This document shows positions 1 through 64,000 of a DNA stretch of 64,000 nt, piece after piece (position 1 is the first letter of the stretch; the number at the start of each line of letters is the position of its first letter). The stretch covers positions 1 to 64,000 of the forward strand of contig NZ_JAHXBF010000013.1 of NCBI RefSeq assembly GCF_020103695.1, read 5' to 3'. A program made the translations under genes and the position numbers. Source of the stretch: Hyalangium versicolor (GTDB lineage: Bacteria; Myxococcota; Myxococcia; Myxococcales; Myxococcaceae). The notes below the pieces were generated by a model that saw only the letters and a list, made by a program, of their open reading frames with translations, was not told the DNA's origin and did not search any database.

Positions 1-937
<937 letters not shown>

Positions 938-940
938 TCA

Positions 941-981
941 AAAACGACAACGGGCGACGGGAATGAGTATCCCGCCGCCCG
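941..981 (-). terminator. Intrinsic terminator between rpoD and tRNA-Ile2
   Basis: Arms 951-962 and 970-981 form a 12-bp stem with one mismatch around a 7-nt loop. On the minus strand the stem is followed by TTGTCGTTTTTG, a usable T tract. It would end the rpoD transcript before the tRNA. Confidence 0.65.
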
Positions 982-999
982 TAGCACTGACAAGGGGCA

Positions 1000-1019
1000 C
1001 CGGCTCCCTCAGGAGCCGG
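1000..1019. terminator. GC-rich hairpin just after rpoD
   Basis: A perfect 8-bp stem (CCGGCTCC/GGAGCCGG) with a 4-nt loop lies 17 bp beyond the rpoD stop. No T tract follows on the minus strand, so it may protect the mRNA 3' end or act with the stronger hairpin at 951-981. Confidence 0.4.
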
Positions 1020-1035
1020 GCTCACCACCCCGCGC

Positions 1036-3162
<2,127 letters not shown>

Positions 3163-3212
3163 TCGGGTACTTCTCCTTAGAAAACAGGGTCTTGGCCTGG
3201 AGCGAGCCGGCC

Positions 3213-3242
3213 GATCTACCGCAAAGTACTAGAAAGTTACAA
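3213..3242 (-). promoter_or_regulatory. Possible internal promoter for rpoD
   Basis: In the dnaG-rpoD gap the minus strand has TTGTAA (3242-3237), an 18-bp spacer and TAGATC (3218-3213). Match to the consensus is moderate, but the gap is AT-rich compared with its surroundings, and separate rpoD promoters inside macromolecular-synthesis operons are known in other bacteria. Confidence 0.35.
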
Positions 3243-3250
3243 ACGCGAAC

Positions 3251-5077
3251 TCAAACCGGTTGCAGAGGGGCCTTTGTTCCCGGCACCGAGGGGCGAAGCT
3301 CCTCCTTGATGCGTTTCTGAAGAGCCACCAACGCGATGCGTTCCTGAAGCAGCCGCTTTGTCTCCTCCGTGAGTTCGGACGCGCCAGGAGTCTGCTTCGT
3401 GGCCTTCTCAATATAACGGAGCTGTTCCTCGACGCGCCGCAGCGTCAGGGTGCGGCACACCGCGAGGAATGCCTGCTCCAATGCGGCCCCGCCCTCGGGG
3501 AGTTGGCGCATGGCCACCTCGAGGGCCCGCTTCACCGGCTCGGCGGCCTCGAAGAGCGCATCCTCCGTGCCGTTGCCCGAGGTCGCCTGGGCGAGCACCA
3601 CACGAAGGCTCGTGTGGGATATTTCATCGCATGCCCGATAGGGATCTCTGGCCAGGAGGCGCGGCTCGCGCAGGGTCGCGGCGACGTAGAGGGCCTCCAT
3701 GGCGTCCGGAGGGCGCACGGAAACGGGCCTGTCCGCCGTGGTGGGCCGCTGGGCGCCGGAGGCTCCTTGGGGGGCTGGAGGCTGGGCGGGCTTGGGAGCG
3801 GGTTTCGTAGGGCGAAGGGCGGCTTCCAGGTCTCCCACCGGCAGGCCGAAGTGGCCGCCCACGGCGTTGAGGAAGGCCGAGCGGACCAGCCCCAGGGGGA
3901 TCAGGGCCGTCATCGGTTTGAGCCGCTCGAGCGCCGCCATTTTTTCTTCGAAGCTTGCCTTGGCGCCATTGGGCAGGACGGTGGCGAAGATGTGGGAGGT
4001 CAACGGCTGGGCGTCCTGGAGGAGGCGATCCACGCCGTCTGATCCTTCCCGACGCGCGAACGTGTCGGGATCATCCCCTTGGGGCAGCAGGGCAACTCGG
4101 GCGGCTGCTCCGGCGGCGAGCAGGGGACCGGCAAGCCGCTCGACCGCGTTGAGGCCGGCCTGGTCTCCATCCAGCAGGAGGATGAGTTGCTGGGCCTCGG
4201 TGCGGCGCAGGAGTTGAAGGTGGCCCGGGGTGATGGCGGTGGAGCACAGGGCCACGGCGTGGCGCACTCCCACCTGGTGCAGGCCGATGCAGTCGAAGTA
4301 CCCCTCCACGAGGATGGCCGCCTTGCGCCGGCGGATCTCGTCGCGGGCCTGATCCATGCCGTAGAGCGTCTCGCTCTTGTTGTAGAGCCGGGATTCCTTG
4401 GAGTTGAGGTACTTGGGGCCCTCCTCCGCACCGAGCAGGCGGCCTCCGAAGGCGATGGGGCGGCCCTCGGGGGCGCGGATGGGCACCATCACCCGGCTGC
4501 GGAAGAAGTCGTAGTAGCCGTCCGAGTTGTTGCGGCGCTGGACGAGGCCCGCCTTGACTCCCCAATCGGTCATGCCGTTCTTGGTGAGTTTGTCGGCCAG
4601 CAGGCTCCAGGTGTTGGGCGCCCAGCCGAGCCCGAAGGCGTGGGCGGTCTCCTCGGAGACGCCACGGTTGGCCAGGTACTGCCGGGCTGTACGGCCCTCG
4701 TCCTGCCAGAGCTGGGTGCGGAAGTGCTCGGCGGCCAGATCCGTGACTTCCTTGATCTGCTGGCGCTCCTTCGAGCCAGGATCCTGGGCGGCCTCGACGT
4801 CCACGCCCACCTCGCGGGCGAGGTCCTTCACCGCGTCCACGAAGGTCTTCCCCAGGTAGCGCTGGACGAAGGAGACAGCATCCCCGCTCGCCCGGCAGCC
4901 GTGGCAGAAGTAGAAGCGCTTCTCCGGGACGACGTAGAAGGAGGGCGTCTTCTCCTGGTGGAAGGGGCAGCGGCCCTTGTACTCGCGCCCGGACTTCTTG
5001 AGCTCCACGTGGCGGGAGATGAGAGAGACCAGGTCCACCCGCTCGAGGATTTCTTCGATCTTGTGCTCAGGGATCAC
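3251..5077 (-). CDS. dnaG: DNA primase DnaG
   Basis: Synthesises RNA primers at the replication fork in partnership with DnaB helicase. The CHC2 zinc finger has ligands at about C37, H40, C58 and C61 (CPFH...CHGC). The catalytic core follows, with Toprim motifs EGYFD and DGDQAG, and then a helicase-binding C-terminal region. About 608 residues is normal. I prefer GTG 5077, which gives a protein beginning (M)IPEHKIEEILERVD, as other primases do, with a GAGG-type site about 10 nt upstream. An in-frame ATG at 5122 would add 15 residues unlike the family. It lies between yqeY and rpoD in the macromolecular-synthesis group, whose products start ribosome, DNA and RNA synthesis. Confidence 0.96.
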   Translation of the reverse strand: MIPEHKIEEILERVDLVSLISRHVELKKSGREYKGRCPFHQEKTPSFYVVPEKRFYFCHGCRASGDAVSFVQRYLGKTFVDAVKDLAREVGVDVEAAQDPGSKERQQIKEVTDLAAEHFRTQLWQDEGRTARQYLANRGVSEETAHAFGLGWAPNTWSLLADKLTKNGMTDWGVKAGLVQRRNNSDGYYDFFRSRVMVPIRAPEGRPIAFGGRLLGAEEGPKYLNSKESRLYNKSETLYGMDQARDEIRRRKAAILVEGYFDCIGLHQVGVRHAVALCSTAITPGHLQLLRRTEAQQLILLLDGDQAGLNAVERLAGPLLAAGAAARVALLPQGDDPDTFARREGSDGVDRLLQDAQPLTSHIFATVLPNGAKASFEEKMAALERLKPMTALIPLGLVRSAFLNAVGGHFGLPVGDLEAALRPTKPAPKPAQPPAPQGASGAQRPTTADRPVSVRPPDAMEALYVAATLREPRLLARDPYRACDEISHTSLRVVLAQATSGNGTEDALFEAAEPVKRALEVAMRQLPEGGAALEQAFLAVCRTLTLRRVEEQLRYIEKATKQTPGASELTEETKRLLQERIALVALQKRIKEELRPSVPGTKAPLQPV

Positions 5078-5414
5078 GTGGACTGACCCTCGGCTGGGAA
5101 ATTGCCGGTGAGCATGCCCCACGGCTCCGACGTCCCGGGTTGAGACGTCCAGGCCTCTGGGATGAGCACCTGGCCCCAGGATGGCTCTGAATCTAGTCCT
5201 TGGGCGGTGGTAGGGAAGAGGGGGAGGGGGGCCCGCTGGCGCGGCACGGAACGGCTCTGCTCCAGCGAGGTAGGCACGGGTGCGGCTCCTCCCACCGGAT
5301 CAGCGCCGCCCAAGTGGGCGGACGTGGCGGGCTGGGAATAGCCCTTAACGTTGGATCGTGCCCGGGGCAAGCTCCCGACCCGGTGAGCGGGGCGGGAGCC
5401 GGGTTCCCGAAGGA
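5078..5414 (-). other. Non-coding gap between yqeY and dnaG
   Basis: 337 bp without a convincing gene. A 98-codon open frame on the minus strand (5370-5074) has no family-like features and no good ribosome site. The gap contains a strong GC-rich dyad next to yqeY (5371-5399). No clear promoter was found. It is long for an operon, so dnaG may have its own start site here. Confidence 0.5.
5371..5399 (-). terminator. Possible terminator or attenuator after yqeY
   Basis: Arms 5371-5381 and 5389-5399 form an 11-bp stem with one mismatch (GCTCCCG(A/C)CCC) around a 7-nt loop, starting 16 bp after the yqeY stop. There is no T tract, so termination would be Rho-assisted or partial, letting some transcripts read into dnaG. 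Confidence 0.4.
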
Positions 5415-5873
5415 TCAGGACAGCTTGGCCAGCTGCGCCTTGACCTCTTCCGAGATGGCGCGGCCCTCGGCGCGGCCCTGCACCTTGGGCTGCACGGCCT
5501 TCATGACGGCGCCCATGTCCTTGGGGCCCTTGGCGCCCACGGCGGTGATGGCGGCAGCCACTTCGGCGCGGAGCTCGTCCGCGGAGAGCTGCTGGGGCAG
5601 GTACTTCTGGAGGACGCTGATCTCGGCCTCTTCCTTCTGGGCCAGATCATCGCGGCCACCGGCCTTGTACTGATCAACGGAGTCGCGGCGCTGCTTGATC
5701 AGACCGGCGATGACCTTCTCGATGCCGGCGTCGTCCAGGGCGGAGGCCCCGGGCTCCACTTCCTTGTACTTGATGGCGCTCTTGAGCATCCGGATGACGC
5801 TCGTGTTCAGCTCGTTCTTGGACCTCATCGCGTCCTTGAGGTCCGCGTCGAGGCGCTCCTTGAGGGTAGCCAT
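5415..5873 (-). CDS. yqeY: GatB/YqeY domain protein
   Basis: A 152-residue stand-alone YqeY-family protein. The N-terminus MATLKERLDADLKDAM and the internal segment VIRMLKSAIKYKEVE are the family pattern: a helical domain followed by a small domain related to the tail of GatB, the amidotransferase subunit that corrects mischarged Glu-tRNA(Gln). Its own function is not settled; tRNA binding is the usual suggestion. ATG 5873 has GGAG 9 nt upstream. It sits between rpsU and dnaG, as in many genomes. Confidence 0.93.
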   Translation of the reverse strand: MATLKERLDADLKDAMRSKNELNTSVIRMLKSAIKYKEVEPGASALDDAGIEKVIAGLIKQRRDSVDQYKAGGRDDLAQKEEAEISVLQKYLPQQLSADELRAEVAAAITAVGAKGPKDMGAVMKAVQPKVQGRAEGRAISEEVKAQLAKLS

Positions 5874-5963
5874 GGCAATGACTCCAACCTGAGTGGGAAG
5901 GGGAGGGACGACGGTTGCGAGCCAGGGCGGCTGACGGAAGCAGCGCCCCGGCTCACACAGGCG

Positions 5964-6158
5964 CTAGAACGACTTGCGCGCCTTCTTCACCGCGCGCTTC
6001 TTGGCGGCGAGGGCCTTCTTCTTGCGCTTCACGGAGGGCTTCTCGTAGTGCTCGCGCTTGCGGATCTCGGAGAGGATTCCCGCCTTCTCGGTGGCCTTCT
6101 TGAAGCGCTTGAGGGCGCTCTCGATAGACTCACCCTCCTTGACTCGAATACCGGGCAA
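5964..6158 (-). CDS. rpsU: 30S ribosomal protein S21, TTG start
   Basis: Small basic protein of the 30S subunit needed for efficient initiation. The 64 residues read [20 protein letters not shown] and end in a Lys/Arg-rich tail, the normal S21 pattern and length. The start is TTG at 6158, placed 7 nt after a perfect AAGGAGGT (6173-6166). The GTG at 6167 overlaps that site and cannot be the start. A longer open frame running upstream is only the antisense of the neighbouring HEAT gene. It is first gene of the rpsU-yqeY-dnaG-rpoD group. Confidence 0.96.
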
Positions 6159-6165
6159 TGCAGTC

Positions 6166-6173
6166 ACCTCCTT
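6166..6173 (-). promoter_or_regulatory. Ribosome binding site that fixes the rpsU TTG start
   Basis: AAGGAGGT on the minus strand, 7 nt before TTG 6158. It overlaps the alternative GTG codon, so it rules that start out. Confidence 0.8.
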
Positions 6174-6207
6174 CCGCTGTGCGTCAAAAGTCGTGAAAAA
6201 GGCAGCG

Positions 6208-6236
6208 GATATGGCGCAGCGGCCGACAAAACGCAA
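6208..6236 (-). promoter_or_regulatory. Possible promoter of the rpsU group
   Basis: The minus strand has TTGCGT (6236-6231), a 17-bp spacer and CATATC (6213-6208), in a relatively AT-rich divergent gap before rpsU. Each hexamer matches the consensus at three positions, so this is a candidate only. Confidence 0.35.
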
Positions 6237-6284
6237 GGACGCCCTCCAAAATGAAAGGGGGGCTTCGGCTAAAGTAGTGCGCCC

Positions 6285-7874
6285 GTGACTCCCGCTCTGC
6301 TCCTGCTCCTGGTGCTGTCGGCCGATCCTCGTGGCGGCGCGGGGACCACCGGTTGTTGGAAGGCCTGCCAGCGGCACGTGCAGGAGCCATCCCTCAGGGC
6401 GAAGGTCTGTCGGCTGTGCATCGTCCAGGGTGGTACCCAGGACTGGGTGCTGATGCTCGGGGACGTGAAGCCGGTACCCCAGAGTTCGCTGAGTTCGGCC
6501 CTCACGGATGAGGATTGGCGGATCCGCTGGGCCGCCGTGCGCGCCAGTGCCAAGGCCCGTGGAGTGTCCGAGCCTCGTGCCCTGGCCGAGTGGGTAACGG
6601 GGACCCAGGCCACGGCGGACCTGCCTGCCTGCCTCACTGCCGCCCGGGCCGCCGCCGAGGCGGGAAGCACCCCTTCGGCCTTCCTGCAGGGGGCGGGGGA
6701 CAAGGGCGTTGCAGCTGCCGCGCGCGTCCAGGCCCGGAAGGACGCCATCCGCCAGGAACTGGAGGTGGAGCTGTACTCCCCCGACGCGGGGACCCGTGTG
6801 CGGGCCTTGTCGCACCTGGCCCCTTTCCTCAAGGTCTCCGCCGCTCGGGTGGTGATCGACGCCATGGAGAATCGCCCGGAGTCCGGAGACGAGGCGGTGG
6901 CCGGGGCCTTGCTCGGCTTCGCCGAGCGCAACGACACTTCCGTGGGCCGGATGCTTGTCGAGGCGGCCCAGCAGCCGGATCAGGAACGCGTGAACCGGCT
7001 CTTCGCCATCTACTCTCAGCAGTTGCAGGCTCTGCAGTCGGAGCTCTCCTCTGCGGAGTCGTTGACGCGGGCCAACGCGGTGCGACGGCTGCGCCTCTAT
7101 GGGCCTCTGGCCCAGCGGGAACTGGACCATGCCCTGCAGGACCCGGACACCCATGTGCGACAGGCCGCCGCGCGCGGGTTGGCCCAGGCCGAGGGGCTTA
7201 CGCTGGTCCAGGCGGTCGGAAAGCGGCTGCAGTCCGGTGCGGAACTCGCTGTGCAGAGGCCCTGGTTGGAGGCGCTGGCTCACGAGAAGACCTGCCAGCC
7301 GGCGCTGCTCACCGTGGCGGAGGACGTGACGCAGCCCCTCTCCATTCGGGGCGAGGCACTCGCCCAGCTCTCTGAGTGTGATGGGAACTCCGGGGAACGC
7401 ACCCAGCGCGTGCTGCCGTTCTTGAAGGAGGCCCAGCCGCCGCTTCGCGCTGGAGCCCTCCGTGCCATGGCCGGACCCTGGCAAGGGGAGGTGAGCGAGG
7501 TAGTCAAACCCTCCTTGGAAGATCCTGCCCCCGAAGTCGTCGTCGCGGCGGTCGACACCGCGGCCCTCAAGCGGAAGACGGGGCTCGCTGATGACATCGC
7601 TCAGTTGCTCGGCTCGGAGAGTGCGGAGGTGCGACAGGCTTCGGCACGTGCCCTTGAGCGCCTGGGAAAGGATCGGCACGTCAAGGCGCTCTCCCAGAGT
7701 CTCGAGAAGGATCCCGTCCCCGCTGTCCGCGTCGCCGCGGCGCAGGCGCTTGGGGTGCTCGGAGGCCCCTTCGCCATCTCCGCGCTGAGCCAGGCGGCCG
7801 AGAAGGACTCCGACTCGCACGTGCAGCACGTGTCCCGCGAGGTGCTCAAGCGGCTGGGCTTCTCCAACCGCTGA
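6285..7874 (+). CDS. Exported HEAT-repeat protein
   Basis: 529 residues starting at GTG 6285. A short hydrophobic leader ([11 protein letters not shown]) suggests export, followed by a small Cys-containing segment (GCWKACQRH and VCRLCIV). The rest is a series of about 30-residue helical pairs with the HEAT/PBS-lyase pattern, for example [20 protein letters not shown] and [15 protein letters not shown] near the C-terminus. Such solenoids bind partner proteins; no catalytic motif is visible. It is divergent from rpsU and convergent with the diguanylate cyclase gene. Start choice is uncertain because no strong ribosome site is present. Confidence 0.8.
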
Positions 7875-7892
7875 GGTGCCGCAGCCCGAAGC

Positions 7893-8804
<912 letters not shown>

Positions 8805-8876
8805 CTCCCCCCCATCTTAAGGGCCGGTATTTCGTGGCGGCAAGCACACACACCGCCAATGTGGCACATGCCCCCT

Positions 8877-9926
8877 TCACCGGGCGTGTAGCTTGCGCCT
8901 CCGCTGGGGGGCGGCGGGTGGGGCAGGGGGGCGCCCCACCGTCAGCTCACCGGCCACCGGAGCCTGGATGAAGCGGCGCACCGCGTCCAAGGACGAGTGG
9001 TAGGCCAGCGCCTGCATCAGCTTCACCAGCGCCGCAGAGGGCGTCATGTCCCCTCCACCAATGGCTCCCTCCTCCAAGGCGGCCACCCCGGACTCGTATA
9101 GGGTGAGGTCCACTCCGTTGCGGAAGGCCTGGCTCACCACCACTACGGGGATGTTGCGCTCCCGGGCCTGGGCGAACAGCGGGCGGAGTGAGCGGCCAAG
9201 GGAGGGATCGATCGGGAAGTTCCCCGCCCCGTACGCCTCAAGGACCAGGCCGCGTACGTGCGGCAGCAGCGCCAGGGGCAGCGCCGGGTCCAGCCCTGGG
9301 TACACCTTCAGGAGGAAGACGCGCGGATCCAGCTTCTCTAGGAGCCGGAAGGCCCCCTTGGGACGAAGGCCCGGCTCGAAAGTGGCGTCCACCCCCAGCG
9401 TGCCCAGCACCGGGAAGTTGGGGCTCTCGAAGGCGTCATACTCGGCCACCTTTACCTTGCGGGTGCGGTTGCCTCGGTAGAGGTGGGAGTCGAAGCAGAT
9501 CGTCACCTCGCGTGGACCATTGAGCGCCGAGAGCACCGAGTCGATGAGGTTGAGCCGCGCGTCCGTCCGGATCTTCCCCAGCGGGCGCTGCGAACCGGTA
9601 AGCACCACCGGCCGAGGCAGTCCCCGGAGCATGAAGGAGAGCGCACTGGCCGTGAAGGCCAGCGTGTCCGTGCCGTGCGTCACCACCGCCCCGTCGAAGT
9701 CCGGCAGCCTCCGGTACAGGTGGGCCGCCATGCCGCTCCACAGCTCTGGCTGCATTTCCGAGCTGTCCAGGTTGGAGAACAGCTCCAGCTCGATGTCGGC
9801 CAGGTCGAAGAGCTCCGGGACACGCGCTTTCAGCGTCCGGAAGAAGGCCGAGGGCCGCAGCGCGGAAGGCCGCCCTCCAGCCATCCCCAGCGTTCCCCCG
9901 GTATGCAGCAGCAAGACTTTGGGCAT
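8877..9926 (-). CDS. Type I L-asparaginase (cytoplasmic)
   Basis: Hydrolyses L-asparagine to aspartate and ammonia. The two nucleophile motifs are intact: LLHTGGTLGM at the N-terminus and VVTHGTDTLAFTA near residue 85. GSQRPLGKIRTDARLNL and the C-terminal LEAYGAGNFP are also family-typical. There is no signal peptide, which fits the cytoplasmic AnsA type; 349 residues is normal. A Pro/Arg-rich tail of about 20 residues is an extra. It is divergent from the DsbA-like gene and stands alone. Confidence 0.93.
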   Translation of the reverse strand: MPKVLLLHTGGTLGMAGGRPSALRPSAFFRTLKARVPELFDLADIELELFSNLDSSEMQPELWSGMAAHLYRRLPDFDGAVVTHGTDTLAFTASALSFMLRGLPRPVVLTGSQRPLGKIRTDARLNLIDSVLSALNGPREVTICFDSHLYRGNRTRKVKVAEYDAFESPNFPVLGTLGVDATFEPGLRPKGAFRLLEKLDPRVFLLKVYPGLDPALPLALLPHVRGLVLEAYGAGNFPIDPSLGRSLRPLFAQARERNIPVVVVSQAFRNGVDLTLYESGVAALEEGAIGGGDMTPSAALVKLMQALAYHSSLDAVRRFIQAPVAGELTVGRPPAPPAAPQRRRKLHAR

Positions 9927-9995
9927 GAGCGGTCCTTCACTGACAAAGCCCGCCTTCCTTTACAAGCCTTGCGCGCGTAGCTAAGACCCCCCGGC

Positions 9996-10997
9996 GTGTC
10001 CTCCTACTGCTGGAAGCGCGCTGTCCTCCTGCTGGCCGCCGTGTCCCTGACAGGGCTGGCCTGTACCAAGACCCCTGAGGTCGCCCCGGGCGACAAGGGG
10101 GGCTCTACCCCACCGTCCGCCACGCCGGCGACCCCTCCGCCCGCGCCCGCGACGCCGCCTCCGGCCGCCGCGGCGCCCTCGGCCAACCCTGCCGCGGTGC
10201 TCACGGGCATTCCGGGCATGGACTTCTCCTCGCTGCCGCCCGCGGCCCAGCGCGAGCTGTCCACCATCCTCAGCGACGAGTTCTGCTACTGCGGCTGTCC
10301 CCACAGCCTGGGCCAGTGCCTGCGGCAGCACACCCCCTGCAAGCACGCCAAGCGGATGGCGCGCCTGGCGGCCTCGTTCGTGGCGCAGGGCGGCTCGGCC
10401 AGCGAGACGATCGTCGCCATCTCCCAGTACTACGCCGCCTACCGCGAGCCGCGCGTGGAGCTGAAGGTGGACCCGCGCATGTGCATGGGGGACGCCAACG
10501 CCCCGGTGACGGTGGCCGAGTTCTCCGACTTCGAGTGCCCCTACTGCGGCAAGGCCCGTCCCGTGCTCGAGGACTTCGCCCGGAAGAACCCCACCAAGGT
10601 GCGCTTCTGCTACCTGCCCTTCCCGCTGCCCATGCACGCCAACGCCATCCCCGCCGGCCAGGCGGCGCTGTGGGCTCGCGACCAGGGCAAGTTCTGGGAG
10701 ATGCATGACGCCCTCTTCGCCAACCAGGCCAACCTGTCTGTCGCTTCGCTGCCGTCGCTGGCCACCCAGCTCGGCCTGCCCGGCGCCAAGCTCCAGGAAG
10801 TGCTCAAGGGAGACTCCTATAAGCAGGAACTGGAAGGCTTCCGGGCCCAGGGCAAGGCGGCCGGCATCACCGGCACTCCCTCCATCTTCTACAATGGACG
10901 CTCCTTCAAGCTGCCGCCCGAGCTGGATGTGCTGACCCAGAGCCTCGAGGACGAGCTCGAGTGGCGCGCCAACAACAACGCGTGGGCCGCGGACTGA
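9996..10997 (+). CDS. DsbA-like thioredoxin lipoprotein with N-terminal CXCGC domain
   Basis: Likely periplasmic thiol-disulfide oxidoreductase anchored by lipid. The GTG start gives a hydrophobic leader ending in a LTGLAC lipobox, then a Pro/Ala-rich linker. Residues about 85-150 form a Cys-rich module (FCYCGCPHSLGQCL...CKHAKR) reminiscent of small CcmH-like domains. The C-terminal 180 residues are a thioredoxin-4/DsbA domain with VAEFSDFECPYCGKA (CPYC active site) and the cis-proline segment GITGTPSIFYNG. The extra CXCGC module is the unusual part; it might be a second redox or metal site. The next gene follows after 10 bp. Confidence 0.88.
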   Translation: MSSYCWKRAVLLLAAVSLTGLACTKTPEVAPGDKGGSTPPSATPATPPPAPATPPPAAAAPSANPAAVLTGIPGMDFSSLPPAAQRELSTILSDEFCYCGCPHSLGQCLRQHTPCKHAKRMARLAASFVAQGGSASETIVAISQYYAAYREPRVELKVDPRMCMGDANAPVTVAEFSDFECPYCGKARPVLEDFARKNPTKVRFCYLPFPLPMHANAIPAGQAALWARDQGKFWEMHDALFANQANLSVASLPSLATQLGLPGAKLQEVLKGDSYKQELEGFRAQGKAAGITGTPSIFYNGRSFKLPPELDVLTQSLEDELEWRANNNAWAAD

Positions 10998-11007
10998 ACG
11001 CTCAGGG

Positions 11008-12333
11008 ATGACACCGCCTCGCTTTCGCATCGACGGGTCTTCCCAACTCGTCCCCGAGGAGCGCCAGGGGCCGCCAGCGCTGGTGGGCCGGTCGGGCTCG
11101 TACGCGCTGATGCCCACGGGGCCGGATCTGCTCGTCTTCTCGCGCGTGCCCGCCGAGGGCCGCACCATCCCCGCGCCTCGGGTGGTGCTCGCGGGAGATG
11201 CCGGTGGCTTCCCGCTGTCGGACCTGATCGCCTTCCTCAGCCAGTCGCGCTGGAGCGGCATCGTCCGCGTGCGCACCCCGGGTGGCGAGCGCTCCATCAC
11301 CCTGCGCGAGGGTGAAGTGCGGGGCGCCAGCTCCGATGATCCCGCGGACCGGCTGGGCGAGGTGCTCATCCGTCTGGGCTACGTGGAGCGCGCGAAGATC
11401 GAAGAGGTGCTGCGCGAACAGCCTCCCTCCAAGGTGGGCCGCGCCCTGGTGGAGCGGGGCTACCTGCAGGCGCACGATCTGTTCAAGTGCGTCACCCATC
11501 AGGTGAGCGAGATCTTCCACGCCATCGTTCTGTGCCGCGAGGGCTCGTTCTTCCTCATCGATCAGCCGGTGGACGACAAGACCACCCACAACATCCAGCT
11601 CACGACGCAGAGCTTGTTGATGGACAGCATCCGGAAGATCGACGAGATGGCGCACTTCCGGAAGCGCATCCCCCACGGGCGGCTCTATGTGGGCCGGAAG
11701 CGCGCCTCGGACGGCAAGTTGGAGGCGGACGAGGACCGCGTGCTTGCCATGCTGGACGGCAAGCGCACCCTGCTCGAGTTGGGGCACGCCGCCAAGCTGT
11801 CCGAGTTCGACATCACCAAGGTCGTCTTCCGCCTGCTCGAGGGCGGCTACGCGGTGCTCTCCGAGAAGCCGCTCGTGCCCGTGGCTGCGCCTCCGGAGCG
11901 GGCCTCCACCCCGGCCTCCCCCGCGAGGCCCGCCGCCGCGGTGAAGCAGAGCCGGGTGGATCACCGCGAGGTGGCCCGCGTCTTCAACCTCATCTTCCGG
12001 GAGATCCGCGACGAGGTGGCTCGGCAGAGCATGGACACCGAGTTCATCGCCTCGGCGAATGCGGCGCTCTCCGGGCAGGCGCTGTCGTCCTCCCCGGTGC
12101 TGGAGGGGCTGTCGCTCGCGGGCGATGGCTCCTTGCCCGAGCAGCGGCTCATCGAGGCCTTCGAGCGTCACCGCGGACACCTGGGCTCCGAGCCCATCGC
12201 CTCCTTCAAGCAGGCGCTCAGCGACGTGATGTTCTTCCTCCTCTTCCAGGCGGGAGAGCTGCTGGAGTCCCGCGCGGATGAGGACCTTGCCCGGCGTGTG
12301 AAGGAACTGCTCGCCACGCTCGAGACGCCGTGA
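11008..12333 (+). CDS. DUF4388 (PATAN) domain protein
   Basis: 441 residues, cytoplasmic. The PATAN/DUF4388 domain covers about residues 50-200: FPLSDLIAFLSQSRWSG, then an SITLREGEVRGA strand pair and DRLGEVLIRLGY. The PATAN domain is common in myxobacterial and cyanobacterial regulators and is thought to be a protein-docking module in signalling. The middle holds a further helix-rich segment (LLELGHAAKLSEFDITKVVF), and a Pro/Ala linker separates a C-terminal helical domain. The gene overlaps truD by 4 nt (GTGA), so the two are translationally coupled. Its specific partner is unknown. Confidence 0.82.
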   Translation: MTPPRFRIDGSSQLVPEERQGPPALVGRSGSYALMPTGPDLLVFSRVPAEGRTIPAPRVVLAGDAGGFPLSDLIAFLSQSRWSGIVRVRTPGGERSITLREGEVRGASSDDPADRLGEVLIRLGYVERAKIEEVLREQPPSKVGRALVERGYLQAHDLFKCVTHQVSEIFHAIVLCREGSFFLIDQPVDDKTTHNIQLTTQSLLMDSIRKIDEMAHFRKRIPHGRLYVGRKRASDGKLEADEDRVLAMLDGKRTLLELGHAAKLSEFDITKVVFRLLEGGYAVLSEKPLVPVAAPPERASTPASPARPAAAVKQSRVDHREVARVFNLIFREIRDEVARQSMDTEFIASANAALSGQALSSSPVLEGLSLAGDGSLPEQRLIEAFERHRGHLGSEPIASFKQALSDVMFFLLFQAGELLESRADEDLARRVKELLATLETP

Positions 12334-13346
12334 CGGATCTGCCTCGGCTCACGGAGGAGGTGCCTGGCTGCGGCGGCGCCTTCAAGCTCGTCCCCGAGGA
12401 CTTCGAGGTCGAGGAACTTCCCGCGTATCTGCCGGGCGGGGAAGGGGAGCACCTCTATCTCTGGGTGGAGAAGCGCGGCAGGGACACGCGCGAGGTGGTG
12501 AAGGCTCTGGCCCAGACGCTGGGCTTCCCCGAGGGCGAGGTGGGCGTGGCGGGCATGAAGGATCGCCATGCCGTCACCCGGCAATTGCTCTCCGTGCCGG
12601 CCCGGGCGGAGGCGAGGCTGTCCGAGTTCTCGATGGAGGGCGTGAGCGTGCTGTGGGCGCGCCGGCACGGCAACAAGCTGCGGACCGGGCACCTCAAGGG
12701 CAACCGCTTCCGGCTGCGCCTGCGAGGCGTGAAGGACCTGGGCGCGGCGCGCGAGTCCCTCTCCCGGTTGGTGGCGAGAGGTGTGCCCAACTACTTCGGA
12801 GAGCAGCGCTTCGGTCGAGAGCGGGACAACGCCGAGAAGGGCAAGGCGCTCCTGCTGGGCCAGAGGCTGCCGCAGCGGCCGGATCGCTTCCAGCGCAAGC
12901 TGTACCTGTCCGCCTTCCAGTCCCTTCTCTTCAACCGGGCCCTGGCCGCTCGGCTCCGCGCGGGCACCTTTGATCAGGCGCTCCTGGGAGACGTGCTGCG
13001 CAAGGAGGACACCGGTGGCCTTTTTGTCTGCGAGGCGCCAGAGGTGGATGGCCCGCGCGTGGCCGCCTTCGAGGTGAGCCCGGCCGGCCCCATCTTCGGT
13101 CCGAAGATGACGCCCGCCGCCCATGTCGTGGCTGAGGCCGAAGCCGCGCTGCTGACCGAGGAGGGCATGACGCTCTCGGACTTCAAGCGCGGAGGCGGAG
13201 AGACCGAGGGAACCCGGAGGCCCTACCGCGTCCGGATCGGCAACCCCGAGTTCTCGCCCGAAGGAGAGGACCTGGTGCTCGCCTTCGAGCTGGCGCGTGG
13301 CGCCTACGCCACCGAGGTCCTCGCCGAACTGCTCAAGGAAGGCTGA
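12330..13346 (+). CDS. truD: tRNA pseudouridine(13) synthase TruD
   Basis: Converts U13 in the D arm of certain tRNAs (for example tRNA-Glu) to pseudouridine. The early FKLVPEDFEVEELPAY, the catalytic block VGVAGMKDRHAVTRQ (the Asp of KDR is the catalytic residue), and NYFGEQRFGRERDN are the TruD signature. The length of 338 residues is typical. The GTG start overlaps the stop of the PATAN gene. Confidence 0.96.
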   Translation: MTDLPRLTEEVPGCGGAFKLVPEDFEVEELPAYLPGGEGEHLYLWVEKRGRDTREVVKALAQTLGFPEGEVGVAGMKDRHAVTRQLLSVPARAEARLSEFSMEGVSVLWARRHGNKLRTGHLKGNRFRLRLRGVKDLGAARESLSRLVARGVPNYFGEQRFGRERDNAEKGKALLLGQRLPQRPDRFQRKLYLSAFQSLLFNRALAARLRAGTFDQALLGDVLRKEDTGGLFVCEAPEVDGPRVAAFEVSPAGPIFGPKMTPAAHVVAEAEAALLTEEGMTLSDFKRGGGETEGTRRPYRVRIGNPEFSPEGEDLVLAFELARGAYATEVLAELLKEG

Positions 13347-13359
13347 GCCCCGGAGGTGG

Positions 13360-13387
13360 CGGGGTGGGGCTCGAGGCCCGCACCCCG
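13360..13387. terminator. Candidate bidirectional terminator between truD and the TSP3-OmpA gene
   Basis: CGGGGTG (13360-13366) pairs with CACCCCG (13381-13387), with further GC pairs inside around TCGA. It lies in the convergent gap. No T run follows on either strand. Confidence 0.4.
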
Positions 13388-13409
13388 TCTGGCCCGGGGG
13401 CCCGGCCCC

Positions 13410-14948
<1,539 letters not shown>

Positions 14949-14965
14949 CGGAGGTCGCTCACACG

Positions 14966-15289
14966 TCAGGGGGTGGGGCGGGTATCAGTGGCGGAGGTGG
15001 ACTCGGAGCCCGCGGTGGCCATGGCCTTCTCGCGAGCCTCGTTGGCGTACTTGGATGCCTTGACGGCGAAGTCCACGCCGGCCTGGTAGTCCGAGTACCC
15101 CACCTCCTCACGCGCCTTGTGGATGTAGAGGTTGGCGGAGGTCCACTCGTAGGGAGCCAGCTTCTCGGCTCCGGCGGTGCGGGCTGCCTGGATCTGGACC
15201 TCCGCGTCGAGGATGTTGGCCGTAGAGCGCACCGGGCCGCACCCGGCGAGGGCGCCCACCACTGCCACCAGTACCGTCAGCTGCTTCAT
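14966..15289 (-). CDS. DUF4398 lipoprotein
   Basis: 107 residues. Leader MKQLTVLVAVVGALAGC ends in a lipobox. The mature part is two long helices, with EWTSANLYIHKAREEVGYSD and VKASKYANEAREKA, the DUF4398 pattern. Proteins of this family often sit beside OmpA-type proteins; here the downstream OmpA-TSP3 protein carries a similar N-terminal domain, so the two may form a complex at the outer membrane. That is inference. Confidence 0.85.
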   Translation of the reverse strand: MKQLTVLVAVVGALAGCGPVRSTANILDAEVQIQAARTAGAEKLAPYEWTSANLYIHKAREEVGYSDYQAGVDFAVKASKYANEAREKAMATAGSESTSATDTRPTP

Positions 15290-15448
15290 GGACAGGCCTT
15301 GAGGTGAGAGGCTGGACTACGAATGTTCAGGTCGTATCAATCGAGTCCAGGGGGGTCAAGAATCGGGCACATCCAGGGGGCAGCCAGGCGAGTTGGCCAG
15401 GGTTTTGACAGGTTGGCACGGGCCTTGTCATCGTCCGACACCGTGCGC

Positions 15449-16429
15449 ATGTCCTCCCGTTCCCTAGGCTTGGCCCTTTTCCTGATCGCTTCGCTGGCGC
15501 TGGCGGCGGGGCCTCGTGCCACCCAGAAGCGGCTCAGCGGCCGGGTCCAGGTGGATGAGCAGATCGAGTCGCTGCTGCGGGGCGGCTCGGTGGCCAATGT
15601 GGTCTCCCGCCTGCGCTACATCGGCGAGCGGGACTACGCGGCCGAGTCGCTCACGCAGTTGCTGCGCAAGGTGCTGGAGGATCGCCCGCGCCGCAACATC
15701 GTCGCCACGTTGGCCGGGCTCGAGGTGCGCAGCGCGGAGCCTGTCCTCGTGAGACTGGCGCAGGATGAGGACAGCACGGTGCGCATGTATGCCGCGCAGG
15801 GCCTGGGTCGGCTGCAAAGCCGGAACGTGCTCGTGCTGGTGCCGCTGTTGGAGGACAAGAGCCTCGGGGTACGCAAGGAGGCGGCCAAGGCGCTGGGGGC
15901 TTCGCGCAACCCCTCCATGAGCAAGCTCCTGCTGGAGGCGGCCAAGAATGAGGCGGAGGTGGATGTGCGCGCGGAGATGCTCATCGGCGCCGGACGGGCC
16001 GGAGACGTGAAGCAGGCTCCCTCCCTCAAGGCGTACCTCAACAGCGACTCCGAGAGCACCCGCTTCGCCGCGGCCAAGGGGCTGTGCCTGATGGGCTCCG
16101 ATGACGGCTTCACGTTCGCCAACAAGCTGCTCGGCGCGCAGGACAAGTACGTGCGCCGTCAGGGTCTGGAGCTCTACGAGGGGGTGCCCGCGAAGAAGGC
16201 CACCCCCGCGCTCACGCCGCTCCTCAACGACGCGGACCGCTCGCTGGCCGCGGGTGCCGCGCGCCTGCTGTACCAGGGCGGGGACAAGAAGATGCTGGAC
16301 TGGCTCGTGCTGGCCTCCTACCAGGCCAAGGGCGACGAGAAGCTCGCCTACGAGAAGGAGCTGGAGACGCTGCAACTCGCCGATGATCAGCGCAAGGGCA
16401 TCCTCCGCAAGGCGGGCATGGTGAAATGA
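15449..16429 (+). CDS. Exported HEAT-repeat protein, coupled to DUF1460
   Basis: 326 residues from ATG 15449. This start gives a clean signal peptide (MSSRSLGLALFLIASLALAA). Open-frame codons back to 15323 add an unlikely basic extension that would precede the signal. The mature part is a run of HEAT/PBS-lyase repeats such as DSTVRMYAAQGLGRLQ and SLGVRKEAAKALGAS. It overlaps the following DUF1460 gene by 4 nt (ATGA), so the two are made together and may form a periplasmic scaffold-enzyme pair. No good ribosome site was seen. Confidence 0.78.
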   Translation: MSSRSLGLALFLIASLALAAGPRATQKRLSGRVQVDEQIESLLRGGSVANVVSRLRYIGERDYAAESLTQLLRKVLEDRPRRNIVATLAGLEVRSAEPVLVRLAQDEDSTVRMYAAQGLGRLQSRNVLVLVPLLEDKSLGVRKEAAKALGASRNPSMSKLLLEAAKNEAEVDVRAEMLIGAGRAGDVKQAPSLKAYLNSDSESTRFAAAKGLCLMGSDDGFTFANKLLGAQDKYVRRQGLELYEGVPAKKATPALTPLLNDADRSLAAGAARLLYQGGDKKMLDWLVLASYQAKGDEKLAYEKELETLQLADDQRKGILRKAGMVK

Positions 16430-17304
16430 TCAGTCTCGCCTTCGCGCTCACCTCGACACTGCTCCTGACGCAGGCTCCCTCTTCCCCCGTGCCTGGAGGA
16501 TGGGCGGAGTTGACGCCCGAGCAGCGCGCCACCCTCCTGAAGGCCGCGGAGCCCGGGGCCCAGCTCGACCAGCGGCTGCTGCACGTGAGCGAGCGCTTCC
16601 TCGGCACGCGCTACCTGGCCTCGCCGCTGGGCGAGGGCAGCGGCGTGGATCCGGATCCGACGTTCCGCACGGATGCCGTGGACTGTCTCACCTTCGTGGA
16701 GGAGACGCTCGCGCTCAGCCTGGCGCGCCAGGACGCCGAGGTGCCCACGCTGCTCGAGCACATCCGTTACGCGAGCAGCCCCGTCTATGAGGATCGCAAC
16801 CACCTCATGGAGGCCCAGTGGCTGCCCAACAACGTGCGCAAGGGCTTCCTCACGGACGTCACGCGCCGCTACGGCGGAGAGGACACCGCCCAGGTGCGCA
16901 AGGTCATCACCGCGCGCACGTGGACGTCCCGCTCCTCGCAGGAGCTGAAGCTGCCCAAGGACCGGCAGCCGGTGGGGACGTTCTCGCTCGACATCATCCC
17001 GCTGGAGCGGCTGCTGGCACACGCGCGGCAGATCCCCTCGGGCACCATCATGGTCATCGTCCGGGATGATCTGCCGCTCAAGGCCACCCGCATCACCCAC
17101 CTGGGCTTCGTGGTGCAGAAGGGCAAGCGCACGTGGCTGCGCCACGCGGCACGCAACGGCTACTTCCGCGTCGTCGACGAGGACCTGGAGACGTTCCTCG
17201 CGCGCAACGCGCGGTACACGAAGTGGAAGGTGACGGGGGTGAGTCTCTTCGAGGCTCACCATCCCGATGAGGCAGGCAAGGGAGCGGTTGTCCGCTCCCA
17301 GTGA
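16426..17304 (+). CDS. DUF1460 family protein (NlpC/P60-like, amidase-like)
   Basis: 292 residues with a short hydrophobic leader (MISLAFALTSTLLLTQA), so exported. The DUF1460 core contains FRTDAVDCLTFVEETLAL, whose Cys is the presumed nucleophile, and later TRITHLGFVVQKG with the partner His, plus RHAARNGYFRVVDEDL. Members are cysteine peptidase or N-acetylmuramoyl-L-alanine amidase-like enzymes; several act on recycled cell-wall peptides. The start overlaps the HEAT gene stop. The substrate is not known here. Confidence 0.85.
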   Translation: MISLAFALTSTLLLTQAPSSPVPGGWAELTPEQRATLLKAAEPGAQLDQRLLHVSERFLGTRYLASPLGEGSGVDPDPTFRTDAVDCLTFVEETLALSLARQDAEVPTLLEHIRYASSPVYEDRNHLMEAQWLPNNVRKGFLTDVTRRYGGEDTAQVRKVITARTWTSRSSQELKLPKDRQPVGTFSLDIIPLERLLAHARQIPSGTIMVIVRDDLPLKATRITHLGFVVQKGKRTWLRHAARNGYFRVVDEDLETFLARNARYTKWKVTGVSLFEAHHPDEAGKGAVVRSQ

Positions 17305-17314
17305 CGCCCCCGGC

Positions 17315-17761
17315 TCAGGTGGCCGTGCCTGGAGCGCTGACGGCGTTCTCCGTCTCGCGCTCCTCTTCCTCGGCGGCCTGCGCGGCCTCTTCGGCCGTGG
17401 CATCCAGCTGCGCCTTCTCGCGAGCCAGCAACTCGGTGGCCTTCTGCACCTGATCTTCGGGCACGAGGATCTCCCACCAGGGGTGGGGATTTCCCGTAGT
17501 CAGCACGTCCACCGTGCCCCCGCGGCGCGGCCGCGAGAAGACGGGGATGTGTTCGGCCTCCAACAGTCGGACGTAGTCTTCCGCGGTGAGCGGATCCTCG
17601 GCGGTGCCCACACGGATGAACTCCCGGGTGTCCCGCTCATGCGGCAGGGGGAGCCGGCGCTGGCGCATGGTCTCCGCATCCACCAGCTGGCTCCCGGGAC
17701 AGTCGGCACACTCCGTCACGTGGTCCTGGTACTCCGAGCCGCACTCGACGCAGTATTTCAT
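17315..17761 (-). CDS. Zinc-ribbon protein with DUF2007-like signal domain
   Basis: 148 residues. It starts MKYCVECGSEYQDHVTECAD with two Cys pairs (CVEC and CADC), a zinc ribbon. Residues about 45-110 look like DUF2007 (RVGTAEDPLTAEDYVRLLEA ... HPWWEILVPEDQVQKATELL), a small domain that may bind a ligand or regulate partners. An acidic Glu/Ala-rich tail follows. ATG 17761 has GGGAGG just upstream, so the longer open frame reaching 17947 was not used. Function is unknown. Confidence 0.78.
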   Translation of the reverse strand: MKYCVECGSEYQDHVTECADCPGSQLVDAETMRQRRLPLPHERDTREFIRVGTAEDPLTAEDYVRLLEAEHIPVFSRPRRGGTVDVLTTGNPHPWWEILVPEDQVQKATELLAREKAQLDATAEEAAQAAEEEERETENAVSAPGTAT

Positions 17762-17816
17762 CGCTCCCTCCCTCCCCCACATACTGGGGCCTGCCCTCGA
17801 AATTAGCACGGGGGGG

Positions 17817-18197
17817 TCAGTGGCGCGCGGACTCCCCGAGACTTTCCACGGCAGCGGACAGTCGGTCCACGTCGATGGGCTTGCGCAGCACCACGTCACA
17901 GTGCTCCGAGCCCTCCACCTGTGCGTAGCCGGAGACGAGGATGACACGGGCCTCGGGAGACAGCTCCTTCACCCGTTGGGCGAGCGCCGTGCCACACAGG
18001 CCTGGCAGTGACTCGTCCGTGACGACGACGTCTGGATGATCCGCTTCGAAAGCCGCCAGGCCCGAAAGCCCATCCCCCGCCGTGCTCACCTCGAAGTCGA
18101 CCTCCAGGATCTCCGCCAGGAGCTCCCGGCTGTCGCCATCGTCCTCGACCAGCAACACCCTGATGCGGTCCGTCCCAGTGCCCATGCGACTGAGCAA
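17817..18197 (-). CDS. Single-domain response regulator
   Basis: 126 residues, receiver only. It has the acidic pair (LLVEDDGDSRE), the phospho-acceptor Asp in VVVTDESLPG, and the conserved Lys in VVLRKPID. There is no output domain, so it would act by protein contact or as a phosphate sink. No kinase is adjacent. The start could also be ATG 18185, four codons further in. Confidence 0.85.
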   Translation of the reverse strand: MLSRMGTGTDRIRVLLVEDDGDSRELLAEILEVDFEVSTAGDGLSGLAAFEADHPDVVVTDESLPGLCGTALAQRVKELSPEARVILVSGYAQVEGSEHCDVVLRKPIDVDRLSAAVESLGESARH

Positions 18198-18320
18198 CCC
18201 ATGTGAGTGCGCGGAACGTCCGGTACGGCGGGGAAGCTCACTCCGTTGCTTGGAAGGGAAGCAAGGGAGCAGGGAATGTCCCCCTCACCAGCCAGAGCAA
18301 GGCTGCTCATCTTCAAGACC

Positions 18321-18330
18321 GGAGGTGATC
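18321..18330 (+). promoter_or_regulatory. Extended Shine-Dalgarno sequence of hpf
   Basis: GGAGGTGATC is a 10-nt perfect match to the 16S rRNA 3' end (GATCACCTCC), two bases before ATG 18333. Longer than usual, it predicts strong initiation, and it decides the start against upstream in-frame ATG codons. The very short space to the ATG may instead hold initiating ribosomes. Confidence 0.7.
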
Positions 18331-18332
18331 AC

Positions 18333-18695
18333 ATGAAGGTGTTGATGCGGGGCGTGCATCTGTCCCTGTCGGATGGGCTGAAGGCATATGTGCAGGAGCA
18401 CCTGGTGGACCACATCGAGCGGCTGTGTGACGACCAGGAGGCGTCGGAGATCGACATCTCGCTGGTGGACATCAACGGCCCCAAGGGTGGTGTGGACAAG
18501 GAGTGCCGCGTGACGGTGCGGCTGCCGGGCCTGTCGGCCATCCACGTCACGGAGACGTCCGAGACACTGCATCAGGCGATTGATGCATCGCGTGATCGCA
18601 TGGAGAACGCGTTGAAGCGGACGCTGGAGCGGCGGCGAGACGTGTCGAACCAGGGGCTGTCGCAGGATGTGGCCTCGGACGCGGCTCCCTACTAG
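18333..18695 (+). CDS. hpf: Ribosome hibernation promoting factor (short HPF/RaiA family)
   Basis: 120 residues. MKVLMRGVHLSLSDGLKAYV, then EIDISLVDINGPKGG and a beta strand ECRVTVRLPG, and the helix ASRDRMENALKRTLERRR, give the beta-alpha-beta-beta-beta-alpha fold that sits in the 30S mRNA channel and silences ribosomes in stationary phase. There is no long C-terminal dimerisation domain, so it is the short type. It may matter during starvation-induced development. The start is set by the ribosome site at 18321-18330. Confidence 0.92.
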   Translation: MKVLMRGVHLSLSDGLKAYVQEHLVDHIERLCDDQEASEIDISLVDINGPKGGVDKECRVTVRLPGLSAIHVTETSETLHQAIDASRDRMENALKRTLERRRDVSNQGLSQDVASDAAPY

Positions 18696-18774
18696 TAGAG
18701 CGAGCAACCGGGGGCTCGGGCATCCAGGCCGTTGGCGGGACGCCCGGGCCCTGGGGTAGAGCCGTCGTCGATTC

Positions 18775-18804
18775 TTGCTGGCTCGGAGCGGTGAACGCTA
18801 TAAG
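18775..18804 (+). promoter_or_regulatory. Probable promoter of the MXAN_5187-family gene
   Basis: TTGCTG (18775-18780), 18-bp spacer, TATAAG (18799-18804, five of six matches), 35 bp before ATG 18840. It leaves a short leader with AAGGA as ribosome site. Confidence 0.55.
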
Positions 18805-18839
18805 CGGGAACCCTTACCTACCAGGGCCAAAGGACGGCG

Positions 18840-20819
18840 ATGGTTCGCGTCAAGTTCCTCATTTTCGCACTCCTGGCCATCGGCCTGGGGCTGGCTCACC
18901 TCCTCCTCCTGTCGAAGCCGATGGGAGCGCGCGCCATCGAGGATGCGCAGGCCCAGGCTGCCGCTGGCACTGCGGAGGTGGTGCGCACACTGGAGGCGAA
19001 CCGAGGCATCGCTCGTGCGCTGGCACTGAAGCTTGCTACCAGCGCCGAGCTCGTCACCGCCACGCAGGAGCTGAGTGGCTCGGAGCCGGTGACAGCCGAG
19101 CGCTTTGCGCCGGTGCGGGCTGCCGCGGAGGCGCTGCTGCCCAAGGAGCTGCCGGGCGTGGTGATCGGCGTGGTGACCGAGGGCGGTGCCTGGTACGCGC
19201 GCCCCGGTGAGGAGCCCTCGTCGAACGCGGAGGCGCTGGACATCAAGGCGCTGAGCCAGGCGGAGGCTTCCTCGGTGGTGGATGCCTTTGGCGCGCCACA
19301 TGCCTTCGCCTCCGTGCCGCTGGGGTGGAAGTTCGTTCGCATCCCGGGCGCGGAGAAGCTGGAGACGCAGCTGAGCGCGACGCTGGTGGTGGGCGTGCCG
19401 CTGCTGCCTGAAGGCTCCCTGGACAACGCGGTGAAGGCTTCGGGAGTGAGCGCGCTCGGGCTGGTGAAGGGAGATGCGCTGGCGGCCAGTGGTGGCGCTG
19501 AGAAGCCGTTGCTCGAGAAGTCCTTCGGCACGCTCAAGGTGGGTGGGCCTGCGGTGGCCGTGCAGAGCGGGAAGGTGGAGGCGCTGGGCCCCGTGCAGTT
19601 GCCGGTGCTCACCACCGGCAAGGACTACCTCGGTGGCCAGGCTCCGCTCGTGGTGGGCACCCGCCGCGCCCTGGAGGGCACTCCCTATGAGGTGGTGGCC
19701 CTGACCGGCACGAAGCTGATGGGGACGCTCGCGGCGTATCAGCGCAATGCGCTCTTCGGCCTGGCGGGCCTGCTGGGCCTGAGCCTGGTGTGGACGGCGC
19801 TCATGGGCTCCAGCAAGCGCAAGGACGACTCGGAGTCCGAGTCCTCGGGCGACACGCTGGGACTCGGGAGCGCGATGGCGAACATGGCTCCGCCGCAGGC
19901 TCCGGCCCCGCATCCGCAGTACGCCGCCGCTCCCGCCGAGCCTCCTCCGGCCACGCATCCGGGGCTCGAGCTGACGGGTGCGGCCACGGCCGTGCCTGGG
20001 AACGACTTCCCGTTTGCTCCGCCACCCTCGGCGTATGACGCGCCTGCGGCTGTGGCGCCGACGCCCACGCCAGCTCCCTTCGCGTTCCCCCCTCCGCCGC
20101 AATCGCAGCCGCAGCCTTATGAGGCGCAGGCCTATGCCGGACAGGCCGCGGATCCGTTTGCTCCGCAAGAGGCGGATCCATACGCTGGGCAGCCTTATGG
20201 CTCCGCGCCGATGCCGTTCGACTCCGATCCGAGTCAGGCGCAGCCTCCGCCAGGGGGCAATGGAGTGGCTACGGCGACGGCTCGGGCGGGTGCGTTCCAC
20301 TTCGAGGAGCTCCCTACGGCGGCGTACTCGCTCCAGCAGGCCGCGGATCCGTACGCTGCAGCGGTCGCGATGGACAGCCCGGAGACGACGCGCGTGGCCG
20401 CCATTCCGCGCGAGCTGCTCCAGGCCGCCGCTCGTCCTCCGACCCAGGAGCTGCCGTTGCCCGCGCCATACCCGACGCCGGCTCCGGTTCCTGCTCCCGC
20501 GGTGGCTCCGGTGCCGTGGAACGATTCGGCCCAGCAGGCCATCCCGCTTCCGGGCGCGAATTACCAGCAGTTCCTGGGCAACAGCGGGGACGCCTTCTCC
20601 GAGGAGGAGTTCCACTTCCAGGAAGTGTTCCGGGAGTTCGTCATCACCCGCGAGAAGTGCAGCGAGCCGTCCGACGGGCTCACGTACGACAAGTTCGTGC
20701 AGAAGCTGCGCAAGAACAAGGAGCAGCTCGTCCAGAAGTACGCGTGCCGGACGGTGAAGTTCCAGGTCTACGTGAAGGAGGGCAAGGCCGCCCTCAAGGC
20801 CACGCCCGTCAAGGACTGA
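18840..20819 (+). CDS. MXAN_5187-family membrane protein
   Basis: 659 residues. TM1 at about 5-25 is followed by a periplasmic region (about 30-300) with a PAS/Cache-like alternation (LPGVVIGVVTEGGAWYARPG, FASVPLGWKFVRIPG). TM2 follows at about 302-322 (FGLAGLLGLSLVWTALMG). A long Pro/Ala/Gln-rich cytoplasmic linker of some 230 residues precedes a conserved C-terminal domain of about 75 residues (EVFREFVITREKCSEPSDGL ... TVKFQVYVKEGKAALKA). That terminal domain matches what I recall as the MXAN_5187 C-terminal family, found in several myxobacterial proteins. The architecture suggests a sensor without a known output. It is convergent with the sensor kinase (1 bp between stops). Confidence 0.82.
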   Translation: MVRVKFLIFALLAIGLGLAHLLLLSKPMGARAIEDAQAQAAAGTAEVVRTLEANRGIARALALKLATSAELVTATQELSGSEPVTAERFAPVRAAAEALLPKELPGVVIGVVTEGGAWYARPGEEPSSNAEALDIKALSQAEASSVVDAFGAPHAFASVPLGWKFVRIPGAEKLETQLSATLVVGVPLLPEGSLDNAVKASGVSALGLVKGDALAASGGAEKPLLEKSFGTLKVGGPAVAVQSGKVEALGPVQLPVLTTGKDYLGGQAPLVVGTRRALEGTPYEVVALTGTKLMGTLAAYQRNALFGLAGLLGLSLVWTALMGSSKRKDDSESESSGDTLGLGSAMANMAPPQAPAPHPQYAAAPAEPPPATHPGLELTGAATAVPGNDFPFAPPPSAYDAPAAVAPTPTPAPFAFPPPPQSQPQPYEAQAYAGQAADPFAPQEADPYAGQPYGSAPMPFDSDPSQAQPPPGGNGVATATARAGAFHFEELPTAAYSLQQAADPYAAAVAMDSPETTRVAAIPRELLQAAARPPTQELPLPAPYPTPAPVPAPAVAPVPWNDSAQQAIPLPGANYQQFLGNSGDAFSEEEFHFQEVFREFVITREKCSEPSDGLTYDKFVQKLRKNKEQLVQKYACRTVKFQVYVKEGKAALKATPVKD

Positions 20820-20820
20820 G

Positions 20821-22470
20821 TCAGAGGGCGCGAGGCAGCACCACGCTGAAGCGTGCGCCCTCGCCCGGCTCTCCGCCCACCTCCAGCTTGCCGCCGTGCT
20901 CCTGGAGGATTCGCGCGGCGATGGCCAGCCCCAGGCCGGTGCCTCCCTCCTTGGTGGTGAAGTAGGGCTCGAAGATGCGGGCTCGGTGCTCGGGAGGAAT
21001 CCCCGGGCCGGTATCCTCCACCTCCACGATGGCGTCCGTCTCCGTGCCCTTCACCCGCACGCGCACGGAGCCACCCTTGTCCTTCATGGCCTCCTCCGCG
21101 TTCTTCACCAGGTTCACCAGCACCTGCGTGAGCTGGTCGCGGTCCGCGCGCGCCACCACGCCCGTCTGCAGCGTGGGCAGCAGCGTGATGCCCTCCGGCG
21201 GCGTGGCGTAGAGGGACAGCACGCTCTGCGCCAGCTCTCCCAGATCCACCGGCGCCAGCTGCGGCTTGGGCAGCCGCGCGAAGCGACTGAACTCGTCGAC
21301 GATCCTCCGCAGTCGATCCACCTCCTCCAGCACCACCGCGGCGCTGTCTCGGAAGAGAGTGGGGAAGCGTGCGTCCTGCGCGCTCTGCGCGGCCAGCAGC
21401 GTCTCCAGCGACATCTGGATGGGCGTGAGGGGGTTCTTGATCTCGTGCGCCAGCCGGCGCGCGACCTCCTGCCACGCGGCGATGCGCTCGCTGGCCACCA
21501 GACGCTCGGTGGTGGAGCGCAGCTCGGAGGTCATGTGATTGAAGGCTCGCACCAACTCCGCCACCTCACCGCTGGCCTGGGCCGTCACCTGCACGTCCCT
21601 GGCTCCTTCCCCCACGCGGCGAGCACCCTCGGTGAGCGCCTCCACGGGCCGGGTGATGCGGCGGGACATGAGCAGCCCCAGCAGCATCGCGAACGCCAGC
21701 CCGAAGCCGGCCAGTACGAGGAAGGCGTTGGTGACGCCGCGCTCCGCCTCCAGCACCGCGGCACGGCTGAAGGTGAGCCGCACCGCGGCCGCGTTCCCCA
21801 GGGGAATCACGCGCTCCACCGTGGGCGGAGCCGCACTGCCCGCCTGGGCAACCACCGTGTCTCCCGAGCGCAGCGACACCTGGGCCTGGGTGATGCGCGC
21901 CAGGTGCTGGGCGAGGCCCTCATCCAACTGCACCCCACCCACCACCCACAGCCTCAGGTTGCCGTAGTCCTTCGGGCGGGCGATGACGAGCGCGGGAACG
22001 TCTCGCAGCCCTGCGTCGCTTCGCACGCTCACTCGCGCCGACACGGGCTTGGAGGCCTCCTGCTGGGTGACGGCGAAGAGCTCGGGATCCGGATCGCCTC
22101 GGCGCGCCGGCAGATGGCCGGAGGACAGCGTGGTGCCCTGGCGATCGAAGAGGCTCAGCACCGTGAGGCCTCGGCTCTTCATCAGTCCCTCGGCGGTGTC
22201 GGCCTGGATGACGCGGGTGGGCGCTTCCTGCGCGTCCCGAGCCAGGTCCTCCATCGCCGTGCTATCCACCAGCTCCTCGATGGCGCGCTGAGCGCGCTCG
22301 GCGGAGCGCTCCAAAGCCTCCTGGGCGGAGGTGGTGGCGCCCTCCATCCGCGCGTCGAGTTCGCGCGAGAGGGTGGTGCGCAGGCGGCTGAGGGTGAGGG
22401 GGACCACGACGGCCAGAGGCACCAGCGCCAGCAGGGCAAAGGCGAGCGCGAGCCGGGTCCTCAATCGCAT
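20821..22470 (-). CDS. HAMP sensor histidine kinase, NtrB/NtrY-like (candidate CrdS)
   Basis: 549 residues. TM1 at 7-28, a periplasmic sensor region to about 247, TM2 at 248-268 and HAMP at 268-320. The dimerisation helix carries the phospho-His in RRLAHEIKNPLTPIQ (H342), and the HATPase domain has NLVKNAEEAM, DTGPGIP and GGTGLGLAIA. The HEIKNPLTPIQ box is of NtrB/NtrY type, matched to NtrC-like regulators. In M. xanthus the NtrB-type kinase CrdS phosphorylates CrdA, and I recall its gene lying in this neighbourhood; a CrdA-like regulator lies at 43816-45318. That identity is inferred. It follows the solute-binding protein gene by 13 bp, at the end of the PBP1A run. Confidence 0.85.
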   Translation of the reverse strand: MRLRTRLALAFALLALVPLAVVVPLTLSRLRTTLSRELDARMEGATTSAQEALERSAERAQRAIEELVDSTAMEDLARDAQEAPTRVIQADTAEGLMKSRGLTVLSLFDRQGTTLSSGHLPARRGDPDPELFAVTQQEASKPVSARVSVRSDAGLRDVPALVIARPKDYGNLRLWVVGGVQLDEGLAQHLARITQAQVSLRSGDTVVAQAGSAAPPTVERVIPLGNAAAVRLTFSRAAVLEAERGVTNAFLVLAGFGLAFAMLLGLLMSRRITRPVEALTEGARRVGEGARDVQVTAQASGEVAELVRAFNHMTSELRSTTERLVASERIAAWQEVARRLAHEIKNPLTPIQMSLETLLAAQSAQDARFPTLFRDSAAVVLEEVDRLRRIVDEFSRFARLPKPQLAPVDLGELAQSVLSLYATPPEGITLLPTLQTGVVARADRDQLTQVLVNLVKNAEEAMKDKGGSVRVRVKGTETDAIVEVEDTGPGIPPEHRARIFEPYFTTKEGGTGLGLAIAARILQEHGGKLEVGGEPGEGARFSVVLPRAL

Positions 22471-22483
22471 GGGGGACGCCTCC

Positions 22484-23872
22484 TTACTTGGGTGCCGCGG
22501 CGGGCGCCGGCTCGGTGGGCTGGATGTACACGCCGTCGAGCACGGGGAGCCCCTGGGCGTCCATCATGAGGCCTCCCAGCTCCGGCGCCACGCGCACTCC
22601 CAGCCCCTGTGCATAGAGGGGAAGGATCGGCACCGAGGGGCCCAGTGCCATGGCTCGTTCCCGGGCCCTTGCATCTCGCGCGGCCGCATCCGGCACGCCG
22701 CCGATGAGCGGTAGCTCCACGCCGAGCAGATCCTTCCGCCCGGCTGCGTCCAGGACCACGGCCAGCGCCGGGCCCGGCACGGGCGGCAGCAGCAGGGACT
22801 GGAGCATCAGATCGAAGTCTCCCTTGGCCCAGCGCGAGCGGAGGATGGTGCGAGGCTGCGGCTCCAGGGCGACCTTGTAGCCGCGATCGTGGAGCTTCAC
22901 CTGGATGCGCTCGGCCACCGCACGCTGATCCTCATTGGTGACGTCGTAGAGCAGTGTCACCGTCCTGCCTCCGCTCGAGGGCGGTGCGCTCGGACGAGGC
23001 TTGGGCGCTTGGGACAGCAACGCGGGCGGCAGCAGGTACGGCATGGGCACGGCCGGCGCACGGACGAAGAGGCGGGTGAGATCCTCGCGATCAATGGCGC
23101 TCTCGAAAGCCTGTCGGAAGTCCGCGGGCACTCGGCGCGGCGAGAAGGTGAGGTAGGTGGCGTAGAGGGCCACACCGGTGAGGCTTCCGGAATCCGGAAT
23201 CACACCCAGCTCCAGCTGCACCTCCCTGGGATTCATGGCCCACATCCGCGCGAGTCCGCGTTCATCCGTCGCGGTGAGCGTGAGGCGATCCAGGTAGGGC
23301 CGCCCCTCGGGGTAGCCGATTCGGGCCTCGAGCCGCCCCGGCGCGGCAGTGGCGGCAAACGGCCCTTGCGAGAGCGCGGTGGTGGGGAGTGGCACGGCGA
23401 GCGCGGGGTGGCACAGCGCGCGCTCCATGTCCGGCCACGGGAAGGACAGGGGCAGCTCCAAGGTGGTGCCGTTGGAGGAGAGCTGCCGGCCCTCCGTCTG
23501 CACGGGGAACAGCAGCGCGCGGTAGGGACTGGGCGCCTCGGGACCGGTGAATCGCGTCCACGCGCGGACCAGCGTGGAGGTCATCGCGAGCGAGGGCAGG
23601 GTGATGCGCACCGTCTGGCCCACGGGCCGGGACACTTCGCGGGCAAAGCTGAGGCGAGGGGCGCCGCTGGGGTCCAGCCGGCACACGGAGCGGGATTGCA
23701 GGCTGAAGAGCGTGGCGCGCACCGGCGAGTCCGCGAGGGTGGGATCGCCGAGGGGCTCGGAGGAGCCCGTGTGGGCCAGGCGCAATTCGCCCCCATAGGG
23801 GACGCGGCCGGCCGCGAGCGCGGAGGTGGCGCAGAGCAGGAGGAGGCAGGCGAGAGCGTGTCGGAGCGTCAT
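22484..23872 (-). CDS. Degenerate extracellular solute-binding protein (SBP_bac_5-like)
   Basis: 462 residues with signal peptide MTLRHALACLLLLCATSALAA. The layout is that of periplasmic peptide/nickel-binding proteins: YGGELRLAHTGSSEPLGDPT, a lobe with FRQAFESAIDREDLTRLFV (the usual 'RQAL..AIDR' segment), and a C-terminal lobe with RIQVKLHDRGYKVALE and GDFDLMLQSLLLP. It is shorter than the family norm and there is no ABC permease nearby. It overlaps the FG-GAP gene by 4 nt. A sensing role with the adjacent kinase is possible but unproven. Confidence 0.75.
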   Translation of the reverse strand: MTLRHALACLLLLCATSALAAGRVPYGGELRLAHTGSSEPLGDPTLADSPVRATLFSLQSRSVCRLDPSGAPRLSFAREVSRPVGQTVRITLPSLAMTSTLVRAWTRFTGPEAPSPYRALLFPVQTEGRQLSSNGTTLELPLSFPWPDMERALCHPALAVPLPTTALSQGPFAATAAPGRLEARIGYPEGRPYLDRLTLTATDERGLARMWAMNPREVQLELGVIPDSGSLTGVALYATYLTFSPRRVPADFRQAFESAIDREDLTRLFVRAPAVPMPYLLPPALLSQAPKPRPSAPPSSGGRTVTLLYDVTNEDQRAVAERIQVKLHDRGYKVALEPQPRTILRSRWAKGDFDLMLQSLLLPPVPGPALAVVLDAAGRKDLLGVELPLIGGVPDAAARDARARERAMALGPSVPILPLYAQGLGVRVAPELGGLMMDAQGLPVLDGVYIQPTEPAPAAAPK

Positions 23873-25281
23873 GGCGCACCCTGGCGCATGAGGAAGACTT
23901 CACCGGAGCCGTCCGGGAGCGCGAGCCCCACCAGCACCTCGCGATGCTTGTCCCCGTCCAGATCGGCGGTGACCACCTGGAGGGCTCGGCCTGGGGGAAG
24001 GGCGCTCTGCCAGAGCACTCCGTGGGTGGTGGGATCGTCTCCGGCGAGCGGGAAGACGCGCACCACGTCCGGGACGGGGAACACTTGAGGCGAGGTGGTG
24101 ATCAGCTCCGGCGTCCCATCCCCGTCGAGATCTCCGAGGGTGCTCCCGGCGCCGAGGCCCTGGATGCGAATAGGCGGGGCAGTAGGGCGCGGATACAGCG
24201 AGGCCGAGCCATCCAGGTGAACGAAGAGCATGCGCGGAGGGACCATGCTCGCGGTGGTGAAGGGCGCGGGGACATTGAGGATCCGCCCCTCTCCGAGCCG
24301 CACCTCGGCGATGAACGTGGTCTGTCCCTGGGTGAAGGTGCCGCGCTCGTTGGCGCCCAGCGGGGCTGAGTCGAGCGGGCCGAGGGGACGCAGGGCACCC
24401 TTGGGCTTGTCGAACACGAGCACCTCGCCATGCGAGTAGCGGGCGGACCAGGCCGCGATGCGCGCGGGCTGGGGGATGATGGCCACGGTGCCGAAGGGTT
24501 CGCGGGGTGGAGTCGCGCTTGGCGGGAGGCTGTCGAAGTCCCGCTGCGCCAGGAGGCGCCCGTCGTCGGCGAAGACGGAGACGGCTCGCTCGGTGAGGAC
24601 GATCACCTCATCCTTGCCATCCCCATCCAGATCGCCTGCGGCCAGGGCGGCAGGAGCCTGCTCGAGGTGGATCATCACCGCGCCCATGAGGCGCACGGCG
24701 CGTGGCCCGCTCGCTACGGCCATCGGGGACGAGGCGGACGTGAGCGGCGAGATGGCGGCGAGAGCCAGTGCTCCGGAATCCGCCTCCACCGATCGAGCCA
24801 GCGCGGCAGCCGGTGTGGTGGGACGGCTCGGGGTGTCCCCGGACCAGAAGTTCACCCAGGTGCCCAGCACATCGCCCCGGGCACTCACCTCTCCACCCTG
24901 CACGGAGACTGTGATGCGCACGAGCGAGCGAGCCCCGCGCTCCCGGGCGAGGGTTTCGGCGGCCTCGGGAGAGGGGGCATTCAGCACGACGGGACCCATC
25001 TCCTCGGCGGCGAGCCGTGAGGCCAGCACCGTCCCGAACGCGCGCTGCAACTCAGGAGCCGGGCTGCTCAGGTGCAGTGCGATGGGAGGCTCGGGCTTGA
25101 GCGCGAGCACGTCCTCGGCCACGAACTGGACGAGCTGTTCGATGGACGGTGGTCCCGCGGGAGTGGATGCGCTCGAACTGGCCGGAGCAGCGGCCTTCGT
25201 GCCGGCCGGAGCAACTGGAGGCTCGGCGGCGAAGGCGAGCGTGGACACCAGGAGCGTGGCGAAGGCTCGGCGCACTGTCAT
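23869..25281 (-). CDS. Exported FG-GAP/VCBS-repeat protein
   Basis: 470 residues with signal peptide (MTVRRAFATLLVSTLAFAAE). The N-terminal half has an alpha/beta segment (SIEQLVQFVAEDVLAL, ERGARSLVRITVSV). The second half carries FG-GAP-type calcium-binding blades: AAGDLDGDGKDEVIVL, LGDLDGDGTPELITT and TADLDGDKHREVLVGL. These are beta-propeller blades, usually for protein-protein contact outside the cell. The ends overlap both neighbours by 4 nt, so it belongs to a coupled operon with PBP1A and the binding protein. Confidence 0.8.
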   Translation of the reverse strand: MTVRRAFATLLVSTLAFAAEPPVAPAGTKAAAPASSSASTPAGPPSIEQLVQFVAEDVLALKPEPPIALHLSSPAPELQRAFGTVLASRLAAEEMGPVVLNAPSPEAAETLARERGARSLVRITVSVQGGEVSARGDVLGTWVNFWSGDTPSRPTTPAAALARSVEADSGALALAAISPLTSASSPMAVASGPRAVRLMGAVMIHLEQAPAALAAGDLDGDGKDEVIVLTERAVSVFADDGRLLAQRDFDSLPPSATPPREPFGTVAIIPQPARIAAWSARYSHGEVLVFDKPKGALRPLGPLDSAPLGANERGTFTQGQTTFIAEVRLGEGRILNVPAPFTTASMVPPRMLFVHLDGSASLYPRPTAPPIRIQGLGAGSTLGDLDGDGTPELITTSPQVFPVPDVVRVFPLAGDDPTTHGVLWQSALPPGRALQVVTADLDGDKHREVLVGLALPDGSGEVFLMRQGAP

Positions 25282-27887
25282 CTCCGCTTGCCGTCGTCGA
25301 GGAAGAAGTTGCTCGTGTCCACGGTCCCCACGGGTGGGGCCTCGGCGGTGGGCTGGGTGCCCTCGAGAAAGGGCTCGAGCCGTCCGGGCATGGAGTTGCC
25401 GGCGAGCAGGCCAGTGGCCGGATCGATGCGCACCTGGACGATGCCGGGCGGCACCTCGAAGTCGCGCACGGGCAGGCCCTGGTGCGCCACGCGCATGAAG
25501 TCCAACCAGATGGGCAGGGCGGCACGGCCACCCGTCTCTGAGCTGCCCAGGGGCGTGGCATCATCGAAGCCCACCCAGGCGCTGGCGACCCAGTCCATGG
25601 TGAAGCCGGAGAACCAGGTGTCCTTCGACTCGTTGGTGGTGCCCGTCTTGCCCGCTGCGGGGCGGTTCAGCTCCTTCACCGCGGTGGCCGTGCCCTCCTC
25701 CACCACGGCGCGCATCATCGTGACGGCGAGGTAGGCCACCGCCGGGGGCAGCGTCTCTTCGAAGGCAGGGGTGTGCTCCTCCAGCACCTTGCCCTGGGCG
25801 GTCTGGACGCGCAGCAGCAGGAGCGGCTCGGCATAGCGCCCCAGGGACTGGAGCGTTGCATAGGCATTGACGGCCTCGAGCATCGTCACCTCACCGGTGC
25901 CGAGCGCCAGCGTCAGGTTCTCCGGCATCGGCGAATGGATGCCCGCGCGCTTCGCATAGTCGATGGCCGCGGCGGGGGTGATGGCCTCGATCAGGCGCAC
26001 GGAGACGGTGTTCTTGGACTTGGTCAGGGCCGTGCGCAGCGTCATGGGGCCCTCGAACTTGCCGTCGAAGTTCTTCGGCTTCCACTGCTTGCCCGTGTAC
26101 GGGTCGCGGACGGCCTCGGGCGCGTCGTTCACCGTGCTCAGCGGCGTGAAGCGGCCGCTGCCCAGCGCGGCGGCATAGAGGAAGGGCTTGAAGGACGAAC
26201 CTGGCTGCCGATGGGCCTGGGTGGCGCGGTTGAAGGGCGAGCGTTCGAAGTCATAGCCACCCACCAGGGCCACCACGTTCCGGTTGGCCGGGTTGATGAC
26301 CACCAGTCCGCCCTGCACGACGGGGATTTGATCGAGCGTGGCCTCGATGTTGGCCGGAGCAGGCAGGGCCTTGAGGACGCGCACGCGCACCAACTGGCCC
26401 ACCTCGAACACGTCCGAGATGCTCGACGGGGCGCTCTTGCCCTTCTGCCGCGCCCACTTCACGGTGGGGAAGGAGAGTTCCGCGGTGCGGCCCACGAGAT
26501 CCACCCGGGCGATCCCCTTCTTGTCGTCCACCGAGGTGACATAGCCGGCCAGCCGTAAGCCCTCCTTCAGCGGGCGGAGCGGCACGGAGCCCACCAGGGC
26601 CTCCTCGGGGGACGGAGGTGCCTCGCCCTCGGGAGTGAGTTCCGGACGTTGCTCCTCCGCGCCCTCGTCCTCGTCGGTGGGCTTGGGCTCCGGGCTCACC
26701 TTGGCCAGCGGAGCCAGGTCCGCCACGTACTCCGAATCCTTCTGCCGCCGGCCCGCCTCCTCGATGCGATGGGCGATGAGGCCCTTGAGGCGCTCGAAGC
26801 GGCCGGCTTCCATCGTCCCCAGCGGGCCGCGATAGCCCTGGCGCCGATCCAACGCCTCCAGGCCGTTGCGCACCGACTCCTCCGCTGTGGCCTGCAGCTT
26901 GGGCACCATGGCGATCTCCACGCGCAGGCCGCCCTCGAGCACCGCCTCCTCGCCGTAGCGCTCGATGAGGGTGCGGCGGATCTCCTCGGCGTAATACGCG
27001 CCCACAGGGGGCGGGGGCCGAGGCGCCAGGGCGATGGGCTTGTCCAACTCCGGCTCCACCTTCTCCTTGGGGAGGAAGCCGTGCTGGATCAGCTGGCCCA
27101 GCACGTAGCGCTGGCGCGCCTTGGCGCGCACCATGTTCGTCTCGGGGTTGATGCGATGGGGCGACTGCGGCGTTCCCGCCAGCACCGCGGCCTCGCCGAT
27201 GCTCAGGTCCTTCGCGTGCTTGCCGAAGTAGTAGAGCGCCGCCTCCTCGAGCCCGTAGCGCCGCTGCCCGTAGTAGATCTGGTTGATGTAGAGGTTGAGG
27301 ATCTGATCCTTGGTGAGCGCCTGCTCCACACGCGGAGTGAGGATCCACTCGCGGATCTTCCGGCCCAGGCTGCGCTCGGGAGTGAGCAGCAGGTTCTTCA
27401 CCACCTGCTGCGTGATGGTCGATGCGCCGGACTTGCGGCTGCCGGGGATGAGGTTCTTGAGCGCCGCGCGGGTGATGCCGAAGAAGTCCAGGCCCTCGTG
27501 CTTGTAGAAGTCCGCGTCCTCGGCGGCGAGGAACGCGTCGCGCACGTGCTGAGGCAGCTCCTCGATCTGCACGAGCGTGCGGCGCTCCTTGTAGAACTCG
27601 GCGCACAGCGAACCATCACCGCAGGTGACCTTCGTCACTTGGGGAGGCTGGTAGTGGCGCAGGGCCTCCACGGAGGGCAGGTCCCGGCTGAAGTAGAGGT
27701 AGGCACCCACGCCCGCGGCCACCGCCAGCACCAGACCCACGGCCCCGACGATGAGCAGCCGCTTCGCCCACTTCCAGATGCGGGCACCGAGGCCTGGGCT
27801 CGCGGGCGGTGGGGCCAGCGGCGGCGCGGGAGGCTCGGGAGTGGAGGGGACTTCAGGAGGTTGGGGCATCGCTCGGGCCGGAGTCAT
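25278..27887 (-). CDS. Penicillin-binding protein 1A (bifunctional peptidoglycan synthase)
   Basis: Class A PBP: polymerises lipid II and cross-links peptides. The 869-residue protein has a Pro-rich cytoplasmic N-terminus, one TM at about 42-68, a GT51 domain (AAEDADFYKHEGLDFFGITR with catalytic Glu; GASTITQQVVKNLLL), an OB-like insert (residues about 420-520 including an acidic Glu/Pro stretch), and a transpeptidase domain with SSFKP (Ser nucleophile), SKN and KTGTT. All key residues are present. The start could be ATG six codons in. It is coupled to the FG-GAP and solute-binding genes downstream, which is not the usual mrcA context. Confidence 0.95.
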   Translation of the reverse strand: MTPARAMPQPPEVPSTPEPPAPPLAPPPASPGLGARIWKWAKRLLIVGAVGLVLAVAAGVGAYLYFSRDLPSVEALRHYQPPQVTKVTCGDGSLCAEFYKERRTLVQIEELPQHVRDAFLAAEDADFYKHEGLDFFGITRAALKNLIPGSRKSGASTITQQVVKNLLLTPERSLGRKIREWILTPRVEQALTKDQILNLYINQIYYGQRRYGLEEAALYYFGKHAKDLSIGEAAVLAGTPQSPHRINPETNMVRAKARQRYVLGQLIQHGFLPKEKVEPELDKPIALAPRPPPPVGAYYAEEIRRTLIERYGEEAVLEGGLRVEIAMVPKLQATAEESVRNGLEALDRRQGYRGPLGTMEAGRFERLKGLIAHRIEEAGRRQKDSEYVADLAPLAKVSPEPKPTDEDEGAEEQRPELTPEGEAPPSPEEALVGSVPLRPLKEGLRLAGYVTSVDDKKGIARVDLVGRTAELSFPTVKWARQKGKSAPSSISDVFEVGQLVRVRVLKALPAPANIEATLDQIPVVQGGLVVINPANRNVVALVGGYDFERSPFNRATQAHRQPGSSFKPFLYAAALGSGRFTPLSTVNDAPEAVRDPYTGKQWKPKNFDGKFEGPMTLRTALTKSKNTVSVRLIEAITPAAAIDYAKRAGIHSPMPENLTLALGTGEVTMLEAVNAYATLQSLGRYAEPLLLLRVQTAQGKVLEEHTPAFEETLPPAVAYLAVTMMRAVVEEGTATAVKELNRPAAGKTGTTNESKDTWFSGFTMDWVASAWVGFDDATPLGSSETGGRAALPIWLDFMRVAHQGLPVRDFEVPPGIVQVRIDPATGLLAGNSMPGRLEPFLEGTQPTAEAPPVGTVDTSNFFLDDGKRR

Positions 27888-27967
27888 GGGGCTCGGTGAG
27901 AAGGGGACGCACGTTAGACCGATGTACGGGCAACGGGAACCGTCAGCTCCAACGCCCGTTTCGGGCC

Positions 27968-28981
27968 CTACTGGCCCGAGTCCTCGGTGAGCAGCCCCCC
28001 GGGCCCATCACCCTGGGACGACTCGGAGGGTATGACACCGAGGCTTGCCACCTTGTTCATGCGGTCCACGTTGACGCGCGCCTTGACATAGCGCGGGGAG
28101 AGCCGGGTGGCGGTGGCATAGGCGGCCTGGGCCTCGTCGGTGCGGCCGAGACGCTCGTAGGCCACGCCGAGGTTGTTGTGGACATAGGCCACCTGGGGCA
28201 GCAGGGCGGCGGCGCGGGCGAGCACCTCGGCGGCCTTGGCATTCTCGTTGGCGCGCAGCCAGGCGAGGCCGAGGTTGTTGAGGGCGTAGCCGTGCTCGGG
28301 TGCCAGGTGGACGGCCTGCTGGAAGCGGAGGATGGCCTCGGAGAGGTTGCCCGCGGCCATGTACGCACGCCCGAGCACCAGATAGGCATCTGGCTCCTCG
28401 GGATCTCGCGAGATGGCCACCTCGCCCACGCGGATGGCCTCGGTGGAGCGGCCCACGGAGATGAGGAGGCGTGCCTGCTGGACAAGCGGGGAGGCCTCGT
28501 CCGGATTCAGGCGCCCGATTTGGTCGAGGGCGAGCACGGCGAGCTCCGTCTTTCCCGTGAGGCGTCCCAGGCGGGCAATGGCGTTCAGGGTCTCTTCATC
28601 CTCGGGGTTGTCGTAGAGGGCGCGTCGGTACTCGGTGAGGGCACCGGAGAGATCGCCCAACTCGTGCAGCGTCCGGGCGCGCACGCCGTGGTTCACGCGG
28701 CTCAGGTGCCCATGGGCGAGGGGCAGCGTATCCGCAGGGACGGGTGGCTCCTCCACTGGGGGTGCGAGCGGCTTGGGCGCCGAGCGGGGCAGGGCGAGGA
28801 AGGAGGGGATGAGCGCCTCGACAGGAGAGGACACCTCGACAGCCGTGTCGGACGCAGTGAGCCGCGAGGGATACGAACCCTGGAGACCCTGGTGGGCGAT
28901 GAGCGCCAGGGCGACCAGCGCGGGGACGAGCGCCGAGGTCAGGTGGGGCTTCGAGGGGCAGGACACAGGGGCCTTCATCAT
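27968..28981 (-). CDS. TPR-repeat protein, membrane-anchored or exported
   Basis: 337 residues. A hydrophobic segment (about 14-34, LTSALVPALVALALIAHQGL) is followed by a Pro-rich stretch. Six or more tetratricopeptide repeats run from about residue 100 to 310, for example AYLVLGRAYMAAGNLSEAIL, ALNNLGLAWLRANENAKAAE and VHNNLGVAYERLGRTDEAQ. TPRs build binding scaffolds. It is on the same strand as PBP1A, 80 bp before it, and may organise the same envelope complex. No catalytic motif is visible. Confidence 0.85.
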   Translation of the reverse strand: MMKAPVSCPSKPHLTSALVPALVALALIAHQGLQGSYPSRLTASDTAVEVSSPVEALIPSFLALPRSAPKPLAPPVEEPPVPADTLPLAHGHLSRVNHGVRARTLHELGDLSGALTEYRRALYDNPEDEETLNAIARLGRLTGKTELAVLALDQIGRLNPDEASPLVQQARLLISVGRSTEAIRVGEVAISRDPEEPDAYLVLGRAYMAAGNLSEAILRFQQAVHLAPEHGYALNNLGLAWLRANENAKAAEVLARAAALLPQVAYVHNNLGVAYERLGRTDEAQAAYATATRLSPRYVKARVNVDRMNKVASLGVIPSESSQGDGPGGLLTEDSGQ

Positions 28982-29121
28982 GACGGTCTCCTGCCCGGTC
29001 TCATTGCGATGCCCGTGCCAGGAGGATTTCCCTCGAAAGCGGGGAGAAGTGTGTCCAGAGGGCCGCAGGGGGTAGGGAAAAGCGTGGAAGGGACGCGGGT
29101 GACGTGCGACGGTGCCGCGCG

Positions 29122-29892
29122 ATGAAGATCGCCACCTGGAACGTGAACTCGGTGCGGGCGCGCCAGGAGCGCTTGCTCAACTGGCTGAAGAACCACCAGC
29201 CAGACGTGCTCTGCCTGCAGGAACTCAAGTGCGTGGAGAAGGACTTCCCCACGGAGGCCGTGCGCGAGCTGGGCTACCACGCGGCGCTGCACGGGCAGAA
29301 GACGTACAACGGCGTGGCCATCCTCTCGAAGGCGGAGCCCCAGGACGTGGTGCAGGGGATCTCGGACGACGTGGAGGATCCGCAGGCGCGCGTGGTGGCG
29401 GCGACGGTGAACGGGGTGCGGGTGGTGAGTGTGTACGCGCCGAACGGGCAGGCGGTGGACTCGCCAGCGTACGTGTACAAGCTGGAGTGGTATACGCGGC
29501 TGCGGCGCTACCTGGACACTCGCCACCAGCCGAGCCAGCCGTTGGTGCTGTGCGGCGACTGGAACGTGGCGCCCGAGAACATCGACGTGTGGGATCCAGC
29601 GTTGTGGGAGGGGCAGACGCTGTTCACGTTGAGGGAGCGGGACGCGCTGCAGCGGCTGTGCGCGTTCGGGCTGACGGACACGTTCCGGAAGCTGCACCCG
29701 GCCGAGCAGAAGTTCAGCTGGTGGGACTACCGGGAGCTGGGGTTTCCGAAGAACAAGGGCGTGCGCATCGACCACATCTTCGCCACGGCGCCACTGGTGG
29801 AGCGGTTGGAGAAGGCGGAGATCGATCGCGAGGAGCGTAAGGGCAAGCAGCCCTCGGACCACGCGCCCGTGTGGGCCGAATTCCGGAGCTGA
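29122..29892 (+). CDS. xthA: Exodeoxyribonuclease III (AP endonuclease)
   Basis: Base-excision repair nuclease that cuts at abasic sites and digests dsDNA 3'-5'. MKIATWNVNSVRARQERLLNW is the canonical start (ATG 29122; six upstream codons in frame do not match the family). The metal-binding Glu is in CLQELKC, the Asp/Asn pair in CGDWNVAPENIDV, and the catalytic Asp-His in SDHAPVWAEF. The 256 residues are standard. The next gene begins 8 bp later. Confidence 0.96.
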   Translation: MKIATWNVNSVRARQERLLNWLKNHQPDVLCLQELKCVEKDFPTEAVRELGYHAALHGQKTYNGVAILSKAEPQDVVQGISDDVEDPQARVVAATVNGVRVVSVYAPNGQAVDSPAYVYKLEWYTRLRRYLDTRHQPSQPLVLCGDWNVAPENIDVWDPALWEGQTLFTLRERDALQRLCAFGLTDTFRKLHPAEQKFSWWDYRELGFPKNKGVRIDHIFATAPLVERLEKAEIDREERKGKQPSDHAPVWAEFRS

Positions 29893-29900
29893 CGGAGCGA

Positions 29901-31472
29901 ATGGCTCGCCGCTTCAATACCGCCGGGCCGTGTCTGCCGGACCTGCACTACATGATCCCCGCCGAGCGTCGGCTGCCCGAGGCGCCCGGTCTGGTGGACC
30001 AGATGGGATACTTCGTGGTGCATGCGCCACGGCAGACGGGCAAGACCACGGCGCTGCAAGCCCTGGCGAGGCGGTTGACGGATTCCGGTCGCTATGCGGC
30101 GCTTCACTTCTCCTGCGAAGAGGGAGAAGCGGCGGGGGACAACTATGGCTCGGCGCAGCGAGCCCTCCTGCGCACGTTGGCGCTGTTCGCGCAGCTGAAC
30201 CTTCCCGCGGAACTGCGCCCGCCTCCCTTTCAGCTCGAAGGGGATGAAGGGCTGGTGCTGACCAACCTCTCTGCCTGGGCTCAGGTGTGTCCCCGGCCGC
30301 TGGTGCTTTTCCTGGACGAGATCGATGCGCTGCGCGGCCAGAGCCTTATCAGCGTGCTGCGCCAATTGCGTGCCGGTTTCTCCCATCGTCCTGACGCCTT
30401 CCCCTCTTCTGTCGTCCTGTGCGGACTGCGGGACGTGCGGGACTACAAGGCCGCCAGCGGCGGAGACCCCGAGCGGCTCGGCACCGCCAGCCCCTTCAAC
30501 ATCAAGCTCGAGTCACTCCGGCTCGGTGACTTCAGCCAGGACGAAGTGGCAGACCTGTACGCGCAGCACACCGCTGAGACGGGTCAGCGTTTCAGCGAGG
30601 ATGCCGTGGCGCGCGCCTTCGAGCTGACGCGAGGCCAGCCATGGCTCGTCAATGCGGTGGCCCGGGAGATCATCGAGAAGATGGCCGTGCCCGTGAGCGA
30701 GCCCATCACGATTGATCATGTGGAGCGAGCCAAGGAGCGCCTGATTCTCGAACGCGCCACGCACCTGGACTCCTTGGTGGCCCGTCTGCACGAGCCGCGA
30801 GTACGTCGAGTCCTGGAGCCGTTGATGGCCGGTACTGTTACGGCCAGCGACACCTACCAGGACGACGTGCAGTACGTCCGGGATCTCGGGTTGTGCGCTT
30901 CGGACAACCCGTTGCGAGTGGCCAATCCCATCTACCGGGAAGTCATTGCGCGGGTGCTCGCCGGGGACGTCGAACTGCAGATCCAGGCTGAACCCAAGAG
31001 CTTCGTTCTGCCGGATGGTCGGCTGGACTTCGAGCGGTTCCTCCGGGAGTTCGTGGCCTTCTGGCGGCTGCACTGCGATGTGCTGGCCGCCGGAGTCAGC
31101 TACCACGAGGTGGCACCGCAGTTGGTGCTCATGGCTTTCCTCCAGCGCGTGGTGAACGGCGGGGGCTTCGTCGAGCGGGAGTACGGCGTAGGCCGAGGAC
31201 GCATCGATTTGCTGGTGCGCTGGCCCTACCTGGAGCAGGGCCAACGACAGTGGCAGCAGCATGCGTTGGAGCTGAAGGTGTGGCGAGAGCAGGAGGCGGA
31301 CCCGCTGGCCGAGGGACTGGTACAGCTGGAGATCTACCTGGAGCGCTTGGGATTGGAGGAGGGGGTACTTGTCATCTTCGATCGCCGGAAGCAGGCGGGT
31401 GGCAAGCCGCAGGGCTCCTTCGAGGAGTCCCAGACTTCCTCGGGCCGCAAGGTGACCGTTCTGCGGGCCTGA
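29901..31472 (+). CDS. AAA-family ATPase with PD-(D/E)XK nuclease-like C-terminus
   Basis: 523 residues. The N-terminal ATPase has Walker A APRQTGKTTAL at about residues 45-55 and Walker B LVLFLDEIDAL at about 135, followed by a winged-helix-like region typical of the STAND/AAA_16-like group. The C-terminal 150 residues contain YGVGRGRIDLLVRWPY and, after about 20 residues, HALELKVWR, which is a D...ExK arrangement like PD-(D/E)XK nucleases, with QLEIYLERL behind it. Such ATPase-nuclease proteins occur with mobile or defence functions, but no partner is seen. ATG 29901 has GGAG 6 nt upstream; the longer frame overlaps xthA. A weak hairpin (31481-31494) follows the stop. Confidence 0.78.
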   Translation: MARRFNTAGPCLPDLHYMIPAERRLPEAPGLVDQMGYFVVHAPRQTGKTTALQALARRLTDSGRYAALHFSCEEGEAAGDNYGSAQRALLRTLALFAQLNLPAELRPPPFQLEGDEGLVLTNLSAWAQVCPRPLVLFLDEIDALRGQSLISVLRQLRAGFSHRPDAFPSSVVLCGLRDVRDYKAASGGDPERLGTASPFNIKLESLRLGDFSQDEVADLYAQHTAETGQRFSEDAVARAFELTRGQPWLVNAVAREIIEKMAVPVSEPITIDHVERAKERLILERATHLDSLVARLHEPRVRRVLEPLMAGTVTASDTYQDDVQYVRDLGLCASDNPLRVANPIYREVIARVLAGDVELQIQAEPKSFVLPDGRLDFERFLREFVAFWRLHCDVLAAGVSYHEVAPQLVLMAFLQRVVNGGGFVEREYGVGRGRIDLLVRWPYLEQGQRQWQQHALELKVWREQEADPLAEGLVQLEIYLERLGLEEGVLVIFDRRKQAGGKPQGSFEESQTSSGRKVTVLRA

Positions 31473-31641
31473 GCGGCAGGGGCTTCGTGAAGCCGCCAAG
31501 GGTGGTACCAGGGGAGCGGGCTTTCAGCTGATGGGCGGAGGGGCTGCCCCGGACTTGGCGTGCCTGCGATATTAAAGGTTCTACTGTTGGGACACTGCTG
31601 GACCGAGCACGGCTGGCACGGCTTCGCGGAGGAAGATTCGG

Positions 31642-33276
31642 ATGGACTGCGACTGGCTCATCATCGGCTCGGGGTTTGGCGGCAGCGTGAGCGCGCTGCG
31701 GCTGACGGAGAAGGGCTATCGCGTGGTGATGCTGGAGAAGGGCCGGCGCCTCCAGGCCCAGGACTTCCCCAAGACGAACTGGAACCTCAAGCGCTGGCTG
31801 TGGATGCCGCAGCTCGGCTGGCGCGGGCTGTTCAAGATGACGTTCTTCCGCCACGTCACCGTGCTCTCGGGGGTGGGCGTGGGCGGTGGCTCGCTCGTCT
31901 ACGCGAACACGCTGCCCATCCCGAAGGACTACTTCTTCCAGAACGGCGACTGGAGCCGGTTGGCGGATTGGAAGACCGAGCTGGCGCCGCACTACGAGAA
32001 GGCTCGGCGGATGCTCGGGGCCACGGTGAATCCGCTGACCACCTACCCGGATCAGATCATCCAGGAGGTGGGCAAGGAGATGGGCCGCATGGATTTCCAG
32101 CCCACCACCGTGGCCGTGTACTTCGGCAAGCCGGGCGTCACCGTGCCGGATCCGTACTTCAACGGCGAGGGCCCCGAGCGGACCGGCTGTAACTCGTGCG
32201 GCGGCTGCATGCTCGGTTGCCGCTTCGGTGCGAAGAACACGCTGGACAAGAACTACCTCTATCTCGCGGAGAAGCGAGGGCTGACCATCCACGCGGACAC
32301 GGAGGTCACGTGGGTGCGTCCGCTGGAGGGCGGCGGCTATGAGGTGGAGGCCCTGGAGGGCACATCGGTCTTCTTCCGGCGCAAGCGGCGCTTCACCGCA
32401 TGCAACGTCATCTTCGCGGGAGGCGTTCTTGGCACGGTGGACCTGCTGCTGAAGCTCAAGGCGAGCCCGGAGGGGCTCCCGCGGCTCTCAGACCGGGTGG
32501 GAGACGGAGTCCGCACCAACTCCGAGGCACTCATCGGCGTGGTGACTCCGAAGACGGACAAGGATCTGTCCAAGGGCATCGCGATCGGTTCCATCCTCCA
32601 CACGGACGAGCACTCGCATCTGGAGCCGGTGCGCTACTCGGCGGGATCGGGCTTCTTCCGGACGCTCTCGGCGCCGTACGTCACGGGGGAGGGGCCCATG
32701 ACACGGCTGGCCCGGCTCATCGGAGTGATGTTCCGCCATCCGCTCCAACTGCTCCGGGTGATGGTGGCGCGCGACTACGCCAAGCAGACGATCATCCTCC
32801 TCTACATGCGCATGCTGGACGGGTACCTGAGCATGAAGCGCGGCCGTGGGCTCATGACGGGGTTGCGCATGGGACTGACCACGGCGCTCAAGGCGGGGCC
32901 TGCTCCCACGGCCAACATCCCCGAAGCCGCGGAGTTGGCCCACCGTGTCGCAGATAAGATCGGCGGCATGCCGATGAGCCTGGCCAACGAGACGGTGCTG
33001 GGCATCCCCACGACGGCGCACATCCTCGGCGGGAGCTGCATGGGGGACTCAGTGCAGACGGGCGTCATCGACGCCCAGCACCGCGTGCATGGCTATGAGG
33101 GCCTGTATGTCATCGACGGCTCCGCTGTCTCCGCGAACCCAGGCGTCAATCCCTCGTTGACGATCACCGCGCTGGCCGAGCGGGCCATGACCTTCATCCC
33201 GGTGAAGAAGCAACTGGAACAGGGACAGACAGAGGCTTCGGCCGAGGGCTCACCTTCCGCCGCCGTGGCGGGATGA
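31642..33276 (+). CDS. GMC-family FAD oxidoreductase (cholesterol oxidase-like)
   Basis: 544 residues. The FAD-binding motif is at the N-terminus (LIIGSGFGGSVSALRL), followed by GVGVGGGSLVYANTL. A Cys-rich segment (GCNSCGGCMLGCRFGAKNTL) is an unusual insert seen in some bacterial GMC dehydrogenases. The C-terminal domain has GGSCMGDS and YVIDGSAVSANPGVNPSLTI, with the His/Asn region of the family. It probably oxidises an alcohol or sterol-like substrate; the exact one cannot be read. No signal peptide. It stands alone between the ATPase and GH31 genes, with a 169-bp upstream gap holding no clear promoter. Confidence 0.88.
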   Translation: MDCDWLIIGSGFGGSVSALRLTEKGYRVVMLEKGRRLQAQDFPKTNWNLKRWLWMPQLGWRGLFKMTFFRHVTVLSGVGVGGGSLVYANTLPIPKDYFFQNGDWSRLADWKTELAPHYEKARRMLGATVNPLTTYPDQIIQEVGKEMGRMDFQPTTVAVYFGKPGVTVPDPYFNGEGPERTGCNSCGGCMLGCRFGAKNTLDKNYLYLAEKRGLTIHADTEVTWVRPLEGGGYEVEALEGTSVFFRRKRRFTACNVIFAGGVLGTVDLLLKLKASPEGLPRLSDRVGDGVRTNSEALIGVVTPKTDKDLSKGIAIGSILHTDEHSHLEPVRYSAGSGFFRTLSAPYVTGEGPMTRLARLIGVMFRHPLQLLRVMVARDYAKQTIILLYMRMLDGYLSMKRGRGLMTGLRMGLTTALKAGPAPTANIPEAAELAHRVADKIGGMPMSLANETVLGIPTTAHILGGSCMGDSVQTGVIDAQHRVHGYEGLYVIDGSAVSANPGVNPSLTITALAERAMTFIPVKKQLEQGQTEASAEGSPSAAVAG

Positions 33277-33297
33277 CCCCACACCCGGCGCAGCGGC

Positions 33298-35691
33298 TCA
33301 GAAGTTCACCACGAGCCGCTCCCAGTTCGCGCTCATGGGTATCTCGAGGACGCCGTCCTTCATGGAGCCCAGCTCCAATGCTCCCGTGACGGAGCGCACG
33401 CCCTTCACTCCATAGATGTACAGCGTCTCCCGCTGGCGAGGGGAGGCCAGGTTGCCCTGGACCTTCCGATCCAGCCAGAACCGGCCGCGGTCCATGCCTC
33501 CGGTGATGAGGGAGATTCGTGACTCCCCGTACCCGTCACCCTCATCCTCGTAGAGCCGCGTGCGCACGTCCGGTCCCGCGTGGATGTGCCACTCGAGGTG
33601 TTCCCAGTTCGCCGTCGTCGTGTGCAGCGCGGGCTTAGTGAGCGCGACCGCTCCCCCCGCACGGAGCCAGATCGGCACCGTGTCCAGCCGGCCTTCTCCG
33701 ATGATGTGCTGCCCACCCTCGCGCACTGCCTCGGCCCGCTCCATGTTGGGCCACTCCAGCCACTGGCCCTTCGGCAGGTACACCAGCCGCTTCGTGTGCC
33801 CCGGCTTCGTAATGGGCGCCACCAGCAGATCCCTGCCGAAGAGGAACTGGTCGAACGCTCGCAGCGCCTCCGGGTCCGCCGGGTCCAGCATCAGCAGTGG
33901 ACGCAGCACCGGCAACCCCGTCTCCGCGGCCTCCTGCATCAGCGAGTACAACGTGGGCAGCAGCCGGTACCGCCGCTCCATCGCTGCCTTCGCCAGCTCC
34001 TGGAACTTCTCGCCAAAGCGCCACGGCTCCTGGAACGGCATCGGCTTCGCCGCGTGGTTGCGCATCAGCGGGTAGAACGTCCCCAACTGCGTCCACCGCG
34101 TGAACAGCTCCGCGCTCGGCCGGCCGATGAAGCCCGGGATGTCCACTCCCGTGAAAGGCACTCCCGACAGCCCCAGCCCCATGAGCATCGGCATCGACAG
34201 CTCCAGGTGCTCCCAGTGGCTCGAGTTGTCTCCCGTCCAGGCCGCCGCGTAGCGCTGGATCCCCGCGTACCCCGCCCGTGTCAGCAGGAAGGGGCGGCGG
34301 TGTGGCGCGTGCCTCTGGAAGCCCTCGAAGGCCGCCTTCGTCATCGCCATGCCGTAGGCGTTGTGCACCTCCAAGTGCCGCTTCTTCCCGTGCCTCGCCG
34401 CGTACGGCAGCGTCTTGCCCTCCCGCCGCTTGGCCTCCTCCATCCGCCCGCCCATCGCCGACACGCTCCCCGTGGCCTCGATCAGCTCGAAGCACGCCGG
34501 CTCGTTCATGTCGTTCCAGAAGCCCGCGATGCCCTGCTCGAGGAACTCCTGATGCCAGTCTCCCCACCACTGCTGCACCTCCGGGCGTGTGAAGTCCGGG
34601 AACACCGCGGGCCGTGCCCAGACTTCGCCCACCAGCACGTCCCCGCTGTCGGCCCGCACCAGGTAGTCCTGTTCCTTCGCCTCCTCATAAGTGGCGTAGC
34701 CGGGCTCGGCCTTCACGTTGGGGTTGATGATGGGCACCAGCTTCACACCCGCGCTCGCCGCCTCGCGCGTGAGCCCCTGCGGATCCGGGAACCGCGAGCG
34801 ATCCCACGTCCACACCTTGTACGCGTCCAGGTAGTCGATATCGAGGTACACCGCGTCCAGCGGCAGTCCCCGCGAACGGTACGCCTGGATGACACCGCGA
34901 ATGTCGTCCGCGCTCTCGTAGCCCCAACGCGACTGCTGCGCCCCCAGGCTCCACAGCGGAGGCAGCGGTGGCCGGCCCGTCAGCGCCGCATACCGGCGCA
35001 CCACGTCCGCCGGGTGCGGCCCCACGAAGAGGTACACATCCAGCTCCGGTCCCCAGCTCTCCCACCGCACCCGGTCCGGCTCTCCGTAGGCCACGTCCAC
35101 CTCGGAGCGCCACGTCTCGTCCAGGAAGAAGCCCCACGCGGTGCCCGCGCGCAGGCCCAGGCAGAAGGGGATGGAGATGTAGAGCGGATCCGTATCCGGG
35201 TGGTGCGGCATCACATCCGTGTTCCAGAACGTGAGGCGCATCCCTCGCTTGTCCAGGCTGCCCACCTTCTCCCCAAAGCCCAGGTACGCCTCGTCCGGAG
35301 GCGCGGCCAGCGCCAGCCGCGTCCGGTGGTGGTTCAGCGGCATGTTCGGCGAGGACTCGCCCGACACCGACTCGCACCGCGCGAGCTCCCGGCCCTCCAC
35401 GTCCCGGAAGACCCATGTCCCCGTTGCAGCCGACAGCTCCAGCGCCACGCCTTCCGCGCTGATGTGGATCGTCTCTCCCTCGCGGCGGACCTGCAGCGGC
35501 AGGGCGTCATCGGAAATCACCGCCCAGGATTGCTTGTGCGCCAGCTGCGGGTGAAGGAATCCCACGCCCGCTGAAGAGGGCGAGTGGCGCAGGCGCAGCA
35601 CTCCCGGCAGCGGGCATCGGACTTCGAGCGCGGCGCGCGCTCCCCAGAGGTGCAGGCGGGTGGGCTCGATGGAGCTGTCGGTGAGGCGCAT
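33298..35691 (-). CDS. Glycoside hydrolase family 31 alpha-glucosidase
   Basis: 797 residues, cytoplasmic by lack of a leader. The catalytic nucleophile Asp is in GFWNDMNEPACFE and the acid/base Asp is in AAWTGDNSSHWEHL. GYESADDIRGVIQAYRSRG, PLDAVYLDIDYLD and the C-terminal DLLVAPITKPG are GH31 hallmarks. It cleaves terminal alpha-glucose (or xylose) from oligosaccharides. I place the start at ATG 35691 (MRLTDSSIEPTRLHL); an open frame continues upstream to 36834 only as the antisense of the esterase gene. A TACAAT hexamer ends 7 bp before this ATG, so the transcript may be almost leaderless. Confidence 0.93.
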   Translation of the reverse strand: MRLTDSSIEPTRLHLWGARAALEVRCPLPGVLRLRHSPSSAGVGFLHPQLAHKQSWAVISDDALPLQVRREGETIHISAEGVALELSAATGTWVFRDVEGRELARCESVSGESSPNMPLNHHRTRLALAAPPDEAYLGFGEKVGSLDKRGMRLTFWNTDVMPHHPDTDPLYISIPFCLGLRAGTAWGFFLDETWRSEVDVAYGEPDRVRWESWGPELDVYLFVGPHPADVVRRYAALTGRPPLPPLWSLGAQQSRWGYESADDIRGVIQAYRSRGLPLDAVYLDIDYLDAYKVWTWDRSRFPDPQGLTREAASAGVKLVPIINPNVKAEPGYATYEEAKEQDYLVRADSGDVLVGEVWARPAVFPDFTRPEVQQWWGDWHQEFLEQGIAGFWNDMNEPACFELIEATGSVSAMGGRMEEAKRREGKTLPYAARHGKKRHLEVHNAYGMAMTKAAFEGFQRHAPHRRPFLLTRAGYAGIQRYAAAWTGDNSSHWEHLELSMPMLMGLGLSGVPFTGVDIPGFIGRPSAELFTRWTQLGTFYPLMRNHAAKPMPFQEPWRFGEKFQELAKAAMERRYRLLPTLYSLMQEAAETGLPVLRPLLMLDPADPEALRAFDQFLFGRDLLVAPITKPGHTKRLVYLPKGQWLEWPNMERAEAVREGGQHIIGEGRLDTVPIWLRAGGAVALTKPALHTTTANWEHLEWHIHAGPDVRTRLYEDEGDGYGESRISLITGGMDRGRFWLDRKVQGNLASPRQRETLYIYGVKGVRSVTGALELGSMKDGVLEIPMSANWERLVVNF

Positions 35692-35877
35692 GGCCGCGAT
35701 TGTATGGATGCTGGCCGGGCAGGCGACTGCAATCGGAAGCGAGAGGGGGGATGCAGGCGTTATCGCAGGAGTTCCGTTTCGTGACGCACTGCTCCGACAT
35801 GCCAACACCCGTGAGAGGCCCCTCAGAGGGCTCCTGGGGAAGGCAGCGGGGTGATCGCGAGACCGAGGTGAGACGAC

Positions 35878-36729
35878 ATGAGGAATCGGCATGCCCGCCT
35901 CCACGCTGGAGGGCTGTGGCGAGCCCCTCGCTGCCGTGGTGCAGGGGGGCTCGTGGCGGCGCTTCTGCTGGGCCTCGGGTGTGAAGCCACAAACCCTGGA
36001 AGGACGACCGCAACCATGCATGGAATAAGAGCAACCCGGTTGAACGAGAACCTGGCACGCATGGGTCGGCTGGAGGCTCGGCCTCTGCGCCCCATGTTCG
36101 ATAGCCGTCCGCGCGGAAAGATGCCGCTCGGTCTCGGAGGCAAGCGCGATGGCTTCCTCTACGTGCCCGAGATCTATCGCGCGGACCATCCAGCGCCGTT
36201 GGTGGTGATGCTCCATGGGGCGGGGGGCCACGCGCAGCACGCTCTGGGAATCCTCCAGAAGCTGGCCGACACGGAGGGCATCATCGTTCTCGTGCCGGAG
36301 TCTCGGGGCGCGACGTGGGATGTCATCCGAGGGAGCTACGGGCCGGACGTGCTCTTCATCGATCAGGCGCTCTCGTTTGTCTTCGAGCACTACGCGGTGG
36401 ACCCGGCGCACGTGGCCATCGGTGGCTTCTCCGATGGCGCCTCGTATGCCCTCTCGCTGGGGATCTCCAACGGAGACATGTTCACGCACGTCCTCGCGTT
36501 CTCCCCGGGGTTCGCCGCGCCGCAGGAGCAGCATGGCCAGCCACGCATCTTCGTCTCCCACGGGACAGATGATCAGGTGCTCCCCATCGACCCGTGCAGT
36601 CGGCGCCTCGTGCCCAGGCTCGAGGGCGTGGGCTACGACGTGCTCTACCGGGAGTTCGACGGCGCGCACACCGTCCCCGCGGAGATCGCGCGCGAGGCGG
36701 CAGAGTGGTTCCTGTCCGCCCAGCGCTGA
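35878..36729 (+). CDS. PHB depolymerase/feruloyl esterase-like alpha/beta hydrolase, lipoprotein
   Basis: 283 residues. A basic N-terminus and LLLGLGC suggest a lipobox-type leader (Cys at about 35). The alpha/beta hydrolase core has PLVVMLHGAGGHAQHAL (oxyanion), VAIGGFSDGASYAL (nucleophile Ser), HGTDDQVLPID (Asp) and FDGAHTVPAEI (His). The pattern is that of secreted poly-hydroxybutyrate depolymerase-like esterases. Ribosome site GAGGTGAG precedes ATG 35878. The substrate is not defined by the sequence; it runs divergently from the GH31 gene. Confidence 0.85.
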   Translation: MRNRHARLHAGGLWRAPRCRGAGGLVAALLLGLGCEATNPGRTTATMHGIRATRLNENLARMGRLEARPLRPMFDSRPRGKMPLGLGGKRDGFLYVPEIYRADHPAPLVVMLHGAGGHAQHALGILQKLADTEGIIVLVPESRGATWDVIRGSYGPDVLFIDQALSFVFEHYAVDPAHVAIGGFSDGASYALSLGISNGDMFTHVLAFSPGFAAPQEQHGQPRIFVSHGTDDQVLPIDPCSRRLVPRLEGVGYDVLYREFDGAHTVPAEIAREAAEWFLSAQR

Positions 36730-36760
36730 CTCCTTCGGAGGATTCCTTGCGGTGGCCGTG

Positions 36761-36958
36761 TCACTTCTTGCGAAGGACCTCGGCCGGCAGGTTGCGTCGG
36801 GCGGGATCCAGGATGGCTGCCAGGACCATGACAAGTGGGCTGGGCAGCATCACCAGTCCGAGGATGAAGAGGAACCGCAGGATACGAACGAAGAACTTGA
36901 AGAGGGCGCGCGCACGGGCACGCACCCCACGAGGATGGGGTGTCACGAGTTGCTCCAC
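36761..36958 (-). CDS. Small hydrophobic membrane protein
   Basis: 65 residues from GTG 36958. It has a basic N-terminus, one long hydrophobic helix or hairpin (RILRFLFILGLVMLPSPLVMVLAAI) and a charged tail RRNLPAEVLRKK. The tail looks conserved enough to be real, but there is no strong ribosome site and no recognised family. It is convergent with the esterase gene. Confidence 0.5.
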   Translation of the reverse strand: MEQLVTPHPRGVRARARALFKFFVRILRFLFILGLVMLPSPLVMVLAAILDPARRNLPAEVLRKK

Positions 36959-37002
36959 GAGCTGAAGGGAAAGGCGTTCCAGGAACAGGGACCCGGAACG
37001 GC

Positions 37003-37308
37003 TCAGTGGAGAAGCGCTCGGTGAGCGATGAACAAGCGGCGCGGAGGACCTGGCGGGCGCGTCTCAGGGGCCAGTCTCGGGGACTCGGCTCGCGCGTGGA
37101 CCTGGAGGAAGGATCCCACCGCGGCAGGCACGTGCACAGCCGCCTGAGCTGCCTCGCGCTGCTTCGGGGAGTCACGCCGCTCGACCGAGAGCGTCACCTC
37201 GGCGCGAGCGGCGGGGAGTGCATGTGCAGGCACCGCGCCCAGAGCGAGCGCCAGGCTTGTCAGCCCCAGCCTCAGCCAGCGGGCGATGCGGTGCAGGTGT
37301 CCGGACAT
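37003..37308 (-). CDS. Small secreted protein, unknown
   Basis: 101 residues. The signal peptide is convincing (RWLRLGLTSLALALGAVPAHALPA). The mature part is Arg/Ala/Pro-rich without recognised motif (EVTLSVERRDSPKQREAAQA). It would lie 44 bp upstream of the small membrane protein gene, on the same strand. Ribosome site is weak, so it could be a chance open frame in GC-rich DNA. Confidence 0.45.
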   Translation of the reverse strand: MSGHLHRIARWLRLGLTSLALALGAVPAHALPAARAEVTLSVERRDSPKQREAAQAAVHVPAAVGSFLQVHARAESPRLAPETRPPGPPRRLFIAHRALLH

Positions 37309-37535
37309 GCGGGGCTCAACGTATCCACCGCTTCCCGCCTGTCAAAACCACCCTGAAATCGAGCAGTTGTCAGCCCTCAGGCAGAGCGGCTTGCCCGGCT
37401 CACGGGCGGGGCGTGCCTCGGGGGCTCCCCGGTTTCCCTTCGCGAGAATCTTTTTCGGATGTCCGCGCAACTCCTACAGCTACCCACCGATAACAGGGTT
37501 GTCATCTCACTCGCTGAGAAATTGGAGCTTTCGCC

Positions 37536-38582
37536 ATGACCACGCTTTCGACTTCGACCGTTCGCGCGACGGCGCTCCCCCTGGCCGCAACGACCCTGGC
37601 GCCGCCCACCCTCAAGGAGGGCGCGCGTGGCTCGCAGGTGGTGGACCTGCAGCGCAAGCTCGCGGCGGCGGGGTTCAGCCCGGGCTCGGCGGATGGAGTC
37701 TTCGGCCCGAAGACCACGACCGCGGTGAAGTCCTTTCAGCGCGCCAAGGGGCTGACCGCCGACGGCATCGTCGGGCCGCAGACATGGAACGCGCTCAACG
37801 CGCCGCCTCCGTCCTCCCAGCCCGTACTCAAGCAGGGGGCTCGCGGCTCGGCGGTGGTGGATCTCCAGAAGAAGCTGGCCGCGCACGGCTTCAGCCCGGG
37901 TGCCGCGGATGGCGTCTTCGGTCCGGGGACCGAGGCCGCGGTGAAGTCCTTCCAGAGCGCCAAGGGCCTGACCGCGGACGGTGTCGTGGGAGCCAAGACG
38001 TGGGCCGCGCTGGCCGCCGCTCCGACGAAGCCCACGGATCCGGGCCCTGTCTCCGGAGGCGTGTCGCTGCAGCAGCTCAAGCAGATCATGCCGCACCTGT
38101 CGGATGCCCGGGCTCGCGAGTGCTTGCCGCACCTCAACAAGGCCATGGCCGAGGCGGGCATCAACACTCCGAAGCGCCAGGCCGCCTTCCTGGCGCAGCT
38201 GGCGCACGAGAGCGGTGAGTTCCGCTACTTCGAGGAGATCGCTTCGGGCGCGGCGTACGAGGGCCGCAAGGACCTGGGCAACATCTACCCGGGTGACGGC
38301 GTTCGCTACAAGGGTCGGGGCCCCATCCAGCTCACGGGCCGCAACAACTACCGGGCGGCGGGCAAGGCGCTGGGCATCGATCTGGAGAACAACCCCAAGC
38401 GCGCGGCGGACGTGGACGTGGGCTTCCGCACCGCCGCGTGGTTCTGGAACAGCCGCAACCTGAACACTTACGCGGACGCGGGCAACTTCCGCGAGATCAC
38501 CCGGCGCATCAACGGCGGCTACAACGGCCTGTCCAGCCGCGAGGCCTACTACGCCCGCGCCAAGCAGGTGCTGGGCGCGTAG
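37536..38582 (+). CDS. Peptidoglycan-binding GH19-type lysin/chitinase
   Basis: 348 residues. Two tandem PG_binding_1 domains (LKEGARGSQVVDLQRKL ... GIVGPQTWNAL, and LKQGARGSAVVDLQKKL ... GVVGAKTWAAL) are followed by a GH19-like domain of about 180 residues with catalytic-Glu motif LAQLAHESGEFRYFEE and YKGRGPIQLTGRNNYRAAG. This combination breaks peptidoglycan or chitin glycan strands and is frequent in predatory myxobacteria and phage lysins. No classical signal peptide is visible, so the export route is unclear. Ribosome site GGAG is about 11 nt before ATG 37536. Confidence 0.92.
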   Translation: MTTLSTSTVRATALPLAATTLAPPTLKEGARGSQVVDLQRKLAAAGFSPGSADGVFGPKTTTAVKSFQRAKGLTADGIVGPQTWNALNAPPPSSQPVLKQGARGSAVVDLQKKLAAHGFSPGAADGVFGPGTEAAVKSFQSAKGLTADGVVGAKTWAALAAAPTKPTDPGPVSGGVSLQQLKQIMPHLSDARARECLPHLNKAMAEAGINTPKRQAAFLAQLAHESGEFRYFEEIASGAAYEGRKDLGNIYPGDGVRYKGRGPIQLTGRNNYRAAGKALGIDLENNPKRAADVDVGFRTAAWFWNSRNLNTYADAGNFREITRRINGGYNGLSSREAYYARAKQVLGA

Positions 38583-38606
38583 TCCATAGTCCTCGGCCAG
38601 CAGGGC

Positions 38607-38631
38607 CCTCGCGTCGAGCCTGGACGCGGGG
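38607..38631. terminator. Candidate bidirectional terminator
   Basis: CCTCGCGTC (38607-38615) pairs with GACGCGGGG (38623-38631), 9 bp with one GT pair and a 7-nt loop, in the convergent gap between the lysin and OmpA genes. No T run follows. Confidence 0.4.
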
Positions 38632-38655
38632 GCACCCGCGGGCCTCAGCGGCCGC

Positions 38656-39183
38656 TCAGAGGCGGACCTGGATCTCGTAGCGCCGGTTCTTCGCCTTCTT
38701 CGCCGCCGTGTCGTCGGGCTTCACCAGCATCTGCTCCGAGCCGCGGCCCACCGCGATGATCTCGTCCTTGGCAATGCCTCGCGCCACCAGCTCCTTCACG
38801 ATGACGGCGGCGCGCTTCTCGCTGAGCTCCTTGTTCTTCGCCGCGTCGCCGCTCGAGTCGGTGTGGCCGGACACCTCGAACTTGTAGTTCTTCACGCCGC
38901 CGGAATCGAGTTGCTTCTTCGCGTCCACGAGCGCGGACGTGAGCTTCTTGAGCTTCTGATCACAGCCGGGCTCCAGCACGTCGGTGCCGGACTTGAAGCT
39001 GCACTGGTTCTTGCTGGCATCCTGCTTCAGCTTGGAGTTGATCTTCTTCTCCAGCGCGGCCTTGCCCGCATCGCCCACTTCCTTGCCCGCGGCCTTCTTG
39101 ATCGAGTCGAGCGGGCCCTGCGCGAGCGCCACTCCAGGAGCCACCATCAGCGAGACCGTCATGCACAGCGCCTTCAACCGCAT
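38656..39183 (-). CDS. OmpA-family exported protein
   Basis: 175 residues. Signal peptide MRLKALCMTVSLMVAPGVALA. The middle is helical and Lys-rich, with two Cys (NQCSF and EPGCD) that could form a disulfide. The C-terminal 90 residues are an OmpA peptidoglycan-binding domain (FEVSGHTDSSGDAAKNKELS, KRAAVIVKELVARG, KNRRYEIQVR). ATG 39183 has TGGAGGT 5 nt upstream. No lipobox, so a periplasmic or outer-membrane location is likely. Confidence 0.88.
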   Translation of the reverse strand: MRLKALCMTVSLMVAPGVALAQGPLDSIKKAAGKEVGDAGKAALEKKINSKLKQDASKNQCSFKSGTDVLEPGCDQKLKKLTSALVDAKKQLDSGGVKNYKFEVSGHTDSSGDAAKNKELSEKRAAVIVKELVARGIAKDEIIAVGRGSEQMLVKPDDTAAKKAKNRRYEIQVRL

Positions 39184-39335
39184 ATGTACCTCCAGTGAAG
39201 TCATCGGGTTCTGCGGGCCCAAGGCTGCCCAGGAGTGCCCCGCGCGTCCATCTCCATGACGCCTCCTGGCGGGGGTTGGCGTCGCGGGCGTGAGGGAGCA
39301 GGATGCGCCGCCCGCCCCCCCGAGGAGGAAGCGCC

Positions 39336-40730
39336 GTGAGCACGGAACGTAACGAGCGATGGCAACAGCTGCTGTCCGGGCATCGCCTGGGCTCCACTCG
39401 CACGCCCGAGCTCCAGGATGAGCGGACCGAGTTCGACAAGGACTACGACCGCATCGTCTTCTCCAGCGCCTTCCGCCGGCTGCATGACAAGACGCAGGTG
39501 TTTCCGCTCTCCACGAGCGACTACACGCGGACGCGGTTGACCCACAGCATCGAGGCCTCGTGCGTGGGGCGCACGCTGGGCCAGTTGGCCGGTAAGGCGC
39601 TGAACCGCCAGAACGTGAAGGTGGATCCCTCGCATCTGGGCACGCTCGTCGCGGCGGCCTGCCTGGCGCATGACATCGGCAACCCGCCGTTCGGGCACTC
39701 GGGAGAGGCTGCCATCCAGCACTGGGCCGAGAAGAAGCTCGTGCCGCCCGCGGAATCGTCCCCCAGCGCCCCGAGCCCGTTCGCCACGGAGACCGAGTGG
39801 AAGGACCTGGTGAACTTCGAAGGCAACGCGCAGGGTTTCCGCATCCTCAGCCGGCTCCAGGCGCGCGAGCGGCAGGGTGGCATGCGCTATACGGTGGCGA
39901 CGCTCGGGGCCATGAGCAAGTACCCCCGCCCCTCCGTCATCCCGGGCCGCGAGCGGGACAAGAGCCGCATCTCGGAGAAGAAGTTCGGATATTTCCAGGA
40001 CGACGCGGCGCTCGCATGCGAGGCGTACCGGCGGCTCTGTCTGCAGGAGCGAGGGCCCGGAGTGTTTGCCCGCCACCCGCTCGCCTTCCTCGTCGAGGCG
40101 GCGGATGACATCTGCTACGCCGTCATCGATCTGGAGGACTCGGCCATGCTGGGCCTCATCCCCATCGACAAGGCGTGCGCGCTGCTGGAGAACGTGGCGC
40201 GGGTGCGAGGGGGCTACATTCCTCCGGCGGAGCTCCAGCCCGAGAGCCGCCTGGGGGCGCTGCGCTCGAGCGCCATTGGCGTGCTCATCCACGAGTGCGT
40301 CGTGCTGTTCTCGGAGGTGGTGGGGGAGATGGAGCAGGGGCGCTGGGAACAGTCGCTCGCCTCGGCTCGGGAGAGCGTGAGTGGTCTCCTCAAGGAGATC
40401 ACTCGCATCACCCGCGAGAAGGGCTACGAGAGCGAGCGCGTCCTGCAGATCGAGAGCGCCGGTTTCAGGACACTCGGAGGGCTGCTGGACATGTTCGCCT
40501 CCGCCGTCGTCAAGGACTCACCCAACAAGGAGGAGAAGAAGCTGCGCCAGCTCCTCCCTCTGGAGTTCCTCCAGCGTCCTGGCGCGCACGAGCCGGATCG
40601 CCACGAGGCCATCCGGCGCCTCTCTCCATACCAGCGCCTTCTCTGCGTCACCGACTACATCTCCGGCATGACCGATGGGAACGCCGTGGAGCTCTACCAG
40701 CGGCTCTCAGGCATCAAACTTCCCGCGTAA
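39336..40730 (+). CDS. dgt: dGTP triphosphohydrolase
   Basis: 464 residues from GTG 39336, with GAGGAGG about 7 nt upstream. HD-domain metal motif is intact (ACLAHDIGNPPFGHSGE), preceded by FSSAFRRLHDKTQVFPL and RTRLTHSIEAS, the dGTPase signature, with a second conserved block (DDICYAVIDLEDS). It hydrolyses dGTP (or other dNTPs) to nucleoside and tripolyphosphate, controlling nucleotide pools. The next gene is a secreted protease behind its own promoter region. Confidence 0.94.
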   Translation: MSTERNERWQQLLSGHRLGSTRTPELQDERTEFDKDYDRIVFSSAFRRLHDKTQVFPLSTSDYTRTRLTHSIEASCVGRTLGQLAGKALNRQNVKVDPSHLGTLVAAACLAHDIGNPPFGHSGEAAIQHWAEKKLVPPAESSPSAPSPFATETEWKDLVNFEGNAQGFRILSRLQARERQGGMRYTVATLGAMSKYPRPSVIPGRERDKSRISEKKFGYFQDDAALACEAYRRLCLQERGPGVFARHPLAFLVEAADDICYAVIDLEDSAMLGLIPIDKACALLENVARVRGGYIPPAELQPESRLGALRSSAIGVLIHECVVLFSEVVGEMEQGRWEQSLASARESVSGLLKEITRITREKGYESERVLQIESAGFRTLGGLLDMFASAVVKDSPNKEEKKLRQLLPLEFLQRPGAHEPDRHEAIRRLSPYQRLLCVTDYISGMTDGNAVELYQRLSGIKLPA

Positions 40731-40941
40731 GGCCCGCGCCGCCTGGAGACAGGTGCTACTGGGTTGCAATACTGCGAACCTGAAAAATTGCGTCATTGCG
40801 ATAAGTAAGGGATTGCACGCAAAAGCCAGTAATTCGACCAAACAGGGATTGACCGTAATGAATGGCGGCGGGTACCTTCACGCGCCGTTTCACCCGGCGC
40901 CTCGTGGCGCCAGTCATTCCCCTAATCCCCCGAGAGGTCGA
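40731..40941 (+). promoter_or_regulatory. Promoter/leader region of the subtilisin-like protease gene
   Basis: 211 bp, AT-rich for this window. The best promoter match is TTGACC (40849-40854), 18-bp spacer, TACCTT (40873-40878). A perfect GGCGCC-TCGT-GGCGCC hairpin (40896-40911) lies in the leader, followed by AGAGGT as ribosome site. There may be regulation through the leader hairpin, but this is inference. Confidence 0.4.
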
Positions 40942-42942
40942 ATGAAGCGCATCAAGCAAGCTGCGTGCACCATCTCCTTCCTTGCGATCACCGCGTGCGG
41001 TGGCATGGAGGGCCAGGATGTCCAGGCCGACGAGCCGAAGCAGGAGATCGGCCAGATGGCTCAGCTCCTGAGGAGCGCGCGGCCGGTCCCCGGGCAGTAC
41101 ATCGTCGTGCTGAAGGATGATCTCAAGGGCGTGGCGCAAGTAGGCCCGGAGAGTGTGGCGCAGGAAATGGCCCTCAAGCACAACGGCCAGGTGCTCCACA
41201 CGTACAAGGCGGCGCTCAAGGGCTTCGCGATGAAGCTGACCGAGGCCGAGGTCCAGAAGCTGCTCGCCGATCCGCGCGTGGCCTACGTGCAGGAGAACGG
41301 CTACGTGCACGTGGTGGGCACGCAGACGGGCGCCACCTGGGGCATCGACCGCGTGGATCAGCGCAACCGCCCGCTGGACAGCACCTACAACTACCCGAAC
41401 ACGGCCAGCAACGTTCACGCGTACATCATCGACACCGGCATGCGGAAGACGCACTCCCAGTTCACGGGCCGCGTCGGCAACGGGTTCGATGCGATCGACA
41501 ACGACACCGACGCCACCGACTGCCACGGCCACGGCACGCACGTGGCGGGCACGGTGGGTGGCACCACGTGGGGCATCGCCAAGGGCGTGACGCTCCACCC
41601 GGTGCGCGTGCTGGACTGCACTGGCTACGGGGATGACGCCCAGGTCATCGCGGGCGTGGACTGGGTCACCGCCAACCACGTCAAGCCGGCCGTGGCCAAC
41701 ATGAGCCTCGGGGGCGATGCCTCGCAGCCGCTGGATGACGCGATCGCTAACTCGATCGCCGCGGGTGTGGTGTACGCCATCGCCGCGGGCAACGACAGCT
41801 CGAGCGCCTGCAACTACTCGCCGGCCCGGCTCCCCGCCGCCATCACCGTGGGCGCCACCACGAGCTCGGACGCGCGCGCGTCGTACTCGAACTACGGCAC
41901 CTGCGTGGACATCTTCGGGCCGGGCTCGAGCATCACCTCGGCCTCGTACAGCAGCGACACGTCCAGCACCAGCATGAGCGGCACCTCCATGGCCAGCCCG
42001 CACGTGGCCGGTGTGGCGGCGCTGTACCTGAGCGCCAACCCCACGGCCACGCCGCAGCAGGTGCGTGATGCGCTGGTCACCAACGGCACCGCGGGCGTGG
42101 TCACCAGCCCGGGCACCGGTTCTCCCAACGTGCTGCTCTACAGCGGCTTCATCGGCAGCGGCCCGGCTGATACCACGCCGCCCTCCACCTCCATCACCGC
42201 TCCGGCGGGCGGCTCCACGCTGAGCGGCACCACTACCATCAGCGCCAGCGCCTCGGACAACGTGGGCGTGACGAAGGTGGAGTTCTACGCGGGCAGCACG
42301 CTGATCGGCACCGACACCTCCTCGCCGTTCAGCGTGGACTGGAACACCGGCGCGGTGACCAACGGCAGCTACTCGCTGACCACGAAGGCCTTCGACGCGG
42401 CCGGCAACACGGCGACCTCGAGCGCGGTGGCCGTCACGGTGGACAATGTCCAGGGCAGCTGCTCCACCACGACGCAGCTCCTGGCCAACCCGGGCTTCGA
42501 GAGCGGCAACACGGGTTGGACGGCCCCCACGGGCGTCATCAACGGTACGACCAGCGGGAGCGCTCCGTACGCGGGCACCTACAAGGCGTGGCTGAACGGC
42601 AACGGCAGCACGTCCACGGAGTACGCGTACCAGGACGTGACCATCCCGTCGACGGCCTGCAGCGCCTCGTTCAGCTTCTGGCTGAAGATCACCACCTCGG
42701 AGACCACCACGAGCACGCAGTACGACAAGCTCACGGTGACGGTGCGCAACACCTCGGGCACCACGCTGGCGACGCTGGCCACCTACAGCAACCTGAACAA
42801 GTCCACCGCGTACGCGCAGAAGACGTTCGACCTGTCCGCGTACAAGGGCCAGACGATCCGCGTGTACTTCAACGGCACCGAGGACTCCTCGCTGCAGACG
42901 AGCTTCTTCGTCGATGACACGGCGCTGAACATCACCCAGTAG
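40942..42942 (+). CDS. Secreted subtilisin-like S8 serine protease
   Basis: 667 residues from ATG 40942. The leader ends in FLAITACGG, a possible lipobox. An I9 propeptide follows (GQYIVVLKDDLKG ... VAYVQENGYV), then the S8 catalytic domain with Asp in AYIIDTGMRKTH, His in CHGHGTHVAGTVG and Ser in SGTSMASPHVAGVAAL. Next is an Ig-like (Big_7) domain (PPSTSITAPAGGSTLSGTTT, VEFYAGSTLIGTDTS) and a C-terminal jelly-roll domain (LLANPGFESGNTGW). A typical extracellular predatory or nutritional protease. A strong terminator follows. Confidence 0.95.
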   Translation: MKRIKQAACTISFLAITACGGMEGQDVQADEPKQEIGQMAQLLRSARPVPGQYIVVLKDDLKGVAQVGPESVAQEMALKHNGQVLHTYKAALKGFAMKLTEAEVQKLLADPRVAYVQENGYVHVVGTQTGATWGIDRVDQRNRPLDSTYNYPNTASNVHAYIIDTGMRKTHSQFTGRVGNGFDAIDNDTDATDCHGHGTHVAGTVGGTTWGIAKGVTLHPVRVLDCTGYGDDAQVIAGVDWVTANHVKPAVANMSLGGDASQPLDDAIANSIAAGVVYAIAAGNDSSSACNYSPARLPAAITVGATTSSDARASYSNYGTCVDIFGPGSSITSASYSSDTSSTSMSGTSMASPHVAGVAALYLSANPTATPQQVRDALVTNGTAGVVTSPGTGSPNVLLYSGFIGSGPADTTPPSTSITAPAGGSTLSGTTTISASASDNVGVTKVEFYAGSTLIGTDTSSPFSVDWNTGAVTNGSYSLTTKAFDAAGNTATSSAVAVTVDNVQGSCSTTTQLLANPGFESGNTGWTAPTGVINGTTSGSAPYAGTYKAWLNGNGSTSTEYAYQDVTIPSTACSASFSFWLKITTSETTTSTQYDKLTVTVRNTSGTTLATLATYSNLNKSTAYAQKTFDLSAYKGQTIRVYFNGTEDSSLQTSFFVDDTALNITQ

Positions 42943-42966
42943 TCAGCGCTCGGTTGTTGTGACTTG

Positions 42967-43012
42967 CCGGCGTGGGGACGGAGCGACTCCGGCCTCACGC
43001 CGGTTTTCTTTT
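42967..43012 (+). terminator. Intrinsic terminator of the protease gene
   Basis: CCGGCGTG (42967-42974) pairs with CACGCCGG (42996-43003), with an inner GGAG/CTCC hairpin, followed by TTTTCTTTT. It starts 24 bp after the stop and is the clearest intrinsic terminator in the window. Confidence 0.9.
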
Positions 43013-43116
43013 GTGGAGGCCCGCGTGCACAGGGCGCGCTCGAAGGGGGGCTCGCGCGGCTGGCAGGCCACCCTAATGCTTGGTGGATGCCCGGATCACG
43101 GGTGATACTTGGCCCC

Positions 43117-43791
43117 ATGTGCGGCCGTGTAACCGTCCAGACCCCTGCTGTGGATATTGCGCGAGAGTTCGGCCTTGTTGGCATCCGCTCCGCGATCGAG
43201 CGTCCCCGGTTCAATCTTGCCCCGACCCAGATGATGCCCGTGGTGGCCAATGACGGGCAGCGGATGCTGGATGCGTTCCGTTGGGGGCTCATCCCGTCCT
43301 GGGCGAAGGACGCGTCCATCGCGAACAAGCTCATCAACGCGCGCTGCGAGACGGTGGCCGAGAAGCCCAGCTTCCGCTCCGCGCTGAAGCGCAAGCGCTG
43401 CCTGCTCCTGGTGGATGGCTTCTACGAGTGGAAGCAGACGACCAAGCCGAAGACGCCGTTCTTCTTCCACCGCAAGGATCGCAAGCCGTTCGCCATCGCT
43501 GGGCTGTGGGAGGAGTGGACGGCTCCGGACACCGGCGAGGTGGTGCGCACCTGTTGCATCATCACCACGGGCCCCAATGCGCTGATGGCGCCGCTCCATG
43601 ATCGGATGCCCGTCATCCTCTCGCCGGAGGGACAAGAGCAGTGGTTGCGTCCGGAGGCCATGGACGCCGCGAAGTTGCAGCCGCTGCTGGTGCCGTGCGC
43701 TGACGACTTCCTCGATGCTTATGAGGTGGCGCGCGTGGTCAATTCGCCCGCCAATGATGTGCCGGCCTGCATCGAGCGCCTGGCCGCCTGA
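43117..43791 (+). CDS. SRAP/YedK family protein (HMCES-type abasic-site shield)
   Basis: 224 residues starting MCGRVT (ATG 43117); the Met is removed so Cys2 can cross-link abasic sites in single-stranded DNA. The conserved motifs are RFNLAPTQMMPV, WGLIPSWA, NARCETVAEKPSF, VDGFYEWK (catalytic Glu) and LHDRMPVIL (His). It protects stalled replication forks. The longer open frame upstream overlaps the terminator and was rejected. It ends 25 bp from the convergent crdA gene. Confidence 0.95.
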   Translation: MCGRVTVQTPAVDIAREFGLVGIRSAIERPRFNLAPTQMMPVVANDGQRMLDAFRWGLIPSWAKDASIANKLINARCETVAEKPSFRSALKRKRCLLLVDGFYEWKQTTKPKTPFFFHRKDRKPFAIAGLWEEWTAPDTGEVVRTCCIITTGPNALMAPLHDRMPVILSPEGQEQWLRPEAMDAAKLQPLLVPCADDFLDAYEVARVVNSPANDVPACIERLAA

Positions 43792-43815
43792 GGTGGATGT
43801 CCGCTGCTGAGGGCA

Positions 43816-45318
43816 TCAGGTGGTGGCGTCACCGGACGGGCCGCGCCGCAGGCCCAGTGCCTTCATCTTCTTGTAGAAGTGCCCACGCTCCAGATCCAGC
43901 AGGCGCGCGGCCTCCGTCACGTTGTCCTGCGTGTGCGCCAGCGTGAAGAGGATGATCTCTCGCTCCGCGTCCTCCACCTGCTCTCGGAAGGTACGGTCCG
44001 CCCGGGGATGGAAGCCGGTGGGAGCAGCAGCCGGCTCTGGTGGACGCGGCGCAACCGCTTCGCTCACCGCAGGAACAGGCGCGGAGGCGGTGGCCACCGG
44101 CAAGGGGGGCGGAGAGGCGGGTAGGGCGCTCACGGGCAAAGGTGAGAGCGGGACACGGCCTCGTGGCAGCAACTCCAGCGCCTCTGTGCCCGAGACGGTC
44201 GGTCCCTCGCAGAGGATGGCCAGCCGCTCCACCAGGTTGCGCAGCTCCCGCACATTGCCCGGATAGTCATAGGAGGCCATCACCGACAGGGCCTCAGGGG
44301 ACAGCTTCAACGGCTTGCGCCCATTCCGCGCGCACGCCTCCTGCAGGAACGTGTCGATCAGATCCGGCAGGTCCTCGCGCCTCTCCCGCAGCGGCGGCGA
44401 GTGAATCTGCACCACGTTGATGCGGTAGTAGAGGTCCTCGCGGAAGTGGCCCCCTGCGATCTCCTTCTCCAGGTTCTTGTTCGTCGCGGCGATGACGCGC
44501 ACGTCCACCTTGATCGTCTCCGCGCCGCCCACGCGCTCCAACTCGCCCTCCTGCAGCACCCGCAGCAGCTTGGCCTGCATGGCCGCCGGCATGTCGCCGA
44601 TCTCGTCCAGGAAGAGCGTCCCCTCGTGCGCCAGCTCGAACTTCCCTCGCCTCACGCTCACCGCACCCGTGAACGCGCCCTTCTCGTGGCCGAACAGCTC
44701 GCTCTCGATCAGCTCGTGCGGCACCGCCGCGCAGTTGAGCTTCACGAACGGACCCGCCTTGCGCCTCGAGTTCTGGTGCAGCGCCCGCGCAATCAGCTCC
44801 TTGCCCGTGCCGTTCTCTCCCGTGATCAGCACACGGCCCTCGGACGGCGCCGTGCGCTGGATCAACGAGAAGATCCGCTGCATGGCCGGGCCCGTGCCCA
44901 CCATGTCGTAGCGGCCCAGCTGTGCCCGCAGTTCCTGCAACTCCTCGATCACCGCCTGGTGCTTGAGCGCGTTGCGCAGCGCCACCAGCAGCCTGTCCCG
45001 CGCGAGGGGCTTCTCCAGGAAGTCCCTCGCCCCCAACTGCGTGGCCTTCACCGCCGTGTCGATGGTGCCGTGCCCCGACATCATGATGACGGGCAGCTCC
45101 GGCTTGAGCTCGTGCAGGCGCGCCAGAGCCGTCAACCCGTCCATGTCCGGCATCTTCACGTCCATCAGCACCGCGTCCACCGGCCGTGCCGAGATGACGT
45201 CCAGCGCCACCTGCCCGGAGCTCGCCAGCTCCGTCCGGTAGCCTGCCAACTGGAGGGACTGGCTCAGCGTGAGCAGGATGTTCTTCTCGTCATCGACGAT
45301 GAGGACGGATGCGGGCAT
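43816..45318 (-). CDS. crdA: NtrC-family response regulator (CrdA-like)
   Basis: 500 residues. Receiver 1-120 with acidic pair VDDEKN and phospho-Asp D53 (AVLMDVKMPDMDG). The sigma-54 AAA domain has Walker A GENGTGKELIA, ESELFGHEKGAFTGAV (GAFTGA loop) and LFLDEIGDMP. A Pro/Ala-rich linker of about 60 residues precedes a Fis-type HTH (NVTEAARLLDLERGHFYKKM). It is divergent from crdB and next to the Che3-type operon, which lacks CheY; in M. xanthus CrdA is the output of Che3 and controls developmental genes. The start at ATG 45318 (MPASVLIVDDEKN) is chosen for the receiver's beginning. Symbol rests on context and family. Confidence 0.85.
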   Translation of the reverse strand: MPASVLIVDDEKNILLTLSQSLQLAGYRTELASSGQVALDVISARPVDAVLMDVKMPDMDGLTALARLHELKPELPVIMMSGHGTIDTAVKATQLGARDFLEKPLARDRLLVALRNALKHQAVIEELQELRAQLGRYDMVGTGPAMQRIFSLIQRTAPSEGRVLITGENGTGKELIARALHQNSRRKAGPFVKLNCAAVPHELIESELFGHEKGAFTGAVSVRRGKFELAHEGTLFLDEIGDMPAAMQAKLLRVLQEGELERVGGAETIKVDVRVIAATNKNLEKEIAGGHFREDLYYRINVVQIHSPPLRERREDLPDLIDTFLQEACARNGRKPLKLSPEALSVMASYDYPGNVRELRNLVERLAILCEGPTVSGTEALELLPRGRVPLSPLPVSALPASPPPLPVATASAPVPAVSEAVAPRPPEPAAAPTGFHPRADRTFREQVEDAEREIILFTLAHTQDNVTEAARLLDLERGHFYKKMKALGLRRGPSGDATT

Positions 45319-45360
45319 GGGTCGTGGACCTTGGACTTCGGGGTGTGGCCGCCGTGCCAC

Positions 45361-45389
45361 ACTGTTCGGGAAAGAATTAGGGGTTTCAA
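45361..45389 (-). promoter_or_regulatory. Possible crdA promoter
   Basis: Minus strand TTGAAA (45389-45384), 17-bp spacer, AACAGT (45366-45361), 43 bp before ATG 45318. The -35 is good and the -10 moderate. Confidence 0.35.
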
Positions 45390-45446
45390 GGACTTCAGCC
45401 GTGCTTCGGTGGGCTTGATGCAATGCAGCGGCCGGGACAAATTGCT

Positions 45447-45476
45447 TTGACTCACTCGCCGTCTTGAGACTACACG
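45447..45476 (+). promoter_or_regulatory. Possible promoter of the crdB-che operon
   Basis: TTGACT (45447-45452, five of six), 18-bp spacer, TACACG (45471-45476), 56 bp before crdB. It lies back to back with the crdA candidate in the divergent gap. Confidence 0.45.
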
Positions 45477-45531
45477 CGACCCCCTCAACCCGTCCCCCGG
45501 ACGGGGCTCAACGAACTTCTGGGAGGGAACG

Positions 45532-46284
45532 ATGCGGCGAATTTCGATGGTGGCAGGGCTCGCTCTCGCCATGGCTCTGATGACGGGCTGCCCCAAGCCC
45601 TACCCCAACTGCGAGAACGACGAGGCCTGCAAGGAGCACGGCGAGGTCTGCGTCCAGGGCACCTGCCAGGAGTGCGCCACCGACGCCAACTGCAAGGACG
45701 GCTTCACCTGCCAGGCCAACAAGTGCGTGCCCAAGGGCCCCGAGTGCACCCTGGACAATCAGTGCGGCTCGGGCCGCATCTGCGAGGCCGGCAAGTGCGC
45801 CCCCGCCCAGTGCAAGGGCGATGACCAGTGCAACGGCGGCAAGTGCCAGGGCGGCCGCTGCCAGGCCCCCGAGAATACCTGCACCACCAACTCCGACTGC
45901 GGCGAGGGCCAGCAGTGCCAGGCCGGCAAGTGCGTCTCGGCCGGTGCCCAGGAGTGCAACTGGGAGCCCGTCCGCTTCGGCTTCAACGAGGCCACCCTCT
46001 CCTCCGAGGGCCAGAGCCGTCTGTCCGAGCTGGTTGCCTGCATGAAGGCCACCAAGGTCACCGGGAAGATCACCCTCGAGGGCCATGCCGACGAGCGCGG
46101 TACCGAGGAGTACAACCTCCAGCTCTCCAACCGCCGCGCCGCCGCCGTGAAGAAGTACCTCACCACGCTCGGCATCGCAGCCAAGAGCCTGGACACCGTG
46201 GGCTACGGGGAGACTCGCCCGGTCAACCAGGCGGCAGACGAGGAAGCGTGGGCTCAGAACCGCCGCGTCGAGTTTCGCCGCTGA
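45532..46284 (+). CDS. crdB: Cys-rich OmpA/Pal-like lipoprotein (CrdB-like)
   Basis: 250 residues. Leader MRRISMVAGLALAMALMTGC ends in a lipobox. The next 125 residues carry repeated Cys modules (CENDEACKEHGEVCVQGTC, TLDNQCGSGRICEAGKC and others; four or five modules), a Dickkopf-like disulfide pattern common in myxobacterial surface proteins. The last 110 residues are a Pal/OmpA domain (GKITLEGHADERGTEEYNLQ, NRRAAAVKKYL, ENRRVEF-like end). GGGAGG is 5 nt before ATG 45532. It heads the Che3-type operon. CrdB is my name for it by position; I recall a lipoprotein there in M. xanthus. Confidence 0.75.
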   Translation: MRRISMVAGLALAMALMTGCPKPYPNCENDEACKEHGEVCVQGTCQECATDANCKDGFTCQANKCVPKGPECTLDNQCGSGRICEAGKCAPAQCKGDDQCNGGKCQGGRCQAPENTCTTNSDCGEGQQCQAGKCVSAGAQECNWEPVRFGFNEATLSSEGQSRLSELVACMKATKVTGKITLEGHADERGTEEYNLQLSNRRAAAVKKYLTTLGIAAKSLDTVGYGETRPVNQAADEEAWAQNRRVEFRR

Positions 46285-46305
46285 TCTGAGGTAGGCTCTC
46301 GCTCG

Positions 46306-46740
46306 ATGGGCGTCTCTGAGTCCGAAGGGCGACAATCCTACCTTGTGTTTGCATGTGGTAGCAGTTGGTACGCGGTACCTGCGGAGAGCGCGGCGGAGGT
46401 GGTCACCTTCCCCGAGCTGACGCGGGTACCGGGTGCCCCGGCCTACCTGCTGGGCGTATTCGCGCACCGGGGAGAAGTCATTCCCGTGGTGGACATGGGG
46501 CTGCTGGTGGGAACCGGCAGCCAGTCCACGCGGCGCGCGGTGCTCGTCCGCCTGCCTCGAGGGTCGCTGGCGCTCACCGCCAGCACCGTGGCGGGAGTCT
46601 CCCTGGTCGCGGGCAGCTTGGAGCCGTTGGGCGCCAGCGGTGTGCACCTGCACCTGCGCGGCCCGGCCAAGGGTGCCCAGCGGGATGTGGCGGTGATTGA
46701 CGCCGAAGGGCTGTTCGATCACCTCAGCCAGGGGGCCTGA
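46306..46740 (+). CDS. cheW: CheW-type coupling protein
   Basis: 144 residues. The CheW fold is clear: SYLVFACGSSWYAVPAESAAEVV, RVPGAPAYLLGVFAHRGEVI and PVVDMGLLVG. It links receptors to CheA. It lies 21 bp after crdB and 3 bp before the next CheW-like gene. Called cheW3 in the M. xanthus Che3 system by context. Confidence 0.88.
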   Translation: MGVSESEGRQSYLVFACGSSWYAVPAESAAEVVTFPELTRVPGAPAYLLGVFAHRGEVIPVVDMGLLVGTGSQSTRRAVLVRLPRGSLALTASTVAGVSLVAGSLEPLGASGVHLHLRGPAKGAQRDVAVIDAEGLFDHLSQGA

Positions 46741-46743
46741 GCC

Positions 46744-47118
46744 ATGGCTGGGCTGAGGGTCAGTGGGACACTCCTGTGTCATGCCGGCGAGTACCGCATC
46801 GCGTTCCCCGCGGTGGACGTGGCCGTCATTGATGCGCCCGCGCTCCATGCGGGGCGTGCACGTTCGGCGCGCCAGGCCTTCGGAGAGGCCGGGGGCTCGG
46901 CTCGGGTGCTGCTGGCGCCCTCCGGTGAGACGGTGGGGGTGGACACGTTGGAGATCGACGCGGAGATGCACCGCGTGCTGCCCATGCCCGCGCTGATGGA
47001 GCGGATGGCCGGGGGCAGCCTGCTGGGGTTCCTCTTCATTCGCGGCGAGCTGTGGCCGCTGGTGCGGCTGGTGGAGTTCGAGCACTTCCTCGCGAGTGCT
47101 TCCCGGGAGGCGGCATGA
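46744..47118 (+). CDS. Shortened CheW-like protein
   Basis: 124 residues, CheW-like but diverged: TLLCHAGEYRIAFPAVDVAV resembles the first strands, and GFLFIRGELWPLVRLVEFEHF the later 'RG..IPVVDL' segment. It is shorter than a normal CheW and lacks parts of the second barrel. It overlaps the first MCP gene by 4 nt. It may be a second coupler with specialised partner, as FrzB is in the Frz system. Confidence 0.7.
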   Translation: MAGLRVSGTLLCHAGEYRIAFPAVDVAVIDAPALHAGRARSARQAFGEAGGSARVLLAPSGETVGVDTLEIDAEMHRVLPMPALMERMAGGSLLGFLFIRGELWPLVRLVEFEHFLASASREAA

Positions 47119-48905
47119 GCTCGGGGCTGAAGGGGCTGACGCGGTGGTTGACCCGGCCGTCCTGGCTGGGCGGTGGCGTGGGCGTGGTGCTGGCGCTGAC
47201 CCACGGGCAGTTGGAGTACTCGCCGCCCGAGGGTGCATGGCTCTCCTTCCTCATGTTGGTGGCCCTGGCGTTGGTGCTGAGCTTGGGGCTCACCCGGTTG
47301 CTCGAGCGGCGGGCGATGCGGGTGCTGAGGGCCGTGGAGGGGGGCCGCCTGCCGTCCACGCCGGACAATCTTCGCCAGGCGCTCCAGGAGGCGCGCGCCA
47401 TCCCCGAGCGCTGCTTCTGGTTCACGCTGCTGGGCTGGTTGGGCGGCACCTTGTTGGTGTCGCTCGCCTTCCCGCCGCTGGTGGACCAGCCGTGGCTGCT
47501 GAGCGTGCGCATCGCGCTGGTGGTGCTGGCGCTGGGGCCCTTGAGCGCGCTGCTCGTGTACCTGTTGGTGGTGCGCCGCAGCCGCACGGCCGCTGAGCGC
47601 ATCGCGAACGAGGGCCTGTCCGCGCTGGAGGTCATCACCGCGGTGCCGCCCCAGCGGCAGAACATCCGTCGGCGGCTGCTCATCTTCACCGCCATCGCCG
47701 TGCTCTGCCCGTCCATCTTCATCCTGGACGTCTCCGTGGCGCGCGCGGTGCGCGTCATGGACGAGATCGTTCAGGCCGGCAACCACGCGGCGCAGGAGGC
47801 GGTGGTGGCCCAGGCCCAGAGCGAGCACAGCGTCTCGTTGGGGTTGCTGTCGGCGTTCGTCATCCTGCTGGTGTTGGGCACGGCCTACGCCGCCGGCGCC
47901 GCGCTGTCCGAGCCGCTGAGCGCCATCACCGAGGACGCCACGCGCATCGCCAAGGGCGACCTGCGCCCGCCTCGCGTCATCCCTGCCGAAGACGAGGTGT
48001 GGGCCGCGTCGGCCGCCTTCGTGCAGATGCAGGCCCAGTTGGGGCAGGCGCTGGCGCAGATGCGGCGTGCGGGCATGCAGATCTCCAGCACGACCGAGCA
48101 ACTGGTGGCGACTTCCTCGGAGCAGGAGATGGGCGCGGACGAGCAGTCCAGCTCTCTCAATGAGACGAGCGCTACCACGGAGGAGCTGGCCCGGAGCGCG
48201 CAGCAGATCGCCGGCAACGCCGAGTCCGTGGCGGGTATCGCCGAGAGGACGTTCGCCGCGGCCCAGGGCGGCCAGCGCAACGCCGCTGCCTTCCTCACCG
48301 CCATGCAGCGGATGAAGGAGGACAACCAGTCCATCGCGGACGCGGTGGTGCGGCTGAACAAGCGGGTGCAGCAGATCGGCAAGGTGGTCGAGTTCATCAA
48401 CGAGATCGCCGACAAGACGGACCTGCTGGCGCTCAACGCGGAGCTGGAGGGCACCAAGGCGGGTGAGGTGGGCCGGGGCTTCTCACTGGTGGCCGCGGAG
48501 ATGCGCCGCCTGGCCGAGAACGTCATCCGTTCCACGCGCACCATCGAGCAGCTCATCGAGGAGATCCGCGATGCCACGCACGCGGCGGTGATGGCCACGG
48601 AGGCCGGGCTGAAGACGACCGAGGCGGGCACGCTGCTCGCGGCGCAGGTGGACGAGAGCCTGAGCCTCATCCTCGAGCTGGCACGGCAGACGTCCCACGC
48701 CGTGCGCTCCATCTCGCTGGCCACCCAGCAGCAGCAGACGGGCACCGACCAGCTCGCCGCCGCCATGGGAGACATCCTCCGGGTGACGGAGCAGAACGCC
48801 TCGGCGACCAAGCAGATGGTGGCGGCCAATAGCGATTTGTCCGCACTGGCGAGGGACTTGAAACTCGTGGTGGAGCGCTTCCAACTGGCCGGGAGAGAGG
48901 GCTAG
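47115..48905 (+). CDS. Methyl-accepting chemotaxis protein, six-TM (Mcp3A-like)
   Basis: 596 residues. The N-terminal half has about six hydrophobic segments (for example FLMLVALALVLSLGL, ALVVLALGPLSALLVYLLVV, LLIFTAIAVLCPSIFIL) with little periplasmic sequence, so it may sense membrane or cell-envelope state and not a soluble ligand. A HAMP-like segment follows (PLSAITEDATRIAKGDLRP), then the signalling coiled coil. The CheA/CheW contact tip reads LLALNAELEGTKAGEVGRGF instead of the usual LLALNAAIEAARAGE. GGGAGG precedes ATG 47115, which overlaps the CheW-like stop. It is a tandem paralogue of the next gene. Confidence 0.9.
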   Translation: MSSGLKGLTRWLTRPSWLGGGVGVVLALTHGQLEYSPPEGAWLSFLMLVALALVLSLGLTRLLERRAMRVLRAVEGGRLPSTPDNLRQALQEARAIPERCFWFTLLGWLGGTLLVSLAFPPLVDQPWLLSVRIALVVLALGPLSALLVYLLVVRRSRTAAERIANEGLSALEVITAVPPQRQNIRRRLLIFTAIAVLCPSIFILDVSVARAVRVMDEIVQAGNHAAQEAVVAQAQSEHSVSLGLLSAFVILLVLGTAYAAGAALSEPLSAITEDATRIAKGDLRPPRVIPAEDEVWAASAAFVQMQAQLGQALAQMRRAGMQISSTTEQLVATSSEQEMGADEQSSSLNETSATTEELARSAQQIAGNAESVAGIAERTFAAAQGGQRNAAAFLTAMQRMKEDNQSIADAVVRLNKRVQQIGKVVEFINEIADKTDLLALNAELEGTKAGEVGRGFSLVAAEMRRLAENVIRSTRTIEQLIEEIRDATHAAVMATEAGLKTTEAGTLLAAQVDESLSLILELARQTSHAVRSISLATQQQQTGTDQLAAAMGDILRVTEQNASATKQMVAANSDLSALARDLKLVVERFQLAGREG

Positions 48906-48909
48906 CCGA

Positions 48910-50724
48910 ATGAGCACGAGCGGCACCGCGCGGCGGGCTTCCTTCAGCCGGCACCTGGCGATCCCTGTCCCCGTGGGCAACCTCGTGGGGGCCGCGCTGG
49001 CGTTCTATTACGCCTGGCTCACCATGGAGCAGAAGCTGGACCGTGCTTTCCACCTGCTCATGTCCCTGGGCGCGCTGGCCTGCGTGCTCTCCACGGTGGC
49101 TGGCGGCGGCATGCTGCTGCGGCGCCTGCGCGTGCTGCGCGGGCTGGAGCGCGGCGATCTGTCTCCTACGCCGGAGAATCTGGCCCAGGCCGCGGTCGAG
49201 GCCACCAGCGCCGCGGACACCACGTTCGTCAAGTCATTGATGATGTGGCTCCTCGCCACGGTGGTGCTGGGCGCCCTGGTGTGTACGGTCGATGGCGTGA
49301 GCTGGCACACGGGCCTGAGGGTGGCCTACCTGGGGCTGCTCTTCGGGCCCATCACCGCGCTGCTCGTCCACTGCCTGGTGACGTTGCGGGCCCGCCAGGT
49401 GGTGTTGTGGCTGAGCGAGCTCGGGTTGACGCAGGCGCAGATCATCTCCGCCATGCCCCGGCGCGCGCAGATCCGCGCCCGGCTGGTGCTCTTCACCGGC
49501 ATCGCCGTGGTGACGCCCGCGGTGCTCTCCTCCAACCTCGCCTCGGCGCTGGCGGAGCGCGCCTATGAGCAGGTGCTCGCCACACCCGCGCACGAGCAGG
49601 CGGTGCGCGTGCACGAGCTGCGCGTGGAAGCCTTCACCTCGGGTGGGGCGCTGTGCCTGCTCGTGTTCGGTCTGGCGCTCACCACCGCGTATCTGGGGGG
49701 CACGCTGGTGGGACGCCCCATCCGTGAGCTCGCCGATGAGGCGCGGCGCATCGCGGATGGAAATCTCGCCGCCCCTCGGCTCATCCCCGCGGAGGATGAG
49801 GTGTGGGGTGTCTCCGCCGCCTTCGCGATGATGCGGGCGCACCTGGCGGATGTGCTCTCGCAGTTGCAGCGTGCGGGAGCGCAGATCAGCGCCACCACGG
49901 AGGAGATACTGGCCACCTCGGGCCGCTACGAGGCCGGTGCCGCCGAGCAGGCCAGCTCGCTGGACGAGACGAGCGCCACCACCGAGGAGCTGGCCCGGAG
50001 CGCGCGGCAGATCGCGGAGAACGCGGGTTCGGTGGCGGAGATCGCCCAGCGCACCCTCGCGGCCGCCCAGGGAGGGCAGGGCAGTGCCGAGGCCTTCCTG
50101 GCCTCCATGAGCCGCATGCGCAACGACAACCAGGCCATCGCCTCGGCCGTCACCCGGTTGAACAAGCGGGTGCAGCAGATCGGCAAGGTGGTCGAGTTCA
50201 TCAACGGCGTGGCCGACAAGTCGGACCTGCTGGCGCTCAACGCGGAGCTGGAGGGCACCAAGGCGGGCGAGGTGGGCCGGGGCTTCTCGCTGGTGGCCGC
50301 GGAGATGCGCCGCCTGGCCGAGAACGTCCTGGAGTCCACCAAGGAGATCGAGGGGCTCATCGAGGAGGTTCGAGAGGCCTCGCGCGCGGCGGTGGCCGCC
50401 ACCGAGGGAGGCGTGCGCGCCACGGACACTGGCACCCAGCTCGCGCAGCAGGTCTCCGAGTCCCTCAAGCAGATCCTGGATCTGGCCGGGCAGACGTCCG
50501 ATGCCGTGCGCTCCATCTCGCTGGCCACTCAGCAGCAGCAGACGGGCACCGACCAGCTCGCCGATACCATGGCGGACATCCTCCGCATCACCCAGCAGAG
50601 CCTCAACGCCACCAAGCAGGTGAGCACCGCCAATGGTGACCTGCTGGTGCTCGCGCTGGACCTGCGCAACGTGGTGGAGCGGTTCCAGATCAGCCAGCAG
50701 CCGCCGCCGAGGAGTGAAGGGTGA
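48910..50724 (+). CDS. Methyl-accepting chemotaxis protein, multi-TM (Mcp3B-like)
   Basis: 604 residues. Same layout as its neighbour: about six membrane segments in the first 270 residues, HAMP-like PIRELADEARRIADGNLAA, then the signalling domain with the variant tip LLALNAELEGTKAGEVGRGF. The signalling halves of the two proteins are much more alike than their membrane halves. The last codons overlap cheA (GTGA), so the two are coupled. Confidence 0.9.
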   Translation: MSTSGTARRASFSRHLAIPVPVGNLVGAALAFYYAWLTMEQKLDRAFHLLMSLGALACVLSTVAGGGMLLRRLRVLRGLERGDLSPTPENLAQAAVEATSAADTTFVKSLMMWLLATVVLGALVCTVDGVSWHTGLRVAYLGLLFGPITALLVHCLVTLRARQVVLWLSELGLTQAQIISAMPRRAQIRARLVLFTGIAVVTPAVLSSNLASALAERAYEQVLATPAHEQAVRVHELRVEAFTSGGALCLLVFGLALTTAYLGGTLVGRPIRELADEARRIADGNLAAPRLIPAEDEVWGVSAAFAMMRAHLADVLSQLQRAGAQISATTEEILATSGRYEAGAAEQASSLDETSATTEELARSARQIAENAGSVAEIAQRTLAAAQGGQGSAEAFLASMSRMRNDNQAIASAVTRLNKRVQQIGKVVEFINGVADKSDLLALNAELEGTKAGEVGRGFSLVAAEMRRLAENVLESTKEIEGLIEEVREASRAAVAATEGGVRATDTGTQLAQQVSESLKQILDLAGQTSDAVRSISLATQQQQTGTDQLADTMADILRITQQSLNATKQVSTANGDLLVLALDLRNVVERFQISQQPPPRSEG

Positions 50725-53180
50725 CTCCCCGGGACAGGCTGCTCAAACAGTTCCGCGACCTGGTCGGGGTGCGCCTCGAGCGCATCAACCGCGCCATCGT
50801 GGAGCTCGAGTCCGGAGGCAACGTGGAGACGGGGCGCAAGGCGCTCCGGGAGCTCCATGGCCTCAAGGGCGAAGCCCGGATGATGGGCTTCGACAGCATC
50901 AACGTCCTCGTCCATGAGATGGAGGAACTGGTCCGCTCCATCGAGACCACCCAGTACGCCCTCTCCCACGATTCCGCGGATGCGCTCCTGAAGTCCGCGG
51001 ATGCGGTCATGGTGCTCTCGGGGCTGGTGGCCTCGGATGATGCTCCCGAGGTCGAGAAGCTGGTGTCGTGGCTGCGGGATCGCACCAAGGTCGAGCAGAT
51101 CCAGCTCGGGGGCTCCATGCCCGAGCCGGTGGTGCTGCCTCCCGTGCCAACCGCGCCCCCAGTCCCGACGACGCAGCCCCCGTCCGGTTCGGTAAAGACA
51201 CCGGCGCCGACGCCTCCTTCCCCGAAGCCTGCGCAGAATCCGCAGTCGTCCTGGTCTCGGAGCTCCGGTTCCAATACCCGACCGCCCATCCCGACGTCTC
51301 CGCCCGTGCCATCGGGAACTGCTTCCGCCCCTGCGATGGGGGGCTCCGCGCCTTCGGGAGCGGCCGGTACGACCCGCCCGCCTGTTCCGAATCCATCGCC
51401 GCCGCAGCCTCCCCGCCCACCGGGGTCAACCACTTCGGGGTCAGCTCCCTCCGGAGCGCCGGGTCCAACCTCGTCTTCACGCCCGGAGATGCGCGCGGAC
51501 AGCTCGGTCCGCATCGACGTGGGCAGCCTGGATCTGCTCACCAGCGCCGTCACCAACCTCTCCCAGGTGGTGCGCCGCCGGGAGCTGGCCAATGCCCGCC
51601 GTCTGGCGCTGGCTCGGGACCTGGCCCAGCTCGCACGTGAGGCCGAGGATCTGGGGCCCGCGGGCTCCGCGCTCGCGGCCAAGTTGAGCAAGGCCAAGGA
51701 CCAGGCCGCCGCGCTCCATCGCGAGGCGAAGCTGCTGGCCAACGAGGAGCTGAGGGATCTCGGGCAGGTGGTCGAGGAGGTGCATCGCATCCGCATGCTG
51801 CCGCTCTCGGTCCTCTTCGAGCCCTATCCCCGCGTGGTGCGGGACATGGCCCGCGAGCTGGGCAAGGAAGTGGACCTCGTCGTGGACGGCGAGGACACCC
51901 GGGCCGATCGCGCCGTGGTCGAGGCGCTGCGCGAACCCCTGCTGCACCTGATCCGCAATGCGCTGGACCACGGCCTGGAGACTCGCGTCGACCGCGTGGC
52001 CGCGGGCAAGAAGCCCAAGGGGTGTCTGACGCTGCGCGCCTCGCGCGAGGGCAACCGCATCGTCCTGCGCGTCGAGGACGACGGCCTGGGGCTGGACACC
52101 GTCATGCTGCGCAAGGTGGCCGTCCGCAAGGGCTTCCTGGACGAGATGGCCGCCGGAGCCCTCACCGAGGCCCAGGCCCGTGAGCTCATCTTCCTCTCCG
52201 GTTTCTCCTCGCGCGAGGAGGTGACGCACATCTCCGGCCGCGGCGTGGGGCTGGATGCCGTGCGCACTGCCGTGCAGACCCTGGGCGGAGACGTGGGCGT
52301 CGAGTCCGCGCCCGGGTGGGGCACCATCTTCGAGATCCGCGTCCCCGTCTCCCTCACGGTGGCGCCGCTGCTCTTCGTGAAGGCAGGGGACGAGACGCTC
52401 GCCCTGAGCGCCGCCCATGTCACCCGGGCCCTCAAGCTGGACCTCTCCTCCATGACGGAGCTGGCCGGGCGGCCGGCGCTGAACGCGGACGGCCGGGTGC
52501 TGCCCTTCGGCCACCTGTCCACGCTGCTAGGGCTGGCTCCGGAGCGCCGTCCGAGCGAGGGCGAGCTGGTGCTCGTGGTTCGCAGCCAGGGCGCCACCGC
52601 CGCGCTGGCCGTGGAGCGCGTGCTCGAGGAGCGCGTCCAAGCCATCCTCCCGCTGCGAGGCCTCCTCGCCCGCTTCGGGCACCTCACCGGCGCCACCACC
52701 CTGGCCGATGGCCGACTGGCGATGGTGCTCTCGGCCGCCTACCTGACGGCGGGAGCCCACGGCTCGCTCTCCGTCCGCCTGCCTCGGGCGGCTCCCCGGG
52801 CCGTCGAAGTTCAACGCCGCCGGATCCTGGTCGTGGATGACTCACCCCTCACCCGCGAGCTCATCTCCGCCCTCCTGGAGGCGGTGGGGTACGACATCCT
52901 CGTGGCCTCGGATGGCGGCGAGGCCCTCCACCTGCTCTCGGATTCGCCGGTGGACCTGGTCGTCACCGACCTGGAGATGCCCGGCCTGGACGGCCTGGAG
53001 CTCACCCGCCAGCTCAAGGCCCATGAGACGCTTAACCGACTCCCGGTCATCATCCTCACCACCCGTGGGGGCGAGGAGGACCGGAAGAAGGGGTTGGCGG
53101 CCGGGGCCAACGGCTACATCACCAAGGGCGACCTCGTCCGTCAGGACCTCGTGGACGTGGTGAAGCGCCTGCTGGGGTAA
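50721..53180 (+). CDS. cheA: Hybrid chemotaxis histidine kinase CheA with receiver (CheA3-like)
   Basis: 819 residues. P1 Hpt domain with phospho-His H46 ([16 protein letters not shown]), a Pro/Ser-rich linker of about 130 residues in place of a P2 domain, dimerisation helices, then HATPase ([29 protein letters not shown]), CheW-like P5 domain ([20 protein letters not shown]), and a C-terminal receiver with [12 protein letters not shown] and YITKGDL. No CheY gene is present, so the built-in receiver or CrdA is the target. In M. xanthus CheA3 lowers CrdA phosphorylation (literature). Confidence 0.93.
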
Positions 53181-53248
53181 AGGCCACCCGGAGACAGGCG
53201 AAGTCATTGGGTATACTCCTCGTGTCGCGCACGGGGTATGCACAGGTA

Positions 53249-54304
53249 ATGGTCAAGAAAGTGTCGGTGCTGGTGGTGGATGACTCGCTCATCTGCCGAC
53301 AGCTCATCTGCGAAGCACTGGGCCAGGACCCGGATCTCCAGGTCGTGGGCACGTGCGTCGACGGGAAGGAGGCGCTCGCGAAGGTCAAGGAGCTGCGCCC
53401 CAGCGTCGTCACCATGGACGTGGACATGCCGGTGATGGATGGGCTCACCGCCGTGGAGCACATCATGGCTGAGTGCCCGACCCCCATCCTGGTGCTCACG
53501 GCCGATCCTCGGCAGCAGGCGCCGGAGCTGACGTGCCGGGCGCTGGAGCTGGGCGCCCTGGGGCTGCGCGTGAAGCCGTCCATCGATGATGGGCTCGAGG
53601 CGTGGAACCTGGCCAAGGAGCTGAAGCTGCTGGCCTCGGTGCGAGTCATCCGCCACATCCGCCAGCACAAGAAAATCACCCCGCCAGTGCGCAATGAGCT
53701 GCCCTCGCTGCTGCCGCCGAGCATGGGCATGGTGGCGGTGGCCGCGTCGACGGGTGGGCCGCAGGTGCTTCACCGGATGCTGTCCGAGCTGCCCTCGGAC
53801 TTCCCGGCACCTATTGCCATCGTGCAGCACATCAACGCCGCCTTCGCCGAGTCGCTCGCGGGCTGGCTGGCCAACTCGTGCCGGCTGAAGGTCCGGCTGG
53901 CGCAGGACGGCGAGCTGCTGATGCCGGGGCACGTGCTGATCGCTCCACCGGGCATGCACATGGTCATCCCGTTCCGGGGGCGCGTGGCGCTCAAGCCGGG
54001 CGTGGAGCGGGACGGGCACATGCCGTCCGCCACGGTGCTGCTGGAGAGCGCGGCCAAGGCCTACGGGCGGCGCGCGCTGGGCGTCATCCTCACGGGCATG
54101 GGTGAGGACGGCGCGGCGGGCATGCTGGCCATCAAGCAGGCCGGTGGGCTCACCCTGGCTCAGAACGAGGAGTCCTGCGTCGTGTTCGGCATGCCCGGCG
54201 CGGCCGTGGAGCGCAATGCGGTGGATCACCTCGTCCATGGGGATGAGGTGGGTGCGGCGCTGGTGAAGCTGTCGCGCGGGGAAGCGCTCGCCCAGGGGCG
54301 GTGA
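53249..54304 (+). CDS. cheB: Chemotaxis methylesterase CheB
   Basis: 351 residues. Receiver with D57 ([13 protein letters not shown]) and Lys in LRVKPS, then a methylesterase domain with the catalytic triad S167 (AASTGGPQ), H194 (VQHIN) and D287 (GMGEDGAAG). It removes methyl groups from receptor glutamates and so resets the receptors. I use ATG 53249 ([13 protein letters not shown]); an upstream frame adds 14 unlike residues. The TATACT at 53212-53217 may be part of an internal promoter (-35 GAGACA at 15 bp; weak). Confidence 0.93.
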
Positions 54305-54308
54305 CGGC

Positions 54309-55982
54309 GTGACGCCCACTCGGCCAGGCTCGCTCATCCACGCGTACATCACTACGCGGACGGGCATGGCCCTGAGTGACAACCAGCGGCGGAGGCTGGA
54401 CGAGCGGCTGGCGGTGCTGAGGGGTTCGCTCTCGGAGCAGCAGTACCTGTTGCACCTGCAGACCCCATCGGGTGCGGCGGAGCTGTCCACGCTCATCTCC
54501 GTGGTGGCGGTGCACAAGACGGATCTGTTCCGGGACGAGGTGCAGCTGGGGGATTTCCGCACGCAGGTGCTCGATCCGCTGGTGGCCCAGGCGTCGGGGC
54601 GGCCGCTGCGCTTCTGGAGCGCGGGCTGCGCCACGGGCGAAGAGGTGGCCACGCTCCTGATGATGATGGACGAGGCCGGAGCGGATCCGGGCAGCTCGGT
54701 GCTGGGGACCGACATCTCCGAGGCGGCGCTCAACCGTGCTCGGACGCTGAGCTTCTCCGCGGATCAGATCCGCCGCCTCCCGGGCGCGCTGCGCGAGCGT
54801 TACTTCGTTCCCGACGGGGCGCGTGGACTGCTGGTGCCCGAGCTGCGCGAGCGCGCGTACTTTCAGCTCCACAACCTGATGGAGACGCCGTACCCCAGCT
54901 CGGGTGGGGGCGAGGGCTTCGACGTCATCTTCTGCCGCAACGTCCTCATCTATTTCACCACGGAGGCGTTCGATCGGGTGGTGCTGGCCCTGGCCGAGCG
55001 GCTCGTGCCCGGGGGCACGTTGGTGCTCTCCGCCGCGGAGCCCCTGCTGCACGCCCCATCGAGCCTGCGCATCATTCGCAGTGACCACGCCTTCTTCTAT
55101 GTCCGAGCGCAGCACCATCTCCCAGCTCCGCCCTCCTCGGGCCCTGAGCGCAAGAGAGACGCGGGCTCCTTCCCAGTGGTTGTGCCCTCGGGGGGCTCGG
55201 AGCGGCCTCGTGAGGCCACCGTGTCGCCCCAGCCGTCTGCTCTCGCTCCCGAGTGGCCGAGAGAACCTGCTCCCGGGAATGAGCCGCGGAGGGATTCGGG
55301 GCGTTACGCCGCCGTGGGAAGCGCACCCAGGAGGGATTCGGGGCGCCACTCCACCGTTGCTGCGGAGCCGAGGCGGGACTCGGGGACTTTTGCCTCCGTG
55401 CCGCCCGACCCGCGGCGGGACTCGGGCCGCCATGCCACGGTAGGGAGCGCTCCACGGAAAGAGTCGGGGCGTTTCCCCGCCGTGTCGCCCGATCCGCGGA
55501 GGGAGTCCGGAAGCTTCGCCACGGTGGGGAGCGATCCGCGGAGGGAGTCGGGGCGTTTCCCCGCTGTGCCTCCTGCTGCGTGGTCCTCGGGTTCGCCTGT
55601 GTCCGGATCGTTCCCCGCCATCGGCTCCCCTCACCCTCAGCACGCCCCGGACCGCTCCGAGGAGCACCCCTTGTTCGTCGAGGCCGACAGCCTCTTCGCC
55701 CTGGTGCTCGAAGGGGTGGGGGAGGCGGACTCCCAGACGGAGGACTACCTGCGGCGCTGCCTGGCGCTGGACCCGGATCTCTCCGCCGCGCGCTACCTGC
55801 TGGGGATGCTGCTCGAACTGAGGGAGGCGTTCCTCGAGGCCGCCTCCGAGTATCGCCGAGCCCTCCGCTCCCTGGAGGAGGGACGGGCCCGGGCCACCCC
55901 CTTCTTCCTCAACCACTCCCGCCTCCGGGTGGCCTGCGCCAAGGCCATCGAGCGGATGGAGGGCGGGGGCAAACCCCGCTGA
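54309..55982 (+). CDS. cheR: Chemotaxis methyltransferase CheR with repeat linker and TPR-like tail
   Basis: 557 residues from GTG 54309, 4 bp after cheB. The CheR domain spans about 1-275 with RFWSAGCATGEEVATLL (SAM binding), DTISEAALNRAR-type motif, and IFCRNVLIYF. Residues 326-423 are seven 14-residue repeats with core PRR(D/E)SG(R/T/S), one of them K/E-substituted. The last 110 residues are helical and TPR-like (EDYLRRCLALDPDLSAARY). CheR-TPR fusions are known (CheR/FrzF); the repeat array in between is unusual. It methylates the MCPs encoded upstream. Confidence 0.9.
   Translation: MTPTRPGSLIHAYITTRTGMALSDNQRRRLDERLAVLRGSLSEQQYLLHLQTPSGAAELSTLISVVAVHKTDLFRDEVQLGDFRTQVLDPLVAQASGRPLRFWSAGCATGEEVATLLMMMDEAGADPGSSVLGTDISEAALNRARTLSFSADQIRRLPGALRERYFVPDGARGLLVPELRERAYFQLHNLMETPYPSSGGGEGFDVIFCRNVLIYFTTEAFDRVVLALAERLVPGGTLVLSAAEPLLHAPSSLRIIRSDHAFFYVRAQHHLPAPPSSGPERKRDAGSFPVVVPSGGSERPREATVSPQPSALAPEWPREPAPGNEPRRDSGRYAAVGSAPRRDSGRHSTVAAEPRRDSGTFASVPPDPRRDSGRHATVGSAPRKESGRFPAVSPDPRRESGSFATVGSDPRRESGRFPAVPPAAWSSGSPVSGSFPAIGSPHPQHAPDRSEEHPLFVEADSLFALVLEGVGEADSQTEDYLRRCLALDPDLSAARYLLGMLLELREAFLEAASEYRRALRSLEEGRARATPFFLNHSRLRVACAKAIERMEGGGKPR
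55284..55577 (+). repeat. Seven tandem 42-bp coding repeats (PRRDSG units)
   Basis: Units of exactly 14 codons with core PRRDSG or PRRESG, then RHATVG-like and PPD/GSA endings. A degenerate earlier unit (KRDAGSFPVV) lies upstream. In-frame, inside cheR, so it is a protein repeat. Confidence 0.9.
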
Positions 55983-56055
55983 CAGGCGGGCAGGCGACAA
56001 TGCCCGTGAGAAGGATCGGACGCGCGCGGGGTTTGGCCGTAAGATGCGCGCCCCT

Positions 56056-56952
56056 ATGAGAAGGCTCGCCGTGCTCTCCCTGGTCCTGCTGTCGGGTTGC
56101 TTCTACCCGGCCAGCCGCGGCCGTGCGCTCGAGGCCAAGGTCGACAAGCTCACCGCCGACAACACCCGGATGAACGAGGAGTTGAAGCAGGCGCGCGAGC
56201 AGCTCGCCGCCACGCTCCCCCGCATCGACGAGAAGGTCGTCGAGGTGACCAAGGCCCTGGAGAGTCTGGAGTCGGGCTCGCGGCGCAACGACGCGGACAT
56301 CGGCATCCAGCTCCAGAAGACGGTGGAGGACCTGGCCAACCTGCGCGGGCAGGTAGAGACGTACCTCTATAAGATCGGCGAGCTGGAGACGGGGATCGGC
56401 AAGCTCACCACCGATGCGGAGAAGAAGCAGCTGACGCAGCAGGGCCCGGATGCGCTGAAGGAAGCCGAGGCCAAGAAGCAGGCCGAAACCCTGAAGCGCC
56501 CCGAGGACAAGAAGGAGTTCCTCGCGTTGGCCCAGGAGAAGGCGAAGGCCGGCGAGTTGCCCCTGGCGCGCCAGCTCTATTCGGAGTTCATGAAGAAGTG
56601 GGCCAAGGATCCCCTCATGGGCGAGGCCCACTTCGGCATGGGAGAGACGTACTTCACCGAGGACAAGTGCCGCGAGGCCCTCTTCGAGTACGGCAAGGTG
56701 ATCCAGGACTTCGCGAAGACGCCGTCGGCGCCGCAGGCGTACCTGCGCTCCTCGGAGTGCTTCGCCAAGCTGAAGATGACGGAGGAGTCGCGGCTGGCGC
56801 TGGAGGAGCTCGTCAAGAGCTTCCCCAAGTCCGAGGAGGCGAAGACGGCCAAGGCGCGAATCGCGGAGCTGGACAAGGCGAAGAAGAAGCCGGCTCCCGC
56901 CCCCACGAAACCGGCGCCCGCACCGGCGCCCGCGAAGAAGGGAACCAAATGA
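56056..56952 (+). CDS. CpoB/YbgF-like lipoprotein with coiled coil and TPRs
   Basis: 298 residues from ATG 56056. Leader MRRLAVLSLVLLSGC has a lipobox. A long coiled coil follows (about 25-120, ending in LANLRGQVETYLYKIGELE), then three TPR-like pairs (AKAGELPLARQLYSEFMKKW, GEAHFGMGETYFTEDKC, AYLRSSECFAKLKMTEES) and a Lys/Pro/Ala tail. It resembles the trimerising coiled coil plus TPR of Tol-Pal-associated CpoB/YbgF. It overlaps the next gene by 4 nt (ATGA). An ATG at 56044 would add 4 residues. Confidence 0.82.
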   Translation: MRRLAVLSLVLLSGCFYPASRGRALEAKVDKLTADNTRMNEELKQAREQLAATLPRIDEKVVEVTKALESLESGSRRNDADIGIQLQKTVEDLANLRGQVETYLYKIGELETGIGKLTTDAEKKQLTQQGPDALKEAEAKKQAETLKRPEDKKEFLALAQEKAKAGELPLARQLYSEFMKKWAKDPLMGEAHFGMGETYFTEDKCREALFEYGKVIQDFAKTPSAPQAYLRSSECFAKLKMTEESRLALEELVKSFPKSEEAKTAKARIAELDKAKKKPAPAPTKPAPAPAPAKKGTK

Positions 56953-58052
56953 GACTGCGTGCCCTGGCGCTCGCCGCGCTGGCGCTGCTGCTCGTGCCAT
57001 TCGTGGCCGGCGCGGCTCCGAAGAAGGCGGTGCTCATCTTTACCGGAGACAACGGGGGCGAGATCGCCCCCTGTGGTTGAATCCACAACCCGTCTGGCGG
57101 TCTGGCCAGACGAAAGATGGCGATTGAAGCGGAGCGCGCGAAGGACGTGCCGGTGCTCGTGTTGGATGCGGGCAATGCGCTCTTCAAGTACCCCGCGAAG
57201 GGAGCCGATCCGACCGAGAAGGCCCGGGCGGAGCTGATCCTCAAGCAGATGGACGCGATGGGCACCGTGGCCATGGCCGCGGGCGCGCGCGACCTGACGC
57301 TGGGGCTGGACTTCCTGAAGAGCACGGCCAAGGGCGCGAAGATGAAGGTGCTGTCCGCCAACCTCGTGGACAAGGCGGGCAAGGCGGTGTTCCCGGCCTC
57401 CACGGTGGCCACCGTCGCGGGGCTCAAGTTCGGCATCGTGGGCGCCTCTCCCGAGGGCGCGCTGCCCGACTGCCAGGGCCAGCCTGCGGCTCCGGCCGTG
57501 CTCGCGGAGGCGAAGCGCCTGCGTGAGAAGGAGAAGGTGGACGTCGTCGTCGTGCTCGCGGCCATGCCCTACGATGTGGCTCGGAAGCTTGCCTCCCAGG
57601 CCGAGGGCGTGGACTTCGTCATCCAGTCCCATGAGGGGCGCGGTACGGGTGTGGCCTACAGGGATGGCCTGGCCGTCGTGATTCCTCCGGGGGAGCGAGG
57701 TCGGCAGGTGGCTCGCCTGGAACTGGCCGTGTCGGGTCCGGGCACCTTCCAGGACCTGAACACCGCGGGCCAGGCCAAGGAGAACCTGAAGAACCTGGAG
57801 GCCAACCTGAACCGGGCGAAGGAGCGGCTGGTCGCCACCCAGGATCCGGCTGCCCGGAAGGCACTCGAGGAGACGATCGCCACCTTCGAGGCCCGCCGGA
57901 CGGCCTTGCAGAAAGAGGCCAAACTCGACGCAACGGGTTTGGCCCGTACGCATCAATTGTCGTACATCCAGCTTGGAACCGATAAACCCTCGGATCCAAC
58001 CGTCCAGAAACTGGTGGAGCGCATCGAGCCGGCCGGCTCGGGGCACCACTGA
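56949..58052 (+). CDS. Probable selenoprotein: metallophosphoesterase-like protein with in-frame UGA (Sec44)
   Basis: From ATG 56949 the frame runs 43 codons, reaches TGA (57078-57080) and continues in the same frame to the stop at 58052, giving 367 residues if UGA is read. The first part is a signal peptide (MRLRALALAALALLLVPFVA). Then comes ILIFTGDNGGEIAPCG, the UGA, and IHNPSGGLARRKMAIEAE; homologues I know of this UshA/5'-nucleotidase-like group read ...EPCGCxxNPLGGLARR, so UGA stands for the second Cys. Downstream has PVLVLDAGNALF, KVLSANLVD and VDFVIQSHEGRG, the phosphoesterase pattern, with a coiled-coil tail. A SECIS-like hairpin lies just behind UGA. A reading that starts at 57117 would remove the signal and the motif. 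Confidence 0.85.
57078..57112 (+). promoter_or_regulatory. UGA codon and bacterial SECIS element
   Basis: After UGA (57078-57080) come 18 nt and then the loop GGTCTG (57099-57104) closed by a perfect 8-bp stem (CGTCTGGC 57091-57098, GCCAGACG 57105-57112). The GGTCT loop and the 18-nt distance equal those of the E. coli fdhF SECIS as I remember it (18 nt to GGUCU), the sequence SelB binds. The hairpin is inside the coding frame, as in bacteria. Confidence 0.85.
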
Positions 58053-58065
58053 GGGCTGGGCGGGC

Positions 58066-58094
58066 TTGTGTAGCACCCGGCGCGCCGTTATAAG
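58066..58094 (+). promoter_or_regulatory. Probable rpmE promoter
   Basis: TTGTGT (58066-58071), 17-bp spacer, TATAAG (58089-58094, five of six). It lies 71 bp before ATG 58166, with a GGAGATG ribosome site. The -10 hexamer is shared with the MXAN_5187-family gene (TATAAG). Confidence 0.6.
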
Positions 58095-58165
58095 CGCCGG
58101 CCACCTCAATCGCCGGACCTCCTGCCCAAGGGTGGGTGGGGGCAAGGCGCACTGGAGATGTCGTC

Positions 58166-58453
58166 ATGAAGCCTGAACTGCACCCGGTCTATCCCCCCGC
58201 TCGCATCACCTGTGCCTGCGGCAACATCGTCGAGACCAAGTCCACGCGCGGCTCGTTCCAGGTGGAAATCTGCTCGAACTGCCACCCCTTCTTCACCGGT
58301 AAGTACAAGCTGCTCGACACGCAGGGCCGCGTCGACCGCTTCCGGAAGAAGTACGCCGCCACCAACGCCGCCAAGGAGGCTGCTGCCGCCGGTGGCGAGG
58401 CTGCCGCTCCGGCCGCTGGCAAGAAGGGCAAGAAGGCCGAGACCAAGGCGTAA
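58166..58453 (+). CDS. rpmE: 50S ribosomal protein L31 (zinc-binding type)
   Basis: 95 residues. [20 protein letters not shown], then [19 protein letters not shown] and [10 protein letters not shown] are the L31 signature. The four Cys (CAC...CSNC) show the zinc-containing C+ form. The Ala/Gly/Lys-rich tail of about 30 residues is an extension relative to E. coli, as seen in other deltaproteobacteria. The ATG at 58136 in the same frame is not supported by a ribosome site. Confidence 0.96.
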
Positions 58454-58483
58454 CACCGCCTGACTCAGTCCGTGCTGTTCCGT

Positions 58484-58530
58484 CGAGCAGGGTGACGGAG
58501 GCTTCTTCGGAAGCGCTCCCGCCCTGCTCG
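58484..58530 (+). terminator. Candidate rpmE terminator
   Basis: CGAGCAGGG (58484-58492) pairs with CCCTGCTCG (58522-58530), 9 bp, with an inner GGCTTC/GAAGC hairpin. It lies 31 bp after rpmE. The T run behind it is short (GGCGTTTC). Confidence 0.55.
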
Positions 58531-58557
58531 CGGCGTTTCAGGGGGTCAAGTTTTCAA

Positions 58558-58587
58558 GTGCTACAGGTCGAAATTTGGACGTAGCAC
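58558..58587. promoter_or_regulatory. 30-bp dyad in front of the DNA methyltransferase gene
   Basis: GTGCTAC (58558-58564) and GTAGCAC (58581-58587) are perfect inverted repeats; inside, GTC...AAATTT...GAC is nearly symmetric as well. It lies 52 bp before ATG 58640, in an AT-rich patch, and has the look of an operator for a dimeric regulator. No such regulator is in the window. Confidence 0.5.
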
Positions 58588-58639
58588 GCATCTGCCCGCA
58601 CATTCCGCCGCGTCAACGATGTCCCGAGACGGAGGCGAG

Positions 58640-59509
58640 ATGTCCGCGGAAGCCACAGCGCTGAAGATTGCTGACCGCTCCCTGAGCGAGAGCCTGTTCG
58701 CGAAGGGTGATGCGTACCGGCTGTACCAGGGTGACAGCGTGGAGCTGATGAACCAGTTCCCCGAGCAGCAGTTCGATCTGATCTTCGCGGACCCGCCGTA
58801 CTTCCTGTCCAACGGTGGCTTCACGTGCAAGAGCGGCAAGCGCGCCTCGGTGCAGAAGGGCGCGTGGGACGTGTCTCGCGGCGTGGAGGAGGACCACCGC
58901 TTCACCACCGAGTGGCTGAAGGCCTGCCAGCGCGCGCTCAAGCCCACGGGCACGCTGTGGGTGAGCGGCACCCAGCACGTCATCTTCAACGTGGGCTTCG
59001 CGATGCAGAAGCTGGGGTTCAAGCTGCTGAACACGGTGACCTGGTACAAGCCGAACGCCAGCCCGAACCTGTCGTGCCGCTACTTCACGCACTCGACGGA
59101 GCTGCTCATCTGGGCGTCGCCGCGGCAGACGAAGACGCTGCAGCACACGTTCAACTACGCGCGGATGAAGGCGGAGAACGGCGGAAAGCAGATGCGCGAC
59201 GTGTGGAACCTGCCTCGCACGGGCGAGGAGGAGCTCACGGCCGACGGCGCCGGGCGGATGTGGACGCAGATTGCTCCGCGCCGTGAGGAGAAGGCGTTCG
59301 GCAGCCACCCGACGCAGAAGCCGGTGGCGCTGCTGGAGCGCATCATCGAGGCGAGCACGCCGGAGGACGCGGCGATCCTGGACCCGTTCAATGGCAGCGG
59401 CACCTCGGGTGTGGCGGCGCTGAAGCTGGGCCGGCGCTACACGGGCATCGACCTGGATCCGAAGTACCTGGAGCTGACAAAGAAGCGCCTGGACGCTGTG
59501 GGGCGCTGA
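58640..59509 (+). CDS. Orphan site-specific DNA methyltransferase (beta class)
   Basis: 289 residues. The catalytic motif IV is DPPY (51-54, in LIFADPPYFLSNGG) and motif I lies near the C-terminus as DPFNGSGTSGVAAL (from 248), so the order is that of beta-class amino-methyltransferases (N6-adenine or N4-cytosine). GSHPTQKPVALLERII precedes motif I. No restriction enzyme is next to it, so it may regulate replication or transcription, or be a leftover defence part. The start ATG 58640 has GGAGG 5 nt upstream, better than 58619. Confidence 0.88.
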   Translation: MSAEATALKIADRSLSESLFAKGDAYRLYQGDSVELMNQFPEQQFDLIFADPPYFLSNGGFTCKSGKRASVQKGAWDVSRGVEEDHRFTTEWLKACQRALKPTGTLWVSGTQHVIFNVGFAMQKLGFKLLNTVTWYKPNASPNLSCRYFTHSTELLIWASPRQTKTLQHTFNYARMKAENGGKQMRDVWNLPRTGEEELTADGAGRMWTQIAPRREEKAFGSHPTQKPVALLERIIEASTPEDAAILDPFNGSGTSGVAALKLGRRYTGIDLDPKYLELTKKRLDAVGR

Positions 59510-59528
59510 AGTTCGAGCAGGGGGGACG

Positions 59529-60224
59529 ATGACGATCAACTGTCCGAAGTGCGGCAAGCCGGTGGACGTGACCGGAGCGCAGCCGGGTTCCAGTGTCACC
59601 TGTGTCTGCGGCAACGTGTTGGTGGTGCCGAAGAAGGGCATGAGCCGGACGTTGCTCTTCGTCCTCATCGGGGCGGGAGTGGTGGTGCTGGCTTGCCCGT
59701 GCCTGGGAATCCTCTCGGCGATCGCCATCCCCAACTTCATCCGGTATCAGGCCCGGGCGAAGCAGTCGGAGTGCATGACGAACCTGAAGGCCTTCTACGT
59801 CTCTGCCCGGATGGCCAAGGAGCAGGGCGGAGATGTGAAGGACCTCGCGAAGATCGGCTTCACGCCGGAGCGGGGCAACCGCTACGCGTACTTCCTGGGG
59901 CCAGGGCCCGTGGAGGAGCGCGGTGCCGCTCAGGCCACGCCGGTGGAGGGAGTCGAAGCCATCGGTGTGGACACCTTCAAGTTCCCAACCCTGCGCCCCT
60001 TTACGTTCAAGGACCTGCCTCCGGATGTGGCCGCACAGGTGGGCGTCTCGGGGGAGTGCCCGGAGTGCTCCATCACCGTGGCGTGCGCTGGAGACATCGA
60101 TAACAACGCCTCCGACTCGCCGGACGTGTGGAGCATCTCCACGGAGGAGCGGTCCACCGACCAGGGCGACGTCATCCCGGCGGGGCAGCCCTACAACCAT
60201 GTGAACGACGTCACCTCGGACTGA
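59529..60224 (+). CDS. Zinc-ribbon protein with type IV pilin-like transmembrane segment
   Basis: 231 residues. The N-terminus is a zinc ribbon (INCPKCGKPVDV ... VTCVCGNVLVV), then a basic turn and TM LFVLIGAGVVVLACPCLGIL continuing as SAIAIPNFIRYQARAKQSE. The latter is the pilin N-terminal helix (IAIPNFIRYQ), yet there is no GFTLIE-type prepilin peptidase site. The C-terminal globular part has two Cys (GECPECSITVAC). The pilin-like helix would then be a membrane anchor. It follows the methyltransferase by 19 bp. Function unknown. Confidence 0.75.
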   Translation: MTINCPKCGKPVDVTGAQPGSSVTCVCGNVLVVPKKGMSRTLLFVLIGAGVVVLACPCLGILSAIAIPNFIRYQARAKQSECMTNLKAFYVSARMAKEQGGDVKDLAKIGFTPERGNRYAYFLGPGPVEERGAAQATPVEGVEAIGVDTFKFPTLRPFTFKDLPPDVAAQVGVSGECPECSITVACAGDIDNNASDSPDVWSISTEERSTDQGDVIPAGQPYNHVNDVTSD

Positions 60225-60268
60225 GGTGCGTCACGCCGGATCACCTGGAGAGCCAGTCCAGCTGAGCC

Positions 60269-62023
60269 TCACGCGCGGGAGAGGATGCCCTCGATGCCCT
60301 GCCGGGCGATGGGGTGGTAGCGCTCCCCGTATTTCTGGAACAGCTCGCGCGCCTTCGGCCGGTACTCCTTGGAGGCGTGCAGCAGGCTGTAGAGGGGCTT
60401 GAGGTACTTCATCCGGCCCACCTCGCCCAGGAACTGCTCGGTGCGCTCCAGCGCCGGCGCGTAGTGCACCCGCAGCGCCGCCAACAGCCAGGACAACAGC
60501 ACCTCCGAGTTGCGGCTCTTCGTGAACTGGAAGCGCTCGTCCAGCGCCCTCAGTGTGTCGCGCGGCGTGCTCGTGGGCAGCCACTCCAGGAAGAGCTGCC
60601 ACTCCGCTGGCGTCCACTCCTTTACCTCCTCGCGCGAGGGCACCGTGCCCTTGAGCCGCTGCAACTCCTCCAACCGGCTCGAGCGCGGTGAGGGCGCTCC
60701 GGACGGAATCCCCGGCTGGTTCAGGTAGGCCTCCGCGTTCACCTTGCCAAGCACTCCCGGCAGCTCGCGCTCGGTGAAGGCCACCCAGTCCTCCGTGGTG
60801 AGCGCCTGGAACCGGAACGTGTCGATGTACTTCCTCAGGTACGCGTCGAAGGCCGGACGCCCCGCGGCAGCCTCCATCGCGCACAGCATCAAGTAGCCCT
60901 TCTCGTAGGGAATCTGCGAGAAGACATCGTCCGGATCGATGCCCGTCAGGTGCGTGCGCAGCGCCGTGAGCTGAGGGTGCGCTCGGAAGTGCTCGATCGC
61001 CGTCTCCAGCGAGCGGCGGCCCAGCGCGGCATGGAGCGCCGCCAGCTCCGGCCCCTCTAGCGCCTCCAGGATGCGGCGCTCGGCGAACACGGTGAAGCCC
61101 TCGTTCAGCCAGAAGTGCTCGGCCGAGGCGTTCGTCACCAGGTTCCCCGTCCACGAGTGCGCCAGCTCGTGCGCCACGACATTCACGAGGCTCTTGTCCC
61201 CCGCAAGCAGCGTGGGCGTGAGGAACGTCAGCCGCGGGTTCTCCATGCCGCCGTACGGGAACGAAGGCGGCATCGTGAGCAGATCGAACCGCTCCCAGTC
61301 ATACTTCCCGAACAGGGACTCGGCCACCCGCAGCATCGCGTCCACGTCCTCGAACTCGGAGGCCGCATCCTCCAGCAGCTCCGGCTCGGCCCACACCCGC
61401 GAGCGTGGCCCCAGCTCCTTGGGTGCCAGGCTCCCCACCGCGAAGGCCAGCAGGTACGGCGGAATCGGCTGCGGCATCTCGTAGTGCTCCACCGCCTCCA
61501 CCCCGGGCTCCTCGCGCTTCACGAATCCCGCCGCCATCACCGCCTTGAGCGCCTTCGGAATCGTCAGCGCCGCCGTGTACCGGATGCGGATGCGCGGCGT
61601 GTCCTGGAGCGGAATCACCGACCGTGCGTGGATCGCCTGGCACTGGCTGAACAGGAACGGGTGCTGCCCGCCCGCCGTCTGCGAGGGCGTGAGCCACTGG
61701 AGGGCGCTCGCCTGGGGCGAGGTGCGATAGCGCACTGTCAGCTGCCTCAATCCCGCCGGCAATTCAATCCGCAGCCGGCTGCCGAGGATGGGCTCCGGCG
61801 GCGCCAGGTTGAAGGGGAGCGGTTTCCCCTGGGCATCCACCACTGCACGGATGTCGAGTTCCCGAGTGTCCAGATCCAACGGTCCCGCGGAGGCCTCCTT
61901 GAGGGTGAGGGTCACCTCCGCGTGCAGCCTCCGAGTCCGGAAGTCCACACGGGCCCTCCAGTCAAGGGATTCGGTCTCCGGCTGCGTGCTGTCGTTGTAC
62001 GAGTGTGGGTCGAGGCGGGGCAT
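60269..62023 (-). CDS. M1-family aminopeptidase (LTA4H-like)
   Basis: 584 residues from ATG 62023. The zinc site is HELAHSWTGNLV ... WLNEGFTVFAERR (HEXXH plus Glu), the exopeptidase motif is YGGMENPRLTF, and the proton-donor Tyr lies in PYEKGYLML. The C-terminal 150 residues are a leukotriene-A4-hydrolase-like helical domain. It removes N-terminal residues from peptides. A frame upstream to 62098 exists but the sequence before MPRLDPHSYNDST is not conserved-looking. It runs divergently from the fad gene. Confidence 0.92.
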   Translation of the reverse strand: MPRLDPHSYNDSTQPETESLDWRARVDFRTRRLHAEVTLTLKEASAGPLDLDTRELDIRAVVDAQGKPLPFNLAPPEPILGSRLRIELPAGLRQLTVRYRTSPQASALQWLTPSQTAGGQHPFLFSQCQAIHARSVIPLQDTPRIRIRYTAALTIPKALKAVMAAGFVKREEPGVEAVEHYEMPQPIPPYLLAFAVGSLAPKELGPRSRVWAEPELLEDAASEFEDVDAMLRVAESLFGKYDWERFDLLTMPPSFPYGGMENPRLTFLTPTLLAGDKSLVNVVAHELAHSWTGNLVTNASAEHFWLNEGFTVFAERRILEALEGPELAALHAALGRRSLETAIEHFRAHPQLTALRTHLTGIDPDDVFSQIPYEKGYLMLCAMEAAAGRPAFDAYLRKYIDTFRFQALTTEDWVAFTERELPGVLGKVNAEAYLNQPGIPSGAPSPRSSRLEELQRLKGTVPSREEVKEWTPAEWQLFLEWLPTSTPRDTLRALDERFQFTKSRNSEVLLSWLLAALRVHYAPALERTEQFLGEVGRMKYLKPLYSLLHASKEYRPKARELFQKYGERYHPIARQGIEGILSRA

Positions 62024-62072
62024 GGGGGCGACGGTTGTAGTCGCAAGGGCGACCCGGTGGCGAGACTCTCGA

Positions 62073-62088
62073 TTGACTTTCGGGTCAA
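62073..62088. promoter_or_regulatory. Putative operator of the beta-oxidation gene
   Basis: TTGAC-TTTCGG-GTCAA is a 5-bp inverted repeat with 6-bp spacer, 47 bp before ATG 62136 and shared with the divergent aminopeptidase gene. The TTGACT also could be a -35. The size suits a TetR-type repressor of fatty-acid genes, but no such gene is in the window. Confidence 0.4.
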
Positions 62089-62135
62089 ACGCCGACATTT
62101 GTGCAGTCCCTTCTTCCCCTCAGGGAGCCTTTTTG

Positions 62136-64000
62136 ATGAAGACGCGGATCCGCAAAGTGGCAGTGCTGGGCGCGGGCGTGATGGGCAGTGGCATCGCCGC
62201 GCACCTGGCCAACTCGGGTGTGCGCGCTCTGCTGCTGGACATCGTCCCCCCCAAGGCCGCTCCAGGCGAGGACACCAGCTCCAAGGCCTTCCGCAACAAG
62301 TTCGTCCTGGGAGCGCTGGCCAACATGCGCAAGCAGCGCCCCAGCCCCATCGTCTCCGAGCAGGTGTTCACCGCCATCGAGGTGGGCAACTTCGAGGACG
62401 ACATGGCCCGCATCGCCGAGTGCGACTGGGTCATCGAAGTCGTGAAGGAGGACATGGCCGTCAAGCAGGCCCTGTTCGCCAAGGTCGAGCAGTACGCCCG
62501 CAAGGACGCCATCGTCAGCTCCAACACCTCGGGCCTCTCCATCGCCGGCATGCTCCAGGGCCGCGGCCCCGAGTTCCGCAAGCACTTCCTCGTCACGCAC
62601 TTCTTCAACCCCGTGCGCTACATGAAGCTGCTGGAGCTCGTCGCCGGTCAGGAGACCGACCCCGAGGTGGTGCGCACCATCCACGGCTTTGGCGAGGCGG
62701 TGCTCGGCAAGGGCATCGTCTACGGCAAGGACACCACCAACTTCATCGCCAACCGCATCGGCGTGTACGGGATGATGAAGACCATCTCCGAGATGCGTGA
62801 GGCGGAGATGACCGTGGAGGAGGTCGACAAGATCTTTGGCCCGGCCATGGGGCGGCCCAAGTCCGCCGTCTTCCGCACCGCGGACATCGTCGGTCTGGAC
62901 ACCTTCGTCCACGTGGCGAAGAACTGTTACGACACGCTCACCCAGGACGAGAAGCGCGACACGTTCGCCATCCCCGACTTCCTCCAGAAGATGGTGGAGA
63001 AGGGCATGCTCGGCGACAAGAGCGGCTCCGGCTTCTACAAGAAGGCCAAGGGCGGTGGCGGAGACGGCGAGAAGGAGATCCACGCGTTGGATCTCAAGAC
63101 GCTCGATTACCGGCCGCAGAACAAGGTGCGCTTCGAGTCCCTGGGCGCCGCCAAGGAAGTGGAGGATGTGCGCGAGCGCATCGCCACGGTGATGAAGGGC
63201 CAGGACAAGGCCGCCAAGTTCGCCGAGCGCGTCACGCTGGACGTGCTGGCCTACTCCAGCCGCCGCATCCCCGAGATCGCCGACGACATCGTCAACGTCG
63301 ACCGCGGCGTGCGCTGGGGCTTCGGGTGGGACCTCGGGCCCTTCGAGACGTGGGATGCCTACGGCGTGAAGGCCGGCGTGGCGCGCATGAAGGAACTGGG
63401 CATCCAGCCCGCCGCCTGGGTGGAGGAGATGCTGGCCGCCGGCCGCGAGTCCTTCTACGGCGTGCAGGACGGCCGGGACACCTACTGGGACATCCCCAGC
63501 AAGTCCGTGAAGCCCGTGCAGGAGAGCCCGCGCACCCTGCGCGTGGAGTACCTCAAGCGCGGCAACAAGAAGATCACCGGCAACGACAGCGCCTCGCTGT
63601 GGGACATGGGTGACGGCGTCACCCTGCTCGAGTTCCACTCGAAGATGAACTCCATCGACGATGAGATCATCGCGATGATGAACACCGCGCTGGACGAGAC
63701 GGAGAAGAACTTCCAGGGCCTGGTGATCGGCAACGACGGGTCGAACTTCTCGGCGGGCGCCAACATCATGGCCATGCTGATGGCGGCCAAGAGCGACGAG
63801 TTCGACGCCATCCGGAAGATGGCGGCGGCCTTCCAAGCGGCCAACCAGCGCATGCGCTACAGCGGCGTGCCGGTGGTGACGGCGCCCTTCAACCTCACCC
63901 TGGGCGGCGGCGCGGAGGTGACGATGGGCGGCAACGCCATCCAGGCCTCGGCCGAGCTGTACATGGGCCTCGTCGAGGTCGGCGTGGGCCTCATCCCCGG
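62136..64000 (+). CDS. 3-hydroxyacyl-CoA dehydrogenase/enoyl-CoA hydratase (FadN-type), 3' end outside window
   Basis: Beta-oxidation multienzyme; 621 codons are visible and the frame is open at the window edge. The NAD-binding domain is first (VAVLGAGVMGSGIAAHL), with SNTSGLSI and HFFNPVRYMKLLELV, then the C-terminal HAD domain, and finally an enoyl-CoA hydratase/isomerase fold (NDGSNFSAGANIMAM, GVPVVTAPFNLTLGGGAEV). Dehydrogenase before hydratase is the FadN order; FadB/FadJ have the reverse. Length so far fits a protein of about 790. It may be followed by a thiolase (fadA-type) outside the window. Confidence 0.93.
   Translation, partial: MKTRIRKVAVLGAGVMGSGIAAHLANSGVRALLLDIVPPKAAPGEDTSSKAFRNKFVLGALANMRKQRPSPIVSEQVFTAIEVGNFEDDMARIAECDWVIEVVKEDMAVKQALFAKVEQYARKDAIVSSNTSGLSIAGMLQGRGPEFRKHFLVTHFFNPVRYMKLLELVAGQETDPEVVRTIHGFGEAVLGKGIVYGKDTTNFIANRIGVYGMMKTISEMREAEMTVEEVDKIFGPAMGRPKSAVFRTADIVGLDTFVHVAKNCYDTLTQDEKRDTFAIPDFLQKMVEKGMLGDKSGSGFYKKAKGGGGDGEKEIHALDLKTLDYRPQNKVRFESLGAAKEVEDVRERIATVMKGQDKAAKFAERVTLDVLAYSSRRIPEIADDIVNVDRGVRWGFGWDLGPFETWDAYGVKAGVARMKELGIQPAAWVEEMLAAGRESFYGVQDGRDTYWDIPSKSVKPVQESPRTLRVEYLKRGNKKITGNDSASLWDMGDGVTLLEFHSKMNSIDDEIIAMMNTALDETEKNFQGLVIGNDGSNFSAGANIMAMLMAAKSDEFDAIRKMAAAFQAANQRMRYSGVPVVTAPFNLTLGGGAEVTMGGNAIQASAELYMGLVEVGVGLIP

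What the first reader, a model, noticed from the sequence alone, without database searches (positions are those of the whole stretch)
20821..28981. PBP1A operon with FG-GAP protein, degenerate binding protein and sensor kinase
Four-base overlaps tie PBP1A, an FG-GAP beta-propeller protein and a transporter-less solute-binding protein together, followed at 13 bp by a histidine kinase. A wall synthase joined to a binding protein and kinase suggests that a cell-wall fragment is sensed and reported.
Basis: inference. Interest (0 to 1): 0.6.

Follow-up and report, generated by a model that had tools for sequence, protein, structure and literature searches.

The report
Wall-synthase operon carrying CrdS kinase
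A bacterial cell-wall building enzyme is encoded together with three helper proteins and a sensor kinase whose known partner switches on fruiting-body genes, which suggests that this kinase, whose signal I found nowhere named, may be watching the state of the cell wall.

Summary
The run is real: TPR protein, PBP1A, beta-propeller (FG-GAP) protein, binding-fold protein and histidine kinase. PBP1A to kinase keep their order in 29 of 40 Myxococcales loci (8 of the other 11 are cut by contig ends) and in other classes. Propeller, binding-fold protein and kinase are gained or lost together (111 genomes all three, 71 none, 13 partial, of 195); PBP1A stays without them.

The kinase can be named: it matches Myxococcus CrdS (H371), and its partner CrdA (D53, beside the Che3 cluster) lies in the same window at 43816-45318. 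A close CrdA relative is found in 18 of 18 cassette genomes and 0 of 16 cassette-free ones. A sigma-54-type promoter precedes the operon in 24 of 31 and 7 of 7 loci, against 1 of 16 cassette-free PBP1A genes.

Best reading: a PBP1A-coupled wall-surveillance system with a CrdS-CrdA-sigma-54 loop, propeller and binding-fold protein being periplasmic partners, as FecB and a propeller are for AftB in mycobacteria. Muropeptide sensing is unproven and somewhat disfavoured. Kinase and regulator are already known; the wall connection looks new, but the key 2011 paper could not be read.

The parts
29005..29020 (-). sigma-54-type (-24/-12) promoter-like site TGGCACGGGCATCGCA, 39 bases (from its 5' end) before the TPR start codon
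   Evidence: the only site with one mismatch in the window; about 1 site scoring 1.5 or better expected per window in Markov sequence; conserved in relatives
27968..28981 (-). TPR protein, first gene of the operon; lipobox-like N-terminus in 11 of 21 relatives, not seen in the window copy
25278..27887 (-). class A penicillin-binding protein (PBP1A family): glycosyltransferase, PCB_OB and transpeptidase domains
   Evidence: TIGR02074 above cut-off; one of several class A-like genes of the genome
23869..25281 (-). periplasmic protein: alpha/beta N-domain (residues about 46-176) plus beta-propeller (about 195-470), TolB-like layout, no lipobox
   Evidence: AlphaFold2 mean pLDDT 86.5; best Foldseek hit E. 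coli TolB, E 1.2e-8, TM 0.32; propeller Z up to 20.2
22484..23872 (-). shortened solute-binding-protein fold (SBP_bac_5), no transporter genes seen beside it
   Evidence: pLDDT 90.9; Z up to 28.7
20821..22470 (-). CrdS-type sensor histidine kinase: periplasmic sensor, HAMP, HisKA (H342), HATPase
43816..45318 (-). CrdA-type NtrC response regulator (500 aa, D53), probable partner of the kinase, 15 kb upstream on the same strand
45532..46284 (+). OmpA-family protein at the start of the Che3-like cluster (CrdB-like; that name is recalled)
46306..46740 (+). 144-aa ORF in the place and of the size of CheW3 (145 aa in M. xanthus); not scanned
   Evidence: by position and length only
47052..50724 (+). 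two methyl-accepting chemotaxis proteins (47052-48905, start uncertain; 48910-50724), Mcp3-like
50721..55982 (+). CheA3-like (50721-53180), CheB3-like (53207-54304), CheR3-like (54309-55982)
   Evidence: gene order as in the M. xanthus che3 tables

Best explanation
The operon is the sensing arm of the CrdS-CrdA two-component system and is built around a class A wall synthase. PBP1A polymerises and cross-links peptidoglycan; the TPR protein, the TolB-like propeller protein and the orphan binding-fold protein are periplasmic partners of PBP1A and/or of the CrdS sensor domain. When PBP1A or the wall is in a particular state (synthesis stalled, wall being dismantled or strained), these partners change how they contact the periplasmic domain of CrdS, which moves from phosphatase to kinase and phosphorylates CrdA. 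CrdA~P with sigma-54 RNA polymerase then transcribes this operon (a feedback loop) and, in Myxococcus, developmental genes, with CheA3 of Che3 as a second control on CrdA. Shown in print: CrdS as kinase and phosphatase of CrdA, and the Che3 input (PMC3510030: abstract, introduction and passages). Shown here by sequence: gene unit, joint presence and absence, identity of kinase and regulator, sigma-54-type site. Inferred: the wall signal, the contacts among the periplasmic proteins, CrdA acting at this promoter.
For: Conserved run in 29 of 40 order loci and all four genes in 11 of 20 further loci taken from weaker or more distant hits (5 of the 20 are unrelated binding proteins). SBP, propeller and kinase sensor all present in 111 and all absent in 71 of 195 genomes, 13 partial (six weak SBP hits dropped). 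NtrC-type regulator upstream of PBP1A on the same strand in 9 loci of three families; its close relative in the own genome is in this window (63%, next paralog 48%). A relative at 55% or more in 18 of 18 cassette genomes tested and in 0 of 16 cassette-free genomes (best 52%). Sigma-54-type site (2 mismatches or fewer) in 24 of 31 plus 7 of 7, against 1 of 16 cassette-free PBP1A genes and 1.2-2.4% of random stretches. CrdS numbering H371 reproduced in 4 of 9 Myxococcus-type loci by an in-frame ATG; CrdA D53 reproduced. Precedent for propeller plus orphan binding protein plus envelope glycosyltransferase: MMAR_1667, FecB, AftB (passages of PMC12802301).
Against: No experiment ties CrdS to the wall; the papers I could read tie it to starvation and development. 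The kinase is missing beside an otherwise present run in G060, and SBP plus kinase occur without PBP1A in view in G072. PBP1A carries no extra domain that goes with the cassette. Sigma-54 promoters need activator sites, which I did not seek. Where I scanned before PBP1A in L074, L078, L079 and L084 there was no good site. The 18-to-0 CrdA result depends on an identity cut read off afterwards. Relatedness of the genomes inflates the co-occurrence counts.
Confidence: 0.58

Rival explanations
1. Muropeptide receptor: the binding protein captures a wall fragment in its cleft and presents it to the kinase.
For: Gene unit and fold; MppA (murein tripeptide) and DppE (murein tripeptide complex) are among the matches.
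Against: Those matches are tied with nickel, opine, heme and peptide binders (Z 25-29). The family lacks a 20-25 residue stretch kept by all four paralogs, and the ADYPDP-type motif, which however only 2 of the 4 paralogs have (the motif's role as peptide anchor is recalled). It is the weakest of five SBP_bac_5 matches in the genome, 33 against 180-298 bits.
Confidence: 0.15
2. Purely an Lpo-like PBP1A activator set: TPR, propeller and binding-fold proteins switch PBP1A on, and the kinase is in the operon only so that CrdS/CrdA can autoregulate; CrdS senses something else, such as starvation.
For: Known class A PBP regulators are made of the same kinds of pieces: LpoA is TPR plus a periplasmic-binding-protein domain, LpoB resembles the TolB N-domain, LpoP and CpoB are TPR (passages of PMC4632607 and PMC7267771). 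CrdS becomes a kinase on starvation (PMC3510030).
Against: Kinase, propeller and binding-fold protein are absent together in 71 of 195 genomes, and PBP1A was still present in 20 of 21 such genomes searched, which suits a shared sensing job better. No lipobox on propeller (0 of 32) or binding-fold protein (0 of 35).
Confidence: 0.2
3. Ordinary co-expression of unrelated envelope genes, with no functional tie between kinase and synthase.
For: Operons can hold unrelated genes; PBP1A lives on alone in cassette-free genomes.
Against: Fixed order across classes with 4-base overlaps, joint absence with the regulator and the promoter site.
Confidence: 0.05

Closest known systems
CrdS-CrdA with Che3 of Myxococcus xanthus
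   Same: Same kinase and regulator by motif numbering (H371, E372, I373, N375; D53) and by che3 neighbourhood.
   Different: The papers I could read describe starvation and development, not PBP1A; the operon link and the sigma-54-type site are not in PMC3510030 (0 hits for penicillin and for operon).
FecB / MMAR_1667 (Rv3035) / AftB and LpqZ / AftA of mycobacteria
   Same: Orphan binding protein, with a beta-propeller in the FecB case, attached to an envelope glycosyltransferase (PMC12802301 passages).
   Different: Different binding-protein family, different enzyme, no kinase.
LpoA/LpoB/LpoP/CpoB regulators of class A PBPs
   Same: TPR, periplasmic-binding-protein and TolB-N-like building blocks acting on class A PBPs.
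   Different: Here separate genes in one operon with the PBP and a kinase; no lipobox on two of the three; the binding protein is of family 5.
VxrAB (WigKR) of Vibrio cholerae
   Same: Two-component system that answers wall damage and stimulates wall synthesis (abstract of PMC10460444).
   Different: Not known to me to be encoded with its target synthase; no binding-fold or propeller partner named in what I read.
NtrYX of Rhodobacter sphaeroides
   Same: NtrC-type two-component system with peptidoglycan genes among its direct targets (abstract and passages of PMC7240162).
   Different: Different genes; that kinase has a PAS domain.

Membership tests
CrdS | HisKA motif numbered H371-E372-I373-N375, with V365, R368, L369, P376, L377, P379, I380 | tested here: met
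   in 4 of 9 Myxococcus-type loci (L201, L204, L205, L206) an in-frame ATG gives H371; residues fit (L043). From the MRLRT start it is H342. Published numbers from PMC3510030.
CrdS | phosphorylates and dephosphorylates CrdA | not testable with these tools
   needs biochemistry; orthologous regulator present
CrdA | NtrC domains, phospho-acceptor D53, beside che3 | tested here: met
   MXAN_5153 = crdA from a table in PMC8570273, che3 = MXAN_5144-5151 from tables in PMC3945109
ABC-transporter binding protein, SBP_bac_5 | Pfam SBP_bac_5 match and fold | tested here: met
   (31 of 34 members match at E 1)
ABC-transporter binding protein, SBP_bac_5 | permease and ATPase genes alongside | tested here: not met
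   none among the window genes scanned around it; flanks in relatives not scanned gene by gene
TolB | TolB_N Pfam match | tested here: not met
   none of 31 members; every one of 39 genomes has a TolB_N protein elsewhere
TolB | alpha/beta N-domain plus propeller layout | tested here: met
   Foldseek rank 1 is TolB, TM only 0.32; hhalign score 23.4 against at most 20.5 in 40 column-shuffled controls, probability only 2.8%
LpoB | outer-membrane lipoprotein with TolB-N-like domain | tested here: not met
   lipobox in 0 of 32 propeller proteins; no profile match to E. coli LpoB
LpoA | TPR and binding-protein domains fused in one lipoprotein | tested here: not met
   separate genes here
sigma-54-dependent operon | conserved -24/-12 element | tested here: met
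sigma-54-dependent operon | CrdA binding upstream | not tested
   no binding-site model; needs ChIP or footprinting

The most novel reading that the evidence does not exclude
CrdS reads the working state of PBP1A itself: propeller and orphan binding-fold protein form a relay between synthase and sensor, so that the myxobacterial developmental timer CrdSA/Che3 is an ancient, phylum-wide wall-integrity checkpoint later borrowed for fruiting-body timing, triggered when peptidoglycan is dismantled during starvation.
Probability: 0.35. Interest if true: 0.78.

Novelty: new variant of a known kind. Interest (0 to 1): 0.62.

Why it matters
I found no named signal for CrdS in the papers I could read. 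If right, the signal is the state of the wall or of one synthase, which would join peptidoglycan synthesis to the decision to build fruiting bodies, and would give the phylum its own way of watching or regulating a class A PBP, with a binding-fold protein and a propeller. Every step can be tested with simple gene removals in M. xanthus laboratory strains.

Tried and rejected
Rejected: FG-GAP protein as TolB itself (true TolB elsewhere). A PBP1A docking domain that goes with the cassette: none seen. The stand-alone receiver at 17817-18197 as main partner: found downstream of the kinase in 10 loci only, whereas the NtrC-type gene tracks the cassette. The operon PBP1A as PBP1a2 of PMC10475089 (passages): its catalytic residue is E97 there, and no start codon gives 97 in the eight Myxococcus-type loci where the gene was found by motif; so PBP1a1 is likelier, not proven. 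hhalign of the propeller protein's N-domain with TolB was weak and with LpoB gave nothing. VIA-align rows for the propeller protein cover the propeller only, so the N-domain is barely tested; LpoB was not among the rows, which excludes nothing. PDB search by single sequence gave nothing for the binding-fold protein. Pfam gave only weak Cache/CHASE4 hints for the sensor domain.

Not-in-print searches: (FG-GAP, penicillin-binding protein, Myxococcus) found 0 papers; (MXAN_5153 and 5183-5186) found 2, neither on this operon in the passages read; (CrdS with peptidoglycan and related terms) listed no paper on both. Willett and Kirby 2011 (PMC3147164) is not held; it may already note the neighbours of crdS.

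Full report
What is there. On the minus strand at 28981-20821 lie a TPR protein, PBP1A, an FG-GAP beta-propeller protein, an SBP_bac_5-like protein and a histidine kinase, with two 4-base overlaps and a 13-base gap as described. The downstream neighbour is convergent and belongs to the MXAN_5187 family, so the genome is myxobacterial.

Conservation. I searched the binding-fold protein in 59 genomes (40 with a match) and fetched 40 loci. By tblastn 29 of 40 show PBP1A, FG-GAP, SBP and kinase in that order and strand; 8 of the other 11 are cut by contig ends; in L067, L069 and L070 the propeller and/or binding-fold gene was too diverged. Profile searches later placed the missing genes between PBP1A and kinase in the genomes of L067 and L069, but found no propeller gene in that of L070, G041. 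A profile search over 195 genomes of the phylum found the binding-fold family in 124 at E 1e-8. Of 20 further loci from the weaker hits, 11 show all four genes in order, 5 are unrelated binding proteins without the run, and 4 are partial: L073 and L081 at contig ends, L083 (G072) SBP and kinase only, L084 (G060) no kinase.

Joint presence. With profiles for the propeller protein and the kinase sensor domain, 111 of 195 genomes have all three, 71 none and 13 one or two. For this I dropped six weak SBP hits (G042, G047, G051, G172, G182, G183); four of them were looked at and show no cassette (L085, L086, L087, L090), two were not looked at. Several of the partial 13 end at contig edges. In genomes without the cassette PBP1A remains (20 of 21 searched, at E 1e-60), and in the 13 of 19 fetched loci with at least 3 kb downstream in view none of the cassette genes follows it (L135 has an unrelated kinase hit on the other strand). 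Relatedness means these counts are not independent events.

Kinase and regulator. The kinase has every catalytic box and an NtrB/NtrY-like HEIKNPLTPI motif. I looked for a partner. In L067, L068, L069, L074, L089 and L082 an NtrC-type gene lies upstream of PBP1A on the same strand, and in L046, L048 and L051 it lies 0.25-2.5 kb upstream; five of the first six were scanned and have Response_reg, Sigma54_activat and HTH_8. Its closest relative in the own genome is in this very window, 43816-45318 minus (63% over residues 1-394, E 5.8e-164; next paralog 48%, 2.9e-120). In G013, G014, G016, G020, G028 and G034 it is also upstream on the same strand, at about 2.5 to 36 kb by coordinates; in G035, G041, G062 and G064 it is on another contig. 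In 13 of 13 cassette genomes (one is the query's own genome) and 5 of 5 more the best match is 55-100% identical; in 16 of 16 cassette-free genomes it is 52% or less, the level of paralogs, or not reported at E 1e-110.

Naming them. The window regulator has D53 and stands beside an OmpA-family gene, two MCPs, CheA, CheB and CheR, the order of M. xanthus che3, MXAN_5144-5151 (tables in PMC3945109, passages). MXAN_5153, next to it, is crdA (table in PMC8570273, passages). The published CrdS has H371, E372, I373 and N375, and CrdA has D53 (PMC3510030: abstract, introduction and passages). In 4 of 9 Myxococcus-type loci an ATG 29 codons upstream gives exactly H371. That crdS is MXAN_5184 is my recollection and comes from no call. 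In print, CrdS is kinase and phosphatase of CrdA, CheA3 adds to this control, and starvation favours the kinase state.

Promoter. TGGCACGGGCATCGCA lies 39 bases before the TPR start and is the only one-mismatch sigma-54-type site in the window (the consensus is recalled). Within 250 bases before the first operon gene a site with at most two mismatches occurs in 24 of 31 loci, against 1.15% of random stretches. In TPR-first loci of other families it occurs in 7 of 7; among five more cassette loci where I scanned before PBP1A, L089 has one and L074, L078, L079 and L084 do not; in cassette-free genomes 1 of 16, with 2.4% of random stretches. The sites are lined up.

The periplasmic proteins. Models: propeller protein mean pLDDT 86.5, binding-fold protein 90.9. 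The first has an alpha/beta domain and a propeller; Foldseek rank 1 is E. coli TolB (E 1.2e-8, TM 0.32), and the profile score against TolB is above 40 shuffles but weak. The second is a family-5 binding-protein fold (3rqt Z 28.7, 407 residues, 4.2 A), but short: an alignment with the genome's four other family-5 proteins shows a stretch of about 20-25 residues missing, and in Myxococcaceae an N-lobe hairpin. LpqW, an SBP-fold protein that I recall to act in lipomannan synthesis, is among the rows (2grv, Z 26.5).

Mechanism. Known regulators of class A PBPs use TPR, binding-protein and TolB-N-like domains (PMC4632607 and PMC7267771, passages). In mycobacteria the orphan binding protein FecB and the WD40 propeller MMAR_1667 co-purify with the arabinosyltransferase AftB, and the canonical pocket is poorly conserved (PMC12802301, passages). 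By analogy I propose that propeller and binding-fold protein are partners of PBP1A and of the CrdS sensor. During starvation M. xanthus degrades its peptidoglycan (PMC12265050, passages), a possible signal for CrdS; this step is inference.

Verdict. The two-component system is known; its place in a phylum-wide PBP1A operon with a sigma-54-type promoter appears new, with the reservation that the 2011 paper was not readable.

Noticed in passing
window 17817-18197 (-): Stand-alone receiver-domain protein three genes downstream of the kinase, on its strand, found downstream of the kinase in 10 of the loci searched, 95% identical in L031; could be a second target of the kinase.
   Followed up: partly
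L089 (G090) 5974-8903: Propeller and binding-fold genes match in pieces in different frames, so they may be frameshifted or decaying there.
   Followed up: no
L084 (G060) and L083 (G072): Exceptions: L084 has PBP1A, propeller and SBP but no kinase found; L083 has SBP and kinase without PBP1A or propeller in view.
   Followed up: no
L070 (G041) 3398-10264: PBP1A, SBP and kinase with a 1.7-kb space where the propeller gene should be, and no recognisable propeller protein; G041 also has a second, weak TolB_N match.
   Followed up: no
window 33298-36834 (-), 40675-42942 (+), 42964-43791 (+): Large GH31 glycosidase, subtilase with Ig-like domains, and SRAP protein between the two halves of the system.
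   Followed up: no
window 18840-20819 (+): MXAN_5187-family protein of unknown function, convergent with the kinase and beside it in many relatives.
   Followed up: no

Follow-up and report, generated by a model that had tools for sequence, protein, structure and literature searches.

Evidence for a cytochrome-free UshA-like selenoprotein with a CxU motif in Hyalangium versicolor and related bacteria

Introduction

UshA-like (seleno)proteins with the motif CxU (COG0737) are an established selenoprotein family (PMC2398784, PMC9312934, PMC13188914). NCBIfam describes proteins of this kind by the model NF041198 (UshA_like_PCGU; 519 positions, cut-off 275 bits), while a second model, NF049981 (UshA-like (seleno)protein family 2), covers proteins with the motif CxxU. 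For the bacterial selenocysteine insertion hairpin (bSECIS), the published constraints are a loop of 3–9 nt with a G in its first two positions, a stem of 4–16 bp, a distance of 16–37 nt from the UGA, and a minimum free energy of at most −7.5 kcal/mol (PMC13188914). Aerobic bacteria seldom retain selenoproteins (PMC13188914).

Here, we examined a gene from Hyalangium versicolor that lies in a stretch of 64,000 nucleotides, the whole of which we refer to as the window. A preliminary description of this gene had proposed an exported phosphoesterase with selenocysteine (Sec) at an in-frame UGA. Our search of the literature on myxobacterial selenoproteins returned nothing on this protein, with incomplete coverage of the likeliest prior reports (Haft and Gwadz 2023; Haft and Tolstoy 2025).

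Results

On the forward strand, the frame at 56949–58052 is interrupted solely by a UGA at codon 44 (57078–57080), as had been stated, and homologous sequence flanks this codon on both sides, as expected of a selenoprotein gene. Sequence, profiles and fold agree on an UshA-like, exported protein of 367 amino acids with Sec as predicted residue 44, placed in the CxU motif P41-C42-G43-Sec44 (57069–57080). Both PCG[U/C] and GG..R are invariant in the 42 aligned members of the family. Residues 1–22 (56949–57014) form a probable Sec-type signal peptide, whose cleavage site between AGA and APKK was judged by eye and whose region is modelled by AlphaFold, at low confidence, as a helix at residues 3–14. 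The start codon overlaps the stop of the preceding gene as ATGA (56949–56952), again confirming the earlier reading. The codon at the Sec site is TGA in 73 loci and TGC in 8 relatives (five orthologues and three Cys paralogues); these 8 include locus L007 from the same genus, which bears out the earlier expectation of Cys in homologues. A sequencing-read error at the UGA was ruled out by its occurrence at the same position in 73 loci from many species.

Downstream of this codon, coordinates and folding both recover the hairpin described earlier (57091–57112): an 8-bp stem of perfect pairs (57091–57098 with 57105–57112) closing the loop GGUCUG (57099–57104), which begins 18 nt past the UGA. The hairpin folds with a free energy of −14.9 kcal/mol (z −4.25; 0/200 shuffles as good), and the surrounding 53-nt stretch with one of −18.2 kcal/mol (z −2.24). 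With a 6-nt loop, 8 pairs, a spacing of 18 nt and this energy, the hairpin lies within all of the published bSECIS constraints. The SECIS of E. coli fdhF likewise has a hairpin just past the UGA, with GGU at the loop top and the same 18-nt spacing, but its stem differs in sequence and has a bulged U that the window stem lacks. Counted over both strands and all frames, the window holds 1453 TGA triplets, of which only the codon-44 site has 8 pairs at this register; it is also the only one to combine 6 or more pairs with a GGTC loop. When synonymous codons were resampled for the same peptide, stem and loop appeared together in 922 of 1,000,000 draws (0.09%). When the 13.6-Mb genome was searched with a covariance model of 44 relatives, the window site was found with an E-value of 5.7e-14, and there was no convincing further SECIS of this type (next match E 0.165).

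Conservation of the hairpin follows the identity of the codon. We read 73 UGA loci for hairpin register and found GGUCU exactly at +18 in every one, compared with none of the 8 UGC relatives, one of which (L125) has GGUCU three bases earlier. Across the UGA loci, the stem pairs are formed in 89.8% of cells, against 19–41% with slid partners. Double changes occupy 11 cells of the stem (0/500 shuffles), a count that is not fully independent as kin share changes; columns 18/31 swap U-A for G-C, and columns 16/33 show six pair types. The outer pairs are weaker and fail to form in as many as one third of the distinct sequences (15/44 at one), so that about 5–6 pairs and the loop are strictly kept; RNAalifold alone retains 4 pairs. 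Within the family set, synonymous change is 0.05 in the hairpin codons versus 0.30 elsewhere in the gene, and when the gene is divided into 331 windows of eight codons, the two with the least such change overlap the hairpin. To keep the stem, the UGA loci use codons that these GC-rich genes otherwise seldom employ (AGA, 0.8% of Arg; ACT, 0.8% of Thr; TCT, 3.4% of Ser; GGT, 6.4% of Gly), in the stem as well as in the loop.

The preliminary description had further predicted selA, selB, selC and selD in this organism, and all four are present: selA at 570 bits (cut-off 268), selB at 308 bits (cut-off 242), selD at 382 bits (cut-off 125), and a tRNA-Sec (selC) with the anticodon tca. Across the class, 89 of 147 genomes have UGA at the site; counted for machinery, these carry tRNA-Sec in 88 cases and selA in 87. 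In one exception, G056 (a metagenome-assembled genome, MAG, 80% complete), selA was not found. In the other, G124 (a MAG, 87% complete, in 900 contigs), the UGA and the GGUCU hairpin are present at locus L121 and neither selA nor tRNA-Sec was found, which probably reflects an assembly gap. A Cys orthologue occurs in five genomes (G001, G060, G091, G129 and G144; G060 only 79% complete); a tRNA-Sec match was found in none of these and selA in one (G129).

The genus itself offers the closest comparison. Six of its seven genomes have the UGA and all of selA, selB and selC, and the related species retain a conserved hairpin. The seventh, G001, has TGC at the site and keeps selD, and neither selA, selB nor tRNA-Sec exceeded the cut-offs in it. 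Its hairpin stretch reads CCC TCG GGC GGC TTG GCC CGG CGA, against CCG TCT GGC GGT CTG GCC AGA CGA in the window, and encodes the identical peptide; the hairpin is altered at synonymous sites only, and these changes abolish the loop motif and some of the stem. In a tree of 70 rows, at least 6 Sec/Cys changes are needed, and the Cys protein of G001 adjoins the Sec protein of G003 with support of 98/86.

Two further observations concern other loci. Cys paralogues in Archangium and its relatives (L064, L128–L131 and L134) lack the TGA, occur in genomes that also carry the Sec copy, and have the Pro before the motif replaced (AHCGC, SHCGC, AQCGC, SDCGC). The selD gene of the window genome (L046; G000:C55:14162-15091) itself contains one in-frame TGA, as do those of G005 and G006 (also L043 and L047), and those of the sister species G002, G003 and G004 and of G001 have none. 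SelD is thus probably a second selenoprotein of the species; at these loci, inspection by a rough script was too noisy beyond the SelD frame itself.

With regard to family, the window protein scores 175.8 bits against NF041198 (positions 17–375 of 519), and all 42 members match this model below its cut-off (best relative about 187 bits, E 5e-55). By the cut-off rule it is therefore not a member of NF041198, although the motif is shared. The two have in common the N-terminal domain, a PCG[U/C] that occupies the same position and precedes a GG, the exchange of Sec and Cys, and export. They differ in that members from the phylum over or near the cut-off, where checked, have a C-terminal Cytochrome_C554 domain, as in L171, which passes or nearly passes it, whereas the window branch has none; it is because this domain is absent that the window protein falls below the cut-off. 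Five phylum proteins over the cut-off have open frames without an internal stop, and PCGC was read in two of them. The window genome also encodes a paralogue, L009 (G000:C3:384782-386185), that combines an UshA-like domain, PCGC and a C-terminal Cytochrome_C554, at 263 bits just below the cut-off. NF049981 is related in fold and Sec use and matches all 42 members weakly; the window protein reaches 39 bits against its cut-off of 140 and has CxU rather than CxxU. We accordingly assign the window gene, from its sequence, to a stand-alone, cytochrome-free branch of the known UshA-like kind. The selenoprotein that the preliminary description could not name is thus upheld as to Sec, but is not of an unknown type, being a relative of the CxU family of NF041198.

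Structurally, the AlphaFold model (pLDDT 90.5) has the fold of 5′-nucleotidases and metallophosphoesterases: its nearest solved folds are 5′-nucleotidases (Foldseek E 2e-19), and the profile matches 2z1a with an E-value of 1e-24. A Pfam search of the window protein returned no domain, and so no cytochrome domain. Conservation is uneven, with 65% of residues 24–43 and 83% of residues 45–56 invariant in the family set, compared with 22% of the rest of the protein. At the aligned positions which, from established knowledge of 5′-nucleotidases, we take to be metal ligands in 2z1a, two residues persist, Asp34 in motif I and Asp73 in motif II. At the others, Gly stands in for the motif I His, Asn for the motif II metal Asp (35 of 42 members), x-Arg for the Asn-His of motif III, Ala for the His of motif IV (31 of 42) and QSHEGRG for GHxH. 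The dimetal ligand set (D-x-H, D, N-H, H, GHxH) is therefore only partly kept, short of what defines a metallophosphoesterase. Compared with the 5′-nucleotidase, CD73 and SoxB metallophosphoesterases, the protein is alike in its N-terminal domain fold but has lost most metal ligands and lacks the nucleotide-binding C-terminal domain. Of the exported phosphoesterase first suggested, the fold stands and the activity label does not.

Directly upstream lies a gene for a TPR or CpoB (YbgF)-like protein (56044–56952, forward strand; TIGR02795 at 73 bits, with matches to NF053852), which has an N-terminal signal and a lipobox-like LSGC read from the sequence. A homologue occupies the same place in nearly all UGA loci across many genera, including divergent ones of 28–60% identity, and in four Cys orthologues, and it is absent upstream of the three Cys paralogues examined. 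Because the TPR gene adjoins in nearly all UGA loci, the arrangement suggests a conserved two-gene unit. Further upstream, 47052–55982 is a chemosensory-type cluster with two methyl-accepting-like proteins, a CheB-like protein, a CheA-like hybrid with a response-regulator domain, and a CheR (PF01739) that carries imperfect PRRDSGxxAxV repeats after its methyltransferase domain. On the other side, the ribosomal protein L31 encoded at 58136–58453 continues past the Pfam domain with a C-terminal part rich in Lys and Ala.

Discussion

In this study, sequence gave strong support at this locus for the coding of Sec, for the hairpin as a SECIS, for the sel machinery, for the exchange of Sec and Cys, and for the fold. 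It also supports an export signal and the loss of the metal site. It is highly probable that the gene encodes a selenoprotein whose UGA 44 is read through as Sec, and for Sec insertion at this codon, taken by itself, we come close to certainty. The preliminary description had named in advance what would speak against Sec decoding (no sel genes in the genome, related strains with TGC and no conserved hairpin, a corrected read), and each of these tests came out in favour of it; the sole same-genus species with TGC is the one without selA, selB and selC. As a mechanism, ribosomes that finish the TPR gene may start again at the shared ATGA, if the two genes are coupled, and the hairpin would bind SelB loaded with Sec-tRNA-Sec at UGA 44, where Sec would be put in in place of termination. 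The product would be exported, with the fold of the N-terminal domain of 5′-nucleotidase/UshA and a dimetal site largely lost, and its Cys-Gly-Sec pair (C42, U44) would adjoin the conserved GGLARR loop.

If the UGA were instead a true stop, the locus would be a pseudogene or a split gene, yielding a short exported peptide and a second protein of 311 amino acids from the ATG at 57117. A mechanical list of open reading frames does show such a second frame (57117–58052), and standard annotation would probably give the same split. Yet conservation on either side of the UGA exceeds that of the remaining protein, a start at 57117 loses the invariant PCG-x-GGLARR region together with the signal peptide, the same UGA is retained in 89 genomes, and the Cys genomes have one continuous frame, all of which makes termination very improbable. 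Decoding of the UGA as another amino acid, or by a near-cognate leak, would likewise keep the frame open, and we found no positive support for it. It is at odds with the complete Sec machinery that tracks the UGA across the class, with the fixed SECIS register and with the failure to find tRNA-Sec in any of the five Cys-orthologue genomes; moreover, since UGA ends both the selenoprotein gene and its upstream neighbour as a normal stop, the genetic code here is standard. We consider this the most improbable reading of all. Pseudogene, genetic-code change and leaky stop were accordingly rejected on conservation and on co-occurrence with the Sec machinery.

A different question is whether the selenoprotein acts as a metallophosphoesterase in which Sec is accessory or structural. 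The fold and the profile match to 5′-nucleotidases and SoxB, as well as the retained Asp34 and Asp73, are in keeping with such a role, but the other ligand positions are replaced relative to 2z1a and the invariant residues are Sec/Cys and GG..R instead. A working phosphoesterase is therefore unlikely, because most of the metal ligands are gone, and we give this explanation a small share of the probability. We lean, with some reserve, away from hydrolysis and toward a role in redox or other selenol-based chemistry for the selenoprotein, which most likely serves in thiol/selenol redox or group transfer in the periplasm, with its centre at C42-U44. Because relatives fuse the same domain to a tetraheme cytochrome c, electron exchange via a partner would be the likeliest chemistry. 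That partner is a guess, since no multiheme cytochrome was found near the 20 divergent relatives checked; perhaps it is the TPR lipoprotein. The CxU may instead serve in a non-redox role, such as metal or metalloid binding or group transfer.

The SECIS type and the general family were already known. As far as we have checked, four points are new, of which part may be described already: the branch without a cytochrome, the fact that Myxococcaceae-type bacteria retain it almost universally, the partner in its operon, and the replacement of Sec by Cys where the machinery was lost. In about 90 genomes, annotation probably treats the gene as broken or truncated. The lineage is largely aerobic, and retention of this selenoprotein across about 23 genera of the class stands against the general rarity of selenoproteins in aerobes. 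Within one genus, loss of selA, selB and selC together with a change from Sec to Cys, in which the hairpin was altered only synonymously, makes a clean natural experiment. The findings also extend the UshA-like selenoproteins to a cytochrome-free form, in which the CxU domain is isolated for biochemistry. For the fullest reading, we see the case as evenly poised: a separate cytochrome-free periplasmic selenoprotein subfamily, kept by most bacteria of the Myxococcaceae type and sharing an operon with a CpoB-like TPR lipoprotein, whose metallophosphoesterase fold has been turned to CxU redox or metalloid handling. If this is true, the Sec machinery of this predatory and largely aerobic lineage would have the subfamily as a main client.
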